This document shows, one piece after another, positions 1 through 54,370 of a DNA stretch of 54,370 nucleotides (the first letter of the stretch is position 1; each line of letters begins with the position of its first letter). Source of the DNA: Planctomycetota bacterium (GTDB taxonomy: Bacteria > Planctomycetota > Brocadiia > Brocadiales > Bathyanammoxibiaceae); the NCBI GenBank assembly GCA_023261505.1, contig JAHFOV010000005.1, forward strand, positions 6,322 to 60,691. Reading direction: 5' to 3'. Both the position numbers and the translations under genes were made by a program. The notes beneath the pieces were generated by a model that was not told the DNA's origin, did no database searches, and saw only the letters and a list, made by a program, of their open reading frames with translations.

Positions 1-377
1 CGGAAAGCATGGAGGTAATGACGCAACACCTCAAAGGGGTTGCCTTCCATTTCCTTTATTCCGGTATCATCAGCCACCGTAACATTGCGGCCTTTACTTT
101 TAAGTACAAGAAAGGGCTGACATCCCAAAAAGGAGTATCTGGATAGACCAGGGAGTCTAAGGGCGCTGTCCAGGAAGAAGAGGGGTTGGTTGCTACCATG
201 CACGCTTAAGAGACGCTGAAAGGCCGTCACGGCATCGCAGTGATGGCGTATTTCTGTAACAATTAGTTCCCTGCTAAGTGCTGTAGGGGCAGGTTTTAAA
301 CCTGCCCCTACTCGGATTGCCTCAGGCAGTGTAGAGCAAAATGGCACTTCAATATGTCCTGATAAGAGAGATGTCAT
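1..377 (-). CDS. pabB: Aminodeoxychorismate/anthranilate synthase component I, N-terminal part (runs off window)
   Basis: Only the first ~125 codons are in the window; the gene continues past position 1. The translation contains FFLDSALRLPGLSRYSFLG, matching the N-terminal substrate-binding region of the PabB/TrpE family (usual form FLDSA..GRYSFLG..P), followed by GNPFEVLRHYL. The family aminates chorismate for folate (PabB) or tryptophan (TrpE); the N-terminus leans towards PabB, but the catalytic C-terminal domain is out of view. The start is the ATG at 375-377, the only ATG near the domain start, with AAGGAG/GAGAGG purine runs upstream. A palindrome at 283-311 lies inside the frame and encodes VGAGLKPAP (residues ~22-32), a segment foreign to the family and apparently an in-frame repeat insertion. 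Confidence 0.75.
   Translation of the reverse strand, partial: MTSLLSGHIEVPFCSTLPEAIRVGAGLKPAPTALSRELIVTEIRHHCDAVTAFQRLLSVHGSNQPLFFLDSALRLPGLSRYSFLGCQPFLVLKSKGRNVTVADDTGIKEMEGNPFEVLRHYLHAF
283..311. repeat. Family A palindrome, in-frame inside pabB
   Basis: Near-perfect palindrome beginning GTAGGGGCAGG and ending CCTGCCCCTAC. On the minus strand it is read as VGAGLKPAP within pabB. The same unit, with a variable centre, recurs at 41456-41484, 47355-47381 and 47480-47507. Confidence 0.9.
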
Positions 378-519
378 GCTTTGGAAAGCCTCTCTAGTTG
401 AGCTTCTCCTTATAGAAAGCTTTAAGGAGCTAATTTTACTGGTTAGCCTATTTCACTGTCAAGAAACGGCTTGTGTATTCTAATACAACATCTGTTTTGA
501 AATTTGTAAACTGCTTCTA

Positions 520-2607
520 CTAAATTCCACACCTATTACCAATTATTTCCACAACATCCAGCACCTTTACAGTGCCAATATTTTTTGCTTTTAATCCATT
601 GGTGAGCATTGTTAGACAGAAGGGGCATGCGGTCGCGATGATATTAGCCCCCGTACCAAGGGCTTGCTCTGTGCGCATTTCGTTAATATTTCGCCCCAAC
701 CTGAGTTCCATCCACATGTGCCCTCCCCCACCCCCACAGCAGAAACCTTTGTTTCTGCTACTTTCCATCTCTTTAAACCCCAATCCGAGCCTTTTCAATA
801 TGTTTCTCGGGGGTTCATAAATGTCGTTGTGCCTGCCTAGATAACAGGGGTCGTGGTATGTAATCATTTCTTCCCTAGTCCCCCTCTTTCCCCCTTTATT
901 AAAGGGGGATTTAGGGGGATTATCCATTAGGAATGGCATGCGAGACAGAAGTCGCTCTATGTACTGTGTATGGTGCCACACCTTGAAATGTCCCCCAAAC
1001 TGGGGATACTCATTCTTTAGTGTGTTAAAGCAGTGAGGGCAACAGGTAACGATTTCTTTGATGTTGTATCTTTTCAGAAGTTCTATGTTCTCTCTGGCCA
1101 GGCGCTGGAACTCAAACTCATTACCAACCCTCCTCAGCGGGTCGCCATTACATCGTTCTTCCCTTCCCAGGATGGTAAAATCCACTCCTGCCTTCTGCAA
1201 AATTTTTGCAAAGGCCCTGACCGCCTTCCGGTTACGCTCATCAAAGGCCCCTGCACAGCCCACCCAAAATAGTAGGGGCATGGCGCGCCGTGCCCCTACG
1301 GGTTCCTGATGCAAGACCTTGATGCCCAGTCCTTCTGCCCAAGCCTCCCTTTTCTCCTGACTAAAGCCGTAAGGATTTTTGGTTGTTTCTATGTTCTTCA
1401 TGGTCCTGATAATTTCTGAGGGATACTTACCCAGCATCAGACCATGTCCACGTCTAAGGTCAATAATTTTCTGCAGATGTTCTATTCCTGCGGGGCAGGC
1501 CTCCTGGCAGGTCAGGCAGGCGGTGCAGGACCATGCTTCCATCGGGTCAATTTTGCCATCCATCAAGGGCGTGGGGACATCCTTTTCCATTTGTTCTTTA
1601 ACATCCAGGATAATCTTCTGTGGTCTGAGAGGTTTTCCGCTCAATGTGGCTGGACAGTAGGCATCACACCTGCCGCACCTCATGCAGGCATCCACATCAA
1701 GTAGTTGCTTCCAGGTAAAGTCTTTTGGAGTAATCGCTCCAAAGACATTTTTCTCAGCGGCCTGCCCTGAACCACTACGGTTCAGGGCCTGCTCAAAATC
1801 TATAGGGCTAAGTGCTCCCCTGGGAGTGGCGTGGGGCAAAAATAGGTTCAAAGGGACGGTAATGAGGTGTAAGAGGTTGGAGTAAGGTATATAGGCTATG
1901 AAGAACATAGCCATGCAAAGGTGAAACCACCACAGATTTCTGTGCAGGCTTTTAAGTGACGATTCTCTTAGCAGGGCCTTTAGTAACCCAGCAATTTGAT
2001 ACCCTACCGGCGAACAGGTCTCCCAGGGAGGGTTCAAAACGGCAATCCTGGACCCCTCTATAAGGAAGCCGGTTACAAGTATGAGAAATAATAGGCCCAG
2101 GATTACGGCATCCTCGGGCCTGTTTTTAAAATGCTTATGTTCTGTTAGGTATCGTCTGTAAGAGGCCAATACTATCCCGAGTAGCATCAGGGCGCCAAAG
2201 AGGTCAAGGGTAAAGGAATAATAGAGGTAAAATCTACCGTAAAGGATAGGCCAGTGGAGATGTAGTTGAATGGCTATCAGACAAGTGCCAATAAAGAGGA
2301 CAAAGAATCCAAAAAATATGAGTCCGTGAATAACCCCGGGCCATTTTTCTTTGAGTATTTCCCTGTGGCTGAAGATAAGCCAGAGGGTCTGTAGGGGCAG
2401 GGCTTGCCCCTGCCCAGGTCTTGTCCCAGCCCCATCGTCTTGGGCAACCGTCTGCCTGAGGCGGATTGCCCCTACAGGCCTCCCCTTTGACCAGAAAAGG
2501 TATCTACGATAAATACCGTAAAGAAAGAACCCAAGGGAGAGGGCAAAGAGGACATACATCCATTGATGGTGGTCTATATTCCAGAATATCTCCCTGGTAG
2601 GGAACAT
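520..2607 (-). CDS. Membrane-bound HdrD/GlpC-like Fe-S oxidoreductase, probable ETF:(mena)quinone oxidoreductase
   Basis: The protein has 695 residues. About five membrane helices (residues ~16-34, 93-115, 130-150, 168-186, 225-248) form a NarI/HdrE-like cytochrome b domain. A [4Fe-4S] dicluster domain follows (CMRCGRCDAYCP at 308-319, CTACLTCQEACP at 361-372), then two CCG domains (~451-525 and ~587-665, with CCGGGGGHMW). This order matches the DUF224 family proposed to pass electrons from electron-transfer flavoprotein to menaquinone in syntrophs and Geobacter. The acyl-CoA dehydrogenase ending 43 bp upstream fits that role; no etfAB lies nearby. Four repeat palindromes are carried in frame (2391-2475, 1764-1788, 1272-1299, 881-919). 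The sulfur and flavin partners are inferred, not seen; other HdrD-like roles remain possible. Confidence 0.8.
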   Translation of the reverse strand: MFPTREIFWNIDHHQWMYVLFALSLGFFLYGIYRRYLFWSKGRPVGAIRLRQTVAQDDGAGTRPGQGQALPLQTLWLIFSHREILKEKWPGVIHGLIFFGFFVLFIGTCLIAIQLHLHWPILYGRFYLYYSFTLDLFGALMLLGIVLASYRRYLTEHKHFKNRPEDAVILGLLFLILVTGFLIEGSRIAVLNPPWETCSPVGYQIAGLLKALLRESSLKSLHRNLWWFHLCMAMFFIAYIPYSNLLHLITVPLNLFLPHATPRGALSPIDFEQALNRSGSGQAAEKNVFGAITPKDFTWKQLLDVDACMRCGRCDAYCPATLSGKPLRPQKIILDVKEQMEKDVPTPLMDGKIDPMEAWSCTACLTCQEACPAGIEHLQKIIDLRRGHGLMLGKYPSEIIRTMKNIETTKNPYGFSQEKREAWAEGLGIKVLHQEPVGARRAMPLLFWVGCAGAFDERNRKAVRAFAKILQKAGVDFTILGREERCNGDPLRRVGNEFEFQRLARENIELLKRYNIKEIVTCCPHCFNTLKNEYPQFGGHFKVWHHTQYIERLLSRMPFLMDNPPKSPFNKGGKRGTREEMITYHDPCYLGRHNDIYEPPRNILKRLGLGFKEMESSRNKGFCCGGGGGHMWMELRLGRNINEMRTEQALGTGANIIATACPFCLTMLTNGLKAKNIGTVKVLDVVEIIGNRCGI
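881..919. repeat. Family B palindrome, in-frame in the Fe-S oxidoreductase
   Basis: A C-run/G-run inverted repeat (CCCCCTTTATT / AAAGGGGGAT, then AGGGGGA). It is translated on the minus strand as NPPKSPFNKGG at residues ~563-573, between the two CCG domains. Confidence 0.85.
1272..1299. repeat. Family A variant palindrome, in-frame
   Basis: GTAGGGGCATGG..CCGTGCCCCTAC palindrome. It is read as VGARRAMPLL immediately before the first CCG motif (FWVGCAGAF) of the Fe-S oxidoreductase. Its ends match those of 283-311 but its centre differs. Confidence 0.85.
1764..1788. repeat. Palindrome GCCCTGAACC..GGTTCAGGGC, in-frame
   Basis: Inverted repeat read as LNRSGSGQA (residues ~275-283) in the linker between the membrane domain and the dicluster domain of the Fe-S oxidoreductase. 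Confidence 0.75.
2391..2475. repeat. Compound family A element, in-frame in a cytoplasmic loop
   Basis: Begins GTAGGGGCA and ends TGCCCCTAC, with an inner GGGGCAGGGC/GCCCCTGCCC pair and a CCTGAGGCGGA motif. It encodes residues ~45-72 of the Fe-S oxidoreductase (rich in G, Q, A, R), located between the first two membrane helices. Confidence 0.8.
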
Positions 2608-2650
2608 TAAAGCTTAAATGTTTAAGGGTTCAAAAGTTTAAGGTTAGTGG

Positions 2651-3808
2651 TCAGGCGAAGGCCTTCAGCCCCAGTATCTCCCGGGCTATAATAAGTTTCT
2701 GTATCTCAGAAGTTCCTTCGTATATAGTAGCTACCCTTGCATCACGATAGTGGCGTTCTATGGGGAATTCGTTAGAGTAACCGTATGCCCCGTGTATTTG
2801 AAGGGCTATGTAGGTAACCTTCTGTGCTGCCTCTGAAGCAAAATACTTGGCTATAGAGGTCACAAAGGTGCTCTTTTCTCCTTTGTTCTTCACATGGGCG
2901 GCCTTATATACCAGAAGCCTTGCGGCCTCCGTCTCCACAACCATCCTGGCAATCATATCCTGTACGAGCTGGAAGGAACCGATGGGTTTATCAAATTGTA
3001 CCCTAGCTCTGGCATAAGACACACTTGCGTCAATGCAGGCCTGACAGGTGCCCACACAACCTGCGGCTACGCTGAACCTGCCATTATCCAGCGCACTCAT
3101 TGCAAGCTTGAAGCCGTTCCCAACGCCTCCCAACATGGCCTCTTCGGGTATGGCGCAGTCCTGAAAAATCATCTCCGCTGTATTAGAGGCCCTGAGACCC
3201 AGCTTATTTTCTATATCACGTGTCTGGTAGCCCTGCACCTTATCACGCTCCACTATAAAGGCAGTAAGCCCTTCGTGTTTTTTTGTCTTATCCGTGCGGG
3301 CAATTACAATGGCAATATCTGCCACGCCTGCATTAGAAATCCAGGTCTTGGTGCCATTAAGAATCCACTTGCCCCCCTTTAGTACAGCAGAGGTACTCAC
3401 ATTGGCCGCATCGCTACCTGCATTGGGTTCCGTAAGGCCAAAGCATCCGATAATTTCACCACTGCAGAGGCGAGGGAGATATTTTCTCTTTTGCTCCTCT
3501 GTGCCCCAGTTAAAGATTAAGAGTTCCACCAGCGAGACCTGCACAGAAAGAGTAGTTCTCACTGAGGAGCACCCTCTGCCTACCTCTTCTGTAATGATGG
3601 CGTGGCTAATAAAATCCAGCCCAGCGCCACCATACTCCTCAGGGATAACAGCCCCCAATAGACCCAGAGGGGCCATCTTCTTGAGAATCTCCCTGGGGAA
3701 GTGACACTTCATGTCATTCTCCCTGGCCACAGGGATAATCTCCTCGTCCACGAACTTCTTTACCATCTCTTTTACAAGCCTCTGTTCCTGGGTCAGCTCA
3801 AAGTCCAT
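2651..3808 (-). CDS. Acyl-CoA dehydrogenase (short/branched-chain type)
   Basis: 385 residues, the normal family length. FAD enzyme that introduces the alpha-beta double bond into acyl-CoA and passes electrons to ETF. Visible signatures: FGLTEPNAGSDA, the KTWISNAG flavin-contact region, and near the C-terminus YEGTSEIQ, whose Glu (~364) is at the position of the catalytic base in butyryl-CoA/glutaryl-CoA-type members. The start ATG is preceded by GAGGAGG at ideal spacing. The gene lies directly upstream of the membrane Fe-S oxidoreductase on the same strand, suggesting a module from acyl-CoA oxidation to the quinone pool. Substrate chain length cannot be told from sequence. Confidence 0.9.
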   Translation of the reverse strand: MDFELTQEQRLVKEMVKKFVDEEIIPVARENDMKCHFPREILKKMAPLGLLGAVIPEEYGGAGLDFISHAIITEEVGRGCSSVRTTLSVQVSLVELLIFNWGTEEQKRKYLPRLCSGEIIGCFGLTEPNAGSDAANVSTSAVLKGGKWILNGTKTWISNAGVADIAIVIARTDKTKKHEGLTAFIVERDKVQGYQTRDIENKLGLRASNTAEMIFQDCAIPEEAMLGGVGNGFKLAMSALDNGRFSVAAGCVGTCQACIDASVSYARARVQFDKPIGSFQLVQDMIARMVVETEAARLLVYKAAHVKNKGEKSTFVTSIAKYFASEAAQKVTYIALQIHGAYGYSNEFPIERHYRDARVATIYEGTSEIQKLIIAREILGLKAFA

Positions 3809-3828
3809 GAGCGCCTCCTCTATAAAGA

Positions 3829-3905
3829 GTTCAGGGGTTAGGGGGTAGGGGCTAGGGTCTATAGCACCGAGGTTAGCTTATTTACTAACCGCTAATCCCT
3901 AGGGG
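3829..3905. repeat. GGGGTTAGGGG-type intergenic repeat with hairpin
   Basis: Upstream of the acyl-CoA dehydrogenase there is a GGGGTTAGGGGGTAGGGG tract followed by a GGTTAG...CTAACC hairpin and the complementary CTAATCCCTAGG. The same G-rich motif recurs at 23293-23312, its complement at 23386-23404, and a related complement at 53120-53140. Function unknown; the inverted arms could form a stem in RNA. Confidence 0.6.
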
Positions 3906-4101
3906 TGTTATTGCCAATGTACCACGATAGGGAAAAAAGTAAATAGCACCATTCCAAGTTTCAACAGAATTGACAAAGGGAACTTAACACCTTTACAAAG
4001 GTCTCCCTACATATTCTACACTGATGGGGTCTTTGCTCTTGACTTTTAGATGGATTCCTTTAACATAGAATAACATGTTGAGGGGTTGTTAGAGAAAAGA
4101 A

Positions 4102-4485
4102 ATGGATGCAAAAGAAATAGCAGCATTTAAGAAAGCTCTCCTAAGCTTGCGGGAGAGGCTGATGGGTAATGTAAACTCTCTTCACGGAGAAGCCCTGGGC
4201 AAGAACCGCCAGGATGCAGCAGGGGACCTTTCTAACGTTCCTTTCCACATGGCAGACCTGGGTACTGACAATTATGAGAGGGACATTACGATTCACCTTA
4301 TGGAGAACGAATCAGAGGCTGTAAGGAGCATAGATCAAGCCCTGGCAAAAATAGAACAAGGCACATTTGGTGTTTGTGAAGGATGTACAAAAAAGATTCC
4401 TAAGACTCGTCTTGTCGCTATACCCCATGCCGGATTATGCCTGGAGTGCCAGAAGAAGGAGGAATCAGAGGCTGGCGCTAGCTAA
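4102..4485 (+). CDS. TraR/DksA-family C4 zinc-finger protein
   Basis: 127 residues. An N-terminal helical region (a coiled-coil hairpin in the family) is followed by a four-Cys zinc finger: CEGC near residue 93 and CLEC near 114. DksA-type proteins bind RNA polymerase through the secondary channel and adjust initiation with ppGpp; shorter relatives such as YocK/RsaL-type have less defined roles. The gap before the GEC/EGC finger and the length fit the short, DksA-like group. Its stop codon overlaps the lspA start by one base (TAATG), so the two are translationally coupled. Whether it is a true DksA functional equivalent is not decidable here. Confidence 0.8.
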   Translation: MDAKEIAAFKKALLSLRERLMGNVNSLHGEALGKNRQDAAGDLSNVPFHMADLGTDNYERDITIHLMENESEAVRSIDQALAKIEQGTFGVCEGCTKKIPKTRLVAIPHAGLCLECQKKEESEAGAS

Positions 4486-4982
4486 TGTATGGACCTTACG
4501 GTCGTCTTTCCCTCATTGTTATATCAGGCATACTCCTGGACCAATTATCTAAGTGGGCTGCCTTTAAATACCTCGCTGTTTCTCAAGTATTGGAACTCAC
4601 CAGTTTTTTCTCCCTGGTTCTAAGTCGTAACAAGGGCGGTGTTTTTGGCCTAATTCAGGGGGCTAATTATCTTTTCATACTGTTTTCTATACTTGCCCTA
4701 TTATTGCTAGTGTGGGTTTATGAACATTCTGAAAAGGGGCGGCTTAGCACGGACCTGGCTTTGGGGTGCATCTTCGCCGGAGCTGTAGGAAATCTCGTGG
4801 ACAGGGTAGTATATGATTATGTAAGAGATTTCATAGACTTACATGCAGGGCTTAGGCACTGGCCCACCTTCAATCTGGCGGATGTGCTTATCTGCGTGGG
4901 GGTAGGGCTTATAGCCTGGAACAGCCTGGTAGCAGGTCACAAAGAAATTAAAAATTCCAGATTACAGATTACAAGTTTCTAA
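4485..4982 (+). CDS. lspA: Lipoprotein signal peptidase (signal peptidase II)
   Basis: 165 residues with four predicted membrane helices. It cleaves prolipoproteins before the lipidated Cys in the inner membrane. Family blocks are complete: LDQLSKW near the N-terminus, RNKGGVFGL, GNLVDR (first catalytic Asp) and FNLADVLI (second catalytic Asp). The adjacent dksA-like/lspA pair is a recurrent arrangement in Gram-negative bacteria. The last ~10 codons (SRLQITSF) are written by the AATTACAA-type repeat that follows, so the natural C-terminus appears to have been extended or replaced by repeat sequence. Confidence 0.95.
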   Translation: MYGPYGRLSLIVISGILLDQLSKWAAFKYLAVSQVLELTSFFSLVLSRNKGGVFGLIQGANYLFILFSILALLLLVWVYEHSEKGRLSTDLALGCIFAGAVGNLVDRVVYDYVRDFIDLHAGLRHWPTFNLADVLICVGVGLIAWNSLVAGHKEIKNSRLQITSF

Positions 4983-5014
4983 TTTGTAATTTGCAATTTG
5001 CAATTTGTAATCCT
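4955..5014. repeat. Family E AT-rich inverted repeat at the lspA/ilvE convergent junction
   Basis: GATTACAGATTACAA followed by several TTTGTAATTTGCAA units that can fold back on it. It spans the end of lspA and the gap to convergent ilvE, so it could act as a bidirectional terminator. Related tracts are at 17334-17458, 19053-19113 and 49512-49540. Confidence 0.7.
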
Positions 5015-5905
5015 TTATACAGTCGGAGTAGTAACCTCTGCGGTTTCCGGGCTTCTGGTAAGTTCCCTGTAGCTCTTCAGGAGGAATTGGGTTACCTTAC
5101 CAGGTTTTCCATTGCCGATAACCCGTCCGTCTATCTTCACAACAGGGACTATCTCTGCAGCCGTCCCCGTCAGGAAACACTCTTCAGCGGTATAGAGTTC
5201 ATATCTGGTAAAAAGTTCCTCCATAACGTGGATGCCACTCCTTTTTGCCAGTTCTATCACAGTATCCCTGGTGATTCCTTTGAGTATACCAGCATTAACG
5301 GGAGGAGTCATAATCTCGCCATGTTTGACAACAAAGATGTTTTCTCCAGTACACTCTGCTACGTAGCCCTCAGCATTGAGCATAACAGCCTCAGAGGCTC
5401 CGGCAATAAGGCTCTCTATCTTGGCCAGAATGTTATTCATGTAGTTGAGGCATTTTATCCTTGGATTGAGGGCCTCAAAGTGATTGCGGATGGTTCTGAC
5501 GGTAACTGCGTCAATACCTACCTCATACAATCTAGGTGGATACAGTTCAATAAAATCAGTAATAATTATTATAGAAGGTTTCTTGCACTTGGTATGCTCC
5601 AGCCCCAGTTTACCCACACCCCTGGTAACCACTAACCTGATATAAGAGTCTTTCAGATTGTTTACCCTCAGAGTATTGTAAAGAGCCTCCATCATCTCTT
5701 CTTTACTGATAGGAATTTGTAGAGCGATAGCCTTGGCGGATTCATAAAGGCGGTCTATGTGTTCCTGAAGTTTGAAGACTTTACCACCATAAGAGCGTAT
5801 ACCTTCGAAGACTCCATCCCCGTAAAGCAGGCCGTGGTCAAAGACAGAAATCTTTGCCTCCTCCTGAGGGAACAATTCGCCATCAATATAAACTTTAAGA
5901 GACAT
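5015..5905 (-). CDS. ilvE: Branched-chain amino acid aminotransferase (fold-type IV PLP enzyme)
   Basis: 296 residues. Catalyses the last step of Val, Leu and Ile synthesis, transferring an amino group from glutamate. Signatures: [16 protein letters not shown] at the N-terminus, the PLP lysine region [27 protein letters not shown], and [10 protein letters not shown] near the C-terminus. A D-amino-acid transaminase or aminodeoxychorismate lyase would share the fold, but the length and the GENIF block favour IlvE. The start ATG is preceded by GAAAGGAG. It fits functionally with cimA and valS at 23.4-27.7 kb, though it is not in the same operon. Confidence 0.9.
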
Positions 5906-5988
5906 TTACTCTCCTTTCTCGGGGTTTTTGGGTTCAGGGTTAGAAAGTTGTCCGTTGTGGGTCTTACTATGGGATACCACGATTCCTC

Positions 5989-6690
5989 CTATTCTACTAT
6001 CCTACCATCCATCATCCTTACCGTTTTGGTGCCCATTTTTGCAAAACGTTCGTCATGTGTAATAACGACGAAGGTCTGCTTGTTCGTCTCATTAAGTAGC
6101 AAGATTAGTTCCCATATGTCTTGTGCATTCTTTGTGTCCAGGTTTCCTGTCGGCTCATCGCAGAAGAGAACCTCGGGGTCGTTCATCAAGGCTCGTGCGA
6201 AGGCTACCCTTTGTCTCTCGCCTCCAGAGAGCTGATCGGGGCGGTGGTTAGCGCGGTCTGCAAGCCCTACGCGCCTCAATAGCTCCATGGCCTTTTCCCG
6301 CCCTTCCCTCCTTAACATAGCCCACCCAGCACCAGAACTGATAAGTCTTGGCAGCATTACATTCTCCAAAGCAATAAAATCTGGCAGCAGATGATAGAAC
6401 TGAAATACGAAACCAAAGTATTTATTCCTGATCTCCGCCTGCTTGCCATGGCTGAGCAGGCTTAAATCTTCTCCTTCATAGAATATCTTCCCTGAAGTGG
6501 GTGTATCCAGCAGACCCATGATGTGAAGTAGGGTACTCTTGCCTGCCCCAGAAGGACCGACAATAATAAGCCTCTCTCCTTTTTCCACAGATAAGGTAAT
6601 GCCATTTAGAACCCTTAACGTACTACGGCCAACTTTATATTCTTTAAAGACGTCCTTTGCAGAAATAAGGACATGGTTATTTTTGCCCAT
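5989..6690 (-). CDS. lolD: ABC transporter ATPase, LolD-type
   Basis: 233 residues. Walker A GPSGAGKST, signature LSGGERQRVAFARAL and Walker B VLFCDEPTGNLD are intact. The MacB/LolD subfamily features (VEKGER..IVGPSG, GNLD) suggest lipoprotein release to the outer membrane or a related MacB-like export role. The gene starts directly after the lysS stop (TAG-ATG), so the two are co-transcribed. In many Gram-negatives a LolC/E permease sits between lysS and lolD; here it is absent and must be encoded elsewhere if the transporter is functional. Confidence 0.85.
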   Translation of the reverse strand: MGKNNHVLISAKDVFKEYKVGRSTLRVLNGITLSVEKGERLIIVGPSGAGKSTLLHIMGLLDTPTSGKIFYEGEDLSLLSHGKQAEIRNKYFGFVFQFYHLLPDFIALENVMLPRLISSGAGWAMLRREGREKAMELLRRVGLADRANHRPDQLSGGERQRVAFARALMNDPEVLFCDEPTGNLDTKNAQDIWELILLLNETNKQTFVVITHDERFAKMGTKTVRMMDGRIVE

Positions 6691-8166
6691 CTAAGGAGTT
6701 GTATCCCCATCTGAAGGTCTTGATACTGGTCGGAGGAGGGGAAATAGTATTACTTCTCGAATAGATGTGCAATTAGTCAGTATCATTATAAGCCTGTCAA
6801 TTCCAATGCCTAGTCCCCCCGCGGGGGGCATTCCGTACTTGAGCGCCAGCAAAAAGTCTTCATCCACCTTGCCGGCGGTCATTTCGGTGCCAGCCTGTTC
6901 CATGAACCTCTGCCGTTGTTCCAGAGGGGCGTTGAGTTCGGTGTAGGAATTTGCCAGTTCCATGCCTGCAATGTACAGCTCAAAACGCTGGGCCAATTCT
7001 GGCTTGCCTTCGCACAGCCTGGTCAAGGGGCAGAGTGAAGCAGGGTAGTCCAGGACAAAAGTAGGCTCCCAAAGGTTAGTCTCCACTAATTCTTCAAAGA
7101 TTTCATTAGCAATTTTGTCCCGGTTGCCCCCATGTGTGCTTAGCCCAAGCTCCTCAGCCTTCTTCATAAGACTTTTAAGATCGTAAAAATCTACTTCTGC
7201 ATAGTTTTTGAGGAGTTCAACAAAGGTAATCCTCCTCCAAGGAGGTGTCATATCAACAGTCCTCTCTCCATAGGGAATCCGGTAAGCACCATGGAGTTCC
7301 ATAACCAGGGAGGTAATCATACTCTCTGTTAATTCCATCATGTCATTGTAATCGGCATAGGCCTGGTAGGCTTCAAGCATAGTAAACTCTGGGTTATGAC
7401 GGGTGGAAATGCCCTCATTGCGAAAGTTGCGATTTATCTCGTAGACCCTCTCCATTCCTCCCACCAGGAGCCTCTTAAGATAGAGTTCTGGGGCTATGCG
7501 GAGATAAAGGTCTATGTCAAGGGTGTTATGGTGGGTGATGAAGGGTCTTGCCACTGCTCCACCTGGGATAGGCTGCATCATAGGGGTCTCCACTTCTACG
7601 TAACCCCTTTCGTCAAAAAACCTTCTGGTGCCCCTGATAATTTTTACCCTGTTCAGAGAGGTCTTCATTGTCTCAGGGTTAGAGATAAGGTCAAGGTATC
7701 GCTGTCGGTGTCGCAGTTCAACATCCTTCAGGCCGTGCCATTTTTCTGGTGGAGGCAAGAGCGCCTTGGAGAGGAGAGTAAAATTCTCCACTAGGATAGT
7801 TATTTCGCCTGTTCTAGTTTTGAAGACAGTTCCTTCGGCGCCAATGATGTCTCCAATGTCAAGGAGTTTGAATAGCTCAAATTTACCTTCGCCAATTAGG
7901 TCTTTTTTTATATATAGTTGAATCTTACCAGTCCAATCCTTTATATCCAGAAAGGAGGCCTTACCGTGGGGCCTGAGGGTAGCTATTCTACCCGCGGCCC
8001 GTACATGCTTGCCCTCCTCGTTATTGTAATTTTCTACGATGGATTTCAGGCTTTCCTGCCCATTGAACCTCTTACCATAAGGCTCTACCCCCATGGCTTT
8101 GAGCTTTTCTAACTTCTCTAGACGATCTTGTTCAAACTTCTCCATTTTCACTTTTCCCAATAACAC
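6691..8166 (-). CDS. lysS: Lysyl-tRNA synthetase, class II
   Basis: 491 residues. N-terminal OB-fold anticodon-binding domain (~residues 55-150) followed by the class II catalytic core: motif 2 RNFRNEGISTRHNPEFTMLE and motif 3 GLGIGIDRLIMILT. Charges tRNA-Lys in the cytoplasm. Three start codons are possible: GTG at 8164-8166, TTG six bases further, and ATG at 8143-8145 (giving MEKFEQDRLEKL). The ATG gives the usual LysS N-terminus, whereas GAGGAAG is best spaced for the TTG, so the first 7 residues are uncertain. The end of the gene abuts lolD. Confidence 0.95.
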   Translation of the reverse strand: MLLGKVKMEKFEQDRLEKLEKLKAMGVEPYGKRFNGQESLKSIVENYNNEEGKHVRAAGRIATLRPHGKASFLDIKDWTGKIQLYIKKDLIGEGKFELFKLLDIGDIIGAEGTVFKTRTGEITILVENFTLLSKALLPPPEKWHGLKDVELRHRQRYLDLISNPETMKTSLNRVKIIRGTRRFFDERGYVEVETPMMQPIPGGAVARPFITHHNTLDIDLYLRIAPELYLKRLLVGGMERVYEINRNFRNEGISTRHNPEFTMLEAYQAYADYNDMMELTESMITSLVMELHGAYRIPYGERTVDMTPPWRRITFVELLKNYAEVDFYDLKSLMKKAEELGLSTHGGNRDKIANEIFEELVETNLWEPTFVLDYPASLCPLTRLCEGKPELAQRFELYIAGMELANSYTELNAPLEQRQRFMEQAGTEMTAGKVDEDFLLALKYGMPPAGGLGIGIDRLIMILTNCTSIREVILFPLLRPVSRPSDGDTTP

Positions 8167-8487
8167 TTCCTCGCCATTCTATCAAGAAAAGTAGGACTGT
8201 CAAGATTGTTAGCCTGAACTTTGAACAAGAGTTACGACATTAAGTAACTTTTAAATGGCCGGTGGCGATACATCCTTCTTAGATATGCCTTTCTTAAGAT
8301 TATTTTAAGATGTATAATAATTATTTTGTCTGCTTCTACCTCTATGGGCCTGCTTATTTTTTCGAGTTTTACAGCCTATCCTGCATTACTGCAATCTACC
8401 CAGCTACTGCCTTTCAAGACCTTCTTTTTAAGTTTTTTCTTGTAACTGGGTATAATATAGAAAGTAAAATATGAAAAAGGATTAAGC
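8167..8487. other. Divergent lysS/rnpA intergenic region
   Basis: 321 bp, AT-rich, with TATAAT boxes at 8313-8318 and 8451-8456 on the plus strand. No rpmH (L34) gene is present, although L34 usually precedes rnpA. A 44-codon aromatic-rich ORF here lacks a ribosome binding site and was not called. Confidence 0.6.
8428..8456 (+). promoter_or_regulatory. Probable promoter for rnpA
   Basis: A perfect TATAAT at 8451-8456 lies 31 bp before the rnpA ATG. The -35 region (TTAAGT, 17 bp upstream) is weak. Confidence 0.4.
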
Positions 8488-8844
8488 ATGCCTGAGAAAA
8501 GTTTTTCCAAGGAAGAGAGGTTGAGGAAGAGAAGGGAATTTGACAGGGTCTTCCAAGGAGGGAAGGTCTTTAAAGGGGCAATCTTCAATGCTTATGCACT
8601 CGGCAATTCTTTGGGACATCCCCGTATCGGAATAGTCGTGGGAAGGAAGTTTGGTGGTGCGGTACAGCGTAACCGCATCAAGCGCCTCCTCCGGGAAGCT
8701 TACAGGTTGAACAAAAACCTCATAGGGGCGGGCCTCGATATAGTGCTTCTCCCCAGGCCAGGCCATGAGGCCAATTTTAAGTTGTTAGAAAAAGAATTCA
8801 AGAATTTAATAGAGAGGATAAAGAGAAGAGACAGTAGACAGTAG
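8488..8844 (+). CDS. rnpA: Ribonuclease P protein component
   Basis: 118 residues, the family norm. It assists the RNase P RNA in removing 5' leaders from pre-tRNAs. The N-terminus FSKEERLRKRREFDRVFQGG and the RNR motif block QRNRIKRLLREAYR are diagnostic. The start ATG is preceded by AAAGGA (AAAAAGGATTAAGCATG). It is followed after a repeat-filled gap by yidD, part of the usual rnpA-yidD-yidC order, but rpmH upstream and yidC downstream are both missing here. Confidence 0.95.
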   Translation: MPEKSFSKEERLRKRREFDRVFQGGKVFKGAIFNAYALGNSLGHPRIGIVVGRKFGGAVQRNRIKRLLREAYRLNKNLIGAGLDIVLLPRPGHEANFKLLEKEFKNLIERIKRRDSRQ

Positions 8845-8938
8845 ACAGCAAGCAGGGAAAAGGTTTTTTTTAACTGTCGGCTGCCTACTTCCTGCTGTGA
8901 TTTTTTTAACTGCCTACTGTCTACTTCCTACTGTCTAC
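8831..8938. repeat. Family F CTACTGTCTACT inverted repeat between rnpA and yidD
   Basis: GACAGTAGACAGTAGACAG on one arm and CTACTGTCTACTTCC-type units on the other, with T-runs between. It could form a long imperfect stem in the mRNA. Copies are also at 9155-9236, 10163-10215 and inside the coding region at 27731-27782. Confidence 0.75.
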
Positions 8939-8939
8939 T

Positions 8940-9155
8940 ATGATTAAGGGACTCATAATCATCCTCATAAGGAGGATGTATCAGCGTTTCATAGGACCGC
9001 TGTTGCCCCCTTCTTGCCGCTACTCTCCAAGCTGCTCGGAATATATGGCAGAAGCAATCGAAAAAAAGGGGGTACTGATTGGCAGCATAAAGGGACTTTG
9101 GCGTATCTTGAGGTGCCATCCACTAGGGGGTTCAGGGCACGACCCTGTAGACTGA
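8940..9155 (+). CDS. yidD: Membrane protein insertion efficiency factor YidD
   Basis: 71 residues. An amphipathic N-terminal helix ([16 protein letters not shown]) precedes the family core [15 protein letters not shown] with both conserved Cys, and [17 protein letters not shown] at the end. It assists YidC-dependent insertion of membrane proteins. All family hallmarks are present and the length is normal. The ATG directly follows the repeat array, which leaves no canonical Shine-Dalgarno sequence. Confidence 0.93.
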
Positions 9156-9236
9156 GTAGAAAGTAGACAGTAGCCAGGGACAAAGTAGAAAATTAATTTT
9201 TCCCTTTATACTGTCTACTGACTACTGTCTACTAAC
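9155..9236. repeat. Family F repeat at the yidD/unknown convergent junction
   Basis: GTAGAAAGTAGACAGTAG and its complement CTGTCTACTGACTACTGTC form an inverted pair filling the gap between two convergent genes. Probably folds as a hairpin. Confidence 0.7.
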
Positions 9237-9554
9237 TTACACTTGGTCAGGGGGTGCACTAGAAGGCAATTCTTTATAGAAGCCATTTTCTTTAAGCTTC
9301 TTGTAAATTTCCAGGCCCTTTTCTGAGGGTTTTACCTCGTAGAAGACGGAGCTGTACTCATAATTCTTTTGTCCTTCTATAAGGGAAGAACTAAGTAAGG
9401 CCTCCACATCGTAGAAAGGGCCCCCCAGCCTACCAAAATTACTATACTTCTGGGTAGCCAGGTAATACTCGCATATACTCCCCAGAGTTCTGGCGATGCG
9501 CCTTATAGTCTCAGAATCCTTTATAGCATTCAAAAATTCTTCGTAGGCCTTCAT
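9237..9554 (-). CDS. Small hypothetical protein
   Basis: 105 residues, family not recognised. Mostly helical and charged; it has YLATQKYSNFGRLGGPFYDVE in the middle and KGLEIYKKLKENGFYKEL near the end. No signal peptide, membrane segment or Cys pair motif is apparent. Codon use looks coding, with a clean frame and normal composition. The only upstream purine stretch is GGGC, so initiation would be weak. It is convergent with yidD and divergent from the acpS cluster. The last residues (SSAPPDQV) run into the repeat. Function unknown. Confidence 0.5.
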   Translation of the reverse strand: MKAYEEFLNAIKDSETIRRIARTLGSICEYYLATQKYSNFGRLGGPFYDVEALLSSSLIEGQKNYEYSSVFYEVKPSEKGLEIYKKLKENGFYKELPSSAPPDQV

Positions 9555-9736
9555 TTTTGCCCAAAAACTTTTAATTTTTGATAAAAACTATACCCTTTTA
9601 CCTATAAATTCAATAAATTTCAATGGCAAAACAGTCGAAATCTATAGAATATGCGGAATCAGTCAGCAGGGGTAAACACTGTACTAATAAGAATGGCTCA
9701 TCGATAGACGTTTTATAAGTTAAGAGAAAATAACGA

Positions 9737-9765
9737 TTGACAATTTTTAGCACGCGGAGTAAAAT
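9737..9765 (+). promoter_or_regulatory. Sigma70-type promoter of the acyl-chain cluster
   Basis: Consensus -35 TTGACA at 9737-9742, a 17 bp spacer and -10 TAAAAT at 9760-9765. It lies 35 bp before the acpS start and is the best candidate promoter for the run acpS to fabG. Confidence 0.65.
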
Positions 9766-9800
9766 TTTTCAACAAATTACTAAGGAAGGTCTTTAGATAG

Positions 9801-10181
9801 GTGTACATAGGAATAGACTTAGTGGAAGTGAAAAGGATAGAAAACCTTTTCTCTCGTTATGAATCTTTTTTGGGACATATTTACACCACTAAAGAAGTAG
9901 AATATTGCCAGAACAAAAAGAACAAGTTCCAGCACTTTGCGGCTAGATTTGCGACAAAAGAGGCTGTTATTAAGGCTTTAGGAGGGGGGGCGGGTTGGAA
10001 GGACATAGAACTTCTTAACGATCCCACTGGTCGCCCTTATCTACAGCTCTATGGAAGGGCCAGGGAGCGCGCGGAGGCGAAGGGGATTGGTAACTACGAA
10101 GTTTCTGTAACGCATACTAAGGATTACGCTGTTGCTCAGGTGCTCCTCATACCCAGAACACTTTCAGTAGGCAGTAAGTAG
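9801..10181 (+). CDS. acpS: Holo-[acyl-carrier-protein] synthase
   Basis: 126 residues. Transfers 4'-phosphopantetheine from CoA to the conserved Ser of acyl carrier proteins. Signatures are IGIDLVEVKRI at the N-terminus (metal-binding Asp) and FAARFATKEAVIKAL (Glu of the metal site, Lys). The GTG start at 9801 gives the canonical N-terminus; AGGAAGG lies upstream. It heads the radical-SAM/ketosynthase cluster, consistent with a role in loading that pathway's carrier protein, although no acyl carrier protein gene is in the window. The last residues (TLSVGSK) are written by a family F repeat. Confidence 0.93.
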   Translation: MYIGIDLVEVKRIENLFSRYESFLGHIYTTKEVEYCQNKKNKFQHFAARFATKEAVIKALGGGAGWKDIELLNDPTGRPYLQLYGRARERAEAKGIGNYEVSVTHTKDYAVAQVLLIPRTLSVGSK

Positions 10182-10215
10182 TAAGCAGTAGGCACTGCCT
10201 ACTCCTTAGTCCCTA
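10163..10215. repeat. Family F-like repeat after acpS
   Basis: AGTAGGCAGTAAGTAGTAAGCAGTAGGC followed by GCCTACTCCTTAG-type complement, overlapping the acpS 3' end. Potential hairpin between acpS and the radical SAM gene. Confidence 0.6.
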
Positions 10216-10243
10216 GTGCCTAGTAATTTTATTGGGAGATAAG

Positions 10244-11719
10244 ATGAAAAAAAGAAAGCTCATCCTCATAAACCCTCATCCCATAGGGAATGTGGGAGAA
10301 GAAAATGTCTCGGTGCTTAACCAGATGCCTGTAAATCTGGGGTACCTGATAACCCTTACCCCCGAACACTGGGAGGTGAATGTTATAGATGAGACCATAG
10401 AGCTTGCATTAGATGAAAATAATCAGCTAACCTTCCAGGGAGCAGACCTTGTTGGGATAACATCTGTGAGTTATCAAGCACCAAGGGCCTACGCTATTGC
10501 TAGTGCCTGCAAAAAGAGAGGCATCCCCGTAGTGATGGGTGGTGTTCATGCTACTACGTATCCCGGCGAAGTTTCACAACATGTAGACACCGTAGTAACA
10601 AAGGAGGCTATATCAGTATGGGGAAAGCTACTCTCAGACTTTGAGCAGGGGAAGCTTCAAAAACTTTATGATGGCGGGTTAACACCGCTGGAGAACCTTA
10701 ATGGTCTTTACCCTGGCAGGGATTTTTTGAAGAAAAAATATAAGTACCGCTATTCTGGTATCATAACTACTGCGGGTTGCCCTTTTAATTGTGAATTCTG
10801 TTCAGTGCCACAATTCCAGGGGAGGAAATATAGGGAAAGACCAATTGAAGATGTTTTGAAAGAGTTTGAGGCCATAAAGGGACAATATAGAGGTCTTGTC
10901 CTAACAGACGAGAACTTTTACGGTCACAGCAAGAAGTCTAACGATAGGGTTAGATACCTTTTTAAGGACATGGTCGAAAGAGGGATATATCAAAACTGGT
11001 TCGGCTTCACCTCTCTTAATATCTATCAGGATGATGAAACTTTGGACTACATGGTAAGAAGCGGTTGTGTGGGGGTGCTCATTGGCATAGAGTCATTAAA
11101 TAAAGATGCCCTTTATTCTATGAACAAAAATGTAAACTTGAGAATAACTATTGAAAGATACTATGAGGCGGTTAAAAACATCCGCAAGCACGGCATCGCC
11201 GTGTGGGGAACCTTTATCTTCGGTAACGACACCGACACCCCTGAGACCTTTGATGAGGTAGCAGACTTTATCTTGAACTCCCAGATTGATATTATGACCT
11301 GCGGTATTCTTTGCCCATTCATCAATACACCCCTTTACAAGCGGCTCGAGGTTGAAAACAGGCTGTTCCGTAACCACTTTCCCGAAGATTGGATTTATTA
11401 CACCTCCCACCACTTAGTCTATATCCTGAAGAAACTCTCTCTTCAAGAATTGATTGATGGGATGGAGAGACTTTATAACAAGCTCTACTCTACAGAGGCC
11501 ATAAGGAAACGTTTCCAGAACTCAAGAGACGTGCTCCAAAACAATAACTCCGCACTATTTGCCTTGAAGGTAAATTGGGATTGGCGAAACGTCTTTAAAC
11601 ATATGTTAGAAAATCTTAAAACTCTTCAGGCCTCAGGAGTGTATGAAGCAGCCCTGAACCGTATTGGTAGAAAAGAAAGGTACGATGAACCATCCAGATT
11701 AGTGGCTACCAAAATATAA
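10244..11719 (+). CDS. B12-binding-domain radical SAM enzyme
   Basis: About 491 residues. An N-terminal cobalamin-binding Rossmann domain (~residues 1-130, with NPHPIGN, VGITSVSY and VVMGGVHATTYP) precedes a radical SAM core whose cluster-binding Cys are 179, 183 and 186 (CPFNCEFC). The C-terminal part (IAVWGTFIFG.DTDTPETFDE) resembles the DUF4070 group that includes hopanoid and chlorophyll-pathway methylases/cyclases. Such enzymes methylate or rearrange unactivated carbons. The ATG at 10244 has GGAG at 5-base spacing and is preferred over the in-frame TTG at 10232. It sits between acpS and the paired ketosynthases with an 11 bp gap, implying modification of a carrier- or lipid-bound acyl chain. 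Exact reaction unknown. Confidence 0.85.
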   Translation: MKKRKLILINPHPIGNVGEENVSVLNQMPVNLGYLITLTPEHWEVNVIDETIELALDENNQLTFQGADLVGITSVSYQAPRAYAIASACKKRGIPVVMGGVHATTYPGEVSQHVDTVVTKEAISVWGKLLSDFEQGKLQKLYDGGLTPLENLNGLYPGRDFLKKKYKYRYSGIITTAGCPFNCEFCSVPQFQGRKYRERPIEDVLKEFEAIKGQYRGLVLTDENFYGHSKKSNDRVRYLFKDMVERGIYQNWFGFTSLNIYQDDETLDYMVRSGCVGVLIGIESLNKDALYSMNKNVNLRITIERYYEAVKNIRKHGIAVWGTFIFGNDTDTPETFDEVADFILNSQIDIMTCGILCPFINTPLYKRLEVENRLFRNHFPEDWIYYTSHHLVYILKKLSLQELIDGMERLYNKLYSTEAIRKRFQNSRDVLQNNNSALFALKVNWDWRNVFKHMLENLKTLQASGVYEAALNRIGRKERYDEPSRLVATKI

Positions 11720-11730
11720 AAGGAATTAGT

Positions 11731-12939
11731 ATGCAAAGAGTGGTGGTAACAGGTATTGGTCTAGTAACAGCCCTCGGTGCCAACGTTAAAGAATCATGGG
11801 AGACAATGTTGGCTGGCAAAGACGGTATAGCTGAGATAACCTCCTTTGATACCTCCATGTACAAGGTTCACAAGGCCTGTGAGGTAAGAAAATTAAATTC
11901 CAACGGACACCTAATCACCAAAAAGCCCTTTACGGTGTATGATTGTCTACTGGCGGCGGCCGGGGAGGCCATGGAAGATAGCGGCCTAAATATTTATAAA
12001 CTTTTAAACAGGGAAAGGGTTGGAGTTTCAGTTGGTACCCTTGCCGGGGAACTCTCCCTCTTTGAGCAAAGACTGAGAAATCACCACGAGAACAAGGCAG
12101 ATGGATTTGACATAGACGTGGCCATGAACTATCCACCAATGACCCTTTCCACTCAACTGGCTGAGGCATTTCAATTGGAAGGGCCTAATATAATCCTCAT
12201 AAATGCCTGCTCCTCAGGTAACCACGCCATTTGCTGGGCCTTTGATGCCATACGGGAGGGCAAGGTAGATGCCATGGTGGTAGGGGGCAGTGATGTTGTA
12301 CCTCAGACAGAATTTACTCACTTCCACAACCTGAAGGCCCTTGCTCCTGAAAAATGTCAGCCTTTTGATAAGAATCGACAGGGATTGGTAGTGGGGGCAG
12401 GGGCTGGTGTTCTCATACTGGAATCTCTTGAGATGGCCTCAAAAAGAGAGGCCAAAACATACGCTGAAATAAAGGGATACGGACTCAGTAGTGATGGCTA
12501 TCATATGACAGCTCCCCACCCTAGCGGAGAAGGGGCAGCGAGGGCCATGGAGTTATCCCTACTCTCAGCAAGATTATCCTATAAAGACGTTGATTACATA
12601 AGTGCGCACGGTACCGGTACACCCTTGAACGATAAAATGGAAACCCTCGCCCTTCAGACTGTCTTTCAGGAAAGGGCCCAGCACCTCCCTTGTAGTTCCG
12701 TGAAGTCTATGATAGGCCATACTATGGGGGCAGCTAGCGCTATTGAATCCATAGTCTGCTGTCTGGTTATAAAAGAAGGGGTTATTCCGCCTACTATTAA
12801 CTTTGAGACAAAAGACCCGGAGTGTAACATAGATTGTGTCCCAAATCAGGCCAGGGAATATAAGGCAAATTACACCCTAAATAACTCCTTCGCCTTCGGC
12901 GGGAACAATGCTAGTATTATCTTTGGTAGAACCCAATAG
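11731..12939 (+). CDS. Beta-ketoacyl-ACP synthase, FabF-like, catalytically intact (KS-alpha)
   Basis: 402 residues, thiolase fold. Performs decarboxylative condensation of acyl-ACP with malonyl-ACP. The catalytic triad is complete: Cys160 in NACSSGNHA, His293 in SAHGTGTP and His330 in KSMIGHTMGA. It is more divergent than a housekeeping FabF (NACSSGN rather than VSACATGxH), closer to ketosynthases of specialised pathways. Start ATG with AAGGA upstream. The next gene is a ketosynthase paralogue without the triad, 27 bp downstream, so the pair resembles the KS-alpha/KS-beta heterodimers of type II polyketide and aryl-polyene systems. Confidence 0.9.
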   Translation: MQRVVVTGIGLVTALGANVKESWETMLAGKDGIAEITSFDTSMYKVHKACEVRKLNSNGHLITKKPFTVYDCLLAAAGEAMEDSGLNIYKLLNRERVGVSVGTLAGELSLFEQRLRNHHENKADGFDIDVAMNYPPMTLSTQLAEAFQLEGPNIILINACSSGNHAICWAFDAIREGKVDAMVVGGSDVVPQTEFTHFHNLKALAPEKCQPFDKNRQGLVVGAGAGVLILESLEMASKREAKTYAEIKGYGLSSDGYHMTAPHPSGEGAARAMELSLLSARLSYKDVDYISAHGTGTPLNDKMETLALQTVFQERAQHLPCSSVKSMIGHTMGAASAIESIVCCLVIKEGVIPPTINFETKDPECNIDCVPNQAREYKANYTLNNSFAFGGNNASIIFGRTQ

Positions 12940-12966
12940 CCCGACAAAAAGAGGGGGTATCTGGAA

Positions 12967-14241
12967 ATGGCCAACCTAAAGAAGGTAGAAAGACAAGCAA
13001 GCACTAAAAAAAAGGTAGTAATAACCGGCATCGGTATTATCTCACCACTAGGTATTGGCCATAAAGCATTCTGGACAAATCTTGTCGAAGGTCGTTCGGG
13101 GGTTTCTCCAATAACTTCCATTGACGTGTCTTCCTACCCATGCAAGCTTGCCGCAGAGGTCAGGGACTTTAATGCAGGAGATTATCTGGGAGATAAAGGT
13201 CTCAAGTACTTAACAAAGGGCACCAAGTTTCTTGCCTCTGCCATTAAACTGGCACTTGAGGATGCTCAGCTACAAAACAATGGTAATTTCCCAGAATATG
13301 CGGGGGTTATAATAGGCTCTGCATTGGGTAATTACTCTCAAACCACAGACTATACTTACAACATATTTAAACTTGGTCCTGACAAACTACTCCCCATGGC
13401 TAGTTACGATGTGGCCCTTAACTCTTCCATCAATTTTGCCTCAGTATTCTTCAAGCTAAAGGGTCCCTCTAGAACCATCTCCTCTGGTTTCACTTCCAGC
13501 ATAGATGCTATAGGCAATGCCTTCAACCTTATTAGAAATAATAGCGATAACCTCCTTATAACCGGCGGTGTGGAGCAAATATCCCTGGATAGCTATCTCC
13601 TATTCCTCCTCCAGGGTCTCCTGTCTGGCTCTCACAACTCAGGGCCTGAAAAGAGCAGTCCCTTCGACAAGCATAGAAATGGTTTCGTCTTAGGTGAAGG
13701 AAGCTATGTCCTTATCCTGGAGGAACTAGACTCAGCCCTCAGGCGTGGAGCAAAAATATATGCTGAGGTAATGGGTTACGGCACAACGTACGTAGGAAGT
13801 AATAGATTCGACTTGGAAGAAAAAACAAGGAGGGTACAAAGGGCCATGGAGCTGGCCCTGGAGGATGGTGCTCTTTCCAGCGACTCTCTTGACCTCATCT
13901 ACGCCAATGGAAATTCCAGTAAACTCCTAGATATGATAGAGGCTCGAGCAATAAAGAATTGTTTGGGAAACACCTTAGGAAATGTATTAATTGCCTCTGC
14001 AAAGCCTCTTGCCGGTGAGTGCTACGGTGCATCTGGTGCTATGCAAGTAGCGTCTTGCGCATTAAGCATGGAAAATTCGCTAGTCCCTCCTATCGCCAAC
14101 CTGCAAGTCCCTGACCCTGAATGCAACCTTAATCTGGTTACAAAGAAGTCGCTTCAAAGAGACGTACATTTTGCTATGGTAAACTCTATAGACCCTGCTG
14201 GGAGTTGTTCTTGTTTGATCCTGGGAAAGGGTCAACCTTAG
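12967..14241 (+). CDS. Ketosynthase-like protein lacking the catalytic triad (KS-beta / chain-length-factor-like)
   Basis: 424 residues with the FabF fold pattern (TGIGIISPLGIGH, GVIIGSALG, SPFDKHRNGFVLGEGSYVLILEE). Aligned gaplessly with its neighbour, the nucleophile Cys becomes Phe175 (GPSRTISSGF), the first His becomes Asn314 (YANGNSS) and the second His becomes Glu351 (PLAGECYGAS). It therefore cannot condense. In type II polyketide systems the inactive partner shapes chain length; here that role is an inference. The substitutions differ from the classical Cys-to-Gln of chain-length factors. The frame is open throughout and the start ATG has no strong Shine-Dalgarno sequence, consistent with read-on from the upstream gene. 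Confidence 0.85.
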   Translation: MANLKKVERQASTKKKVVITGIGIISPLGIGHKAFWTNLVEGRSGVSPITSIDVSSYPCKLAAEVRDFNAGDYLGDKGLKYLTKGTKFLASAIKLALEDAQLQNNGNFPEYAGVIIGSALGNYSQTTDYTYNIFKLGPDKLLPMASYDVALNSSINFASVFFKLKGPSRTISSGFTSSIDAIGNAFNLIRNNSDNLLITGGVEQISLDSYLLFLLQGLLSGSHNSGPEKSSPFDKHRNGFVLGEGSYVLILEELDSALRRGAKIYAEVMGYGTTYVGSNRFDLEEKTRRVQRAMELALEDGALSSDSLDLIYANGNSSKLLDMIEARAIKNCLGNTLGNVLIASAKPLAGECYGASGAMQVASCALSMENSLVPPIANLQVPDPECNLNLVTKKSLQRDVHFAMVNSIDPAGSCSCLILGKGQP

Positions 14242-14410
14242 ACAATGCCCGAATCGCAACTGCAGCCTTCCTGTAAGTGTTCTTTTAACAACCCATCCTA
14301 TACAGGCAGATGTCGCAGGCGCCCTGAAATGGAAATATCGGAACGCATCCCCTATAATTAATGCAATAGTGGCGTGGCATGTTGTTTCTATTAATTAAAG
14401 TGAAATAACT

Positions 14411-16441
14411 ATGATAAGTCTTTTTGACAAGGCAAATATTGGACCTCTGGAGCTTAAAAACCGGTTGATTATGACGGCCATGGATGTGGGTTTTTCTACA
14501 GATGGCTTTATAAACGACCGCTTCATAGACTTTTACGCTGAGAGGGCAAGGGGTGGAGTGAGCCTAATAATAATAGGAGGTTGCTACCCTCACGAGAGTG
14601 GAAAGCACTGGAAGAGTATACTTGGCCTGGATGAAGACCTCTATATCCCCAGCCTTAAAAGGTTTACCGAAGCCATGCACCAACTCGGGGCTAAAACCGC
14701 CACCCAACTCCTTCATGGAGGTCGTTACGCCTCTAGCCTCTTCACAAAAAGGCAACCTGTATCCGCCTCCAGCGTGCCAAGCCGCCTGGCCAAGGATATT
14801 CCTAGACCCCTTACCATTCCCGAAATAAAAGAGATAATTAACAGTTACGCCAGGGCCGCTTTCAGGGCTAGGGAGGCGGGTTTTGATGCCGTGGAAATCC
14901 ATGGTGGCATGGGGTACCTAATAAACCAATTCTTATCACCTATAACCAATCAGAGAAAAGATGAGTACGGAGGGGATCTGCAGGGCAGACTCAGATTCGC
15001 CAGAGAGGTCGTGCAAGCTACCAGGGAGCTCGTGGAAAAGGATTTTCCTATTATCTTTAGGCTAGCGGGGGATGAGCTAATGATGGGGGGAAACAGGATA
15101 AAAGAGAACATCGAGATTGCCAGAGAATTAGCCAGAGTAGGGGTAGACGCCTTTCATGTCTCTCCAGGATGGCACGAGAGCAAGACCCCTATAATGGTTA
15201 TGGCCATTCCGAGAATGGCCTACACCTTCCTAGCGGCCTCTATCAAAGAGAATGTTAACCTGCCTGTTATAGCAGGTGTAAGGATAAATGACCTCTCGGT
15301 GGCTGAAGAATTCCTTAGAGATGGCCAAGCAGACTTTATAGCCATAGGCCGCCCCCTCATTGCAGACCCTGAACTTCCCAAAAAATATAGAGAAGGAACA
15401 TGGGAAGATATCAGGACGTGCATTGCGTGTAACCAGGGATGCTTTGATGAACTCTTGAATATGAAACCCATCTCCTGTCTTTACAACCCACAGGTGGGCC
15501 ATGAAAGAGAGTATATTATCAAGGAAGCACCTGTAAAGAAGAGGGTAATGATTGTAGGTGGCGGTCCTGGAGGGATGGAGGCTGCCAGAGTGGCTGCCTT
15601 GAGAGGACACCAGGTTGCCCTTTATGAAAAGGACTGCTACCTTGGGGGACAGCTACATTACGCCTACAAGCCTCCTGGTCGGGGAGAGTTCCAACATGTT
15701 ATCAGTTACCTTGAAAGACAAATACTAAAATTAGGGGTAAGTGTGAATCTTGGGATAAAGGTTGATACAGAGCTTATTAAAAAGGAACAACCACAGGTAG
15801 TTATTCTCTCCACAGGCTCCCTACCAATTATTCCCCCCATACTAGGGGTAAATGGCAAAAACGTGGTACTTGCCAGGGATGTCCTGGAGAGGAGGGTGCC
15901 GGTTGGAAATCCTGTGGCTATTATAGGGGGTGGGTCAGTGGGATGCGAAGTGGCCCTTTATGTGGCTAAACTGGGAAGCATGAGCCCAGAAGTAGCCCTC
16001 TTCCTCTTAAAGCACCAGATAATAGACCTTGCTACTGCCCTCCAGAGGACCCTCAGAGGGCACCGCAAGGTCACTGTACTTGAAATGAAGAAAAGACTGG
16101 GAAGCGGATTTGGACTTTCTACCCGTTGGGTCATCCTTCAGGAGATGGAAGAAACAGGTATAGAGACCCTAACCGGGGTAAAGGTAAAAGAGATAAAAGA
16201 ATCCGCCTCAGGCGGACCTGGGGGGATTCTATACGAGAAAGAAGGTAGAGGTGGGAGTGACCCTGCCACCTTTTTGCCTGCTGAAACAATCATCCTGGCA
16301 ACGGGCTACATGCCAAACAACTCCCTCTATCAGCAAATGGACAGCCTGGTGCCGGAGATGTATGCCATAGGGGATTGTGTGAAGGTCAGGACGGCTATGG
16401 AGGCCATCCACGAGGGTTTTAAAATCTCACTGAACATATAA
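14411..16441 (+). CDS. Old-yellow-enzyme/2,4-dienoyl-CoA-reductase-type flavoprotein
   Basis: 676 residues. An N-terminal FMN TIM barrel (LFDKANIGPLELKNR, EIHGGMGYLINQFLSP, HVSPGWHE) is followed by a [4Fe-4S] site with Cys337, 340, 344 and 356 (CIACNQGC..SC), then FAD- and NAD(P)-binding Rossmann regions (MIVGGGPGGMEAA at ~378; AIIGGGSVGCEVA). This matches FadH/BaiCD/BaiH-type NADH:flavin oxidoreductases that reduce conjugated enoyl or dienoyl thioesters. In this cluster it could reduce double bonds of the chain built by the ketosynthase pair. ESASGGPGG near residue 600 is encoded by a CCGCCTCAGGCGG repeat. A 169 bp gap separates it from the KS-beta gene. Confidence 0.88.
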   Translation: MISLFDKANIGPLELKNRLIMTAMDVGFSTDGFINDRFIDFYAERARGGVSLIIIGGCYPHESGKHWKSILGLDEDLYIPSLKRFTEAMHQLGAKTATQLLHGGRYASSLFTKRQPVSASSVPSRLAKDIPRPLTIPEIKEIINSYARAAFRAREAGFDAVEIHGGMGYLINQFLSPITNQRKDEYGGDLQGRLRFAREVVQATRELVEKDFPIIFRLAGDELMMGGNRIKENIEIARELARVGVDAFHVSPGWHESKTPIMVMAIPRMAYTFLAASIKENVNLPVIAGVRINDLSVAEEFLRDGQADFIAIGRPLIADPELPKKYREGTWEDIRTCIACNQGCFDELLNMKPISCLYNPQVGHEREYIIKEAPVKKRVMIVGGGPGGMEAARVAALRGHQVALYEKDCYLGGQLHYAYKPPGRGEFQHVISYLERQILKLGVSVNLGIKVDTELIKKEQPQVVILSTGSLPIIPPILGVNGKNVVLARDVLERRVPVGNPVAIIGGGSVGCEVALYVAKLGSMSPEVALFLLKHQIIDLATALQRTLRGHRKVTVLEMKKRLGSGFGLSTRWVILQEMEETGIETLTGVKVKEIKESASGGPGGILYEKEGRGGSDPATFLPAETIILATGYMPNNSLYQQMDSLVPEMYAIGDCVKVRTAMEAIHEGFKISLNI

Positions 16442-16442
16442 A

Positions 16443-16568
16443 AAAGTGACTTTAGACTTTGGACTATAGACATTAGACTTTACACTGCGGACTATAGAAC
16501 GTAGACTTTTCTGCTTAAAGTGGAAGAATACCCTGTTTTTAGTCTAAAGTCCAAAGTCTAAAGTCTAA
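16443..16568. repeat. Family G GACTTTAGACTTTGG inverted repeat
   Basis: GACTTTAGACTTTGGACTATAGAC units on the left and AGTCTAAAGTCCAAAGTCTAAAG on the right can pair into a long stem between the flavoprotein and fabG genes. No copy elsewhere in the window. Confidence 0.7.
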
Positions 16569-16588
16569 TATAGAAATGGAGATTATCC

Positions 16589-17332
16589 ATGTCCTTAAAA
16601 GGTAAGGTGGCAATAGTAACAGGTGGAACCAGGGGTATAGGGAGGGCTATTGTACAGGAACTGGCTAAGAACGGTGTGGACGTGGCCTTCAACTTCCTCA
16701 AGAACTTAGAAAAGGCAAAAGAGGTAGAAAACGAGCTAAATAATCTTGGAGTAAAGGCTTTGCCTGTACAATGCAACGTGGCTGACTTCAATCAGTCCAA
16801 AGAAATGGCAACCACCGCCCTAAAGCACTTTGGGAAGATAGATATTCTTGTAAACAACGCAGGCATTACCAGGGATAATCTTATGATGAGGATGAGTGAG
16901 CAGGAATGGAAGGAGGTAATAGACACTAACCTGAATGGAGCATTCAATATTACAAGGGCTGTGGTATTCCCCATGATGAAGCAAAAGAGTGGTTCTATTA
17001 TAAATATAACCTCCGTAAGTGGGATTATAGGCATGATGGGGCAGGCCAACTATGCCGCCTCTAAGGCAGGGCTTATAGGATTCACAAAGTCTCTCGCCAA
17101 GGAACTAGCCAGATTCAATATTTCAGTAAATGCCGTAGCACCAGGATTCATAGACACTGAGATGACCCAGATGCTGGACAAGAAATATATAGAAGAGGCT
17201 CTTAAGCTTATTCCCATGGGACGAATTGGCAAGCCAGAGGAGATAGGTAAGGCTGTTATATTCTTGGTTTCCGATGCCTCGAGCTATATCACGGGCCAAG
17301 TCCTGAGTGTAGATGGCGGCCTGGCCATGTAA
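16589..17332 (+). CDS. fabG: 3-oxoacyl-[ACP] reductase
   Basis: 247 residues, the FabG norm. NADPH-binding TGGTRGIGRA, the NNAG motif, active-site Ser142, Tyr155 and Lys159 (YAASK), and the C-terminal SYITGQVLSVDGGLAM typical of FabG. Reduces beta-ketoacyl-ACP to the 3-hydroxy form, the step after ketosynthase condensation. It is the closest housekeeping-like member of this cluster. No dehydratase (FabZ), enoyl reductase (FabI) or ACP gene is present, so the pathway must share those from elsewhere or use the flavoprotein upstream as enoyl/dienoyl reductase. Confidence 0.93.
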   Translation: MSLKGKVAIVTGGTRGIGRAIVQELAKNGVDVAFNFLKNLEKAKEVENELNNLGVKALPVQCNVADFNQSKEMATTALKHFGKIDILVNNAGITRDNLMMRMSEQEWKEVIDTNLNGAFNITRAVVFPMMKQKSGSIINITSVSGIIGMMGQANYAASKAGLIGFTKSLAKELARFNISVNAVAPGFIDTEMTQMLDKKYIEEALKLIPMGRIGKPEEIGKAVIFLVSDASSYITGQVLSVDGGLAM

Positions 17333-17333
17333 A

Positions 17334-17458
17334 AAAAATTGCAAATTACAAATTTCAAATTTTGATTTTTGATACGAATTTTTCAACGGCTAGACTGGAG
17401 GGCAGATAATAAAGAATACAAATTACAAATTTGTAATCTATAATTTGTAATCTGCAAT
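17334..17458. repeat. Family E AT-rich repeat after fabG
   Basis: AAATTGCAAATTACAAATTTC units and a second block AATTACAAATTTGTAATC with its complement. Potential hairpins around 17340-17360 and 17415-17457. Confidence 0.65.
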
Positions 17459-17466
17459 ATGAATTT

Positions 17467-17820
17467 ATGCTCTTTCTTGTAAAGGTTGAAATAGAAAAAC
17501 TTCCTCAAATACCTACTAGAAACTTCTTTGAACTACTCGTCAAGGAATGGGAGTATTACGAGCGGATGAAGAAGAGAGGGAAGGTGCTGGCCGGGGGTAA
17601 ACTGGCGGGTAGACGCGGCGCTGCCGCTATTTTCGATGCAGACTCAAGTGAGGAGATAGAGGCGATTGTAACTAAACTTCCCCTTTTCCCATTCTTTACC
17701 AAGATAGAAATAACCCCGTTAGTCCCTCAGGAGAAGGCCCTTTTAGACGCCAAAAGGATGTACCAGTTGGTAAAAGATTCCAACCTGATGCTCTTCCCCA
17801 CCGGCACCGAGCCTAAATAA
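17467..17820 (+). CDS. Muconolactone-isomerase-family protein
   Basis: 117 residues. The N-terminus MLFLVKVEIEKLP, the central GGKLAGRRGAAAIFDADSSEE and LPLFPFFTKIEITPLV match the small ferredoxin-like muconolactone delta-isomerase fold, which forms homo-oligomers. True muconolactone isomerases act in aromatic ring catabolism, but many relatives have no known substrate and no catechol pathway is in this window. It is ~20 residues longer than the classical enzyme at the C-terminus. It follows fabG on the same strand after a repeat block. Its role, possibly in double-bond or ring isomerisation of the cluster product, is speculative. Confidence 0.7.
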   Translation: MLFLVKVEIEKLPQIPTRNFFELLVKEWEYYERMKKRGKVLAGGKLAGRRGAAAIFDADSSEEIEAIVTKLPLFPFFTKIEITPLVPQEKALLDAKRMYQLVKDSNLMLFPTGTEPK

Positions 17821-17821
17821 G

Positions 17822-17895
17822 TAGACAGAATACAGAATTCAGAATATAGAATTTTTAATTCTGACTACTGAATTCTGACTACTGAATTCTGTGTT
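17822..17895. repeat. Family H CAGAATTCAGAA inverted repeat at a convergent junction
   Basis: ACAGAATTCAGAATATAGAA opposite several CTACTGAATTCTG units, separating the isomerase-like gene from the convergent TPR gene. A related block is at 23323-23385. Confidence 0.7.
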
Positions 17896-17899
17896 TTTG

Positions 17900-19006
17900 C
17901 TAGGATTTCCTTAGGAGGGACTCGTAAATCTTAAACTCTTCATCCGCCTCCTTGGTCATTCCAAGGAGTTCATAGACCAGCCCCAGGCCCTTCCTTGCCT
18001 CAGGGCTAGTGGGATCTAAACGAACTGCTTCTTTAAAAGAGGCCATAGCCTCTTCCAACATACCGGCGTTGTTGTAAAGGTGGGCAAGACCTGTATGGGC
18101 CCTGGCACAGTCAGGGTCGGCCCCAACCGCCGCTTGATAGTGCTTGAGGGCTTCCTCTGCATTTCCCGAGGAAGAATACAAGTCTCCTAAAAGGGCGTTA
18201 GCCTCTGCCAGCCGTGGCTCTATCTCCAGGGCCTTCAATTCCTCCTGAATGGCCTCTTTAGCCATACCCTTCTTTGCCAACACCATCCCCAACCTGGCGT
18301 GGGCCCGTGCATCTTTAGGGTTTAGCTCCAGTAGCGTCTCACATTGTCTTGTAGCCTTCTCAAGGGCATTCTGCGTAACATAGGCCTCTATCAAAAGATA
18401 ATGGGCTTCTACTAGAGAAGGGTTGATTTCTACGGCCTTTTGCAGTTCGCTTATAGCTCTATGAAATATCCTCCTTTTAAGAAACAGTCTTCCCAGGTTA
18501 CAGTGAGGCTCAGCCAGTTCAGAATTCAGCCTTATACTTCGGATATACTCGGCCACTGCCTCCTCAAGCTCTCCCTTCTTTTCCAAAGCGTAGCCCAGGT
18601 TATTGTTCAATTCTGCTGTATCGGGGCTTATCGCCACAGCGTTTTGATGTTCTCTCACCGCCTCTTCCACGAGACCTTTTTCCAGGTACACATTTCCCAG
18701 GTTAGAATGGGCTTCTGGGAGATTATTTTCTAGTTCTAATGCCTTTCTGAAATTGGTGATGGCCTCATCTAGCCGCCCCATCTTCTTGTAAAGAAGTCCC
18801 ATGTAAACGTATGGTCTTGGAGAGTTGGGCTCTCTTTCCAGAGCCCTCTGGCAGGCCTGCAACCCTTCCTCCAAAGCACCCTTCTGGTAACACTCCTGGG
18901 CCAGGCGGTAATATCCCTCTAATTCCTCTGTGTCCGCCAAAAGAGGGCTATCAGAGGTTAATATAAGCGAAAGAAAAAAGAGTACGGGACAGATTAAATG
19001 TTTCAT
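17900..19006 (-). CDS. Secreted or periplasmic TPR-repeat protein
   Basis: Starting at the ATG at 19004-19006 gives 368 residues with a clean signal peptide (MKHLICPVLFFLSLIL...LLADTEE). A TTG 36 bases upstream is also in frame but would bury that signal. The mature part is a run of about nine 34-residue tetratricopeptide repeats with typical spacing (A..Y..LG.LY...G...EA...++.AL...P). TPR solenoids act as protein-binding scaffolds, often for secretion or envelope assembly. The 3' end converges on the isomerase-like gene. No enzymatic domain is present. Confidence 0.9.
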   Translation of the reverse strand: MKHLICPVLFFLSLILTSDSPLLADTEELEGYYRLAQECYQKGALEEGLQACQRALEREPNSPRPYVYMGLLYKKMGRLDEAITNFRKALELENNLPEAHSNLGNVYLEKGLVEEAVREHQNAVAISPDTAELNNNLGYALEKKGELEEAVAEYIRSIRLNSELAEPHCNLGRLFLKRRIFHRAISELQKAVEINPSLVEAHYLLIEAYVTQNALEKATRQCETLLELNPKDARAHARLGMVLAKKGMAKEAIQEELKALEIEPRLAEANALLGDLYSSSGNAEEALKHYQAAVGADPDCARAHTGLAHLYNNAGMLEEAMASFKEAVRLDPTSPEARKGLGLVYELLGMTKEADEEFKIYESLLRKS

Positions 19007-19052
19007 GCCAAAAATATTAACAATAATTGAATACCTGGGCAAGTGACAAGAT

Positions 19053-19113
19053 GAAAACCCAATTACAAATTACAAATTGCAGATTACCAATTATAAATTT
19101 GGAATTTGCAATT
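19053..19113. repeat. Family E AT-rich inverted repeat
   Basis: AATTACAAATTACAAATTGC with complementary TTTGGAATTTGCAATTCG, upstream of the TPR gene and in the divergent gap before the aldehyde dehydrogenase. Confidence 0.6.
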
Positions 19114-19215
19114 CGTCTTTTTCACTGGCTATCCCCCAGCCTTTTTTATATATTATGAGTCCAGCTTTCAGCTAACAGACATCAGCAGTCAGCAGAGTAA
19201 AAATTAACGTCTCTA

Positions 19216-19270
19216 GTAGCCGCAGGCTTTAGCCTGCGTGAAATTTGCGCAACCTAAAGGTTGCGGCTAC
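19216..19270. repeat. Family D double palindrome, upstream of the aldehyde dehydrogenase
   Basis: Two adjacent hairpins, GTAGCCGCAGGC..GCCTGCG and GCAACC..GGTTGC, ending GCGGCTAC. The element at 20800-20866 on the other side of the aldehyde dehydrogenase gene is its approximate reverse complement. Confidence 0.85.
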
Positions 19271-19297
19271 AAATGACTGCTGGTCGGGAGACTACCA

Positions 19298-20788
19298 ATG
19301 ATACAGGGAAAGAACTTTATACGTGGGGAATTTGTTGAAAAAAAGGGAGAGTCCTTTGAGAAGAGGAACCCTGCCAATATTGATGAGCTTTTAGGTGTCT
19401 TTCCTCACTCGGACCAGAACGATATTGAAAAGGCCGTAGAGGCCGCAAGGCTTGCCTATCCGCAGTGGAGGGCACTATCCAGGATAGGCAGGGGGGAGTA
19501 TTTAGACAATCTTGTACAAATCTTAAAAAGAGACAAAGAAGAACTCTCCGTTTTGGTGGCCAAAGAGCAGGGGAAGAATATCACCGAGGCCAGGGCCGAG
19601 GTAACTGAGGGCATACACATGTTCCAGTACCAATTTGGCCTCTCAAGGATGCCCTTTGGAGAGGTTGTCTCTTCCGAGATAGAGGAGAAAGACTCTTTTA
19701 TGCGAAGGAAGCCTAAGGGTGTAATAGGGGTTATCACACCATGGAACTTCCCCTTTGCTATACCCACATGGCTCATAGGCCCCTCCTTACTAGAGGGCAA
19801 TACGGTCGTCTTTAAACCCTCCAAAGAGACCCCCTGTGTCGCGCAGAAACTTGTGGAAGCCTTTAAGGAGGTAGGAATACCTCCTGGGGTGATAAATATG
19901 CTCCACGGCAGCGGAGAAAGGGTGGGCACGCTCTTAGTAAGACATCCTAAGATAGTGGTAGTCCTTTTTACAGGCTCTGCAGAGGTAGGACAGCAGATAA
20001 GAAGGGTCTCGGCTGAAATCCCGGATAAGATGTGTGCCTGTGAGATGGGGGGAAAGAACGCCGTTATAGTGCTGGACGATGCCGATATGGAGCTGGCCGT
20101 CAATGCCTCAATTATCAGCGCCTTTAAAACTTCGGGACAGCGCTGTACTGCGGCCAGCCGCCTGATTGTCCACAAGGACGTTGTAAAAGAATTCCAGAAG
20201 CGCTTCGTAGAGGTAGCTAAAAGGATAACAATTGGTGATACCCTGGACCCGGATAATTTTGCAGGCCCCGTGATAAACGAGACCCAGATGAATAAAATCC
20301 TTCGGTATAATGAACTGGCAAAAGAAGAGGGAGCAGAGGTACTTCTGGATGGTGGGAGGTTAAAAGGCCCACAGTACGCTAAAGGCTATTTTCTATCTCC
20401 TTTTGTTTACAGAATGGAACCTAATCCAAAGAGCGTAGTGCTGAAAGAAGAGGTCTTCGGCCCCCACGTGGCCATTATCCCGGTGAAAGACCTGGAGCAG
20501 GCACTAGAGGTACATAATGATACAGAGTACGGCTTGGTAGTCTCAGTCATTACAGAAGACTGCCGAAAGGCCAGGGAAATCAGAGAGAGGTGCGAATATG
20601 GCCTGGGCTATGTGAACTTGCCTACCATAGGGGCAGAGGTCCATCTGCCCTTCGGTGGCGTGAAGAAGAGTGGAACGGGGCTTCCCTCCGCTAGCACGCT
20701 CATTGATGTAGTGACCCATCGTACTGCCTGGACGGTAAACCATGCCAGGGAAATAAAAATGGCCCAGGGACTAAAGGTCAAACTTTAA
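19298..20788 (+). CDS. NAD(P)-dependent aldehyde dehydrogenase
   Basis: 496 residues, normal for the superfamily. Oxidises an aldehyde to the acid. Visible: TPWNFPFAIP near the cofactor site, FTGSAEVGQQI, general base Glu249 in CEMGGKNA, nucleophile Cys283 in GQRCTAASR, and EEVFGPHVAI. It resembles alpha-aminoadipic or succinic semialdehyde dehydrogenases, but the substrate cannot be assigned. It is a single-gene unit, not tightly linked to proC downstream. It is enclosed by inverted copies of one repeat element (19216-19270 and 20800-20866). Confidence 0.9.
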   Translation: MIQGKNFIRGEFVEKKGESFEKRNPANIDELLGVFPHSDQNDIEKAVEAARLAYPQWRALSRIGRGEYLDNLVQILKRDKEELSVLVAKEQGKNITEARAEVTEGIHMFQYQFGLSRMPFGEVVSSEIEEKDSFMRRKPKGVIGVITPWNFPFAIPTWLIGPSLLEGNTVVFKPSKETPCVAQKLVEAFKEVGIPPGVINMLHGSGERVGTLLVRHPKIVVVLFTGSAEVGQQIRRVSAEIPDKMCACEMGGKNAVIVLDDADMELAVNASIISAFKTSGQRCTAASRLIVHKDVVKEFQKRFVEVAKRITIGDTLDPDNFAGPVINETQMNKILRYNELAKEEGAEVLLDGGRLKGPQYAKGYFLSPFVYRMEPNPKSVVLKEEVFGPHVAIIPVKDLEQALEVHNDTEYGLVVSVITEDCRKAREIRERCEYGLGYVNLPTIGAEVHLPFGGVKKSGTGLPSASTLIDVVTHRTAWTVNHAREIKMAQGLKVKL

Positions 20789-20799
20789 GTAGCCTTTAA

Positions 20800-20866
20800 G
20801 TAGCCGCAACCTTTAGGTTGCGATATTTTGCGTGATTATCTTTCGCAGGCTAAAGCCTGCGGCTAC
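20800..20866. repeat. Family D double palindrome, downstream of the aldehyde dehydrogenase
   Basis: GTAGCCGCAACC..GGTTGCG, a ~24 bp centre, then CGCAGGC..GCCTGCGGCTAC. It is the reverse complement, with a longer centre, of the element at 19216-19270. Confidence 0.85.
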
Positions 20867-20932
20867 AAGTTTCTGCCATAGTAATATTTGCGTTAGGCAC
20901 GGCCTGCGTCAATATATAGGAGAATATACTTT

Positions 20933-21757
20933 ATGATAAAGGAAGGCTTTGGCCTTATCGGCGCTGGAAAGATGGGAGAGGCCCTCTTGAGAGGGATCCT
21001 TAAGGCGGGCCTTGTAAGACCAGAGAATTTTGTAATTAATGACATTGACGTAAAAAAATGTAACGACCTTGTGAAGGAATTAGGAGTAAAATTTGTTGCC
21101 AATAGCAAAGCTGTGCCAGAAAAAGCGGGCTGCATCATTCTGGCGGTAAAGCCTCAAGATATAGAAAATGTACTTTCCAGTTTAAAAGAATCGGTAAGTC
21201 CTGAGGAACATCTCATAATCTCTATTGCTGCAGGCATACCTCTCCATATTCTGGAGAACCGCCTTAAACCGAATTGTAGAGTCATAAGGGTCATGCCCAA
21301 TGCAGCCTGCATGGTGGCCGAGGCAGCCTCATGCTACTGTCTGGGAAAAAACGCTACAGAGGCAGATGCCCTTTTAGCAGAAAAGGTACTCAACGCAGTG
21401 GGAAAGGCCTTCAAGGTGGAAGAAAAATACCTGGATGCGGTAACCGGTCTCAGTGGTAGTGGCCCAGCTTATGTGGCACTTATTGTTGAAGCCCTATCGG
21501 ATGGTGGAGTAAAGATGGGCCTGCCACGCGAGATTTCTACCCAGTTAGCCGCTCAGACCCTGCTTGGGGCCGCAAAGATGATGCTCAGCGGCTATCGTCC
21601 TGCACAGGTAAAGGACATTGTTACCTCCCCAGGAGGTACTACCATAGAGGGGCTACAAGTCCTTGAGGAAGGGGCCGTACGGGCCTCTATAATTGGCGCC
21701 GTAGAGGCCGCCACTCTGAAATCAAAGGCACTGGGGGAGAGGCTTTCAGAAAAGTAA
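20933..21757 (+). CDS. proC: Pyrroline-5-carboxylate reductase
   Basis: 274 residues. NAD(P)H-dependent last step of proline synthesis. Nucleotide-binding GLIGAGKMGEALLRG at the N-terminus, and the C-terminal dimerisation domain with GLSGSGPAY and VTSPGGTTIEGLQVLEEGA (family signature). The start ATG follows AGGAG at slightly long spacing. It begins a plus-strand series with lysC, cimA and valS, so this segment is rich in amino-acid metabolism, although promoters between the genes are unclear. Confidence 0.95.
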   Translation: MIKEGFGLIGAGKMGEALLRGILKAGLVRPENFVINDIDVKKCNDLVKELGVKFVANSKAVPEKAGCIILAVKPQDIENVLSSLKESVSPEEHLIISIAAGIPLHILENRLKPNCRVIRVMPNAACMVAEAASCYCLGKNATEADALLAEKVLNAVGKAFKVEEKYLDAVTGLSGSGPAYVALIVEALSDGGVKMGLPREISTQLAAQTLLGAAKMMLSGYRPAQVKDIVTSPGGTTIEGLQVLEEGAVRASIIGAVEAATLKSKALGERLSEK

Positions 21758-21893
21758 TGGCACGCCATGCCTGCCGGCTACCCTGGCGTTGACAACGGTC
21801 GTCTTTTGTTATAAATTTAATCTAGACTTTCGCTTATGTTGTATACATTAAAGACCTTCTGAGCCATAATGCAAAGGCAGATAGGTGAAAAGT

Positions 21894-22058
21894 ATGAGGT
21901 TTAAGGTAATAATAGAACCTGACGGGGATGGCTTCCATGCAAAGATACCTAGCCTTCCTGGTTGTGGTACGTGGGGGCGCACTGTCGAGGAGGCCCTTTC
22001 AAACATCAAAGAGTCTATAGAGTTGTATTTAGAACCTGAAGAGGTAACAAGTAGCTAA
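21894..22058 (+). CDS. Small HicB-like protein, no HicA partner
   Basis: 54 residues. MRFKVIIEPDGDGFHAKIPS, PGCGTWGRTVEEALSNIKE and the end SIELYLEP match the short HicB-type partial RNase H fold domain. HicB is normally the antitoxin of HicA, an mRNA-cutting toxin. No hicA-like ORF is upstream or downstream: proC ends 136 bp before and lysC begins 8 bp after. There is no C-terminal DNA-binding domain. It is co-transcribed with lysC by position. It may be an orphan antitoxin, a leftover, or a gene with another role. Confidence 0.75.
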   Translation: MRFKVIIEPDGDGFHAKIPSLPGCGTWGRTVEEALSNIKESIELYLEPEEVTSS

Positions 22059-22066
22059 AGAAGTAG

Positions 22067-23308
22067 ATGGCTCTTATTGTCCAAAAATTTGGTGGCACCT
22101 CGGTAGCCGATGCGCAGAAAATAAAAAGGGCTGCTCAGAGGGTTGCTCAGGCCTACAAAGAGGGCAACCAGGTGGTGGTAGTAGTGTCTGCCATGGGGCG
22201 TACCACTGATGAGCTCTTCGACCTGGCCCATCAGATTACTGAAAGACCTCCGGCAAGGGAGATGGATATGCTGGCCTCTACGGGAGAGCAGATTTCCATT
22301 GCCCTAATGGCCATGGCCATTCATGCTTTAGGATACGAGGCCATATCTTTCACCGGAGGCCAGGTAGGCATTATTACAGACAGTCGCCACACCAAGGCCA
22401 GAATTCTAAAGATAGATACAAAAAGGATACTTCAAGAATTGGATAGCGGGCGGATAGTTGTGGTGGCTGGCTACCAAGGGGTGGATGCCTACAATAACAT
22501 CACCACCCTGGGCCGTGGAGGTTCAGACGCTACGGCCGTGGCCCTTGCGGCTAAGCTTAAGGCAGACATGTGCGACATCTTTACAGACGTAAATGGTATC
22601 TATACAGCAGACCCAAGGATAGTGCCTGAAGCCAGCAAATTGGAAAAGATTTCTTACGATGAACTGCTGGAGCTTGCCAGCCTGGGAGCCCAGGTGATGC
22701 AAGCCAGGAGCATAGAGTTTGCCAAAAAGTATAATGTACCTCTCAGGGTGAGACCCAGTTATAATGAATCTTTGGGAACCCTTGTTTGTCAGGAGGCTAA
22801 GGAGATGGAAGATATTGTAGTAAGCGGTGCGGCAGTAACCAAGGACGAGGCCAAATTAACCATTAGGGGAGTGCCAGATAGGCCAGGCGTAGCAGCAAGG
22901 CTTTTCGGGGAAATTGCACGTCATAATATAAATGTAGATATAATTATACAAAACATAGGTTCTCATGGAATGACAGATGTCACCTTCACTGTCCCCAAAG
23001 ACGACCTCCCGGAAGCCGTCGATGTCGCTAAAAGGATGAAGGAGGAACTCAAGGCCCAGGAGGTCAGCGCAGACAGCCACATAGCTAAACTCTCTGTGGT
23101 AGGAATCGGCATGAGGAGCCACTGTGGAGTAGCAGAGAAGATGTTCAGCGCGTTGGCCCAGGAAGGGATAAACATACAGATGATAAGTACCTCCGAAATA
23201 AAGATTTCATGTGTCATTGATGAGGCTCAGGCAGAGCGGGCCCTGAAGGCCGTTCACAAGGCCTTTGAACTCCACAAAGTGGGGGAAAGAACAGGGGTTA
23301 GGGGGTAG
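22067..23308 (+). CDS. lysC: Aspartate kinase
   Basis: 413 residues. Phosphorylates aspartate as the first step towards Lys, Met, Thr and Ile. N-terminal LIVQKFGGTSVAD, the STGEQIS block and TLGRGGSDATAVALA of the kinase domain, followed by two ACT domains (~265-400; GVAARLFGEIARHNINVD and a second copy containing FSALAQEGINIQMISTSEIK) that mediate feedback inhibition. Length and domain order match the monofunctional Lys-sensitive or concerted type of aspartokinase. The start ATG is 8 bp after the HicB-like gene. Confidence 0.95.
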   Translation: MALIVQKFGGTSVADAQKIKRAAQRVAQAYKEGNQVVVVVSAMGRTTDELFDLAHQITERPPAREMDMLASTGEQISIALMAMAIHALGYEAISFTGGQVGIITDSRHTKARILKIDTKRILQELDSGRIVVVAGYQGVDAYNNITTLGRGGSDATAVALAAKLKADMCDIFTDVNGIYTADPRIVPEASKLEKISYDELLELASLGAQVMQARSIEFAKKYNVPLRVRPSYNESLGTLVCQEAKEMEDIVVSGAAVTKDEAKLTIRGVPDRPGVAARLFGEIARHNINVDIIIQNIGSHGMTDVTFTVPKDDLPEAVDVAKRMKEELKAQEVSADSHIAKLSVVGIGMRSHCGVAEKMFSALAQEGINIQMISTSEIKISCVIDEAQAERALKAVHKAFELHKVGERTGVRG

Positions 23309-23410
23309 GGACTAGTGAAAATAAAGAATACAGAATTCAGTAGTCAGAATTCAGAATATTCTCTATTCTGTATTCTGAATTCTAGTTCCTGACCCCTAAC
23401 CCCTATTAAT
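23293..23410. repeat. Nested G-rich and family H inverted repeats between lysC and cimA
   Basis: GGGGTTAGGGGGTAGGG at the end of lysC is complementary to CCTAACCCCTA just before cimA. Inside lies AATACAGAATTCAGTAG with its complement ATTCTGTATTCTGAATTC. The whole gap can fold as one long stem. Confidence 0.75.
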
Positions 23411-23415
23411 ATGCC

Positions 23416-25011
23416 ATGAAAAACATAATAATTTATGATACCACCCTCAGGGACGGTGCCCAGGCTGAAGGTATCTCCTTCTCCCTACAGGATAAACTTA
23501 GCATCGCCTTTAAGCTCGATGAACTGGGGATGGATTACATTGAGGGGGGGTATCCTGCCTCTAACCCAAAGGATAGGCAATTTTTCAAGGAACTTCTATC
23601 CCACCCCTTAAGTCACACTATCCCGGTAGCCTTTGGAAGTACCCGCAGGGCGGATAAAAAGGCTGAAGAAGACCAGGGGCTACAGGCACTACTTAAGGCT
23701 GAGACGCAAACGGTGACAATTGTTGCCAAGGCCTGGGACCTCCATGTTAAGGAAGTGCTAAGGGTATCCCTGAAAGAAAACCTTAAGATGCTTTCTGAAA
23801 GTATTAACTTCCTGAGGGCTAACGGAAGGGAGGTCTTAGTAGACCTGGAACATTTTTTCCAGGGTTACAAGCACAACCCTGAGTATGCCCTTAAGGTACT
23901 GAAGGTAGCAGAGGAAAACGGGCCAAACACTCTGGTGCTTTGCGATACCAATGGTGGAAGTTTACCTGAAGAGATAGAAACGGCAGTAAAAAAGGCCAAA
24001 AGTCATGTAAAGACCCCCATTGGTATTCATGCACACAATGACGGAGATTTGGCGGTGGCTAACACACTGGTAGCTGTAACGGCCGGAGCAAGCCACGTTC
24101 AAGGCACCATCAACGGCTTTGGAGAACGATGCGGTAACGCCGACCTCTGCTCTATAATCCCTAATCTGGTATTAAAATTTGGCTATCAATGTCTCGGTCC
24201 TGATAGACTCAAAAAACTCACGGAGGTATCAAAATACGTAAATGAGGTCTCCAATCTCAACCCACAACCAAACCAGCCCTTTGTAGGTCCAAGCGCCTTT
24301 GCTCATAAAGGGGGATTACACGTGGACGCCATGAGAAAGCATGAGGCCACTTACGAACACATCTCCCCTGAGGCCGTTGGCAATGAACGGCGTATACTAC
24401 TCTCCGAGCTATCTGGAAGTTCCACTATACTCGCCAAGATAGAGAAGTATAACATCACCCACGAAAAGGAACTCATGAGGAAGATACTAAGAGAGGTCCA
24501 GGAAAGGGAGAACCAGGGATACCACTACGAATCCGCCGAAGCCTCCTTTGAAATCCTGGTAAAGAAGCTATTAGGAAAGCATAGAAAATTCTTTGACCTT
24601 GAAGGTTACAGAACCATTGTGGAGAAGCGGAAGGGAAGGCCGGTTACAGAGGCTACGGTCAAAATAAGGGTGAACGGAGTGGAAGAGCTCACGGTAGCAG
24701 AAGGGGAAGGTCCCGTGAATGCCCTTGATACCGCCTTGCGAAAGGCCCTAGGGGGACACTACCCCAGCGTTAAAGAGACCCAACTGGTAGATTACAAGGT
24801 GAGAGTAATCAACACAAGGGAAGGCACCGCCGCTAGGGTACGAGTGATAATCCAGACTAGAGACCACCAGAACCTCTGGGGCACCGTGGGGGTCTCTGAA
24901 AACATTATAGAAGCAAGCTGGCAGGCACTTGTGGACAGCATAGAATATAAACTCTTCAAAGAGGAAGAGAAGCACTTATCCTCTCTACAACCACTTAAAG
25001 CTAATACATGA
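23416..25011 (+). CDS. cimA: (R)-citramalate synthase
   Basis: 531 residues. Condenses acetyl-CoA with pyruvate, opening the threonine-independent route to isoleucine. The HMGL-like TIM barrel begins YDTTLRDGAQAEG and contains DTNGG and IHAHNDGDLAVAN, followed by the LeuA-type C-terminal allosteric domain. The N-terminal spacing (DYIEGGYPASNPKD) distinguishes the long CimA group (TIGR00977 type) from isopropylmalate and homocitrate synthases. The last 4 bases (ATGA) overlap the valS start, so the two are translationally coupled. Confidence 0.9.
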   Translation: MKNIIIYDTTLRDGAQAEGISFSLQDKLSIAFKLDELGMDYIEGGYPASNPKDRQFFKELLSHPLSHTIPVAFGSTRRADKKAEEDQGLQALLKAETQTVTIVAKAWDLHVKEVLRVSLKENLKMLSESINFLRANGREVLVDLEHFFQGYKHNPEYALKVLKVAEENGPNTLVLCDTNGGSLPEEIETAVKKAKSHVKTPIGIHAHNDGDLAVANTLVAVTAGASHVQGTINGFGERCGNADLCSIIPNLVLKFGYQCLGPDRLKKLTEVSKYVNEVSNLNPQPNQPFVGPSAFAHKGGLHVDAMRKHEATYEHISPEAVGNERRILLSELSGSSTILAKIEKYNITHEKELMRKILREVQERENQGYHYESAEASFEILVKKLLGKHRKFFDLEGYRTIVEKRKGRPVTEATVKIRVNGVEELTVAEGEGPVNALDTALRKALGGHYPSVKETQLVDYKVRVINTREGTAARVRVIIQTRDHQNLWGTVGVSENIIEASWQALVDSIEYKLFKEEEKHLSSLQPLKANT

Positions 25012-27671
25012 CAGTAACACCTTCCACAAGATATAACCCAAAGGAAGTCGAAGACAGGTGGTATGCCTACTGGGAGGAAAAGGGCTATTTCCACAGCGAA
25101 CCCGATTCTAAAAGAAAGAGCTTCACAATTGTAATTCCCCCTCCAAATATAACGGGCGTCCTCCACATGGGGCACGCCCTGAACTGCATCCTGCAGGACG
25201 TACTTATCCGCTGGAGGCGCATGCAGGGATATAACACACTGTGGATGCCCGGAACCGACCACGCAGGAATTGCCACCCAAAATGTCGTTGAGAGAGAACT
25301 GCTCCAGAAGGGACTCCGTCGCCAGGACTTGGGCAGGGAGAAATTTGTTGAGGCCGTCTGGAAATGGCGGGAAGAATATGGCTCTACCATAATAAAACAG
25401 CTCAAGAAGATAGGAAGTTCCTGCGACTGGCAGAGGGAGCGCTTCACTATGGATCAAGGTCTCTCAATGGCCGTTAGAGAGGCCTTCTTAAGATTATGGA
25501 AGAAAGGCCTCATATACAAAGGCAAGTATATCATTAACTGGTGTCCAAGGTGTCAGACTGCCCTGGCCGATGACGAGGTGGACCATGATACCCACGAGGG
25601 CTTTCTATGGTATCTCAGGTACCCCTTCAAAGACGCACCTCACCTGAGCATTACAGTTGCTACAACCAGGCCTGAGACCATGCTAGGAGACGTGGCAGTA
25701 GCGGTAAATCCTAGCGATGAGCGCTACAAGGAATTTGTAGGCGAGAAGCTCCTGCTGCCTATTGTGGAGAGGGAGATACCCATCATTGCAGACGAGATGG
25801 TGGACAAAGAATTTGGCACGGGAGCCGTGAAGGTTACCCCTGCCCATGACCCTAACGACTTTGAGATGTCCCTGCGCCACCACCTCCAACCACTCATCGT
25901 TATGGCAGAGGATGGAACCATGAATACCCAGGCAGGGGAATTTTCCGGTATGGATAGATTTGAGTGCAGAGAGGCCCTGGTAGAGGAATTAAGGCAGAAA
26001 AAACTCCTTGCAAAGATAGAACTCTATTCCTACTCTGTGGGACACTGCTATCGCTGCCATACAGTTATAGAGCCTTACCTCTCAGACCAGTGGTTCGTCA
26101 GGATGAAACCCCTTGCCCAGGCCGCCATTAAAGCCACCGAAGAGGGCAGGGTAACCTTTTATCCAGAGAGATGGACTAAGGTCTATCTAAACTGGCTGGA
26201 AAACGTGAGAGACTGGTGCATCTCTCGCCAGATATGGTGGGGGCATCAAATTCCTGCCTGGTATTGTAAGGACTGCGGACATATAAATGTTGCCATAGAA
26301 AACCCCGGTGCGTGTACCCAATGCAAGGGTAAGAACCTGCAGCAAGATTTAGATGTATTGGATACCTGGTTCAGTTCGGCCTTATGGCCTTTCTCTACCC
26401 TGGGCTGGCCAGAAGAAGCCCCAGAACTTAAGACCTACTATCCCACCAGCGTCCTGGTCACTGGAAGGGATATCCTTTACTTCTGGGTGGCGAGGATGGT
26501 GATGATGGGATTGGAGATGCTGGGGGAAGAACCTTTCGGGAAGGTTTATATCCACGGCACTATACTGGACGAACAAGGTAGAAGAATGAGCAAATCCCTC
26601 GGCAATGGGATTGACCCCCTTGAGATGATAGAACGTTATGGGACAGACGCCGTGCGTATGTCCCTGCTGCTCCTTACCACAGAAGGACAGGACATAAAGC
26701 TCTCGGAGACAAAGTTTGGAATGGGGCGAAACTTCACTAACAAGATATGGAACGCTGCCAGGTTTGTTATCATGCAATTCAATCAATCTGAAATCGACCA
26801 GCCACCGTACCCTGTTGAAGGAGTATCTATGGCTTTTGAGGACAGATGGATCCTTAGCCGTCTAAGCAATGCTGTTACAAGCACTACAGAAGCCCTAGAA
26901 CATTTCAAGTTCAATGAAGCCCTACAAACCGTTTATGATTTCTTCTGGCATGACCTTTGCGATTGGTACCTGGAAATAATAAAACCAAGGCTTTACGAGC
27001 CTGAAAACCAAGCAGATAAGAAGTCTGCCCTTTCTACATTGTTCAATGTCTTCCATAACACCCTGAGGCTTCTCCATCCCTTTGCCCCGTTCCTTACTGA
27101 GGAGATATGGTCTTCCGTAAGTAAAAAGGGCACCATCCTATTAGAAGAGAATCTGATTATAGCTAAATGGCCAGAAGCTGGACCGAAAGACTTAGAAATC
27201 GAGAAGACCATGGAACTCCTACAGGAGTTGGTAAAAGCCGTTAGAAACATAAGGCGAAATTTTAATATACCCGATAGACAATCGTTAAAGGCAATTATAT
27301 CATCACCTGGAGTTTCAGAAGCCGAGAGTTTGAAGAACTTCAGCAATTTTCTCAAACAAAGGGCCTACCTGGAAGAGCTAGCGATTGGCCTTAATCTAGT
27401 CAGGCCAGATTCTTCCGCCAGCGCTGTTGTAGGGGCATTCCAGCTTTTTATACCCCTGGCAGGTATCATTGATGTGGAGGCGGAGAAGATACGTCAGGAT
27501 AAACAACTTCACCAACTAGAGGAGTATCTCCAAAAGGTAAAGAAAAAACTTTCTAGCAAAAACTTCCTCGAAAAAGCCCCTCCTGAGGTGGTGGAGAAGG
27601 AACAGACAAAGGAAAAGGAACTCGACGAACAGATTAGAAGATTGAGACTTGTCCTCGCCGAACTCAAATGA
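25008..27671 (+). CDS. valS: Valyl-tRNA synthetase
   Basis: 887 residues, the full family length. Class Ia enzyme: HMGH at residues ~53-56 replaces HIGH, and RRMSKSLGNG holds KMSKS with Met527. An editing domain lies in between, zinc-binding-type Cys pairs are visible (CYRCHT, CKDCGH..CTQCK), and a C-terminal coiled coil (~820-887) clamps tRNA. Coupled to cimA upstream and to the SUMF1-like gene downstream, both through 4 bp ATGA overlaps. Confidence 0.97.
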   Translation: MTVTPSTRYNPKEVEDRWYAYWEEKGYFHSEPDSKRKSFTIVIPPPNITGVLHMGHALNCILQDVLIRWRRMQGYNTLWMPGTDHAGIATQNVVERELLQKGLRRQDLGREKFVEAVWKWREEYGSTIIKQLKKIGSSCDWQRERFTMDQGLSMAVREAFLRLWKKGLIYKGKYIINWCPRCQTALADDEVDHDTHEGFLWYLRYPFKDAPHLSITVATTRPETMLGDVAVAVNPSDERYKEFVGEKLLLPIVEREIPIIADEMVDKEFGTGAVKVTPAHDPNDFEMSLRHHLQPLIVMAEDGTMNTQAGEFSGMDRFECREALVEELRQKKLLAKIELYSYSVGHCYRCHTVIEPYLSDQWFVRMKPLAQAAIKATEEGRVTFYPERWTKVYLNWLENVRDWCISRQIWWGHQIPAWYCKDCGHINVAIENPGACTQCKGKNLQQDLDVLDTWFSSALWPFSTLGWPEEAPELKTYYPTSVLVTGRDILYFWVARMVMMGLEMLGEEPFGKVYIHGTILDEQGRRMSKSLGNGIDPLEMIERYGTDAVRMSLLLLTTEGQDIKLSETKFGMGRNFTNKIWNAARFVIMQFNQSEIDQPPYPVEGVSMAFEDRWILSRLSNAVTSTTEALEHFKFNEALQTVYDFFWHDLCDWYLEIIKPRLYEPENQADKKSALSTLFNVFHNTLRLLHPFAPFLTEEIWSSVSKKGTILLEENLIIAKWPEAGPKDLEIEKTMELLQELVKAVRNIRRNFNIPDRQSLKAIISSPGVSEAESLKNFSNFLKQRAYLEELAIGLNLVRPDSSASAVVGAFQLFIPLAGIIDVEAEKIRQDKQLHQLEEYLQKVKKKLSSKNFLEKAPPEVVEKEQTKEKELDEQIRRLRLVLAELK

Positions 27672-29044
27672 CGCAGTTCTTGCCCCTTCTCTTTAGTGCC
27701 TACTACTTACGCAGGCTGAAGCCTGCGGCTACTTACTGCTTACTGCTTACTGCCTACTGTCTACTGTCTACTGTCTACTGCTTTGCAGAGGAGGCCCTTA
27801 AGATATGCCCAAAGTGCTTCAAGAGCTACCCTGCCGAGAGCAACTTCTGCTCGGTAGATGGAGAGAAGCTGATTACTGCAGTCTCTAAACTAGTGTGTCC
27901 CAAATGTGGCAGGAGGGGCGAAACTGGAGAGAAATTCTGCCCACAGGACGGAGAAAAACTGGTACCAGAGGGAGAAGAAGGGATAGAAAAAAAGAGGCTG
28001 GAGGCCTTGAAACATTATGAGGAAGGAAACCGCCTGTCAGACCAAAAGGAATATGACAAAGCCCTGGAAGAGTATTTAGCGGCAGAAAGGCTCTACGAGG
28101 AGCTGCCTGAACTCCATTACAACATCGGTTGGCTATACAGCAAGCTAGGCGCTGCAGAAGAGGCAATAAAACACATGAAGAGATATATAGCCCTTAAACC
28201 CCAGGCTGCGGATATAAACGATGCACTTGTTTATATTAATCTCCTCCAGAAGGGCATTGACGAGGCACAAAAGAGAAGTACTACTCTTCAGGACAGAAAC
28301 GAGGCCATGGAAAATGCGCTGGCAAAAAACAGAGAAAAATGGGATATGGTTCTCGTGGGAGCCGGGGAATTTATTATGGGCTCAGATGACCAGAGAGACG
28401 ATTGTTACCCAAACCATAATGTGTATCTTCCCGCCTTTTACATTGACCGTTACGAGGTAACCAACGCCCAGTACTATGAATTCCTTGAGTATATAAAAAA
28501 GACAGGAGACCACAGCAAATGCCATAGGGATGAACCTCCTGGAAAAGACCACACGCCCAGGAACTGGGAAGACAGCTATTATGACAACCCAGATTTCCCT
28601 GTTACAAGGATAGACTGGTACGATGCCTACGCTTACGCCGCCTGGGCAGGCAAGCGCCTTCCCACAGAGGCTGAGTGGGAAAAGGCAGCCAGGGGGCCAA
28701 ATGGTAACCGCTTCCCCTGGGGAAACGAGTGGAATCCCGAAAACTGTAATGTGGGGGGGGAGCAGAAGCCTGTGGGGAGTTATCCGCAAGGAGTCAGCCC
28801 CTATGGATGCCATGACATGGCAGGAAGTGTGGCAGAATGGGTGGCCGATTGGTATGACCCTGAATACTATCAAAGAAGTCACTCCAATAACCCCCAGGGC
28901 CCAGAAAAAGGGGTAAAAAAGGTCATTAGAGGTGGCTCGCGTTTCGGCAGGGGCTTCCTGCTCCGCTCCACCGCGCGCAAGTGCGAGGCCCCTAACATTC
29001 ATAACCAGGCCGTAGGCTTCCGCTGTGTCAAAAAACCTTCCTAA
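27668..29044 (+). CDS. Secreted zinc-ribbon/TPR/SUMF1-like protein
   Basis: 458 residues. Order: a signal-like hydrophobic segment (~20-40), two zinc-ribbon-like motifs (CPKC..FC at 47-61 and CPKC..FC at 77-91), TPR helices (~110-200), then a formylglycine-generating-enzyme-like (SUMF1) domain from ~225 (FYIDRYEVTNAQYYEF, RLPTEAEWEKAARG, GSVAEWVADWYD, VIRGGSRFGRGFLLRS). The catalytic Cys pair of true FGEs is absent from the RGGS region, so it is probably a non-catalytic relative, perhaps a binding or envelope protein. Its N-terminal ~40 residues are written by repeat sequence (see findings). Translationally coupled to valS (ATGA). Confidence 0.85.
   Translation: MTQFLPLLFSAYYLRRLKPAATYCLLLTAYCLLSTVYCFAEEALKICPKCFKSYPAESNFCSVDGEKLITAVSKLVCPKCGRRGETGEKFCPQDGEKLVPEGEEGIEKKRLEALKHYEEGNRLSDQKEYDKALEEYLAAERLYEELPELHYNIGWLYSKLGAAEEAIKHMKRYIALKPQAADINDALVYINLLQKGIDEAQKRSTTLQDRNEAMENALAKNREKWDMVLVGAGEFIMGSDDQRDDCYPNHNVYLPAFYIDRYEVTNAQYYEFLEYIKKTGDHSKCHRDEPPGKDHTPRNWEDSYYDNPDFPVTRIDWYDAYAYAAWAGKRLPTEAEWEKAARGPNGNRFPWGNEWNPENCNVGGEQKPVGSYPQGVSPYGCHDMAGSVAEWVADWYDPEYYQRSHSNNPQGPEKGVKKVIRGGSRFGRGFLLRSTARKCEAPNIHNQAVGFRCVKKPS
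27710..27782. repeat. Family D palindrome plus family F repeats inside the signal-peptide coding region
   Basis: CGCAGGC..GCCTGCGGCTAC at 27710-27732, followed by CTTACTGCTTACTGCCTACTG and CTACTGTCTACTGTC units up to 27782. All are read in frame as the N-terminal segment of the SUMF1-like protein. Confidence 0.85.
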
Positions 29045-29139
29045 ATTAGAAATTAATTAGAGCTAGATTCAATTTGTATTACTACGGGGTTGGAATTGGT
29101 AGCTTCTTCTATCAGGGTAACTTTGGGTCTCCTGACTGC

Positions 29140-29222
29140 TTCCCCCTCCCTTGAAGGGAGGGGGAAGGGGGAGGGTGACATTCACCCCCACCCCACCCTC
29201 CCCCATCAAGAGGGAGGGAATT
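29140..29222. repeat. C-rich/G-rich palindromic repeats between the SUMF1-like and VIT genes
   Basis: CCCCCTCCCTTGAAGGGAGGG followed by CACCCTCCCCCATC..AGAGGGAGGG. Two nested inverted repeats, the last GGGAGGG lying at Shine-Dalgarno distance from the GTG start of the next gene. Confidence 0.75.
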
Positions 29223-29223
29223 T

Positions 29224-30018
29224 GTGTTACCACTTTTTAAGACGCTTCTGTCCATGGGAATACTGTCCAAGATATTAGGTACAGACGGGTTAATCCCTTT
29301 TGAAAAGCAAACCCTTACCCGTCAACACTGGCACAGCGTACAGGGCAAGTTTGTACGTGAAGTGGTCTTCGGTATGAACGATGGCATGGTGGAGACCCTG
29401 GGGTTCGTAACCGGCGTCTTTGGGGCGGTGGCCTCAAATAAGATTATAGTAATCACTGGACTTGCCCAGATCCTGGCGGGGTCTATTTCCATGGGCATCG
29501 GGGCCTACCTCTCTCAGAAGGCCTATGCCGAATTCTATGCACGTGAGGAAGAAACTGAAAGAAAGGAGATGGAAATGGCGCCAGAAGAGGAAGGGGATGA
29601 GATAAAAGCCATCTTCCGAAAAAAGGGGTTCAAGGGGGAGGAACTGGAGATGGTTGTCCGGAGAATAATCTCCAATAAAGAGGTTTGGTTACAAACCATG
29701 ATGGAACAGGAACTGGGCCTTACTAAAGAAGGTTATACAGACCCTTTAAAGTCCGGGTTAGTTACGGGTTTTTCCTATTTTGCTGGTGCAATCCCCCCAC
29801 TAGCTCCTTACTTCTTCTTTGGTGGTTTCGAGTCTTTTTTTCTCTCTATATTTTTCTCGTTAATTTTCTTATTTATAGTGGGTAGTATAAGGGGCCGCTG
29901 GATTGGAAGGGAGTGGTGGTGGAAGGGGCTTGAGATGGTAGGCTTTGGAGGAGGGGCGGTAATTGTGACTTACTACATCGGCAGGGTCATATCTTTAGTT
30001 TTTGGAGTTGGGGTTTAA
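29224..30018 (+). CDS. VIT1/CCC1-family membrane transporter
   Basis: 264 residues. The N-terminal region FGMNDGMVETLGFVTGV and GAGSISMGIGAYLSQKA-type helices, a charged cytoplasmic metal-binding-like segment (EREEETERKEME...EEEGDE), then helices near the C-terminus. Members move iron or manganese, in eukaryotes into vacuoles; in bacteria they are also fused to ferritin-like domains, which this one lacks. The GTG at 29224 has GGAGGG five bases upstream, but that motif is part of a repeat; the ATG at 29254 is an alternative start. Four to five membrane helices are expected. Confidence 0.8.
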   Translation: MLPLFKTLLSMGILSKILGTDGLIPFEKQTLTRQHWHSVQGKFVREVVFGMNDGMVETLGFVTGVFGAVASNKIIVITGLAQILAGSISMGIGAYLSQKAYAEFYAREEETERKEMEMAPEEEGDEIKAIFRKKGFKGEELEMVVRRIISNKEVWLQTMMEQELGLTKEGYTDPLKSGLVTGFSYFAGAIPPLAPYFFFGGFESFFLSIFFSLIFLFIVGSIRGRWIGREWWWKGLEMVGFGGGAVIVTYYIGRVISLVFGVGV

Positions 30019-30042
30019 TCCCTAGCTAGGCGATGCGTCTTC

Positions 30043-31005
30043 ATGGCTAATCTAATCCTGCGTGTAAATGGCGTACTCCCTGCCTTTATGCAGGAGATGG
30101 GTCATTACCATAAGAGGGCAGAAGAATTGGCCCAGAAGGCCTGGCCTCTGGTCAATACTTCCTGTTCCTTATTCATAGAGAACGGCGGACACCCCCTGTT
30201 TCATCTATTAGTGGATATTGGTTCTGGAGTTGTCGAAAGCCTTCTAAAGTACGAGTATACAAAGAGACTTAAAATTCCTGGGTATAAGCTGAGGCCACCG
30301 GACTGCCTTCTGTTTACTCATTCACATCCAGACCACTGCGTAGAACTTTATATACTGCTAGAAGGATTAATGAGGAGGAGGCCCCAGGCACAATATAAGA
30401 ACTGGAAACTACCACTAATAGGAACGCCAAGGTGCCTAGACACACTTATCGAAAGGTTTTTCTGGCTTAAACCTCATTTAGAGCCAAAGGCGGTAGATTT
30501 CGATCAGTCTTCGGAAATACCTATAAAAGGTGTTGGGAACATTTCTTTGACCGCCATTGAGGTCTGCCACGCTGAACATGCACCAGGGGCTGCAATATAT
30601 CTGCTGAAGTGCAATGGTAAGAAGATACTCTTTGGCTGGGATTTCCTTTCTATAAAGGGGAATGCTAACAGCCTTCTGGCTGGGGCTGATATAGCCTTCC
30701 TGGACGGTAACACATGGAACCCGCACCCCGAGACGGGTCACATCTCCATAACGGAGGGACTGGAATTGGTGAGGCTTTGGCAACCAAGACATACCTTTTT
30801 CATACACTACAGCGGTTATGAAGATCAGGAGGATGAGGACAAAGGCTTACCTGGACCGATGACTACAGCGGAATTAGAGACGAGAATAGCTGAGGTTACC
30901 TCTCACTGGGATTGGCCTCCTCACAGAATACAGATGGCTAGACCAGGGATGGAAATTCATCTCAAGGAGAATCAAGGCCCAGAGGTGTTTTATGCTGAAC
31001 TTTGA
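30043..31005 (+). CDS. Metallo-beta-lactamase-fold hydrolase
   Basis: 320 residues. The metal site HSHPDHC (~95-101), a later CHAEHAPG (~180), the DGNTW Asp (~227) and the C-terminal HISITEG and FIHYSG His residues give a complete two-metal MBL set. The overall pattern with an RNase Z/PhnP/PqqB-like core suggests a phosphodiesterase or cofactor-biosynthesis hydrolase rather than a lactamase. It starts 25 bp after the VIT1/CCC1 gene, probably in the same transcript. Substrate unknown. Confidence 0.85.
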   Translation: MANLILRVNGVLPAFMQEMGHYHKRAEELAQKAWPLVNTSCSLFIENGGHPLFHLLVDIGSGVVESLLKYEYTKRLKIPGYKLRPPDCLLFTHSHPDHCVELYILLEGLMRRRPQAQYKNWKLPLIGTPRCLDTLIERFFWLKPHLEPKAVDFDQSSEIPIKGVGNISLTAIEVCHAEHAPGAAIYLLKCNGKKILFGWDFLSIKGNANSLLAGADIAFLDGNTWNPHPETGHISITEGLELVRLWQPRHTFFIHYSGYEDQEDEDKGLPGPMTTAELETRIAEVTSHWDWPPHRIQMARPGMEIHLKENQGPEVFYAEL

Positions 31006-31447
31006 TTCTTTACATAATCTTTTGGTCTGAAAATAAGAAAACGACTAACTTCAGCAGTTTTCCCGCTGCCAGGCCATCCTTCCTTAAGAGAGGGCCTTTC
31101 CTAAAAGGGCCAACCGTAGAGGATCCCACAAAAAGCTTGGTGCATTTGACTGGAATCCTGTACTACGTAAGTAACCTTTAGGCTTTAAATCTGCAGATAC
31201 CCCATTGACAATCCTCGTCCCGTAGTTAAACTTATTAGACTGTTCTGTAATGACAAAGTGTACAAAAGGCAAATCTGTCCGCCACGTTGATTGGTGAATC
31301 CACCAATTCTTTTGGTGCAATGTAGGATTTTTGTTTCGCTATTTTTGAAAATGCCGAGCAAATTCACCTTAGTGATACACTAGACTGCACTCAGTGCTGA
31401 GCGATCCCGGTTACTACACTGGACATTAGTGTAACCAGAGAAACTAT
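31006..31447. other. 442 bp non-coding gap before the transposase-derived gene
   Basis: Contains a decayed family C element at ~31270-31316 (AATCTGTCCGCCACGTTG..GGTGAATCCACC) and a hairpin at 31409-31436 (GGTTACTACACT / AGTGTAACC) just before the transposase-like ORF. No convincing gene. Confidence 0.6.
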
Positions 31448-32737
31448 ATGTTTATCAGGATGGTAAAGACAACGACGGGGTCACAGAAAAAGACCCACTG
31501 CTATCTCAGGGTAGTGGAGAGTTATCGGTCTAACGGCAAGGTAAAGCAGAGGGTCTTGTGGAACATGGGTAAGTTGGAGAGGGTACGCCCTGGCCTTAAT
31601 GGTTTGTTAAAGTCTCTAATTAGATTCTCCGGGGAACAATTCTTAAACGTAAGAGAGATAAAAGATAGACGAGTAAGTGAATATGGAAATATCCTCCTAC
31701 TAAAATATCTATGGGAAGGCTCGGGATTTAGAAAAATCCTGGAGTCCAACTTAGGGAAGGATGCAGACTGTATAATGGCTATGGTTTTTTATAGGTTATG
31801 CCAGCCAGCCACATACGCCTGCGGTGCTACCGCCCTGCTAAGCTGGTTAAAGAGGATTAATCTGCCTGAAGCGGAGAGGCTGGCTAGGTTAGGCCAGGGG
31901 AGGTTGAGGAAGAGACTATTAAACGGCATAAACACTTTGGGCAGGCTGGAATGGTCAGAAAGGCAAAAATCCGTGTCAGGTCATACTTTGAGAAAATTAC
32001 CCGCAGCAAAAAGAAGCTTCATTATAGAGATAGGTCCTTTATCTTATAGAGGAAAAAGGTATAGAAACAATTACCTGGCAATCCTTCCACTGGGCAGTAA
32101 TAACTTTACACGGTTCAGGGTTCATACCAGGAAAGAATTCGTGGCAATGCTCCAGAAATTAAAGAGTACCAAGGGGATTCTCATAGTAAGGTACTCCACA
32201 CTAGGAAGGAAAGGAGTAGCCTTTCTGGACAAGGAATCCGTTCCTTATCTGGCCTTTTTTAAAAAGCTTCAGCCAACTCGCCGTAGGCCCAGGAGGAGGC
32301 ACCTTACCATTGGGTACGGCAATCAAAAAGTTCAGCTAAGGACAAATATTGCAAAGAGTACCAGCCTCTACCAGGCAAAAAGGGCCTTTAAAGGCCTCCT
32401 GGAAGCAGAGTCCGCCCTTGGTCGGCCAGCTTTACCCCCTTTTATGCCACCAGGGAAGGCTTATTTGAAGGGTTACATACTAGTGCTCATGCTGGCGTAT
32501 CTAATAGAAAAGCTCCTACAGAAAGGACTTGCCAAGCATGGCATTCGATTTCAACCGAAAGAAGCCCTGGATACGCTAAAAGAGGTCAGGATAGTAAGTA
32601 ATCTCTTAGCAGGTAGAAGGTGGGATTATCTAACTGGCATGACGCGTGAGCGGTGTACCTTGCTAAAAATCTTCGGAATAAAGAGGCCCTCTCTCAATCT
32701 CAAAGCCCAAATGACAAATGCAACTTTTGGAGTTTGA
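31448..32737 (+). CDS. IS1634/IS4-type transposase-derived protein without catalytic DDE residues
   Basis: 429 residues, one uninterrupted frame. The N-terminus (FIRMVKTTTG..YLRVVESYRSNGKVKQRVLW) and C-terminus (AYLIEKLL..EALDTLKEVRIVSN..LLKIFGIKRPS) are those of IS1634-family transposases. The middle has lost the expected catalytic blocks: where the first Asp should be (DLTS-type) there is IIEIGPLSYRG, and the ADRGM-type block reads IVRYSTLGRKG. The protein is ~100 residues shorter than active members. Despite this, no stop codon or frameshift has accumulated. It may be a domesticated transposase. A hairpin lies 12-39 bp upstream; no clear second IS end was found. Confidence 0.7.
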   Translation: MFIRMVKTTTGSQKKTHCYLRVVESYRSNGKVKQRVLWNMGKLERVRPGLNGLLKSLIRFSGEQFLNVREIKDRRVSEYGNILLLKYLWEGSGFRKILESNLGKDADCIMAMVFYRLCQPATYACGATALLSWLKRINLPEAERLARLGQGRLRKRLLNGINTLGRLEWSERQKSVSGHTLRKLPAAKRSFIIEIGPLSYRGKRYRNNYLAILPLGSNNFTRFRVHTRKEFVAMLQKLKSTKGILIVRYSTLGRKGVAFLDKESVPYLAFFKKLQPTRRRPRRRHLTIGYGNQKVQLRTNIAKSTSLYQAKRAFKGLLEAESALGRPALPPFMPPGKAYLKGYILVLMLAYLIEKLLQKGLAKHGIRFQPKEALDTLKEVRIVSNLLAGRRWDYLTGMTRERCTLLKIFGIKRPSLNLKAQMTNATFGV

Positions 32738-32758
32738 GTTTTATAATTTGAATTTTCT

Positions 32759-33115
32759 ATGGCAGAGGTAGAAATGTTACCCTTTTTGATAGCCATTTTG
32801 ACCTTCAGCATCGCCGCTTTCTTGTATTTCAATCGCAAGATAATATTTAGTCTCCTCTTTCTCTTTATCTTCTACGGGCTAAACCTATGGATTGCAATTG
32901 AAGTCTTTCTTCCACAACACAAGGCAATATTTCTTTTACTGGCAGGGACGTTTGAATTCTTCCCCCTTTCGCTCTTATTGGCCTTCTTTCTAGATACAAG
33001 ATATGGGTGGTTCTGCTTTGATATGTCTTACTCCTGGGCATTTGTCTGGGGTTTTGGCCTTATATTTCTAGGTATAAACTTTGTGAGTAAAAGTATATCA
33101 TTTCTACTGGGGTAA
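32759..33115 (+). CDS. Small membrane protein upstream of lpxB
   Basis: 118 residues, not recognised as a family. About four hydrophobic segments: FLIAILTFSIAAFLYF, IIFSLLFLFIFYGLNLWIAI, ILLLAGTFEFFPLSLLLAFF and WAFVWGFGLIFLGINF. Few charges between them. It starts 22 bp after the transposase-derived gene and ends 3 bp before the lpxB start, so it is very likely co-translated with lpxB. It is not the LAB_N domain found next to some lpxB genes, as judged by absence of the usual QW/sEkxkxS motif. A role in the envelope is inferred from position. Confidence 0.65.
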   Translation: MAEVEMLPFLIAILTFSIAAFLYFNRKIIFSLLFLFIFYGLNLWIAIEVFLPQHKAIFLLLAGTFEFFPLSLLLAFFLDTRYGWFCFDMSYSWAFVWGFGLIFLGINFVSKSISFLLG

Positions 33116-33118
33116 ACG

Positions 33119-34261
33119 TTGAGTAACAAAAGGATATTTATTAGTGCTGGTGAGGCCTCCGGGGACCTACATGGAGCCAATCTTATCAAAGAAATATTAA
33201 GGAAGGCTCCGGAGGTAGAAATCTATGGGCTTGGCAGACGGAGGATGGTTGAGGCTGGACTACACTGCCTACATTCTATGGATAATCACTCTGTTATGTG
33301 GGCAGAGACTTTATTCAGTATACCTACCCTATGGGGTGTTTACAAAGATTGTGTAAGTTTCTTTCAATCTCATAGACCGCAGGCGGTAATCCTTATTGAT
33401 TATGCAGGGTTTAATCTATACCTTGCCCAGGCCGCACGCAGATTAAATATCCCCGTTATCTATTACATCTGCCCCCAGCTCTGGGCCCACGGAGCATGGC
33501 GAGTAAAGAAACTAAAGAGGCTGGTTAGTAAGGTGCTTGTTATCTATCCATTTGAAGAAGAGTTTTATGAGAGAGCTGGAATACCTGTACGCCATGTGGG
33601 CCACCCTCTCTTTGATGAACTCTCAAACAGAAGTGTGGATAACGAATTAGTGGACAAACTCAGGTCGAAAGGAAAATCTGTTTCAGGCGAAATAGTCTCC
33701 ATCCTCCCTGGCAGCCGCCCACAGGAAATAAAGAAACTCCTGCCTATATTCCTTAAGGCTGCGGGGATCATAAAAGAGAAGCTTCCGAGGAGCCACTTTC
33801 TCGTTTCTTGTGGTCATATAGACCACTTGCCACTTATTCATACGTTGGTAAAGAAACATGGTCTGGATGCTGAAATTGTAATAGGTTCGCTCGGTGAGAT
33901 TATTGAAGCCTCTACCCTTTGCCTGACAGCCTCAGGTACCGTTAACCTGGAAGTCGCCTATCATCTTAAACCCATGGTCACTGCCTACAGGGTTACCCCC
34001 TTTGCCTATTTTGTTGCAAGGCCTTATATGGACACCCCATTCCTATGCCTTGTGAATGTGATAGCAAAGAAGCCCCTTGTACCAGAAAAACTCATGTATA
34101 AGGATGATCACTTCTGGGTCGCCCAGCAAGCCCTGAAATTGCTTACAAAAGAAGAAAAAAGGAATGAAGTAATAAAGGAGCTTTCTAGTGTTATAAAGGA
34201 CTTTGCCCTACCCGGGGCCTCAGCCCTGTCCGCACAGGAGATATTGGCGATAATACAATAA
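33119..34261 (+). CDS. lpxB: Lipid-A-disaccharide synthase
   Basis: 380 residues. Joins UDP-diacylglucosamine and lipid X to form the lipid A disaccharide. GT19 signatures: SAGEASGDLHGA at the N-terminus, DYAGFNL, YYICPQLWAHGAWR, the ILPGSRPQEI motif and the C-terminal ASGTVNLEVA region (GT-B UDP site). The start is TTG at 33119-33121, giving the canonical MSNKRIFISAGE; no strong Shine-Dalgarno sequence is present, consistent with coupling to the preceding gene. Its presence indicates that this lineage makes lipid A. Confidence 0.93.
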   Translation: MSNKRIFISAGEASGDLHGANLIKEILRKAPEVEIYGLGRRRMVEAGLHCLHSMDNHSVMWAETLFSIPTLWGVYKDCVSFFQSHRPQAVILIDYAGFNLYLAQAARRLNIPVIYYICPQLWAHGAWRVKKLKRLVSKVLVIYPFEEEFYERAGIPVRHVGHPLFDELSNRSVDNELVDKLRSKGKSVSGEIVSILPGSRPQEIKKLLPIFLKAAGIIKEKLPRSHFLVSCGHIDHLPLIHTLVKKHGLDAEIVIGSLGEIIEASTLCLTASGTVNLEVAYHLKPMVTAYRVTPFAYFVARPYMDTPFLCLVNVIAKKPLVPEKLMYKDDHFWVAQQALKLLTKEEKRNEVIKELSSVIKDFALPGASALSAQEILAIIQ

Positions 34262-34303
34262 ACAAACTATTTACAAGGCCCACAAATCGTTTATAATTTT
34301 GCT

Positions 34304-34489
34304 ATGTATTTATTGCAAGCCATAGTGGCAGGTCTGGTCATAATGATACTAGTGTTGGGCTTCTTTGCCTTCCATGTCCTTTTTCGCATGTACGTTTGGC
34401 CAGAAACTTATAGAAAAAGAGAGGGGGGGGAAATGGAAGGTGGAATGAAGGTTCAAAAAAGGCTAAAATCCCCTGAAAAGGGGCAGTAA
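34304..34489 (+). CDS. Possible small single-helix membrane protein
   Basis: 61 residues: one hydrophobic helix (LLQAIVAGLVIMILVLGFFAFHVLF) followed by a charged tail (ETYRKREGGE..KVQKRLKSPEKGQ). It begins 42 bp after lpxB. No Shine-Dalgarno sequence and no recognised family. The hydrophobic N-terminus with a basic C-terminus is plausible for a small inner-membrane protein, but it could also be a chance ORF. Confidence 0.35.
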   Translation: MYLLQAIVAGLVIMILVLGFFAFHVLFRMYVWPETYRKREGGEMEGGMKVQKRLKSPEKGQ

Positions 34490-34839
34490 ATTAAACTTGT
34501 CATTCTGAGTCCGCCTCAGGCGGAACAGCTTTTACCCAGGATTTTTCAGAGACCCCAATATCTCTACTACGATACTTTCCCTTCCACCGTCCTCTGAAAT
34601 CCAGCCCCTACCCTCAGTTGTCTCAGTCGGGTTGTTCACGGGAATTCCCCCAAAACCTAACTGGACTCAATAAAGGCCGGAGGCCGGCCTCCCCTATATA
34701 TTCCCTATATATTCTTCTAATAAAAAAAATATATAGGGTTCTCGCGGCTGAGATTAAAGAACCGGTGGGTAAAACGCCAAAGCGCAAGGCGCCACAGATG
34801 CGTGGTACGCGACTTTAGTGTCGCCCTAGAGAAACCAAC

Positions 34840-34948
34840 GTGCCAGACAAGTCATTCCAGAGATCCACCAAAAAGATAGGCGGATTCGCTTAATTCGGAT
34901 TCGCCAATCATTGTGGCGAACAAATCCACTTGCGGCGTGACTGGCACG
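34840..34948. repeat. Family C MITE-like element, copy 1
   Basis: Outer inverted repeat GTGCCAG..CTGGCAC. Inside are hairpins built from TCCACCAAAAAGATAGGCGG and TTCGCCAATCATTGTGGCGAA. It lies directly downstream (minus strand) of the 6S-like candidate. Confidence 0.8.
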
Positions 34949-34964
34949 CTACATTACACAACTT

Positions 34965-35201
34965 CCCCCGCTCCTGGCAGTTCGTAAGGGTGAGATTAGG
35001 TGGAAGCTGACGTCATACCTCCACATTTATACGCGGTAGGCGGGTAACCTCCGCAAATTTTGAAAGAGCTTTAAGGCCTTACACCTTTTACAGCCTTAAG
35101 ATGGTGGTTCACCCACAGGCCTTTGATAACGAGCATCCCCAAGATGTCTCCTTATCTAGCTCAACGGCACCCTTCACGAATCACTGCCAGGGAGCAAGGG
35201 G
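34965..35201 (-). ncRNA. Structured RNA candidate, 6S-like
   Basis: About 237 nt on the minus strand. A TATAAT box lies at 35207-35212, and the predicted 5' end (CCCCTTGCTCCCTGGCAG) coincides with the start of a long closing stem: GCTCC, CTGGCAGT and TTCGTGAAGGG on the 5' side pair with CCCTTACGAA, ACTGCCAG and GGAGC on the 3' side. The 5' side continues GGGTGCCGTTGAGC, similar in layout to the start of the 6S bubble, which has a (T/C)TGAGCC motif after the closing stem. Inner hairpins include CTTAAGGC/GCCTTAAG and GTGGA/TCCAC. 6S RNA binds RNA polymerase by imitating an open promoter. The RNA assignment is moderately supported; the 6S identity is a guess from the stem and position of the motif. 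Confidence 0.45.
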
Positions 35202-35206
35202 ATAAA

Positions 35207-35212
35207 ATTATA
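35207..35212 (-). promoter_or_regulatory. TATAAT -10 box before the RNA candidate
   Basis: Perfect TATAAT read on the minus strand, about 7 nt before the closing stem of the RNA at 34965-35201. A -35 element is not clear (TTGAAA at ~20 bp spacing). Confidence 0.45.
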
Positions 35213-35417
35213 CTATAAGTTTACCACCTTTTTTTCAAAATGGCAACCTGGATGAAAAACTTTTTTGTAAACCTTTGGGCTAACTACACTTATGTAAACA
35301 AATAAACAGTTAACTACATCAAGCTTAGGGTATGGTGGAGGCTTTGCACCTGTACATTTGTAGTCAAAAATTAAAATGAGACCGCGCTGCAAAAGCAGCA
35401 AAATTGCATGTTTAATG

Positions 35418-35557
35418 TAGCCGCACCCTTTTATGGGTGCGTATAACGCAGGCTAAAGTTCGCCATAGGCGAATCTGTTCGCCACAAAAATTGGCGAATC
35501 CGAAATAAGCGAATCCGCCTATCTTTTTGGTGGACCTCAGGCATGACCTGCGGCTAC
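35418..35557. repeat. Family C MITE-like element, copy 2
   Basis: Starts GTAGCCGCA and ends TGCGGCTAC. Contains a GCACCC..GGGTGC hairpin, GTTCGCC..GGCGAA hairpins and GGCGAATCCG..GCGAATCCGCC. Downstream of ogg. Confidence 0.8.
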
Positions 35558-35594
35558 CCTTAAATTTGTGATTAGACTACTTTTTCAGAAGTCT

Positions 35595-36467
35595 CTACTT
35601 CTTGAAAAAATCCCTCCCCAGGGCTGTCCTTGAGTAGTAATAGAGGTACTGCTGGGCATAACCTCCATAGTTGCCAAAGTAGTCCCTAGCGAAGGAGTTA
35701 ATCAATTTAGGTGAAACTTTTTGGCCCTTAAAATAAAAGGTGCGTAATGCCCTCTCTATCCATCTATCTACAGGAAAGGCCTCTACAAAGCCCAGGGAAA
35801 ATAGGAGTACACAATCCGCCACCTTTTCTCCTACCCCTGGCAGTTCCATTAATCTCCCCTTCGCCTCAGTATAAGGCAATGACTTCAAGGATTCTAAAAA
35901 ACGCCTGTCCGCAGTCCGAGAAATCTCGCAAATGTAATTAGACCTAAAGCCCAGGCCTGTTTCTTTGAGCAGGGGCACGGCATGCCGCGCCGCTACGTTT
36001 CTTACATCGTCAGGTTCCGGCAGGCTGTACCCCTTGACCTCGCCCAGGCGAACTTCTCTTCCGAATGCCCTGGCCAGGCCATCCAGACATCTCTGTATCT
36101 TTGGGATGTTAGAGGCAATAGAACAGATATAGGATAAGAGACAGTCCCAGGGGTCTTGTCTTATAAGCCTGAGGCCGTAGTACAAGTGGAAGGCCTTCTT
36201 AGTGTACCTGTCCTGTGGTATCTCAGCTAATATATCTTTTAGAGCGGTATCAAGAGAAAAAAAATGTCTAATAAAATCCTTATCTGCCCCTGAAAACTCC
36301 AGTCGGTCGCTATCCTGTCTTACCCTAAAAAATTTATTTCCTGAATGGATGTAGTACCAATCCCCCACCCTTTTGTATCTGAAGAACTGTCCACACTCCA
36401 TTGTGTGGATTAGATGAAAATCTCTCACCTTAACAGAAGATGTCTGTTCAATAGATTTTTTAATCAA
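35595..36467 (-). CDS. ogg: 8-oxoguanine DNA glycosylase (OGG1-type)
   Basis: 290 residues. OGG1-type N-terminal domain (TMECGQFFRYKR), then the helix-hairpin-helix and GPD region: MELPGVGEKVADCVLLFSL, carrying the catalytic Lys at VGEKVADC, and the PVDRW Asp. Excises 8-oxo-guanine opposite C and nicks the strand. It is more like OGG1/AlkA-fold bacterial Ogg than MutY (no Fe-S Cys). A GTAGCGGC..GTGCCCCT-type repeat at 35971-35996 is read in frame as NVAARHAVPLL, close to the start of the conserved core. Divergent from dnaA across a 347 bp AT-rich gap. Confidence 0.88.
   Translation of the reverse strand: MIKKSIEQTSSVKVRDFHLIHTMECGQFFRYKRVGDWYYIHSGNKFFRVRQDSDRLEFSGADKDFIRHFFSLDTALKDILAEIPQDRYTKKAFHLYYGLRLIRQDPWDCLLSYICSIASNIPKIQRCLDGLARAFGREVRLGEVKGYSLPEPDDVRNVAARHAVPLLKETGLGFRSNYICEISRTADRRFLESLKSLPYTEAKGRLMELPGVGEKVADCVLLFSLGFVEAFPVDRWIERALRTFYFKGQKVSPKLINSFARDYFGNYGGYAQQYLYYYSRTALGRDFFKK
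35971..35996. repeat. Family A variant palindrome, in-frame in ogg
   Basis: AGGGGCACGGCATGCCGCGCCGCTAC, an imperfect palindrome read on the minus strand as VAARHAVPLL at residues ~158-166 of the glycosylase. It is related to the VGARRAMPLL segment of the Fe-S oxidoreductase. Confidence 0.7.
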
Positions 36468-36814
36468 CGTCTTTTGATAGTGGAGAGGTTTACTGAATTT
36501 TTATACTTGCAAGTCTTTCTAAAAATACGATTTAAGTTTTCTTAGGATAGAAACATTAAATGTATTACAAGCCTGTGTTAAGTAAAACTAATTTCGCATA
36601 AAAAATCTTACGAAAACTTACGCTCTCCAATCTTATTGATAGAGTGAGTCTTATAAATATTATACAGTTTATAATTAAAGGTCAGTTGAAAATTCTAATA
36701 CCTTTTGTTTTGACATTCCATAATTTTCTAGTAACATGCGTATCGAAAACTTGCGAAGCCTACCGTAGAGGATACGATGCCCGCAGAGAGTTTTCTAACT
36801 TTTAGGGTGGCGGT
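36468..36814. other. AT-rich divergent region between ogg and dnaA
   Basis: 347 bp, strongly AT-rich. Contains the probable dnaA promoter. No TTATCCACA-type DnaA box, tandem repeat or clear DUE was found by eye. No gene. Confidence 0.6.
36710..36737 (+). promoter_or_regulatory. Probable dnaA promoter
   Basis: TTGACA at 36710-36715, a 16 bp spacer and TAACAT at 36732-36737, about 78 bp before the dnaA start. Confidence 0.5.
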
Positions 36815-38200
36815 TTGGGACATAGTAACAATGAACTCTGGGCCAAAGTCTTAGAAAATATCCAGAATCAGGTTGGCCCTTTTACCTTTAATCTCTGGTT
36901 CAGGAACACAGAACTCCTTTCCTGTTGCAGTGGCCGCTGCGAGATAGGCGTACCTAACTCCTTCACAGGTGTGTGGCTCCAGAGACATTTCCTGTCCGTA
37001 ATACAAGAAAAGCTTGCTAATGCCATAGGAAAGGGTGTGGAAGTTGGGTTCTCCATTAACGGTAATAATCCCGAACTTTCTCAGGCAGTTTGCAATGTTC
37101 CTAGTGAGGCAGCAAAGGAAGAATCCCAGGTAAACAATAAAGGCATAAAGGACCAGGCCCCTCTCCCGCTACCTTCGAGGGTCTATAGGCTTGAGGATTT
37201 CATAGTAGGGCCTTCTAACCAGCTCGCCTATGTTTCAGCACTGGAGATTCTAAAGGATTCCAGGCCTTCTAATTTCAACTCCCTGTTCATATACGGCCCG
37301 GTTGGACTAGGGAAGACCCATATCTTACAAGGCATATGGAATTTCTTTAAGGAAGGGGGTCAGCCCCTAAAAGCAGTATACATGCCGGCTGAAGACTGGA
37401 CTAATGAGTTTATTCAAGCCCTTAAGGGTGGAAAGGTTGAAGACTTCAGGCGTAAGTATAGAAAAGTGGATGTCTTGCTTATGGATGATGTACATTTCCT
37501 CTCCAGTAAAGAGGGCATTCAGGAGGAGCTTACCCATACTATAAACTCCTTGGCCCATGCCTCCAAGAGGATTATTTTTGCCAGTGACGCCCATCCAAAG
37601 CTAATAAGGGAACTTAAAGAGAGTCTGGCGAATCGCATGATGGGCGGAATGATTGCGGAGATACATCCACCAGATTTTAGTACTACCTTTGCCATTGTTA
37701 AAGCAAAAGTTGAAAAGCTTGGACACAATTTTTCTGAAGAAGTATTGCAATGCATGGCTGAAGGTCTTAAAGGACGCAGTATAAGAGGGATTGAGAGCAC
37801 GCTGACCGCAATACTTGCCCATACAGTTACCTATAAAAAAGAAGTAGATGTAAAGCTTGTTAAGGAAGTTCTGACCCAGTTATTTGGCCAGAAGAGGAGA
37901 CAGGTGAGCCTGGAAGATATAGGGCTAGTAATTAGGAACCACTTTAATCTTACCGCCCACGAATTACATTCCCCAGAAAGAAGGCGCTCCCGCCTCCTTC
38001 CCAGGCGGCTTTGTTGTTATTTTGCCAGGATGCTGACTAATTATTCACATGAAGAAATAGGTCGCCATTTCGGTAACAAAAAGCACACTTTTTGTGTAAC
38101 TTCTATAGCGAAAATGAAAATAAGGCTTGAAAAAGATGTTGAATTCCTTAAACTTGTGGAAAAACTGCAGGGAGAAATAACGCGCAGGACTTTTGTCTAG
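36815..38200 (+). CDS. dnaA: Chromosomal replication initiator DnaA (divergent domain IV)
   Basis: 461 residues. N-terminal domain I (LWAKVLENIQNQVGPFTFNLWF) continues into a variable linker, then the AAA+ core: Walker A GPVGLGKTH (Lys167), Walker B VLLMDDVHFL, and a C-terminal helix-turn-helix domain IV (residues ~370-450). Starts the replication cycle at oriC. The start is TTG at 36815. The domain IV signature is altered: family DHTTV is KHTFC here (GNKKHTFCVTSI), so the box-contacting Asp is Lys. It stands alone; no dnaN or gyrB follows. A replication-initiator role is likely but recognition specificity may differ. Confidence 0.88.
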   Translation: MGHSNNELWAKVLENIQNQVGPFTFNLWFRNTELLSCCSGRCEIGVPNSFTGVWLQRHFLSVIQEKLANAIGKGVEVGFSINGNNPELSQAVCNVPSEAAKEESQVNNKGIKDQAPLPLPSRVYRLEDFIVGPSNQLAYVSALEILKDSRPSNFNSLFIYGPVGLGKTHILQGIWNFFKEGGQPLKAVYMPAEDWTNEFIQALKGGKVEDFRRKYRKVDVLLMDDVHFLSSKEGIQEELTHTINSLAHASKRIIFASDAHPKLIRELKESLANRMMGGMIAEIHPPDFSTTFAIVKAKVEKLGHNFSEEVLQCMAEGLKGRSIRGIESTLTAILAHTVTYKKEVDVKLVKEVLTQLFGQKRRQVSLEDIGLVIRNHFNLTAHELHSPERRRSRLLPRRLCCYFARMLTNYSHEEIGRHFGNKKHTFCVTSIAKMKIRLEKDVEFLKLVEKLQGEITRRTFV

Positions 38201-38486
38201 AGACGATTCTAAGAACTTTAAAATGAATAGCTTACGCACCTGAATGAATATCTAAGCTTTTTATTCAAAATTGACGTTTATTTTATTAAAAATTCACCAT
38301 TTTTGACCATTTTTCACACATTTTAGGTAATATTTTGCTAAGGGGGGTAAGGGGGGGAACGGCTGGAGATTATAATTTTATATCTGTGATAAGGCACAAC
38401 TCTGGCAGCATTGCACCTTCTTCCTTTGCAGATTTTATATTAATTGAGACTGTCTTACCTCATCACGGACTTGCGAAGAAAGATCC
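38201..38486. other. dnaA-pepP intergenic region
   Basis: 286 bp, AT-rich. Contains a GGGGGGTAAGGGGGG tract at 38341-38358 and no clear DnaA boxes. Nothing else recognised. Confidence 0.5.
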
Positions 38487-39560
38487 TTGAATATTAACAA
38501 CCGGCTTCACCTTTTACAGCAGAAAATAGCTAAGAAAGGCCTGGAAGGGCTTGTTATTACAAAACTCCCTAATATAAGGTATTTAAGCGGCTTCACAGGC
38601 TCAGAGGCACTCATCCTCCTTTCCATGGACAAGTCCATTTTTCTTACTGATTTCCGTTATATCGAACAGGCTCAAGGAGAATGCAGAGGCCTGGAAATAG
38701 TAGAAAGAAAAAAACCCGCCATCAAGGCCCTGGTGAACTTGGTGAAAAAACTGCGGCTAAAGGTGCTGGGTTTTGAATCTGAGTCATTGACTTTTGCTCA
38801 GTATTCGGAGCTCAAGTCAAAGGTAAGAAAAGTGATACCTGTAAAAGGAATGGTAGAAGAGATGAGGGAGGTGAAGGAAGAAGAGGAAATAAATTTAATA
38901 AGGGGCGTATTGAAAGTGACAGAGCAGGCCTTTGAAAAGGTGTTAAAGGATATTAGCCCCGGTCTGACAGAGAAGCAGATTGCCAACAGATTAGAGTTTA
39001 ACATGAAGGAGGGCGGGGCTGAAGGAACATCCTTTGACACGATATGTGCAGTGGGAGAAAGGGCCTCTCTGCCCCACGCCCACCCGTCGGATGTAGCAGT
39101 TAAGCCTGGAGTTGGCCTCCTGATAGACTGGGGTGCAAAGTGGATGTCATATAATTCTGACTTGACAAGGGTTCTATTCCTTAATAGAATCTCACATCAG
39201 GCTCGAAAGATATACCAGATTGTGAAAAAGGCCCAAAGCCTTGCCATTGAAATGGTAAGGGAAGGTGTGAGTGCAAGGGAAGTAGACCTGGCAGCCAGGA
39301 GGTATATAGAGAGTCAAGGCTACGGTAAAAATTTTGGTCACGGCCTTGGGCATGGTATTGGTCTAGAGGTTCATGAAAGCCCCCGTATATGCAAAACTAA
39401 CCGAAAACCTCTTAAAGCGGGGATGGTTATTACCATAGAACCAGGAATATACTTGCCTAAGTGGGGAGGTGTGAGGATAGAGGATATGGTGCTCGTAAAG
39501 AAGGCGGGTTGTGAAGTCTTGAGCCATACCCCAAAAGCACTAGAAGCGGTAATACTGTGA
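38487..39560 (+). CDS. pepP: Xaa-Pro aminopeptidase family M24B
   Basis: 357 residues. N-terminal creatinase-like domain then a pita-bread catalytic domain with all five metal ligands: Asp in LIDWGAKW, Asp in NSDLTRV, His in GHGLGHGIGLEVHE, Glu in TIEPGIYLP and Glu in VRIEDMV. Removes N-terminal residues preceding proline in the cytoplasm. The start is the TTG at 38487, which gives a complete N-terminus; Shine-Dalgarno signal is weak. It precedes accB and accC as in the common pepQ-efp-accB-accC order, but efp (elongation factor P) is missing between them. Confidence 0.9.
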   Translation: MNINNRLHLLQQKIAKKGLEGLVITKLPNIRYLSGFTGSEALILLSMDKSIFLTDFRYIEQAQGECRGLEIVERKKPAIKALVNLVKKLRLKVLGFESESLTFAQYSELKSKVRKVIPVKGMVEEMREVKEEEEINLIRGVLKVTEQAFEKVLKDISPGLTEKQIANRLEFNMKEGGAEGTSFDTICAVGERASLPHAHPSDVAVKPGVGLLIDWGAKWMSYNSDLTRVLFLNRISHQARKIYQIVKKAQSLAIEMVREGVSAREVDLAARRYIESQGYGKNFGHGLGHGIGLEVHESPRICKTNRKPLKAGMVITIEPGIYLPKWGGVRIEDMVLVKKAGCEVLSHTPKALEAVIL

Positions 39561-39623
39561 CACCTTATGAAGACGGAAAGAATTTATAGCCTGAGCAAGA
39601 GGGCTTTTAGAAGTATGGAGACT

Positions 39624-40079
39624 ATGAATAAAATAAAAGAGCTCATCTCTTTGATGAACACCAACAACCTTGTAGAAATTGAAGTTCAGGAGGATGACCT
39701 CCGTATAAAGGTGAGGCGCGGCGACGGTATCCAACACTCTGTCCTCCCCGCCCATCAGCTTACTGGTGTCGCTGAGGAAAGACAACCCCTCCTGACGCAG
39801 AAGGACAACCTCCTCGCTATATCTTCTCCCATGGTTGGTACTTTCTACAAGGCTCCTACACCTGGGGCAAAACCTTTTGTTGAAGCAGGTGATACGGTAG
39901 AACCTGAATCGGTAGTTTGTGTCATTGAAGCCATGAAGATTATAAATGAAATTAAGGCAGAACTATCTGGTAAGATAGTAGAGGTACTAGTGGAGGACGG
40001 GAAAGCAGTGGAGTATGGACAACCTCTCTTCAGGGTTTTACCTGTCTCACCTGAACAGTCAGCCCAACAACAGAGATAA
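39624..40079 (+). CDS. accB: Biotin carboxyl carrier protein of acetyl-CoA carboxylase
   Basis: 151 residues from the ATG at 39624, giving the family-typical start [11 protein letters not shown] and GGAG just upstream; two ATGs further upstream (39567, 39615) would add 3 to 19 non-conserved residues. N-terminal helix, Pro/Ala-poor linker, then the lipoyl/biotinyl domain with the biotin Lys in [12 protein letters not shown]. Carries CO2 from biotin carboxylase (accC, starting 2 bp downstream) to the carboxyltransferase for malonyl-CoA synthesis. Confidence 0.93.
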
Positions 40080-40081
40080 AG

Positions 40082-41431
40082 ATGTTTTCTAGAATATTAG
40101 TTGCCAACAGGGGGGAAATAGCACTAAGAATTATCAGGGCTTGTCGTGAGCTCGGCATCGAGACCGTTGCAGTCTTCTCCAAAGCGGATGAAAATGCCAG
40201 ATACCTCAGACATGCCGATGACAGGGTATGCATAGGCCCTCCTCCATCTGAGCAAAGCTACCTCAATATCCCCAGCATTATCAGCGCAGCAGAAATTACA
40301 GATGTGGAGGCCATCCACCCAGGTTACGGATTCCTCTCTGAGTCCAGTCATTTTGCAGAAATCTGTGAATCCTCCAACATCACCTTTATTGGACCCTCCT
40401 CTAAAGCCATGCAGCTTATGGGCAACAAGTCTCAGGCCAGAAAGGTCGCCATAGAAAACAAAATACCCGTCATACCAGGCAGCGCCTCCACCATTGCCAA
40501 CCAGCAAGAGGCCCTGGATATTGCCCATAAGATAGGCTACCCTGTACTGATAAAGGCCGCCGCAGGCGGAGGTGGAAGGGGCATGAGGATAGCCCATAAT
40601 GATGCCAGCCTGGTGAATGCCTTGGCCGTGGCCCAGAGAGAGGCCGAGGCTGCCTTTAAAGATTCCTCTATTTACATTGAAAAATATATAGAACGTGCCC
40701 GTCATGTAGAGGTCCAGATACTGGCGGACCAATACGGTAATATGATGCACCTTGGGGAGAGAGACTGCAGTCTACAGCGCCGCCACCAGAAACTTCTGGA
40801 GGAAACTCCCTCGCCAGGTATAACGCCGCAACTAAGAGGGGAACTTTATAAGGCCGCCCTTAAGATAGCCAAGGCCGTGAACTATACTAACGTCGGGACC
40901 GTAGAGTTCCTGGTGGACGAGAATGGCAAGTTCTATTTTATTGAAATGAACACCCGCCTTCAGGTAGAACACCCAATTACGGAAATGGTCACGGGCATAG
41001 ACCTTGTAAAAGAGCAGATAAAGATTGCTGCTGGTGAACCATTAAAGTATCGTCAAAAACACGTAAGGTTTGATGGTGTTGCAATAGAGTGTCGCATATA
41101 TGCCGAGGACCCTGATAACGGGTTCAGACCTCATCCGGGAAGGATTTCCACGTATCATGTCCCTGGAGGGAAAGGCGTAAGGGTAGACTCCCACGTCCAC
41201 CAGGGGTATGAGATACCACCTTTTTATGACTCTCTTATCAGCAAGCTCATAGTGCACCAGGCCACACGTCAGGAGAGTATCGCCTGTCTCAAGAGGGCAC
41301 TAGAAGAGTACGTTATAGAGGGCGTAAAGACCACCTTACCTCTTCACATGAAACTCCTCAACCACACTAACTTCCTCAACGGAAATTTTACCACCACCTT
41401 TGTTGAAGGGCTGATGGAACGCGAGCAGTAG
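40082..41431 (+). CDS. accC: Biotin carboxylase subunit of acetyl-CoA carboxylase
   Basis: 449 residues, the family norm. ATP-grasp enzyme: [11 protein letters not shown], the glycine-rich loop [10 protein letters not shown] and [15 protein letters not shown] are intact. Carboxylates biotin on AccB with bicarbonate and ATP. It is the second gene of the accBC unit, downstream of pepP. The carboxyltransferase genes accA and accD are not in the window. Confidence 0.95.
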
Positions 41432-41455
41432 GGCAGCACTTCTCTAAAAGAGCTT

Positions 41456-41484
41456 GTAGGGGCAGGTTTCAAACCTGCCCCTAC
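41456..41484. repeat. Family A palindrome at the accC/amt convergent junction
   Basis: GTAGGGGCAGG..CCTGCCCCTAC between convergent accC and the ammonium channel gene, followed by T-rich sequence on the plus strand. It could act as a bidirectional terminator. Confidence 0.8.
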
Positions 41485-41535
41485 TTTTAAACCCTTAAAC
41501 CTAATCTTGACCCCCTGGCCTCTATCTCTTTTGCA

Positions 41536-42711
41536 CTAGGCAAGGATTTCTTCCTCATCCGTGTATGGCACGCGCCGCCTGCCAAAGTAGGCTAGCACCT
41601 GCCCGGTAACGTAGCCTGTCACGAGTGCCAGCACGATTGCTATTATTATGCCTTTGAACTGATTATTGGCAGTTATTCCCGGCACCAAGAAAGCAGCAAT
41701 TATCCCACCCATAAGTCCTGGCCATCCGTGCAGGTTCGTTACTCCACAGGTATCTATTCCCTTTACCCAGTTCTGGAGGGCGGGCTGGATGGATACAAAA
41801 CCGATAGTGCTAAGAGTGCCTGCCAGTATCCCGATAATAAAGGCTGCAGGATGGCCAGCCGTGTCACAGGTGGCTCCTACACCAACGCCCCCTGCCAGCG
41901 CAGCATTGGCAATATCCCCAATGGCAATCTTTCCCCTGAGATTTGCCGAAACGATGTAGGTAGCTATAGTGGCCCCACAGAGTGCCAGGAACACGTTAAC
42001 TGCTGTAAAAGGTACCAGTTTCGGTTCGACCAGCCCCGCACAAAAACTGGGCCAGAAAAGCCACAAGACCATACTACCAAGCATGGAGAACTGGTCGCTG
42101 GTATGGTCTGCTTCTATAGGTGCAGTAAATTCCTCTTTGGTAGTCATAGTCATTACAACCGCTAACCCAAAGAGGGCACCAAAGGCATGTATTAATATAG
42201 AACCTCCTGTATCCACAAAGCCCCCTTTAGGGATAAGGCCTAACCCCGATTCCAACAGTATCCATTCATTTATCATATAACATGGAGTAAAGAGCAGTCC
42301 CAGGAGGAGGTACTGGGACATTTTCAGCCTCCCTAAAGGCGCCCCTGCACAGATAAGCAGGCTCGCCCCGGCAAATTCCGCCAGCAGGAGAGTGTCTACC
42401 TCACTCTTCGGTTCACCAATAAGCCCCTTGCTGCTTATGAATATGTATACAGGTACAGCAATGCTTACTAAAAGATAAGTAGCCGTTACGGCGCTACGTC
42501 CGTATTTCTTCACAAAAACCATAAGAAAACCGAATCCTACCAGTAACATGGCCATTACATGGATGGAGCGGTTATATTTTTGGACATCAACTATATGTTC
42601 TATGGCAGCTTCCGCTCCCTTCTTTTCTGTGGCCCACACGTTGGAAGTAGCCCACACTATCATCCCTGCCAGGAACAATGTTACTACTAATAAGAATGTA
42701 CCCTTACGCAT
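41536..42711 (-). CDS. Rh-type ammonium/ammonia channel
   Basis: 391 residues. An N-terminal signal-like helix (LLVVTLFLAGMIVWATS) is followed by ~11 membrane helices. The twin pore His are present: His175 in SILIHAFGALFGL and His328 in GVTNLHGWPGLMGG. These motifs are closer to Rh glycoproteins (HxFGAxFGL; NLHG) than to AmtB. Conducts NH3/NH4+ across the inner membrane. GAGGAGG precedes the start ATG. There is no glnK/glnB neighbour, unlike most amt genes. Divergent from the papain-like protease gene across 343 bp. Confidence 0.85.
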   Translation of the reverse strand: MRKGTFLLVVTLFLAGMIVWATSNVWATEKKGAEAAIEHIVDVQKYNRSIHVMAMLLVGFGFLMVFVKKYGRSAVTATYLLVSIAVPVYIFISSKGLIGEPKSEVDTLLLAEFAGASLLICAGAPLGRLKMSQYLLLGLLFTPCYMINEWILLESGLGLIPKGGFVDTGGSILIHAFGALFGLAVVMTMTTKEEFTAPIEADHTSDQFSMLGSMVLWLFWPSFCAGLVEPKLVPFTAVNVFLALCGATIATYIVSANLRGKIAIGDIANAALAGGVGVGATCDTAGHPAAFIIGILAGTLSTIGFVSIQPALQNWVKGIDTCGVTNLHGWPGLMGGIIAAFLVPGITANNQFKGIIIAIVLALVTGYVTGQVLAYFGRRRVPYTDEEEILA

Positions 42712-43054
42712 CTTGACCTCCTCTGGATTAAACGCTTAATAAGAAGAAAAGAGCTATGGATAACACTTTATCACCAAAAGGCCTTCTGCTATGTAAAGGC
42801 CTCGTACCTCCCAGGCGGTTTACAGTTATAATCTTTAACAAGCTAACTAGCACACAGGCAGTTTAGGGCAAAATGGTACTCCTTTTGAAAAAAATATCAA
42901 GGGAAAATCTTTAATCTTGACATTGAGATTGCAGAGTATTATAGATGAGGCTCACGATAGTTTGTGTGTTAACTGGAATGCATCCGTCTACAGTGTAACG
43001 GAGGGTTTCATTGGAGACAACATTACTATATCTTAAAGCGGAGGAGGGAAAGCC
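42712..43054. other. Divergent gap between the ammonium channel and protease genes
   Basis: 343 bp; holds the strong plus-strand promoter at 42917-42945 and a ~105 nt 5' leader. No ORF or known riboswitch was recognised. The minus strand carries no clear sigma54 (-24/-12) site. Confidence 0.55.
42917..42945 (+). promoter_or_regulatory. Strong sigma70-type promoter for the papain-like protease
   Basis: Consensus TTGACA at 42917-42922, a 17 bp spacer and TATAGA at 42940-42945. The implied transcript has a ~100 nt leader ending in GGAGGAGGG before the ATG at 43055. Confidence 0.65.
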
Positions 43055-43933
43055 ATGGCCGAGATGATTGAGAAGTTAGGAATGGGGTGGTTGCCAGACT
43101 ACCCTGATTTCAGAGATTATACGGCAGAGCACGAAAAGATTAAACCTATGCTCAAGAAAGCAGGAGTAGCAGACCCGGGGAGATTAAGACTTCCAGCTTC
43201 TGCAGATTTAAGGGCATGGTGCTCTCCAATAGAGAATCAATTGTCGCTCGGTTCATGCACGGCAAATGCCGGCGTTGGGGTAGTGGAATATTTTGAGAGG
43301 AGGGCGTTTGGAAACCATATTGATGCCTCCAGGCTCTTCCTTTATAAGGTAACGCGAAACTTGATGCGTGCGACAGGAGACACCGGGGCATTTCTTCGGA
43401 CCACCATGGGCGCCCTTGTGCTCTTTGGTGTGCCTCCAGAGGAATACTGGCCCTATGATGTTGCAAGCTTTGATAATGAGCCGTCTCCCTTCTGCTATGC
43501 CTTTGCCCAAAACTATCAGGCAATCCAGTACGTTAGACTAGACCCTCCCGGAACTACTACAGACGTACTTTTAAATCGAATCAAGGCAAATCTGGGAGCG
43601 GGCTTACCTTCAATGTTTGGGTTTACAGTCTATAGTTCCATCTCACAGGCGTCAACCACTGGCAAGATACCTTACCCAACCCCTGGTGAGAGGATTCTCG
43701 GCGGTCATGCCATTGTTGCAGTTGGCTACGATGACACTATGAAGATTAAGAACACCAATCCTGGAGCCGTAGAAACCACAGGGGCATTACTCATCAGAAA
43801 CTCCTGGGGTGAAGACTGGGGTGACAATGGTTATGGTTGGCTGCCCTATGAATATGTTTTGAGGGAACTTGCCGATGATTGGTGGACGCTACTAAAGGGC
43901 GAATGGATTGATACGGGGGTGTTCAAGGTTTAA
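43055..43933 (+). CDS. Papain-like (C1 family) cysteine protease
   Basis: 292 residues. Oxyanion Gln62 and nucleophile Cys68 in NQLSLGSCTANA, His218 in GGHAIVAVGYDD and Asn249 in LIRNSWGEDWG complete the catalytic set. The N-terminal LGMGWLPDYPDFRDYT is a short propeptide-like stretch, but there is no signal peptide, so the enzyme is predicted to be cytoplasmic. C1 proteases without secretion signals are occasionally found in bacteria with peptide-processing or toxin-like roles. It has its own strong promoter and Shine-Dalgarno sequence. Not clustered with a transporter or precursor peptide gene. Confidence 0.9.
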   Translation: MAEMIEKLGMGWLPDYPDFRDYTAEHEKIKPMLKKAGVADPGRLRLPASADLRAWCSPIENQLSLGSCTANAGVGVVEYFERRAFGNHIDASRLFLYKVTRNLMRATGDTGAFLRTTMGALVLFGVPPEEYWPYDVASFDNEPSPFCYAFAQNYQAIQYVRLDPPGTTTDVLLNRIKANLGAGLPSMFGFTVYSSISQASTTGKIPYPTPGERILGGHAIVAVGYDDTMKIKNTNPGAVETTGALLIRNSWGEDWGDNGYGWLPYEYVLRELADDWWTLLKGEWIDTGVFKV

Positions 43934-44046
43934 ACAGCTTTGAATAAGGAAAGACCTTAGAAAATTTCCGCCAGCTAAACCATTCCACATTTTAAAACCT
44001 TGTAGGGTGCGTCAAGACGCACCTTACACCTACTACTTTCTGAATG

Positions 44047-44214
44047 GTCATTGCGAGCGGAGCGAAGCAATCTCATTATTAAAAGATAATACGTGGTTGT
44101 TCGCCAAGGCGAATCTGTTCGCCACAAAAATTGGCGAATCCGAATTAAGCGAATCCGCCTATCTTTTTGGCGGACCTCTGGCATGACTTCGGGGCTAACA
44201 CCCCTCGCAATGAC
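44047..44214. repeat. GTCATTGCGAG element with family C copy 3 inside
   Basis: Outer arms GTCATTGCGAGCGGAGCGAA (44047) and CTCGCAATGAC (44204-44214) flank family C element copy 3 (44099-44188), so one repeat appears to lie within another. Confidence 0.75.
44099..44188. repeat. Family C MITE-like element, copy 3
   Basis: GTTCGCC..GGCGAA, GTTCGCCACAAAAATTGGCGAA and GGCGGACC..ATCCGCC hairpins. Almost identical, in reverse orientation, to the copy at 48241-48350. Confidence 0.85.
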
Positions 44215-44221
44215 AGAGTTC

Positions 44222-45763
44222 CTAACCTTCCCTTGGTGTAACAGTGGACTTAAAAAGACCCAGGTGAGGCTCCTTATAGGAATAGAGCCCATGGACACCA
44301 CCTTCCACCTGGGCGGAGGGGCTTCTGGTCTCAAATCGTAGGGTTCCATTGTAGAGGGCCTCATGGAGGTCCTGAATGGTCCTGCAGCCCAGATCCTGGA
44401 GGGCATGTTTTAGGCTCTGCATGAAGTATTCCATAAGGTCTACCACAGACCCCCTATCCATCACAGCACCAGAGACCCCCTGGGCCACTTTGATTTTATC
44501 TCCTTCCGAGAAATACCTCTTAGCCCCCCCTTCCTTCAGGGCCTCCATAGAGGCCATCCCTCTGTATTTTTTAAGTCTTACCCCACCCTCATAGAAGTAC
44601 TCCCCAGGGGCTTCGGCAGTTCCTGCAAGCAATGCCCCAAGCATTACGTTGCTAGCCCCTAAGGCCAGGGCCTTGGTGATATGGCCCAGATTGGAAACAC
44701 CCCCATCTGCTATCACAGGGATGTTACCGTAATTCCTTGCAAATTTGGCACAGTGGTAAACAGCAGAACCCTGCGGCCTGCCCACTGCAAGGGTCTCCTG
44801 AGTAATACATATACTCCCACTACCCATTCCTATCCTTAGGGCATCTACCCCTGCGTCAATCAGGTTCTGGCACTGTTGGGTCGTTACTACATTGCCGCCT
44901 ATGACTTCTATATGGGGGTACTTCTTTTTGATGTACTTAATCATGTTTATCTGGAAGACGCTGTCTCCCTGAGAAGAGTCTATAACTATCACATCCACTC
45001 CTGCCTTCACCAGCTCTTCCAGTCTCTCTCTATCCTCCTCTTTCGTAGATAGGGCTGCCCCTACAAGTAGCTGTTTTGTGGCATTCTTCGAGGAGTAAGG
45101 GAAGTCTTCATTCTTTAGAAGGTCTGTCCGACTCATAAGGGAGACGAGCCGCCCCTCTTTATCTACTATGGGGAGTTTGCCCTTTTTACACTCCTTGAGG
45201 ATTCGGTTGCCATCCTGAAGGGTTATTCCTAGCGGAGCCATGACCACTTCTTTGGTCATGACCTCCTTTACTTTGCGCTGGCGATTAGTCTCAAAACATA
45301 TATCCCTGTTGGTAACTATTCCTATGAGCTTAGAACCAAGCTTGCCATCCTCAGTGATGGGTATGCCAGAAAAGCCGTACGTTTTTTTAATCCTATCTAT
45401 ATCGGCAATAGTATTTTCTGGACTCAGGACTACAGGGTCGGTGATAAAGCCGTTTTCAAACCTTTTTACCAGCCTAACGTGTCTGGTTTGCTCCTCTATT
45501 GTATTGTTGTAATGAATGATACCTATACCCCCGCAAAGGGCCATGTAAATAGCCATCTTGGACTCGGTAACAGTGTCCATCGGGGAACTTACCGTGGGCC
45601 TCTTGAGTTTTAGGCTTCTGGTGAGGCGGGTTTCTAAATCTACCTCGTCCACACCAAAATTAATGTGACCTGGTAAGAGGATAAAATCATGGTAAGTAAG
45701 ACCTCCCTTGCTATCAAAGAAGGCCTCTGCGCTTAATCCGTTTCCACCGTTTTCGAATAACAT
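44222..45763 (-). CDS. guaB: IMP dehydrogenase, eukaryote-type sequence
   Basis: 513 residues. NAD-dependent oxidation of IMP to XMP, the first committed step of GMP synthesis. The catalytic Cys319 sits in [12 protein letters not shown], with two CBS domains in the middle (residues ~115-230) and the distal flap KYRGM. Unlike typical bacterial GuaB (LTFDDVLLVP...), the N-terminus [15 protein letters not shown] and C-terminus [15 protein letters not shown] resemble eukaryotic IMPDH. The C-terminal tail after SYKEP ([14 protein letters not shown]) runs into the downstream repeat. Single gene beside priA (separated by 40 bp). Confidence 0.92.
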
Positions 45764-45803
45764 ATTTTTACACTCCTTGAAATTTATCTTTTATAAAGTA
45801 ATT

Positions 45804-48089
45804 CTATAACATACTGTAAGGGTCTACGTCTACAATAATCCTCATGCCACCTCTATTGCTTTTAGGCACTCCCTGTAAAATGCCTAAGGCTGACTGTAAC
45901 GCCTCCTTCTGTGGGGACCTTAGGCTCAACTGCCAGCGGAATTGGTTCTTGATTTTAGGGATAGGCGCCGGTGCTGGGCCCACCACCTCCACTTTCTGGG
46001 TATTGGCTTTCTCCCTCAACATATTTGCCAGCTTTTGGGCCTTATCCAGTACCCCTTCTGCTTTACGCCCCACAAGGACTATTCTGGCCATATAACCAAA
46101 GGGAGGATAGCCTAGCTCCCTGCGGTACTCCAGTTCTCTATCGGCGAAACCTTCATAGTCGTGGGCAGCCGCCTTTACGATAGCATATTGTTTAGGGCTA
46201 AAAGTCTGAATGACCACCTTACCCCCCTTTGGACCTCTACCTGTCCTACCTGCCACCTGTGCCAGGAGTTGGAAAGTCCTCTCACAGGCCCTGAAGTCTG
46301 GCATGTTCAATATGGTATCGGCCGAGATGACTCCCACCAGGGTGACATTGGGAAAGTCTAACCCCTTGGCAATCATCTGGGTCCCTACAAGGATCTGTAC
46401 CTCTCCCTTTTCAAAGGCCTTGAGTGCCTTTTCATGAACACCCCTCCCCTTCATAGTATCGCTATCCATCCTCAGCGCCTTATACCCGGGAAAGTAGTGT
46501 GCCAGCTCTTCCTCAATCCTCTCCGTGCCTAGCCCAAAATAATTCATCTTTGCCCCTGCACACTCCGGACAGCCTTCCGGAGGCTCCGCTTCAAAGGAGC
46601 AGTAATGGCATAAGGCACTGTGCCTTTTTTTGTGATAAGTCAGGGGTATGTCACACCTTTTGCACCTAAGAACGTAACCACACCTCATACAACTCACGAA
46701 GGGAGAAAAACCCCTGCGATTAAGGAAAAGGAGTGCCTGCTCTCCCCTTGCGAGGCAGTCTTTCATGTAAAGTTCTAGTTTTCTGGATACGAGCGTGGTG
46801 CGTCTGCCTTTGTGGAATTCTTCCCTCAAGTCCACTATTTCTACTTTGGGCATGGGGCGGTGTCCAATCCTCTGGCTGAGTATTGCCCTTTGGTACCTTC
46901 CCATCAAGGCATTAAAATAGGTTTCTAAAGAAGGCGTAGCAGAACCGAGAATAACTGTTGCCCCTTCCTCTCTTGCCCTCATAAGGGCTACTTCTCTGGC
47001 ATGATAACGTGGAGAGGTATCCTGTTTGTAAGTTACTTCATGTTCTTCATCTACCACTATCAGGCCCAGGTTCTCTACAGGGGCGAAGACGGCGGAGCGG
47101 GCTCCTATCACTACCCTGGCCTTCCCTTCTCTTATAGCCTGCCACTGCCTGTAACGCTCGGCCCCAGTAAGATTGCTGTGAAGGACGGCGACGTTATCAA
47201 AACGAGCGCTGAAGCGCTCCACGGCCTGCGGGGTAAGGGATATCTCTGGCACCAGGACTATCGCCCCACGCCCCATAGCCAGCACTTCTTCTATGGCCCT
47301 TAGATATACCTCGGTCTTCCCACTCCCTGTCACCCCCTGGAGGAGCACTACTGAAGGGGCAGGTTTCACACCTGCCCCTACAGAAAGTTTCCTTATAAGG
47401 CTTAGGGCCTGCTCTTGCTCGGGGGTAAGTTCAGGTCCGCATGAGGCGGGTGACAATTTCTCGTCGGCAAATATTCCACTAGGGGCAGGTGTGAAACCTG
47501 CCCCTACATTGGGCTGGTCATATATCTCCACGAACCCCTTCCTGACGAGCTCCTTTAACCCACCCAGTTTACAACCGCTCTGTTGGGAAAGTTCTCTAAG
47601 GGGGATGCCATTGTTAGACTTTAAGAGTACTTCCAGGGCACTGGCCTGCCTGGGGGCCTTTTTTTTGAACTCTTCTAGCGTCTTAAGGACGGTATCTTTG
47701 TCTTTTATGAGTCTAAGGGCTTTGAAGGTCTGTCGGGAGTGGCCCTGCCACTTTAGCCCCTTCTTTACAGCAAAAGGAAGGGCCGCCTCCACAGCCTCTC
47801 CCCAGGTACATTGATAGTACTGGGCTATCTCCCGGGTAATGCGCAGCATCTTCTCCCCGAGGAGTGGCTGGCGGTCCAGTACCTCTTTTATTTCCTTTAG
47901 TTCCATGGCTGCGGGTGAATCGGGGAAACCCACACAGTAGCCATCCACCAGCCTGTGCCCTAAGGGCACTTTTACCCGGCTTCCAATCCTTAGGACGGGC
48001 ATAAGGGTGTCGGGGACCTTATAATATAAGGTCTTGTAAAGAGGGGCGTTAACTACCACCTCGACAAAATTAGGATACACCTCCGCCAC
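45804..48089 (-). CDS. priA: Primosomal replication-restart helicase PriA
   Basis: 761 residues. 3'BD and WH N-terminal domains, helicase core with Walker A VTGSGKTEVY and DEEH, eight Cys in four CxxC pairs forming the zinc domain (CMRCG, CKRCD, CHYC, CPEC), and a C-terminal GRTGRG motif VI. Restarts replication at broken forks. Two in-frame family A insertions (47480-47507 and 47355-47381) add VGAGFTPAP and VGAGVKPAP near residues 194 and 236, the latter immediately before the Walker A strand. Length is at the upper end for bacteria, partly for this reason. Confidence 0.93.
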   Translation of the reverse strand: MAEVYPNFVEVVVNAPLYKTLYYKVPDTLMPVLRIGSRVKVPLGHRLVDGYCVGFPDSPAAMELKEIKEVLDRQPLLGEKMLRITREIAQYYQCTWGEAVEAALPFAVKKGLKWQGHSRQTFKALRLIKDKDTVLKTLEEFKKKAPRQASALEVLLKSNNGIPLRELSQQSGCKLGGLKELVRKGFVEIYDQPNVGAGFTPAPSGIFADEKLSPASCGPELTPEQEQALSLIRKLSVGAGVKPAPSVVLLQGVTGSGKTEVYLRAIEEVLAMGRGAIVLVPEISLTPQAVERFSARFDNVAVLHSNLTGAERYRQWQAIREGKARVVIGARSAVFAPVENLGLIVVDEEHEVTYKQDTSPRYHAREVALMRAREEGATVILGSATPSLETYFNALMGRYQRAILSQRIGHRPMPKVEIVDLREEFHKGRRTTLVSRKLELYMKDCLARGEQALLFLNRRGFSPFVSCMRCGYVLRCKRCDIPLTYHKKRHSALCHYCSFEAEPPEGCPECAGAKMNYFGLGTERIEEELAHYFPGYKALRMDSDTMKGRGVHEKALKAFEKGEVQILVGTQMIAKGLDFPNVTLVGVISADTILNMPDFRACERTFQLLAQVAGRTGRGPKGGKVVIQTFSPKQYAIVKAAAHDYEGFADRELEYRRELGYPPFGYMARIVLVGRKAEGVLDKAQKLANMLREKANTQKVEVVGPAPAPIPKIKNQFRWQLSLRSPQKEALQSALGILQGVPKSNRGGMRIIVDVDPYSML
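47355..47381. repeat. Family A palindrome in priA, before Walker A
   Basis: AGGGGCAGGTTTCACACCTG plus CCCCTAC. Read on the minus strand as VGAGVKPAP at residues ~237-245, about ten residues before the Walker A loop. Confidence 0.85.
47480..47507. repeat. Family A palindrome in priA, N-terminal linker
   Basis: TAGGGGCAGG..CCTGCCCCTAC read on the minus strand as VGAGFTPAPS, residues ~195-204. Confidence 0.85.
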
Positions 48090-48091
48090 AA

Positions 48092-48148
48092 TTATTGGCG
48101 AATCCGCCTATCTTTCGGCAAGCTCAAGACAAGCCTTTTTGGCGGATT
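48092..48148. repeat. Truncated family C element, copy 4
   Basis: TTGGCGAATCCGCCTATCTTT joined to TTTTTGGCGGATTTC, interrupted by an 18 bp segment (CGGCAAGCTCAAGACAAG). It begins at the 5' end of priA. Confidence 0.65.
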
Positions 48149-48240
48149 TCTGCCTCCCAGGTCTTTTTAAAAAGCTTAACATACCTGAGGGGTTATGTCA
48201 ATTGGAGAAAGATTCCAGAGGTTATACTAAACCCCTTCGT

Positions 48241-48350
48241 GTAGCCGCAGGTCGTGCCAGAGGTCCGCCAAAAAGATAGGCGGATTCGCTTAATTCGGAT
48301 TCGCCAATTTTTGTGGCGAACAGATTCGCCTTGGCGAACTTTGGCCTGCG
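48241..48350. repeat. Family C MITE-like element, copy 5
   Basis: Begins GTAGCCGCAGGTCGTGCCAG and ends GCCTGCG. Its inner part is nearly identical to copy 3 in the opposite orientation. Three hairpins: CCGCC/GGCGG, TTCGCCAA/TTGTGGCGAA and TTCGCC/GGCGAA. Confidence 0.85.
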
Positions 48351-48484
48351 TTGTAAATCGAAATGAAAAGGCTAGACACATTGGAAGGAGACGGGTAAAC
48401 TGTCAAGCCATATCGGACGTATACGCAGGGACAGACAGTTCGGCTGAGCTCACTGTCGAAGCCTTTAGGTCTGTCCACTTCTTT

Positions 48485-48506
48485 GGACAGGGCTGAAGCC
48501 CTGTCC
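48485..48506. repeat. GGACAGGGCT..AGCCCTGTCC palindrome
   Basis: Perfect inverted repeat followed by CTAC and T-run, just before the permease gene. Resembles family A in style but differs in sequence. Confidence 0.75.
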
Positions 48507-48529
48507 CTACATTTTTGTCTGGAGGCAGT

Positions 48530-49507
48530 GTGAAGAGGACAAGGAGCGCCAGGATAAAGGAAGTAGTGCTTGACTACGTAATAGTTATTGCCCTTGTAGT
48601 AATGTCAATATACTATGCCATAGATGCCCGTGGCTTTGCAACGCTGGCGAATTTCACAAATATCCTCAATCAGAATTCCGTTTATATTATCCTGGCAGTG
48701 GGGATGACGCTGGTTATCCTCACAGGCGGGATAGACCTCTCCGTTGGTTCCATACTGGCCTTGAGCGCAGTGGTCTGTGCAGATGTGGCCAAGCGTATGG
48801 AGGTAGTTGTCGGGAGTGGCCCTGCCGCCTGGGGTATTATTCCCATCGCCTGGCTGGTGGCCCTGGCGATAGGCTCAGCCCTGGGGGCCTTTAATGGCGT
48901 CATGATTATTACCTTTAGGATTCCACCCTTTATAGCCACACTGGCCATGATGACAATGGCCCGAGGGGCTGCAAATATTTATTGCGATGCAAGGCCCATA
49001 GGTAATCTCCCGGATGAGTTTAAGCTTATTGGCACCGGATCCCTGGGCACCATACCTATACCCGTCTTTATCATGGCCATCCTTTCTGCCACTATTTTTG
49101 TAATTGCCCGTTATACAGTTTTTGGGCGTTACGTTTATGCTGTGGGAGGCAATGAGGAAGCTGCCAGGTTATCAGGGATAAATGTCAAAGAGGTGAAGTT
49201 CTGGGTTTATGTGGTGAGTGGGATGTTCTCGGGTATATGCGGGATAATCCTGGCCAGTCGTCTGGGGTCAGGGGACCCGAAACTGGGTTTCATGTATGAA
49301 CTAATTGCTATTGCTGCCGTGGTGTTGGGAGGTACAAGCCTCATGGGAGGGAGGGGATCCGTGATAGGTACTGTCTTTGGAGCCCTTTTTATCGGCGTGC
49401 TAGAAAATGGACTACTACTCAAAGGCGTTCCCACCTTTTATCAATGGGTGGTAAAGGGGCTAGTGATATTAGTGGCGGTGATAGTAGACCAGTTGAAGAA
49501 GCGTTAA
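48530..49507 (+). CDS. Ribose/sugar-type ABC transporter permease (RbsC-like), solitary
   Basis: About 325 residues from the GTG at 48530, preceded by GGAGG; a TTG 15 bases upstream lies in frame. Roughly ten membrane helices, with family blocks LTGGIDLSVGSILALS and VVLGGTSLMGGRGSVIGT. The BPD_transp_2 permeases carry monosaccharides with an ATPase (RbsA type) and a periplasmic binding protein. Neither partner is in the neighbourhood; the upstream gap is all repeats and the downstream gene is a phosphatase. Confidence 0.9.
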   Translation: MKRTRSARIKEVVLDYVIVIALVVMSIYYAIDARGFATLANFTNILNQNSVYIILAVGMTLVILTGGIDLSVGSILALSAVVCADVAKRMEVVVGSGPAAWGIIPIAWLVALAIGSALGAFNGVMIITFRIPPFIATLAMMTMARGAANIYCDARPIGNLPDEFKLIGTGSLGTIPIPVFIMAILSATIFVIARYTVFGRYVYAVGGNEEAARLSGINVKEVKFWVYVVSGMFSGICGIILASRLGSGDPKLGFMYELIAIAAVVLGGTSLMGGRGSVIGTVFGALFIGVLENGLLLKGVPTFYQWVVKGLVILVAVIVDQLKKR

Positions 49508-49511
49508 ATAA

Positions 49512-49540
49512 AATCTAATTTCAAATTACAGATTACAAAT
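49512..49540. repeat. Family E short AT-rich repeat
   Basis: TCTAATTTCAAATTACAGATTACAAATTTAAG between the permease and PP2C genes; a short form of the elements at 4955-5014 and 17334-17458. Confidence 0.55.
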
Positions 49541-49613
49541 TTAAGATATTAAAGAAGAGATGACATGAACAAAAAGGAAAATATTGTTTATTTTTTGACC
49601 AGGGGCGCCGCTT

Positions 49614-50402
49614 ATGTCAGTAAAGGTTGAGGTGGGAAAAGCTGTAGATACTGGCCTGGTTCGCAGGCAGAATGAAGATAGTATCTTGACTACGGAGTTA
49701 ACGCTTAGCGCCGGGGATGGTACATCCTTTGGTCTTTACGCTGTGGCAGATGGAATGGGTGGTCTTGAGGCAGGTGAGGTTGCAAGTGACCTTGCACTCA
49801 GGGTTCTGGCTGATAGTGTAACCAGGGGTCTCCTCCTGCCCCAGGCGCAAGGAGAACTATCCGTTTTAGATGAGGCATTTCTGTCGAGAACGCTCTTATA
49901 TGCGCTAAAGGTAGCCAATGGCTGGGTTCATTCACAAAGTCAAGCTAAAGGCATTGTCATGGGTACAACCCTGGCAGGGGCGTTAATAATGAACGATATG
50001 GCTTATATCTTCAATGTAGGAGACAGCCGGGTTTATCTCTTGGAAGGTAAGCATCTTCGGCAGGTAACTAAAGACCATTCCCTCGTGGCCGAACTGGTGG
50101 CTGCTGGAAAGATTACCCCTGAAGACATTTACACCCATCCGCAACGGAACATTATCACCCGCTGTCTGGGGACACATGATAGCGTTGAGGTTGACCTCTT
50201 TGTAGAAAGGCTAAAATCAGGCATGTCTCTCCTTATCTGTTCCGATGGACTATGGGAGATGGTGCGAGACGATGAGATGAAGAATACCCTGTTAAAGGCA
50301 GATAAACCCCAGGCCGCTTGTGACCAATTGGTGAGAAAGGCTAACGAGAATGGTGGCGTTGACAACATCTCAGTTATTATTGTGAGAATGAGAGAAAGTT
50401 AA
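49614..50402 (+). CDS. PP2C-family (PPM) Ser/Thr phosphatase
   Basis: 262 residues. Signatures in order: GLVRRQNEDSIL (metal-binding Asp), YAVADGMGGLEAGEVAS, GDSRVYLL, SDGLWEMV (second metal Asp) and DNISVIIV. Single domain, without FHA, kinase or sensor modules. Reverses Hanks-type Ser/Thr phosphorylation; its cognate kinase is not in the window. The start ATG at 49614 gives the canonical MSVKVEVGKAVDTG. Convergent with the following ICMT-like gene. Confidence 0.92.
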   Translation: MSVKVEVGKAVDTGLVRRQNEDSILTTELTLSAGDGTSFGLYAVADGMGGLEAGEVASDLALRVLADSVTRGLLLPQAQGELSVLDEAFLSRTLLYALKVANGWVHSQSQAKGIVMGTTLAGALIMNDMAYIFNVGDSRVYLLEGKHLRQVTKDHSLVAELVAAGKITPEDIYTHPQRNIITRCLGTHDSVEVDLFVERLKSGMSLLICSDGLWEMVRDDEMKNTLLKADKPQAACDQLVRKANENGGVDNISVIIVRMRES

Positions 50403-50425
50403 GCCTGATTTTTCAGCCTAACCAT
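50395..50425. terminator. Probable bidirectional hairpin terminator
   Basis: GTTAAGCCTGATTTTTCAGCCTAAC in the 15 bp gap between the convergent phosphatase and methyltransferase genes. Short stem with one mismatch and a T-rich loop. Confidence 0.4.
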
Positions 50426-51143
50426 TCCCTGAGTCCAGCCAGCCCTTCTTCCATTTCGTTAGGATAAACCACTGCACTATTATGCAGGCGGAAAATATAC
50501 CTATTAAGTAAAACCATACATCAAAAGCCCCTTTAATCTTTATCTCTTTGACTAACTCGCAGGCACACCATAAAAGTAAGACTGTAGAATAGGTATTTTG
50601 CTCTTTCCTGAAGAAACGCTTCCACGACCACTTTTCCCACGGAATTGCCTTGTACTGATTTGACTTGAAAGAAAGAAAGAATCTGGGCACGGTTTCCCTA
50701 TACTTATCGTATTCCGCTTCAAATGTTTTGCTAAGAAATTTTTCTTCACTGGCTACTACGGCGTATGTAATGAGCCAAAAACCTAAAACACTTACCACTG
50801 CTAGATATAAATTAGAAAATACAGCAGCGAATCCCAGGCAGATAAAAAAGTTGCCCAGGTACCTGGGATTTCTGGTATAGGCGTATGCACCTGAAACAAG
50901 GAGTCTTCTTGTCTTTGTTTCTTCATTTCCATTACGGACCCCTCGGCTTCCAGCCGCTATTGCCACAGCCCTAATCGCTTCTCCCATTAAAATAGAAATC
51001 AACCCCGCCAGGTCTACGAGCCTCTCTATTGTCATACTTCCAAGGACGAATTTGTCTCTCATGTAGAAAAAGGCAATGATAAGAAAAGGTAAGGGCAATA
51101 TACCTCTGAATTTGTCGAGACCCTTGAGCCTCTTTAATGTCAT
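50418..51143 (-). CDS. Isoprenylcysteine carboxyl methyltransferase-like membrane protein
   Basis: 241 residues. About five membrane helices (one near the N-terminus, IAFFYMRDKF region, to one near the C-terminus). The SAM-binding block GAYAYTRNPRYLGNFFI and the EEKFL..EYDKYRETVPRFF tail match ICMT/PEMT-type small methyltransferases. In bacteria the substrates are unknown and often lipids. A longer C-terminal part than usual (~45 residues with FILTKWKKGW) is present. Not in an operon. Confidence 0.8.
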   Translation of the reverse strand: MTLKRLKGLDKFRGILPLPFLIIAFFYMRDKFVLGSMTIERLVDLAGLISILMGEAIRAVAIAAGSRGVRNGNEETKTRRLLVSGAYAYTRNPRYLGNFFICLGFAAVFSNLYLAVVSVLGFWLITYAVVASEEKFLSKTFEAEYDKYRETVPRFFLSFKSNQYKAIPWEKWSWKRFFRKEQNTYSTVLLLWCACELVKEIKIKGAFDVWFYLIGIFSACIIVQWFILTKWKKGWLDSGNG

Positions 51144-51238
51144 AAAATTGTCTCTTAATTTAAAAAGGATTTTATTAAATCATGAAGGCCTTGGTATGTA
51201 ATCTATCCTGATGTTTATTTTGCTATTTATTAAAAAAA

Positions 51239-52606
51239 CTACTCTGTTGCCCCTACTTTATAGCCCTTTCTTCCGAGGAGGGCGAAGGTATTGACCTTTC
51301 CAGCCTCCACTCCAGGCTGGTCAAAGGGATTTATACCGAAGAGTTTTCCAGCCAGGGCCGTTTGAACCTGGAACATGTAGAGGAGTCCCCCTACATGGAA
51401 GGCCGTGATTTCAGGGAGGTATATAGTGTAGTTAGGGCGTCCTGCCTGGGTAAGGGCTAGTTCTGTCCCTCTACGTTCTGCCTCCATAAGCCCTGCCAGG
51501 GTATGTCCAGAAAGATATTCAAAATCCGTTTCAGGGGATAGGGGGATTTTCACCCTTGATTTAAACTTATCGACTGCCAGGAAGGTTATGACCTTATCAA
51601 AAGGTCCTTCCATGTAGAGCTGGAGCTGAGAGTGCTGGTCGGTGGGTCCCACAGCTTTTACGGGTGTGGGACCGCAGTGAATAATTTTACCTTTAACGGA
51701 GAACTTCTTGCCCAGGCTCTCAGCCCAGAGCTGGCAAAACCATTCTCCAACAGCCTTCAGGGCCGCTGAGTAGGGCATTAGCACCGTAATATGTTTACCT
51801 TTTTTGTAGCTTAAGTATTGAAGGCAGGCCCCAAGCACGGCAGGATTTTCTTCTACAGTCTCTTTTTGGCACTGGAGATCCATCTCCGCCGCGCCTGCAA
51901 GGAGTGCATTAATATCGATACCGCTCACGGCCGCAGAAAGTAGACCCACAGGGCTAAGAACTGAATATCTACCACCTACCCCTTTAGGAATACACAGCTT
52001 TTCATAACCCTCCTTTGCTGCCAGCCTTCTCAAGGCCCCGTCTTCAGGGTCTGTAGTGGTTATGATATGCTTTGTGTAGGCGTTCCCCAGGCTTTTCTTC
52101 AGCATCTCCTTGACTATTAAAAACTGGGCCACGGTCTCCACTGTGGCACCAGATTTAGAAATAACATTGAAGACAGTTTGCTTCAGGTCAAGGGTCTCAA
52201 GCAACCCGGCAAAAAGGTCTGGGTCTATAGTGTCTATAACATGAATTCTAGGCGTAGGGGCGTATCGCAATACGCCCCTACTTTTCCCCTCCTGGCTGTG
52301 ATAGGGTGGGTTAAGAGCCTGATGCAGGGCTATATTACCGAGCGCAGAACCCCCAATACCCAGCACTACAAAATCTGTCATCCAAGACCTTAATTCATCG
52401 GCAAGTTTTTTTATCTTTTCAGCAACTTCCTTTTGATAAGGCAGGTCCAGGAATTGATGCTGTCCGTTAGACCTCTCCTCCTTCAGCTCCTGGAGGTAGC
52501 GTAGGGCCTGCCTTCCTGGCTTTTGCAACTCAGCGGGGGTCGCGCCGTGCCTGCCCACGGTATCCCTGAGCATATTTCTAAAATCAAGCCGTAGTATTTC
52601 TTTCAT
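51239..52606 (-). CDS. pgi: Glucose-6-phosphate isomerase
   Basis: About 455 residues from the ATG at 52604-52606 (MKEILRLDFRNML). A longer frame starting at 52690 adds 28 residues read from a family C repeat fragment and is probably not translated. VLGIGGSALGN, NVISKSGATVET, GVGGRYSVLSPVG and GINPFDQPGVEAGK mark the two SIS domains and the catalytic region; HSQLQLYMEGP carries the GPI His. Interconverts glucose-6-P and fructose-6-P in glycolysis/gluconeogenesis. One in-frame repeat at 52254-52281 encodes RGVLRYAPTP. Confidence 0.93.
   Translation of the reverse strand: MKEILRLDFRNMLRDTVGRHGATPAELQKPGRQALRYLQELKEERSNGQHQFLDLPYQKEVAEKIKKLADELRSWMTDFVVLGIGGSALGNIALHQALNPPYHSQEGKSRGVLRYAPTPRIHVIDTIDPDLFAGLLETLDLKQTVFNVISKSGATVETVAQFLIVKEMLKKSLGNAYTKHIITTTDPEDGALRRLAAKEGYEKLCIPKGVGGRYSVLSPVGLLSAAVSGIDINALLAGAAEMDLQCQKETVEENPAVLGACLQYLSYKKGKHITVLMPYSAALKAVGEWFCQLWAESLGKKFSVKGKIIHCGPTPVKAVGPTDQHSQLQLYMEGPFDKVITFLAVDKFKSRVKIPLSPETDFEYLSGHTLAGLMEAERRGTELALTQAGRPNYTIYLPEITAFHVGGLLYMFQVQTALAGKLFGINPFDQPGVEAGKVNTFALLGRKGYKVGATE
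52254..52281. repeat. Family A variant palindrome, in-frame in pgi
   Basis: GTAGGGGCGTATCGCAATAC followed by GCCCCTAC; perfect arms with GCGTA..TACGC inside. Read on the minus strand as VLRYAPTP around residue 110 of Pgi. Confidence 0.85.
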
Positions 52607-52617
52607 ATCAGAAAAGC

Positions 52618-52671
52618 GTAGCCGCAGGTCATGCCAGAGGCAGATTCGCCTATGGCGAACTTTAGCCTGCG
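52618..52671. repeat. Truncated family C element, copy 6
   Basis: GTAGCCGCAGGTCATGCCAG joined directly to AGATTCGCCTATGGCGAAC; both ends of copy 5 are kept but the central hairpins are missing. Confidence 0.7.
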
Positions 52672-53029
52672 TGGTGCAATAATGCAGCAAACCTAAAGGT
52701 TCGCCCTACCTTGCAAAATGTAGGGCAAGGCTTTACTTTTGACCGTAAAACTGTAGCCGAAAGCTTTAGTCCGCGTGCGCCAAGAAAAGAAGATAATGAA
52801 AGGAGGGCTAATAGTCAAGAGGCTGAAGCATAAACTCGAAAGATAACCATGATATCTTACCTAAAGTGTTACCCATGTCCATATACTCCACAAAATACCA
52901 ACATTTTTTTCTTGGCTTTCTAGAGAAAAGTTGTATATATACAGCTTTAGAGTGCCCTCTTAGCACGCTTTGGACAGACCTACTAGGAAAAGATAGGGGG
53001 CGTTAGCCAGGCGTTTAACGGCGTCCGCC

Positions 53030-53100
53030 TCATACGGATGGCGGGCCGATTAGTGGGATAAAGCAGAAATCCCGCACCAGAAGTCTAGAGGTGGGGTATG
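53030..53100 (+). other. Possible IS200/IS605 (TnpB) 3'-end remnant
   Basis: GTGGGATAAAGCAGAAATCC followed by CGCAC resembles the hairpin-bearing end of IS605-family tnpB elements, where the guide RNA overlaps the 3' end. No transposase or tnpB coding sequence remains nearby. Weak evidence. Confidence 0.3.
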
Positions 53101-53184
53101 GGGGTTATTTTGATTAACCTCTAGTCCCTATCCCCTAATCTCTGGCCCCTTACTCAATTGTTTATTAACCTGGAGGTCTGTCTT

Positions 53185-54370
53185 ATGAAGTCAACGACAA
53201 GGCAAGTATCCCGCATCCTATTTCCTTCACTTCTTATCCTGATGATTTGCCTGGGCCAGGCTCTGGCCCAGAGTTCTCCCACAGAGCCACAAAAAACCGA
53301 GGTCATAAATTACCTGGGCAACCTCCCCGCCTTCTTCATTGAGAACCAGGGCCAGACGGCCGAAGAAGTAAGATATTACTTCAAGGGAAAAGACTCTGTA
53401 TATTTCACAGAGGAGGGCGTTGTTTTTCAAAAGGCGGGGGCTAGGGCTCGTGAACTAGGGGCCAGTGCCGATGTAGGGGCATCCGCCTCAGGCGGACTCG
53501 TGCCCCTACACGATGGCGGGGGAGAAAACGTCCCAGACGAACCGACACGCTACACTTCCCAAGATGCAAGGGGGGAGGGTGAACATACCCAATCCCTGTC
53601 CTATCATCTAGAATTTGTGGGCGCCAACCCCACCTCCCCTCAGGCAAGAAACGCCCTGGAGGGTAAGGTGAATTACTTTATTGGCAATGACCCCTCCAAA
53701 TGGCATAGCGATATTTCTACCTATCAGGAGATTCTTTATCCCAGACTTTACGAGGGAATAGATGCAGTATACAAAGGCGTCCCTGGCGGGATGAAGTATG
53801 AGTTCATAGTCCACCCCGGGACCAATCCTGAGGACATAAAACTGGCCTACACAGGGATAGAGGGCCTCAGCCTAGATGAATCAGGCAATTTAATAATCCA
53901 TACTGCCCTGGGAGAGGTAAAGGACGAGAAGCCCTATACCTATCAGGAGATAGATGGAAGACAGGTGGAGGTAGAGTGCAAATTTGCAATCCAGTCTAGT
54001 TGTCATGCTGAGCGAAGCGAAGCATCTAGATTCTTCGCTAACGCTCAGAATGACAGATTACTTGACGCAGAGGCAAGAGCAGTCGGTGAAAGAAAATTCG
54101 TCTACGGTTTTGAGGTCACTTCCTACGACCCGCGCTACCCCCTCATCATAGACCCAGGCCTGGTGTACTCTACCTTCCTCGGGGGGAGTAATAACGATGG
54201 GGGCATTGCCATAGCCGTGGACTCCTCAGGTAATGCCTATGTGACGGGATATACTAACTCAAGCGGCTTCCCCACCACCCCGGGGGCGTTTGATGTAACC
54301 CTTGGAGGGGGAGGGAATGCCTTTGTGACCAAGCTGAATCCTACAGGCTCAGGCCTTATCTACTCCACCT
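53185..54370 (+). CDS. Secreted SBBP-repeat (beta-propeller) protein, 5' part
   Basis: 395 codons are in the window; the gene continues past the end. Signal peptide MKSTTRQVSRILFPSLLILM...LAQSS (~1-32), then a DUF7948-type N-terminal domain (NLPAFFIENQGQ, VRYYFKGKDSVYFT, NYFIGNDPSKWH, GIDAVYKG), ending in the first SBBP repeat (YSTFLGGSNNDGGIAIAVDS, NAYVTGYT). Probably an extracellular or cell-surface protein with tandem propeller blades. The ATG has GGAGG seven bases upstream. Two in-frame insertions: 53473-53509 (GASASGGLVP) and 54001-54056 (SCHAERSEASRFF..AQND). Confidence 0.88.
   Translation, partial: MKSTTRQVSRILFPSLLILMICLGQALAQSSPTEPQKTEVINYLGNLPAFFIENQGQTAEEVRYYFKGKDSVYFTEEGVVFQKAGARARELGASADVGASASGGLVPLHDGGGENVPDEPTRYTSQDARGEGEHTQSLSYHLEFVGANPTSPQARNALEGKVNYFIGNDPSKWHSDISTYQEILYPRLYEGIDAVYKGVPGGMKYEFIVHPGTNPEDIKLAYTGIEGLSLDESGNLIIHTALGEVKDEKPYTYQEIDGRQVEVECKFAIQSSCHAERSEASRFFANAQNDRLLDAEARAVGERKFVYGFEVTSYDPRYPLIIDPGLVYSTFLGGSNNDGGIAIAVDSSGNAYVTGYTNSSGFPTTPGAFDVTLGGGGNAFVTKLNPTGSGLIYST
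53473..53509. repeat. Family A variant with CCTCAGGCGGA centre, in-frame in the SBBP gene
   Basis: GTAGGGGCATCCGCCTCAGG followed by CGGACTCGTGCCCCTAC. Outer family A arms surround an inner CCGCCTCAGGCGG palindrome. Encodes VGASASGGLVPL. Confidence 0.85.
54001..54056. repeat. GTCATGCTGAGCGAAGCGAA...AATGAC element, in-frame in the SBBP gene
   Basis: Arms TGTCATGCTGAGCGAAG and CGCTCAGAATGACAG. Encodes SCHAERSEASRFF and AQND; a widespread inverted element family in bacterial genomes, here read through inside a coding region. Confidence 0.85.

Follow-up and report, generated by a model that had tools for sequence, protein, structure and literature searches.

Seven open reading frames, all intact and on the plus strand, lie between positions 9801 and 17820 of the window, the stretch of 54,370 nucleotides that was analysed, in the order acpS, rSAM1, KS-alpha, KS-beta, OYE, fabG and the gene for a muconolactone-isomerase-like protein. 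Their identities, assigned with Pfam and NCBIfam profiles, and their positions agree with the gene set and order given in an earlier sequence-only reading of this DNA. The features are:

9737–9765, plus strand: promoter-like site, TTGACA-17-TAAAAT, 5′ of acpS (11/12 in a consensus scan, the best in the region; not functional evidence)
9801–10181, plus strand: acpS, holo-ACP synthase (PF01648, 70 bits; TIGR00516, 86 bits, above cut-off)
10232–11719, plus strand: rSAM1, cobalamin-binding radical SAM enzyme, orthologue of kuste2803 (PF04055; PF02310 below cut-off)
11731–12939, plus strand: KS-alpha, FabF-like ketosynthase, orthologue of kuste2804 (catalytic residues intact; PDB match)
12967–14241, plus strand: KS-beta, chain-length-factor-like non-catalytic ketosynthase, orthologue of kuste2805 (residue pattern as in Kuste2805)
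14330–14358, plus strand: second promoter-like site, 5′ of OYE (10/12 in the consensus scan)
14411–16441, plus strand: OYE, putative OYE/FadH-type FMN-FAD-4Fe4S dienoyl reductase (414 bits to E. coli 2,4-dienoyl-CoA reductase, 1ps9)
16589–17332, plus strand: fabG, 3-oxoacyl-ACP reductase (TIGR01830, 335 bits, above cut-off)
17467–17820, plus strand: muconolactone-isomerase-like protein, proposed double-bond isomerase (PF02426, 56 bits; predicted fold)

The genes had been described as one promoter-led run. While the promoter-like site is present at 9737–9765, a single run is unproven, because promoter-like matches exceed those in shuffled sequence only mildly (20 observed against 13.6 ± 3.8) and the second site precedes OYE. 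No RNA or tRNA features were found in the window, and a plasmid origin was rejected, with no match in the plasmid collection.

The host is an anammox bacterium, as the same genome encodes HzsA (hydrazine synthase alpha; 1221 bits to PDB 5c2v). It is placed with Ca. Bathyanammoxibiaceae, as L076, L077 and L080, members of its family, are MAGs listed under that name (PMC9723696). The acpS, B12 radical SAM, KS-alpha and KS-beta genes stand in the order published for kuste2802–2805 (PMC4790861), a locus proposed in 2009 for ladderane lipids (Rattray 2009, PMC2649909; Javidpour 2016, PMC4790861), and by sequence these four genes are of the kuste2802–2805 type. The comparison with anammox bacteria and ladderanes drawn in the sequence-only reading was apt, but its suggestion of a new pathway unlike known clusters is not supported, since the core is this already proposed locus. 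Relative to a Kuenenia-genus genome (G031), rSAM1 is about 71%, KS-alpha 55% and KS-beta 51% identical; there, OYE, fabG and the isomerase-like gene lie elsewhere in the genome, whereas in the window they are directly 3′ of KS-beta.

The gene order is kept between anammox families at 50–90% identity, and a chance neighbourhood was accordingly rejected. As a group the genes are retained across these families, contrary to one of the two outcomes that the sequence-only reading had named as refuting it, and this fits the acyl-chain cluster that it proposed, with a paired KS-alpha and KS-beta and a B12 radical SAM enzyme. KS-beta and OYE (the latter at E 1e-120) were each found in 56 of the 62 Brocadiales and the isomerase in 55, against none of 13 other members of the class. 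In 36 of 52 genomes KS-beta and OYE share a strand and are at most 6 kb apart, and in 25 the isomerase lies on one stretch with both. Of the 46 named loci, one is labelled “uncultured bacterium”; all the others carry the name of an anammox genus, of Brocadiales or of an uncultured planctomycete. Orthologues of rSAM1 are monophyletic and 67–91% identical across the order, and among 392 genomes of the phylum the protein was found at 67% identity or above in Brocadiales only. A further scan of 84,980 species used KS-beta patterns only; in all data searched, orthologues of rSAM1 and KS-beta are restricted to Brocadiales. Such restriction to one order is typical of any clade-specific gene, and the co-occurrence therefore reflects a single evolutionary event rather than several independent ones. 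The ancestor of Brocadiales had the seven genes in this order, an arrangement since disrupted in Kuenenia and Brocadia. In the majority of anammox families the locus includes OYE, fabG and the isomerase, so that OYE, which had been taken to set the cluster apart, is a regular member; Kuenenia, in which the locus was defined, is one of the lineages where it has moved elsewhere. In families other than the window's, the locus also includes a crotonase, which accompanies OYE there but lacks an orthologue in the window's own family. The locus is a real, conserved cluster, so far found in anammox bacteria only.

In OYE, Tyr169, His255 and Cys337, Cys340, Cys344 and Cys356 are kept in 18 of 18 sequences and are the counterparts of Tyr166, His252 and the four Fe-S cysteines of E. 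coli FadH, to which the similarity is full-length. OYE also resembles BaiCD and bilirubin reductase over the full length, including the catalytic Tyr and His and the four Fe-S cysteines, but scores below the curated cut-offs of the BaiCD, bilirubin reductase and mycofactocin OYE models. On its residues it is of the FadH type, with dienoyl thioesters as the putative substrates. The predicted structure of the muconolactone-isomerase-like protein (pLDDT 88) matches ClcF (Foldseek E 6e-8) and also muconolactone isomerase in the PDB, and Glu27, which aligns with the residue of the known enzymes, is invariant in 14 orthologues. It scores 42.9 bits, however, below the muconolactone Delta-isomerase equivalog cut-off of 130.6 (TIGR03221), and differs from muconolactone isomerase and ClcF in its longer C-terminus and in having no aromatic-degradation context. 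The 34 Kuenenia candidates tried in E. coli, kuste2802–2805 included, gave no ladderanes, although most of the proteins were insoluble or undetected (PMC4790861). OYE, fabG, the isomerase and the crotonase are all outside this set, and the term “dienoyl” does not occur in PMC4790861 or PMC2649909.

The CPFNCEFC motif of rSAM1 (Cys183, Cys187 and Cys190) is kept in 27 of 27 orthologues. TIGR04072, “rSAM_ladder_B12”, is named after ladderane bacteria and is, like rSAM1, a B12 radical SAM family, but was rejected as the identity of rSAM1 (71 bits against a cut-off of 360). It has no match in the window's genome at E 1e-60 and is above cut-off in only 10 of 75 genomes of the class, 3 of these 10 being outside Brocadiales. 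The models for BchE, HpnJ and HpnR gave 82, 82 and 68 bits, none reaching its cut-off (481, 578 and 650, respectively). A tRNA-modification enzyme, the outcome that the sequence-only reading had held would count against it, was also rejected, with MiaB and RimO models scoring 47 bits at most. The AlphaFold model of rSAM1 was too poor for use (mean pLDDT 61, pTM 0.48). Mid-chain methyl-branched fatty acids occur in anammox bacteria, which speaks for the locus making a methyl-branched acyl chain, with rSAM1 as a cobalamin-dependent C-methylase acting on the chain from the KS pair and the ladderane rings formed by other enzymes. Consistent with this, cobalamin-dependent radical SAM enzymes are mostly methylases (PMC13142503) and the top NCBIfam score of rSAM1, at 95.5 against a cut-off of 600 far sub-threshold, is to the PhpK P-methyltransferase model. 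The models of the non-methylating BchE and HpnJ score nearly as high, however, and a plain methylase would not account for the constant company of KS-beta, the dienoyl reductase and the isomerase; we consider this reading unlikely.

KS-alpha, the closest PDB entry to which is 9s5h chain B, has the catalytic Cys/His/His/Lys/Glu in 28 of 28 sequences. In KS-beta, Cys163 is replaced by Phe, the two histidines by Asn298 and Glu333 and the glutamate by Gln342 (each in 30/30 except Asn298, in 29/30), bearing out the intact ketosynthase and second ketosynthase without catalytic residues that had been read from the sequence. Phe163, Asn298, Asn300, Lys328, Glu333 and Gln342 are the residues of Kuste2805 (PMC2649909 Table 2), while position 302 is Cys in Kuste2805 and Ser in the window, and the variable Phe392 position of this type of KS-beta is Ile.

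A search for paralogues located a sister cluster of the kuste3603–3608 type (ACP-FabZ-KS-KS-phytoene desaturase-radical SAM) on contig C128 of the host genome. The KS-alpha, KS-beta and radical SAM protein of this type, the KS pair of which is PDB 9s5h/9s5i, are paralogous to those of the window, but the cluster has its own ACP, FabZ and phytoene-desaturase-like protein, absent from the window's locus. Hence, the reported lack of ACP, FabZ and FabI genes is correct for the window's cluster, but ACP and FabZ head the sister cluster. Bathyanammoxibiaceae and Scalindua carry only FabF and the two KS pairs, and as Scalindua produces ladderanes (PMC3558802) the kuste3346 and kuste3349 ketosynthases appear dispensable.

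A catalytic ketosynthase adjoining a non-catalytic partner is likewise typical of type II polyketide and aryl-polyene KS-CLF systems, KS-beta also matches the actinorhodin KS/CLF chains, and a related KS-KS-rSAM system is present in G253, a planctomycete that is not a member of Brocadiales and has no clear hydrazine synthase (its sole HZS-alpha-domain match is weak and partial, at 34.5 bits). All three would fit a locus making some other anammox-specific polyene or polyketide with no relation to ladderanes, for instance a pigment, a quinone-like molecule or a signalling compound. In classical CLFs, however, Gln replaces the active Cys, whereas the window-type KS-beta has Phe (30/30), and the ACP expected in such clusters is absent within 9237–17900, as are cyclase, transporter and tailoring genes from the locus. 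The G253 genes are, moreover, of the sister-cluster type rather than the window-locus type, and the locus is near-universal, single-copy and vertically inherited across the whole order, a pattern uncommon for secondary metabolites; we consider such a product distinctly improbable. Although FabG and FabF-like proteins are common and Kuenenia seems to have just one, housekeeping, copy of acpS (PMC2649909 Table 1), the notion of ordinary housekeeping fatty-acid genes, neighbours by accident and with a decaying KS-beta, is largely refuted and very hard to sustain, because the synteny is conserved over deep divergence and the non-catalytic KS-beta residues are invariant, fixed rather than decaying, and a housekeeping FabF lies elsewhere in the genome (L013), beside an ACP-like ORF.

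It would seem reasonably probable that the locus in the window is the Bathyanammoxibiaceae version of an anammox-specific gene set for both building and modifying a special ACP-bound acyl chain, the most likely products being the ladderane fatty acids in the membrane of the anammoxosome. Gene content, orthology, synteny, the restriction to Brocadiales in the data searched and the conservation of catalytic residues are observed here; the KS heterodimer, the substrates, the sequence of steps, the ring closure and the ladderane product are parts of a scheme that we infer, which would run as follows. AcpS would prime an ACP encoded outside the locus, probably in the sister cluster, and a KS-alpha/KS-beta heterodimer would condense malonyl units, with KS-beta as the non-catalytic partner shaping the chain. 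The ketone would be reduced by FabG, and dehydration may be carried out by the FabZ of the sister cluster or, in other families, by the crotonase. The muconolactone-isomerase-like protein could then shift double bonds through Glu27 and OYE reduce chosen dienoyl thioesters through Tyr169 and His255, leaving a defined polyunsaturated chain on which rSAM1 would initiate radical C–C bond formation. More tentatively, the seven genes of the locus, or eight where the crotonase is counted, and the sister cluster with its rSAM2 could together be the full specialised ladderane set, with kuste3335–3352 unneeded and the heterologous failure due in part to the missing OYE, crotonase and isomerase-like protein, though this extension is rather doubtful.

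Ladderanes are lipids with fused cyclobutane rings, and the route of their synthesis has been a question for two decades. What is new relative to the four-gene proposal of 2009 is not the core but three additional locus genes, four in relatives, omitted from the published tests. The candidate list therefore gains three or four genes, which the Kuenenia genome hides because they are scattered there, away from the kuste2802–2805 locus. Part of the large Kuenenia cluster, on the other hand, is argued against, because Scalindua makes ladderanes without its ketosynthases. The outcome is a short, testable gene set and the prediction that Bathyanammoxibiaceae make ladderanes.

All seven genes named in the sequence-only reading (acpS, the B12 radical SAM gene rSAM1, KS-alpha, KS-beta, the dienoyl-reductase-type OYE, fabG and a muconolactone-isomerase-like gene) proved to be intact and to run in the same direction, with their identities borne out by the open reading frames, Pfam and NCBIfam. 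The ketosynthase KS-alpha retains the Cys-His-His triad, which is gone from KS-beta. The CxxxCxxC cluster is present in rSAM1; its match to the N-terminal cobalamin domain scores 28 bits, under the Pfam cut-off of 32, and none of the curated subfamily models passed at cut-off. OYE is a full-length FadH-like protein in which the catalytic tyrosine and histidine of 1ps9 are present, as is each of the four Fe-S cysteines. A model of the small protein (pLDDT 88) matches the fold of muconolactone isomerase; its Glu27, which is the mutated position in the substrate complex 3zo7 of ClcF, does not vary among the orthologues. Conserved catalytic residues, taken with the known chemistry of the FabF/CLF, FabG, FadH, muconolactone isomerase and cobalamin radical SAM families, suggest the probable enzyme roles; the ring-forming step is a proposal, as it is in the literature (PMC13142503).

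The Kuenenia cluster proposed for ladderanes comprises kuste2802 (acpS), 2803 (B12 radical SAM), 2804 (FabF) and 2805 (non-canonical ketosynthase) (PMC2649909, PMC4790861). The window's KS-beta shares the unusual residues of Kuste2805, except for serine in place of cysteine at 302 and isoleucine at the variable position 392. The named Kuenenia hertensis (L113), Brocadia pituitae (L118) and Loosdrechtia (L115) loci hold exactly these four genes, in the kuste2802-2805 order. Loci of Bathyanammoxibiaceae, Scalindua and Jettenia continue beyond these four with OYE, fabG and the isomerase gene; those of the Scalindua and Jettenia type also have a crotonase (PF00378, 162 bits), which separates OYE from fabG:

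L058 10279-11079: crotonase gene between OYE and fabG; also in L061, L060, L064 and L070

No crotonase orthologue was found in the window's family. KS-beta and OYE lie less than 6 kb apart on the same strand in 36 of 52 genomes, the figures being 8/8 for the window's family and 15/15 for the Scalindua family, and in 41 of 44 the OYE and crotonase genes are direct neighbours. In a complete genome of the Kuenenia genus (G031) OYE and the crotonase share a site some 0.3 Mb away from the KS pair, with fabG and the isomerase gene paired at another site, and in Brocadia pituitae (G014) the crotonase adjoins KS-beta with OYE elsewhere. From these placements it follows that the parts form one functional set, scattered later. 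Neither a dienoyl reductase nor a muconolactone isomerase is named in the text of PMC2649909 or PMC4790861, the OYE, crotonase and isomerase genes are absent from the gene tables consulted, and no paper adding OYE, crotonase, fabG and the isomerase to the locus was found among the open-licence papers searched. What is new here is the membership of OYE, fabG and the isomerase gene in the locus, together with the crotonase in Scalindua- and Jettenia-type loci.

Several features surround or interrupt the genes in the window:

520-3808, minus strand: acyl-CoA dehydrogenase beside an Fe-S/CCG membrane oxidoreductase
6691-8844: lysS and rnpA, upstream of the locus
9237-9554, minus strand: 105-residue reading frame just 5' of the cluster, with no Pfam or NCBIfam match
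14242-14410: 169-base gap before OYE, containing a promoter-like site

The genes from OYE onward may be transcribed separately from those before them; the later scattering of that module would be in keeping with this. The dehydrogenase and oxidoreductase are possibly an electron-transfer pair for acyl chains. The proximity of lysS and rnpA to the locus is an old shared neighbourhood; in several loci of the Scalindua type (L088, L089, L092, L101) the two genes likewise lie next to the isomerase end.

Among 75 genomes of the class, at the thresholds used, orthologues of KS-beta, OYE and the isomerase occur in 56, 56 and 55 of the 62 Brocadiales and in 0 of the 13 others. Orthologues of rSAM1 at no less than 67% identity are confined to Brocadiales among 392 genomes of the phylum. 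Scanning 84,980 species with KS-beta patterns, which detect close relatives only, gave 46 loci. Their labels name anammox genera, Brocadiales or uncultured planctomycetes, with one exception, labelled just 'uncultured bacterium', in which the cluster is present. The genomes compared are mostly MAGs, and restriction to a clade is a single event that cannot prove function.

The window's assembly (2.5 Mb, 96% complete) encodes hydrazine synthase alpha (1221 bits against the Kuenenia structure 5c2v), and its host is therefore an anammox bacterium. Its nearest relatives are the MAGs RIFCSPHIGHO2_12_FULL_52_36, NC_groundwater_1467 and FULL_50_35, which have been placed in Ca. Bathyanammoxibiaceae (PMC9723696). 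The literature searched gave no lipid profile for this bacterium or its family. Some Brocadiales MAGs, G061 (L056, L057) and several f3 genomes, keep KS-rSAM clusters with the hydrazine synthase alpha gene undetected, which may reflect incompleteness or a real hzs-less lineage.

Related sets were found elsewhere in the window's genome (G000) and in G253, a planctomycete outside Brocadiales:

L010 9642-15789 (G000 contig C128): second KS-pair cluster, ACP-FabZ-KS-KS-desaturase-rSAM, in kuste3603-3608 order
L012 9584-11017 (G000 contig C99): third radical SAM paralogue, 55% to rSAM1
L151 2020-14080 and L152 6029-9976 (G253): sister-type ACP-FabZ-KS-KS-desaturase-rSAM-FabG and a second KS-KS-rSAM

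The KS-beta of the second, sister cluster is close to chain C of PDB 9s5h and chain B is the relative of KS-alpha, so one solved entry contains the two chains of a pair of this kind. The trees place KS-alpha 1 and KS-alpha 2 as sisters, unite the KS-betas, and recover rSAM1 as monophyletic alongside rSAM2, from the sister cluster, and rSAM3; this pattern fits duplication of a KS-KS-rSAM unit. The paralogue at L012 has no adjoining KS pair and is conserved in the window's family. The G253 lineage has the sister-type system but lacks the window's type; its isomerase homologue is at 51%, its sole match to the hydrazine synthase alpha domain is weak and partial (34.5 bits), and its product may be ladderane-like or polyene lipids.

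These comparisons also trim the list of ladderane candidates. No match to TIGR04072 (rSAM_ladder_B12) was found in the window's genome, and three of the class genomes with a match above its cut-off are not Brocadiales, so its name is probably misleading. Extra ketosynthases occur in Kuenenia, Jettenia and other Brocadiaceae genomes, including a pair at 845-850 kb of G031 that adjoins a TIGR04072 protein. Genomes of the window's family and of Scalindua hold FabF and two KS pairs and none further, save for G005 with only three ketosynthases and G057 with six rows, one gene being split. Since Scalindua, whose enrichments contain C18 and C20 [3]- and [5]-ladderanes (PMC3558802), has only FabF and the two pairs, the extra ketosynthases look dispensable for ladderanes, and the TIGR04072 family does not follow ladderane makers.
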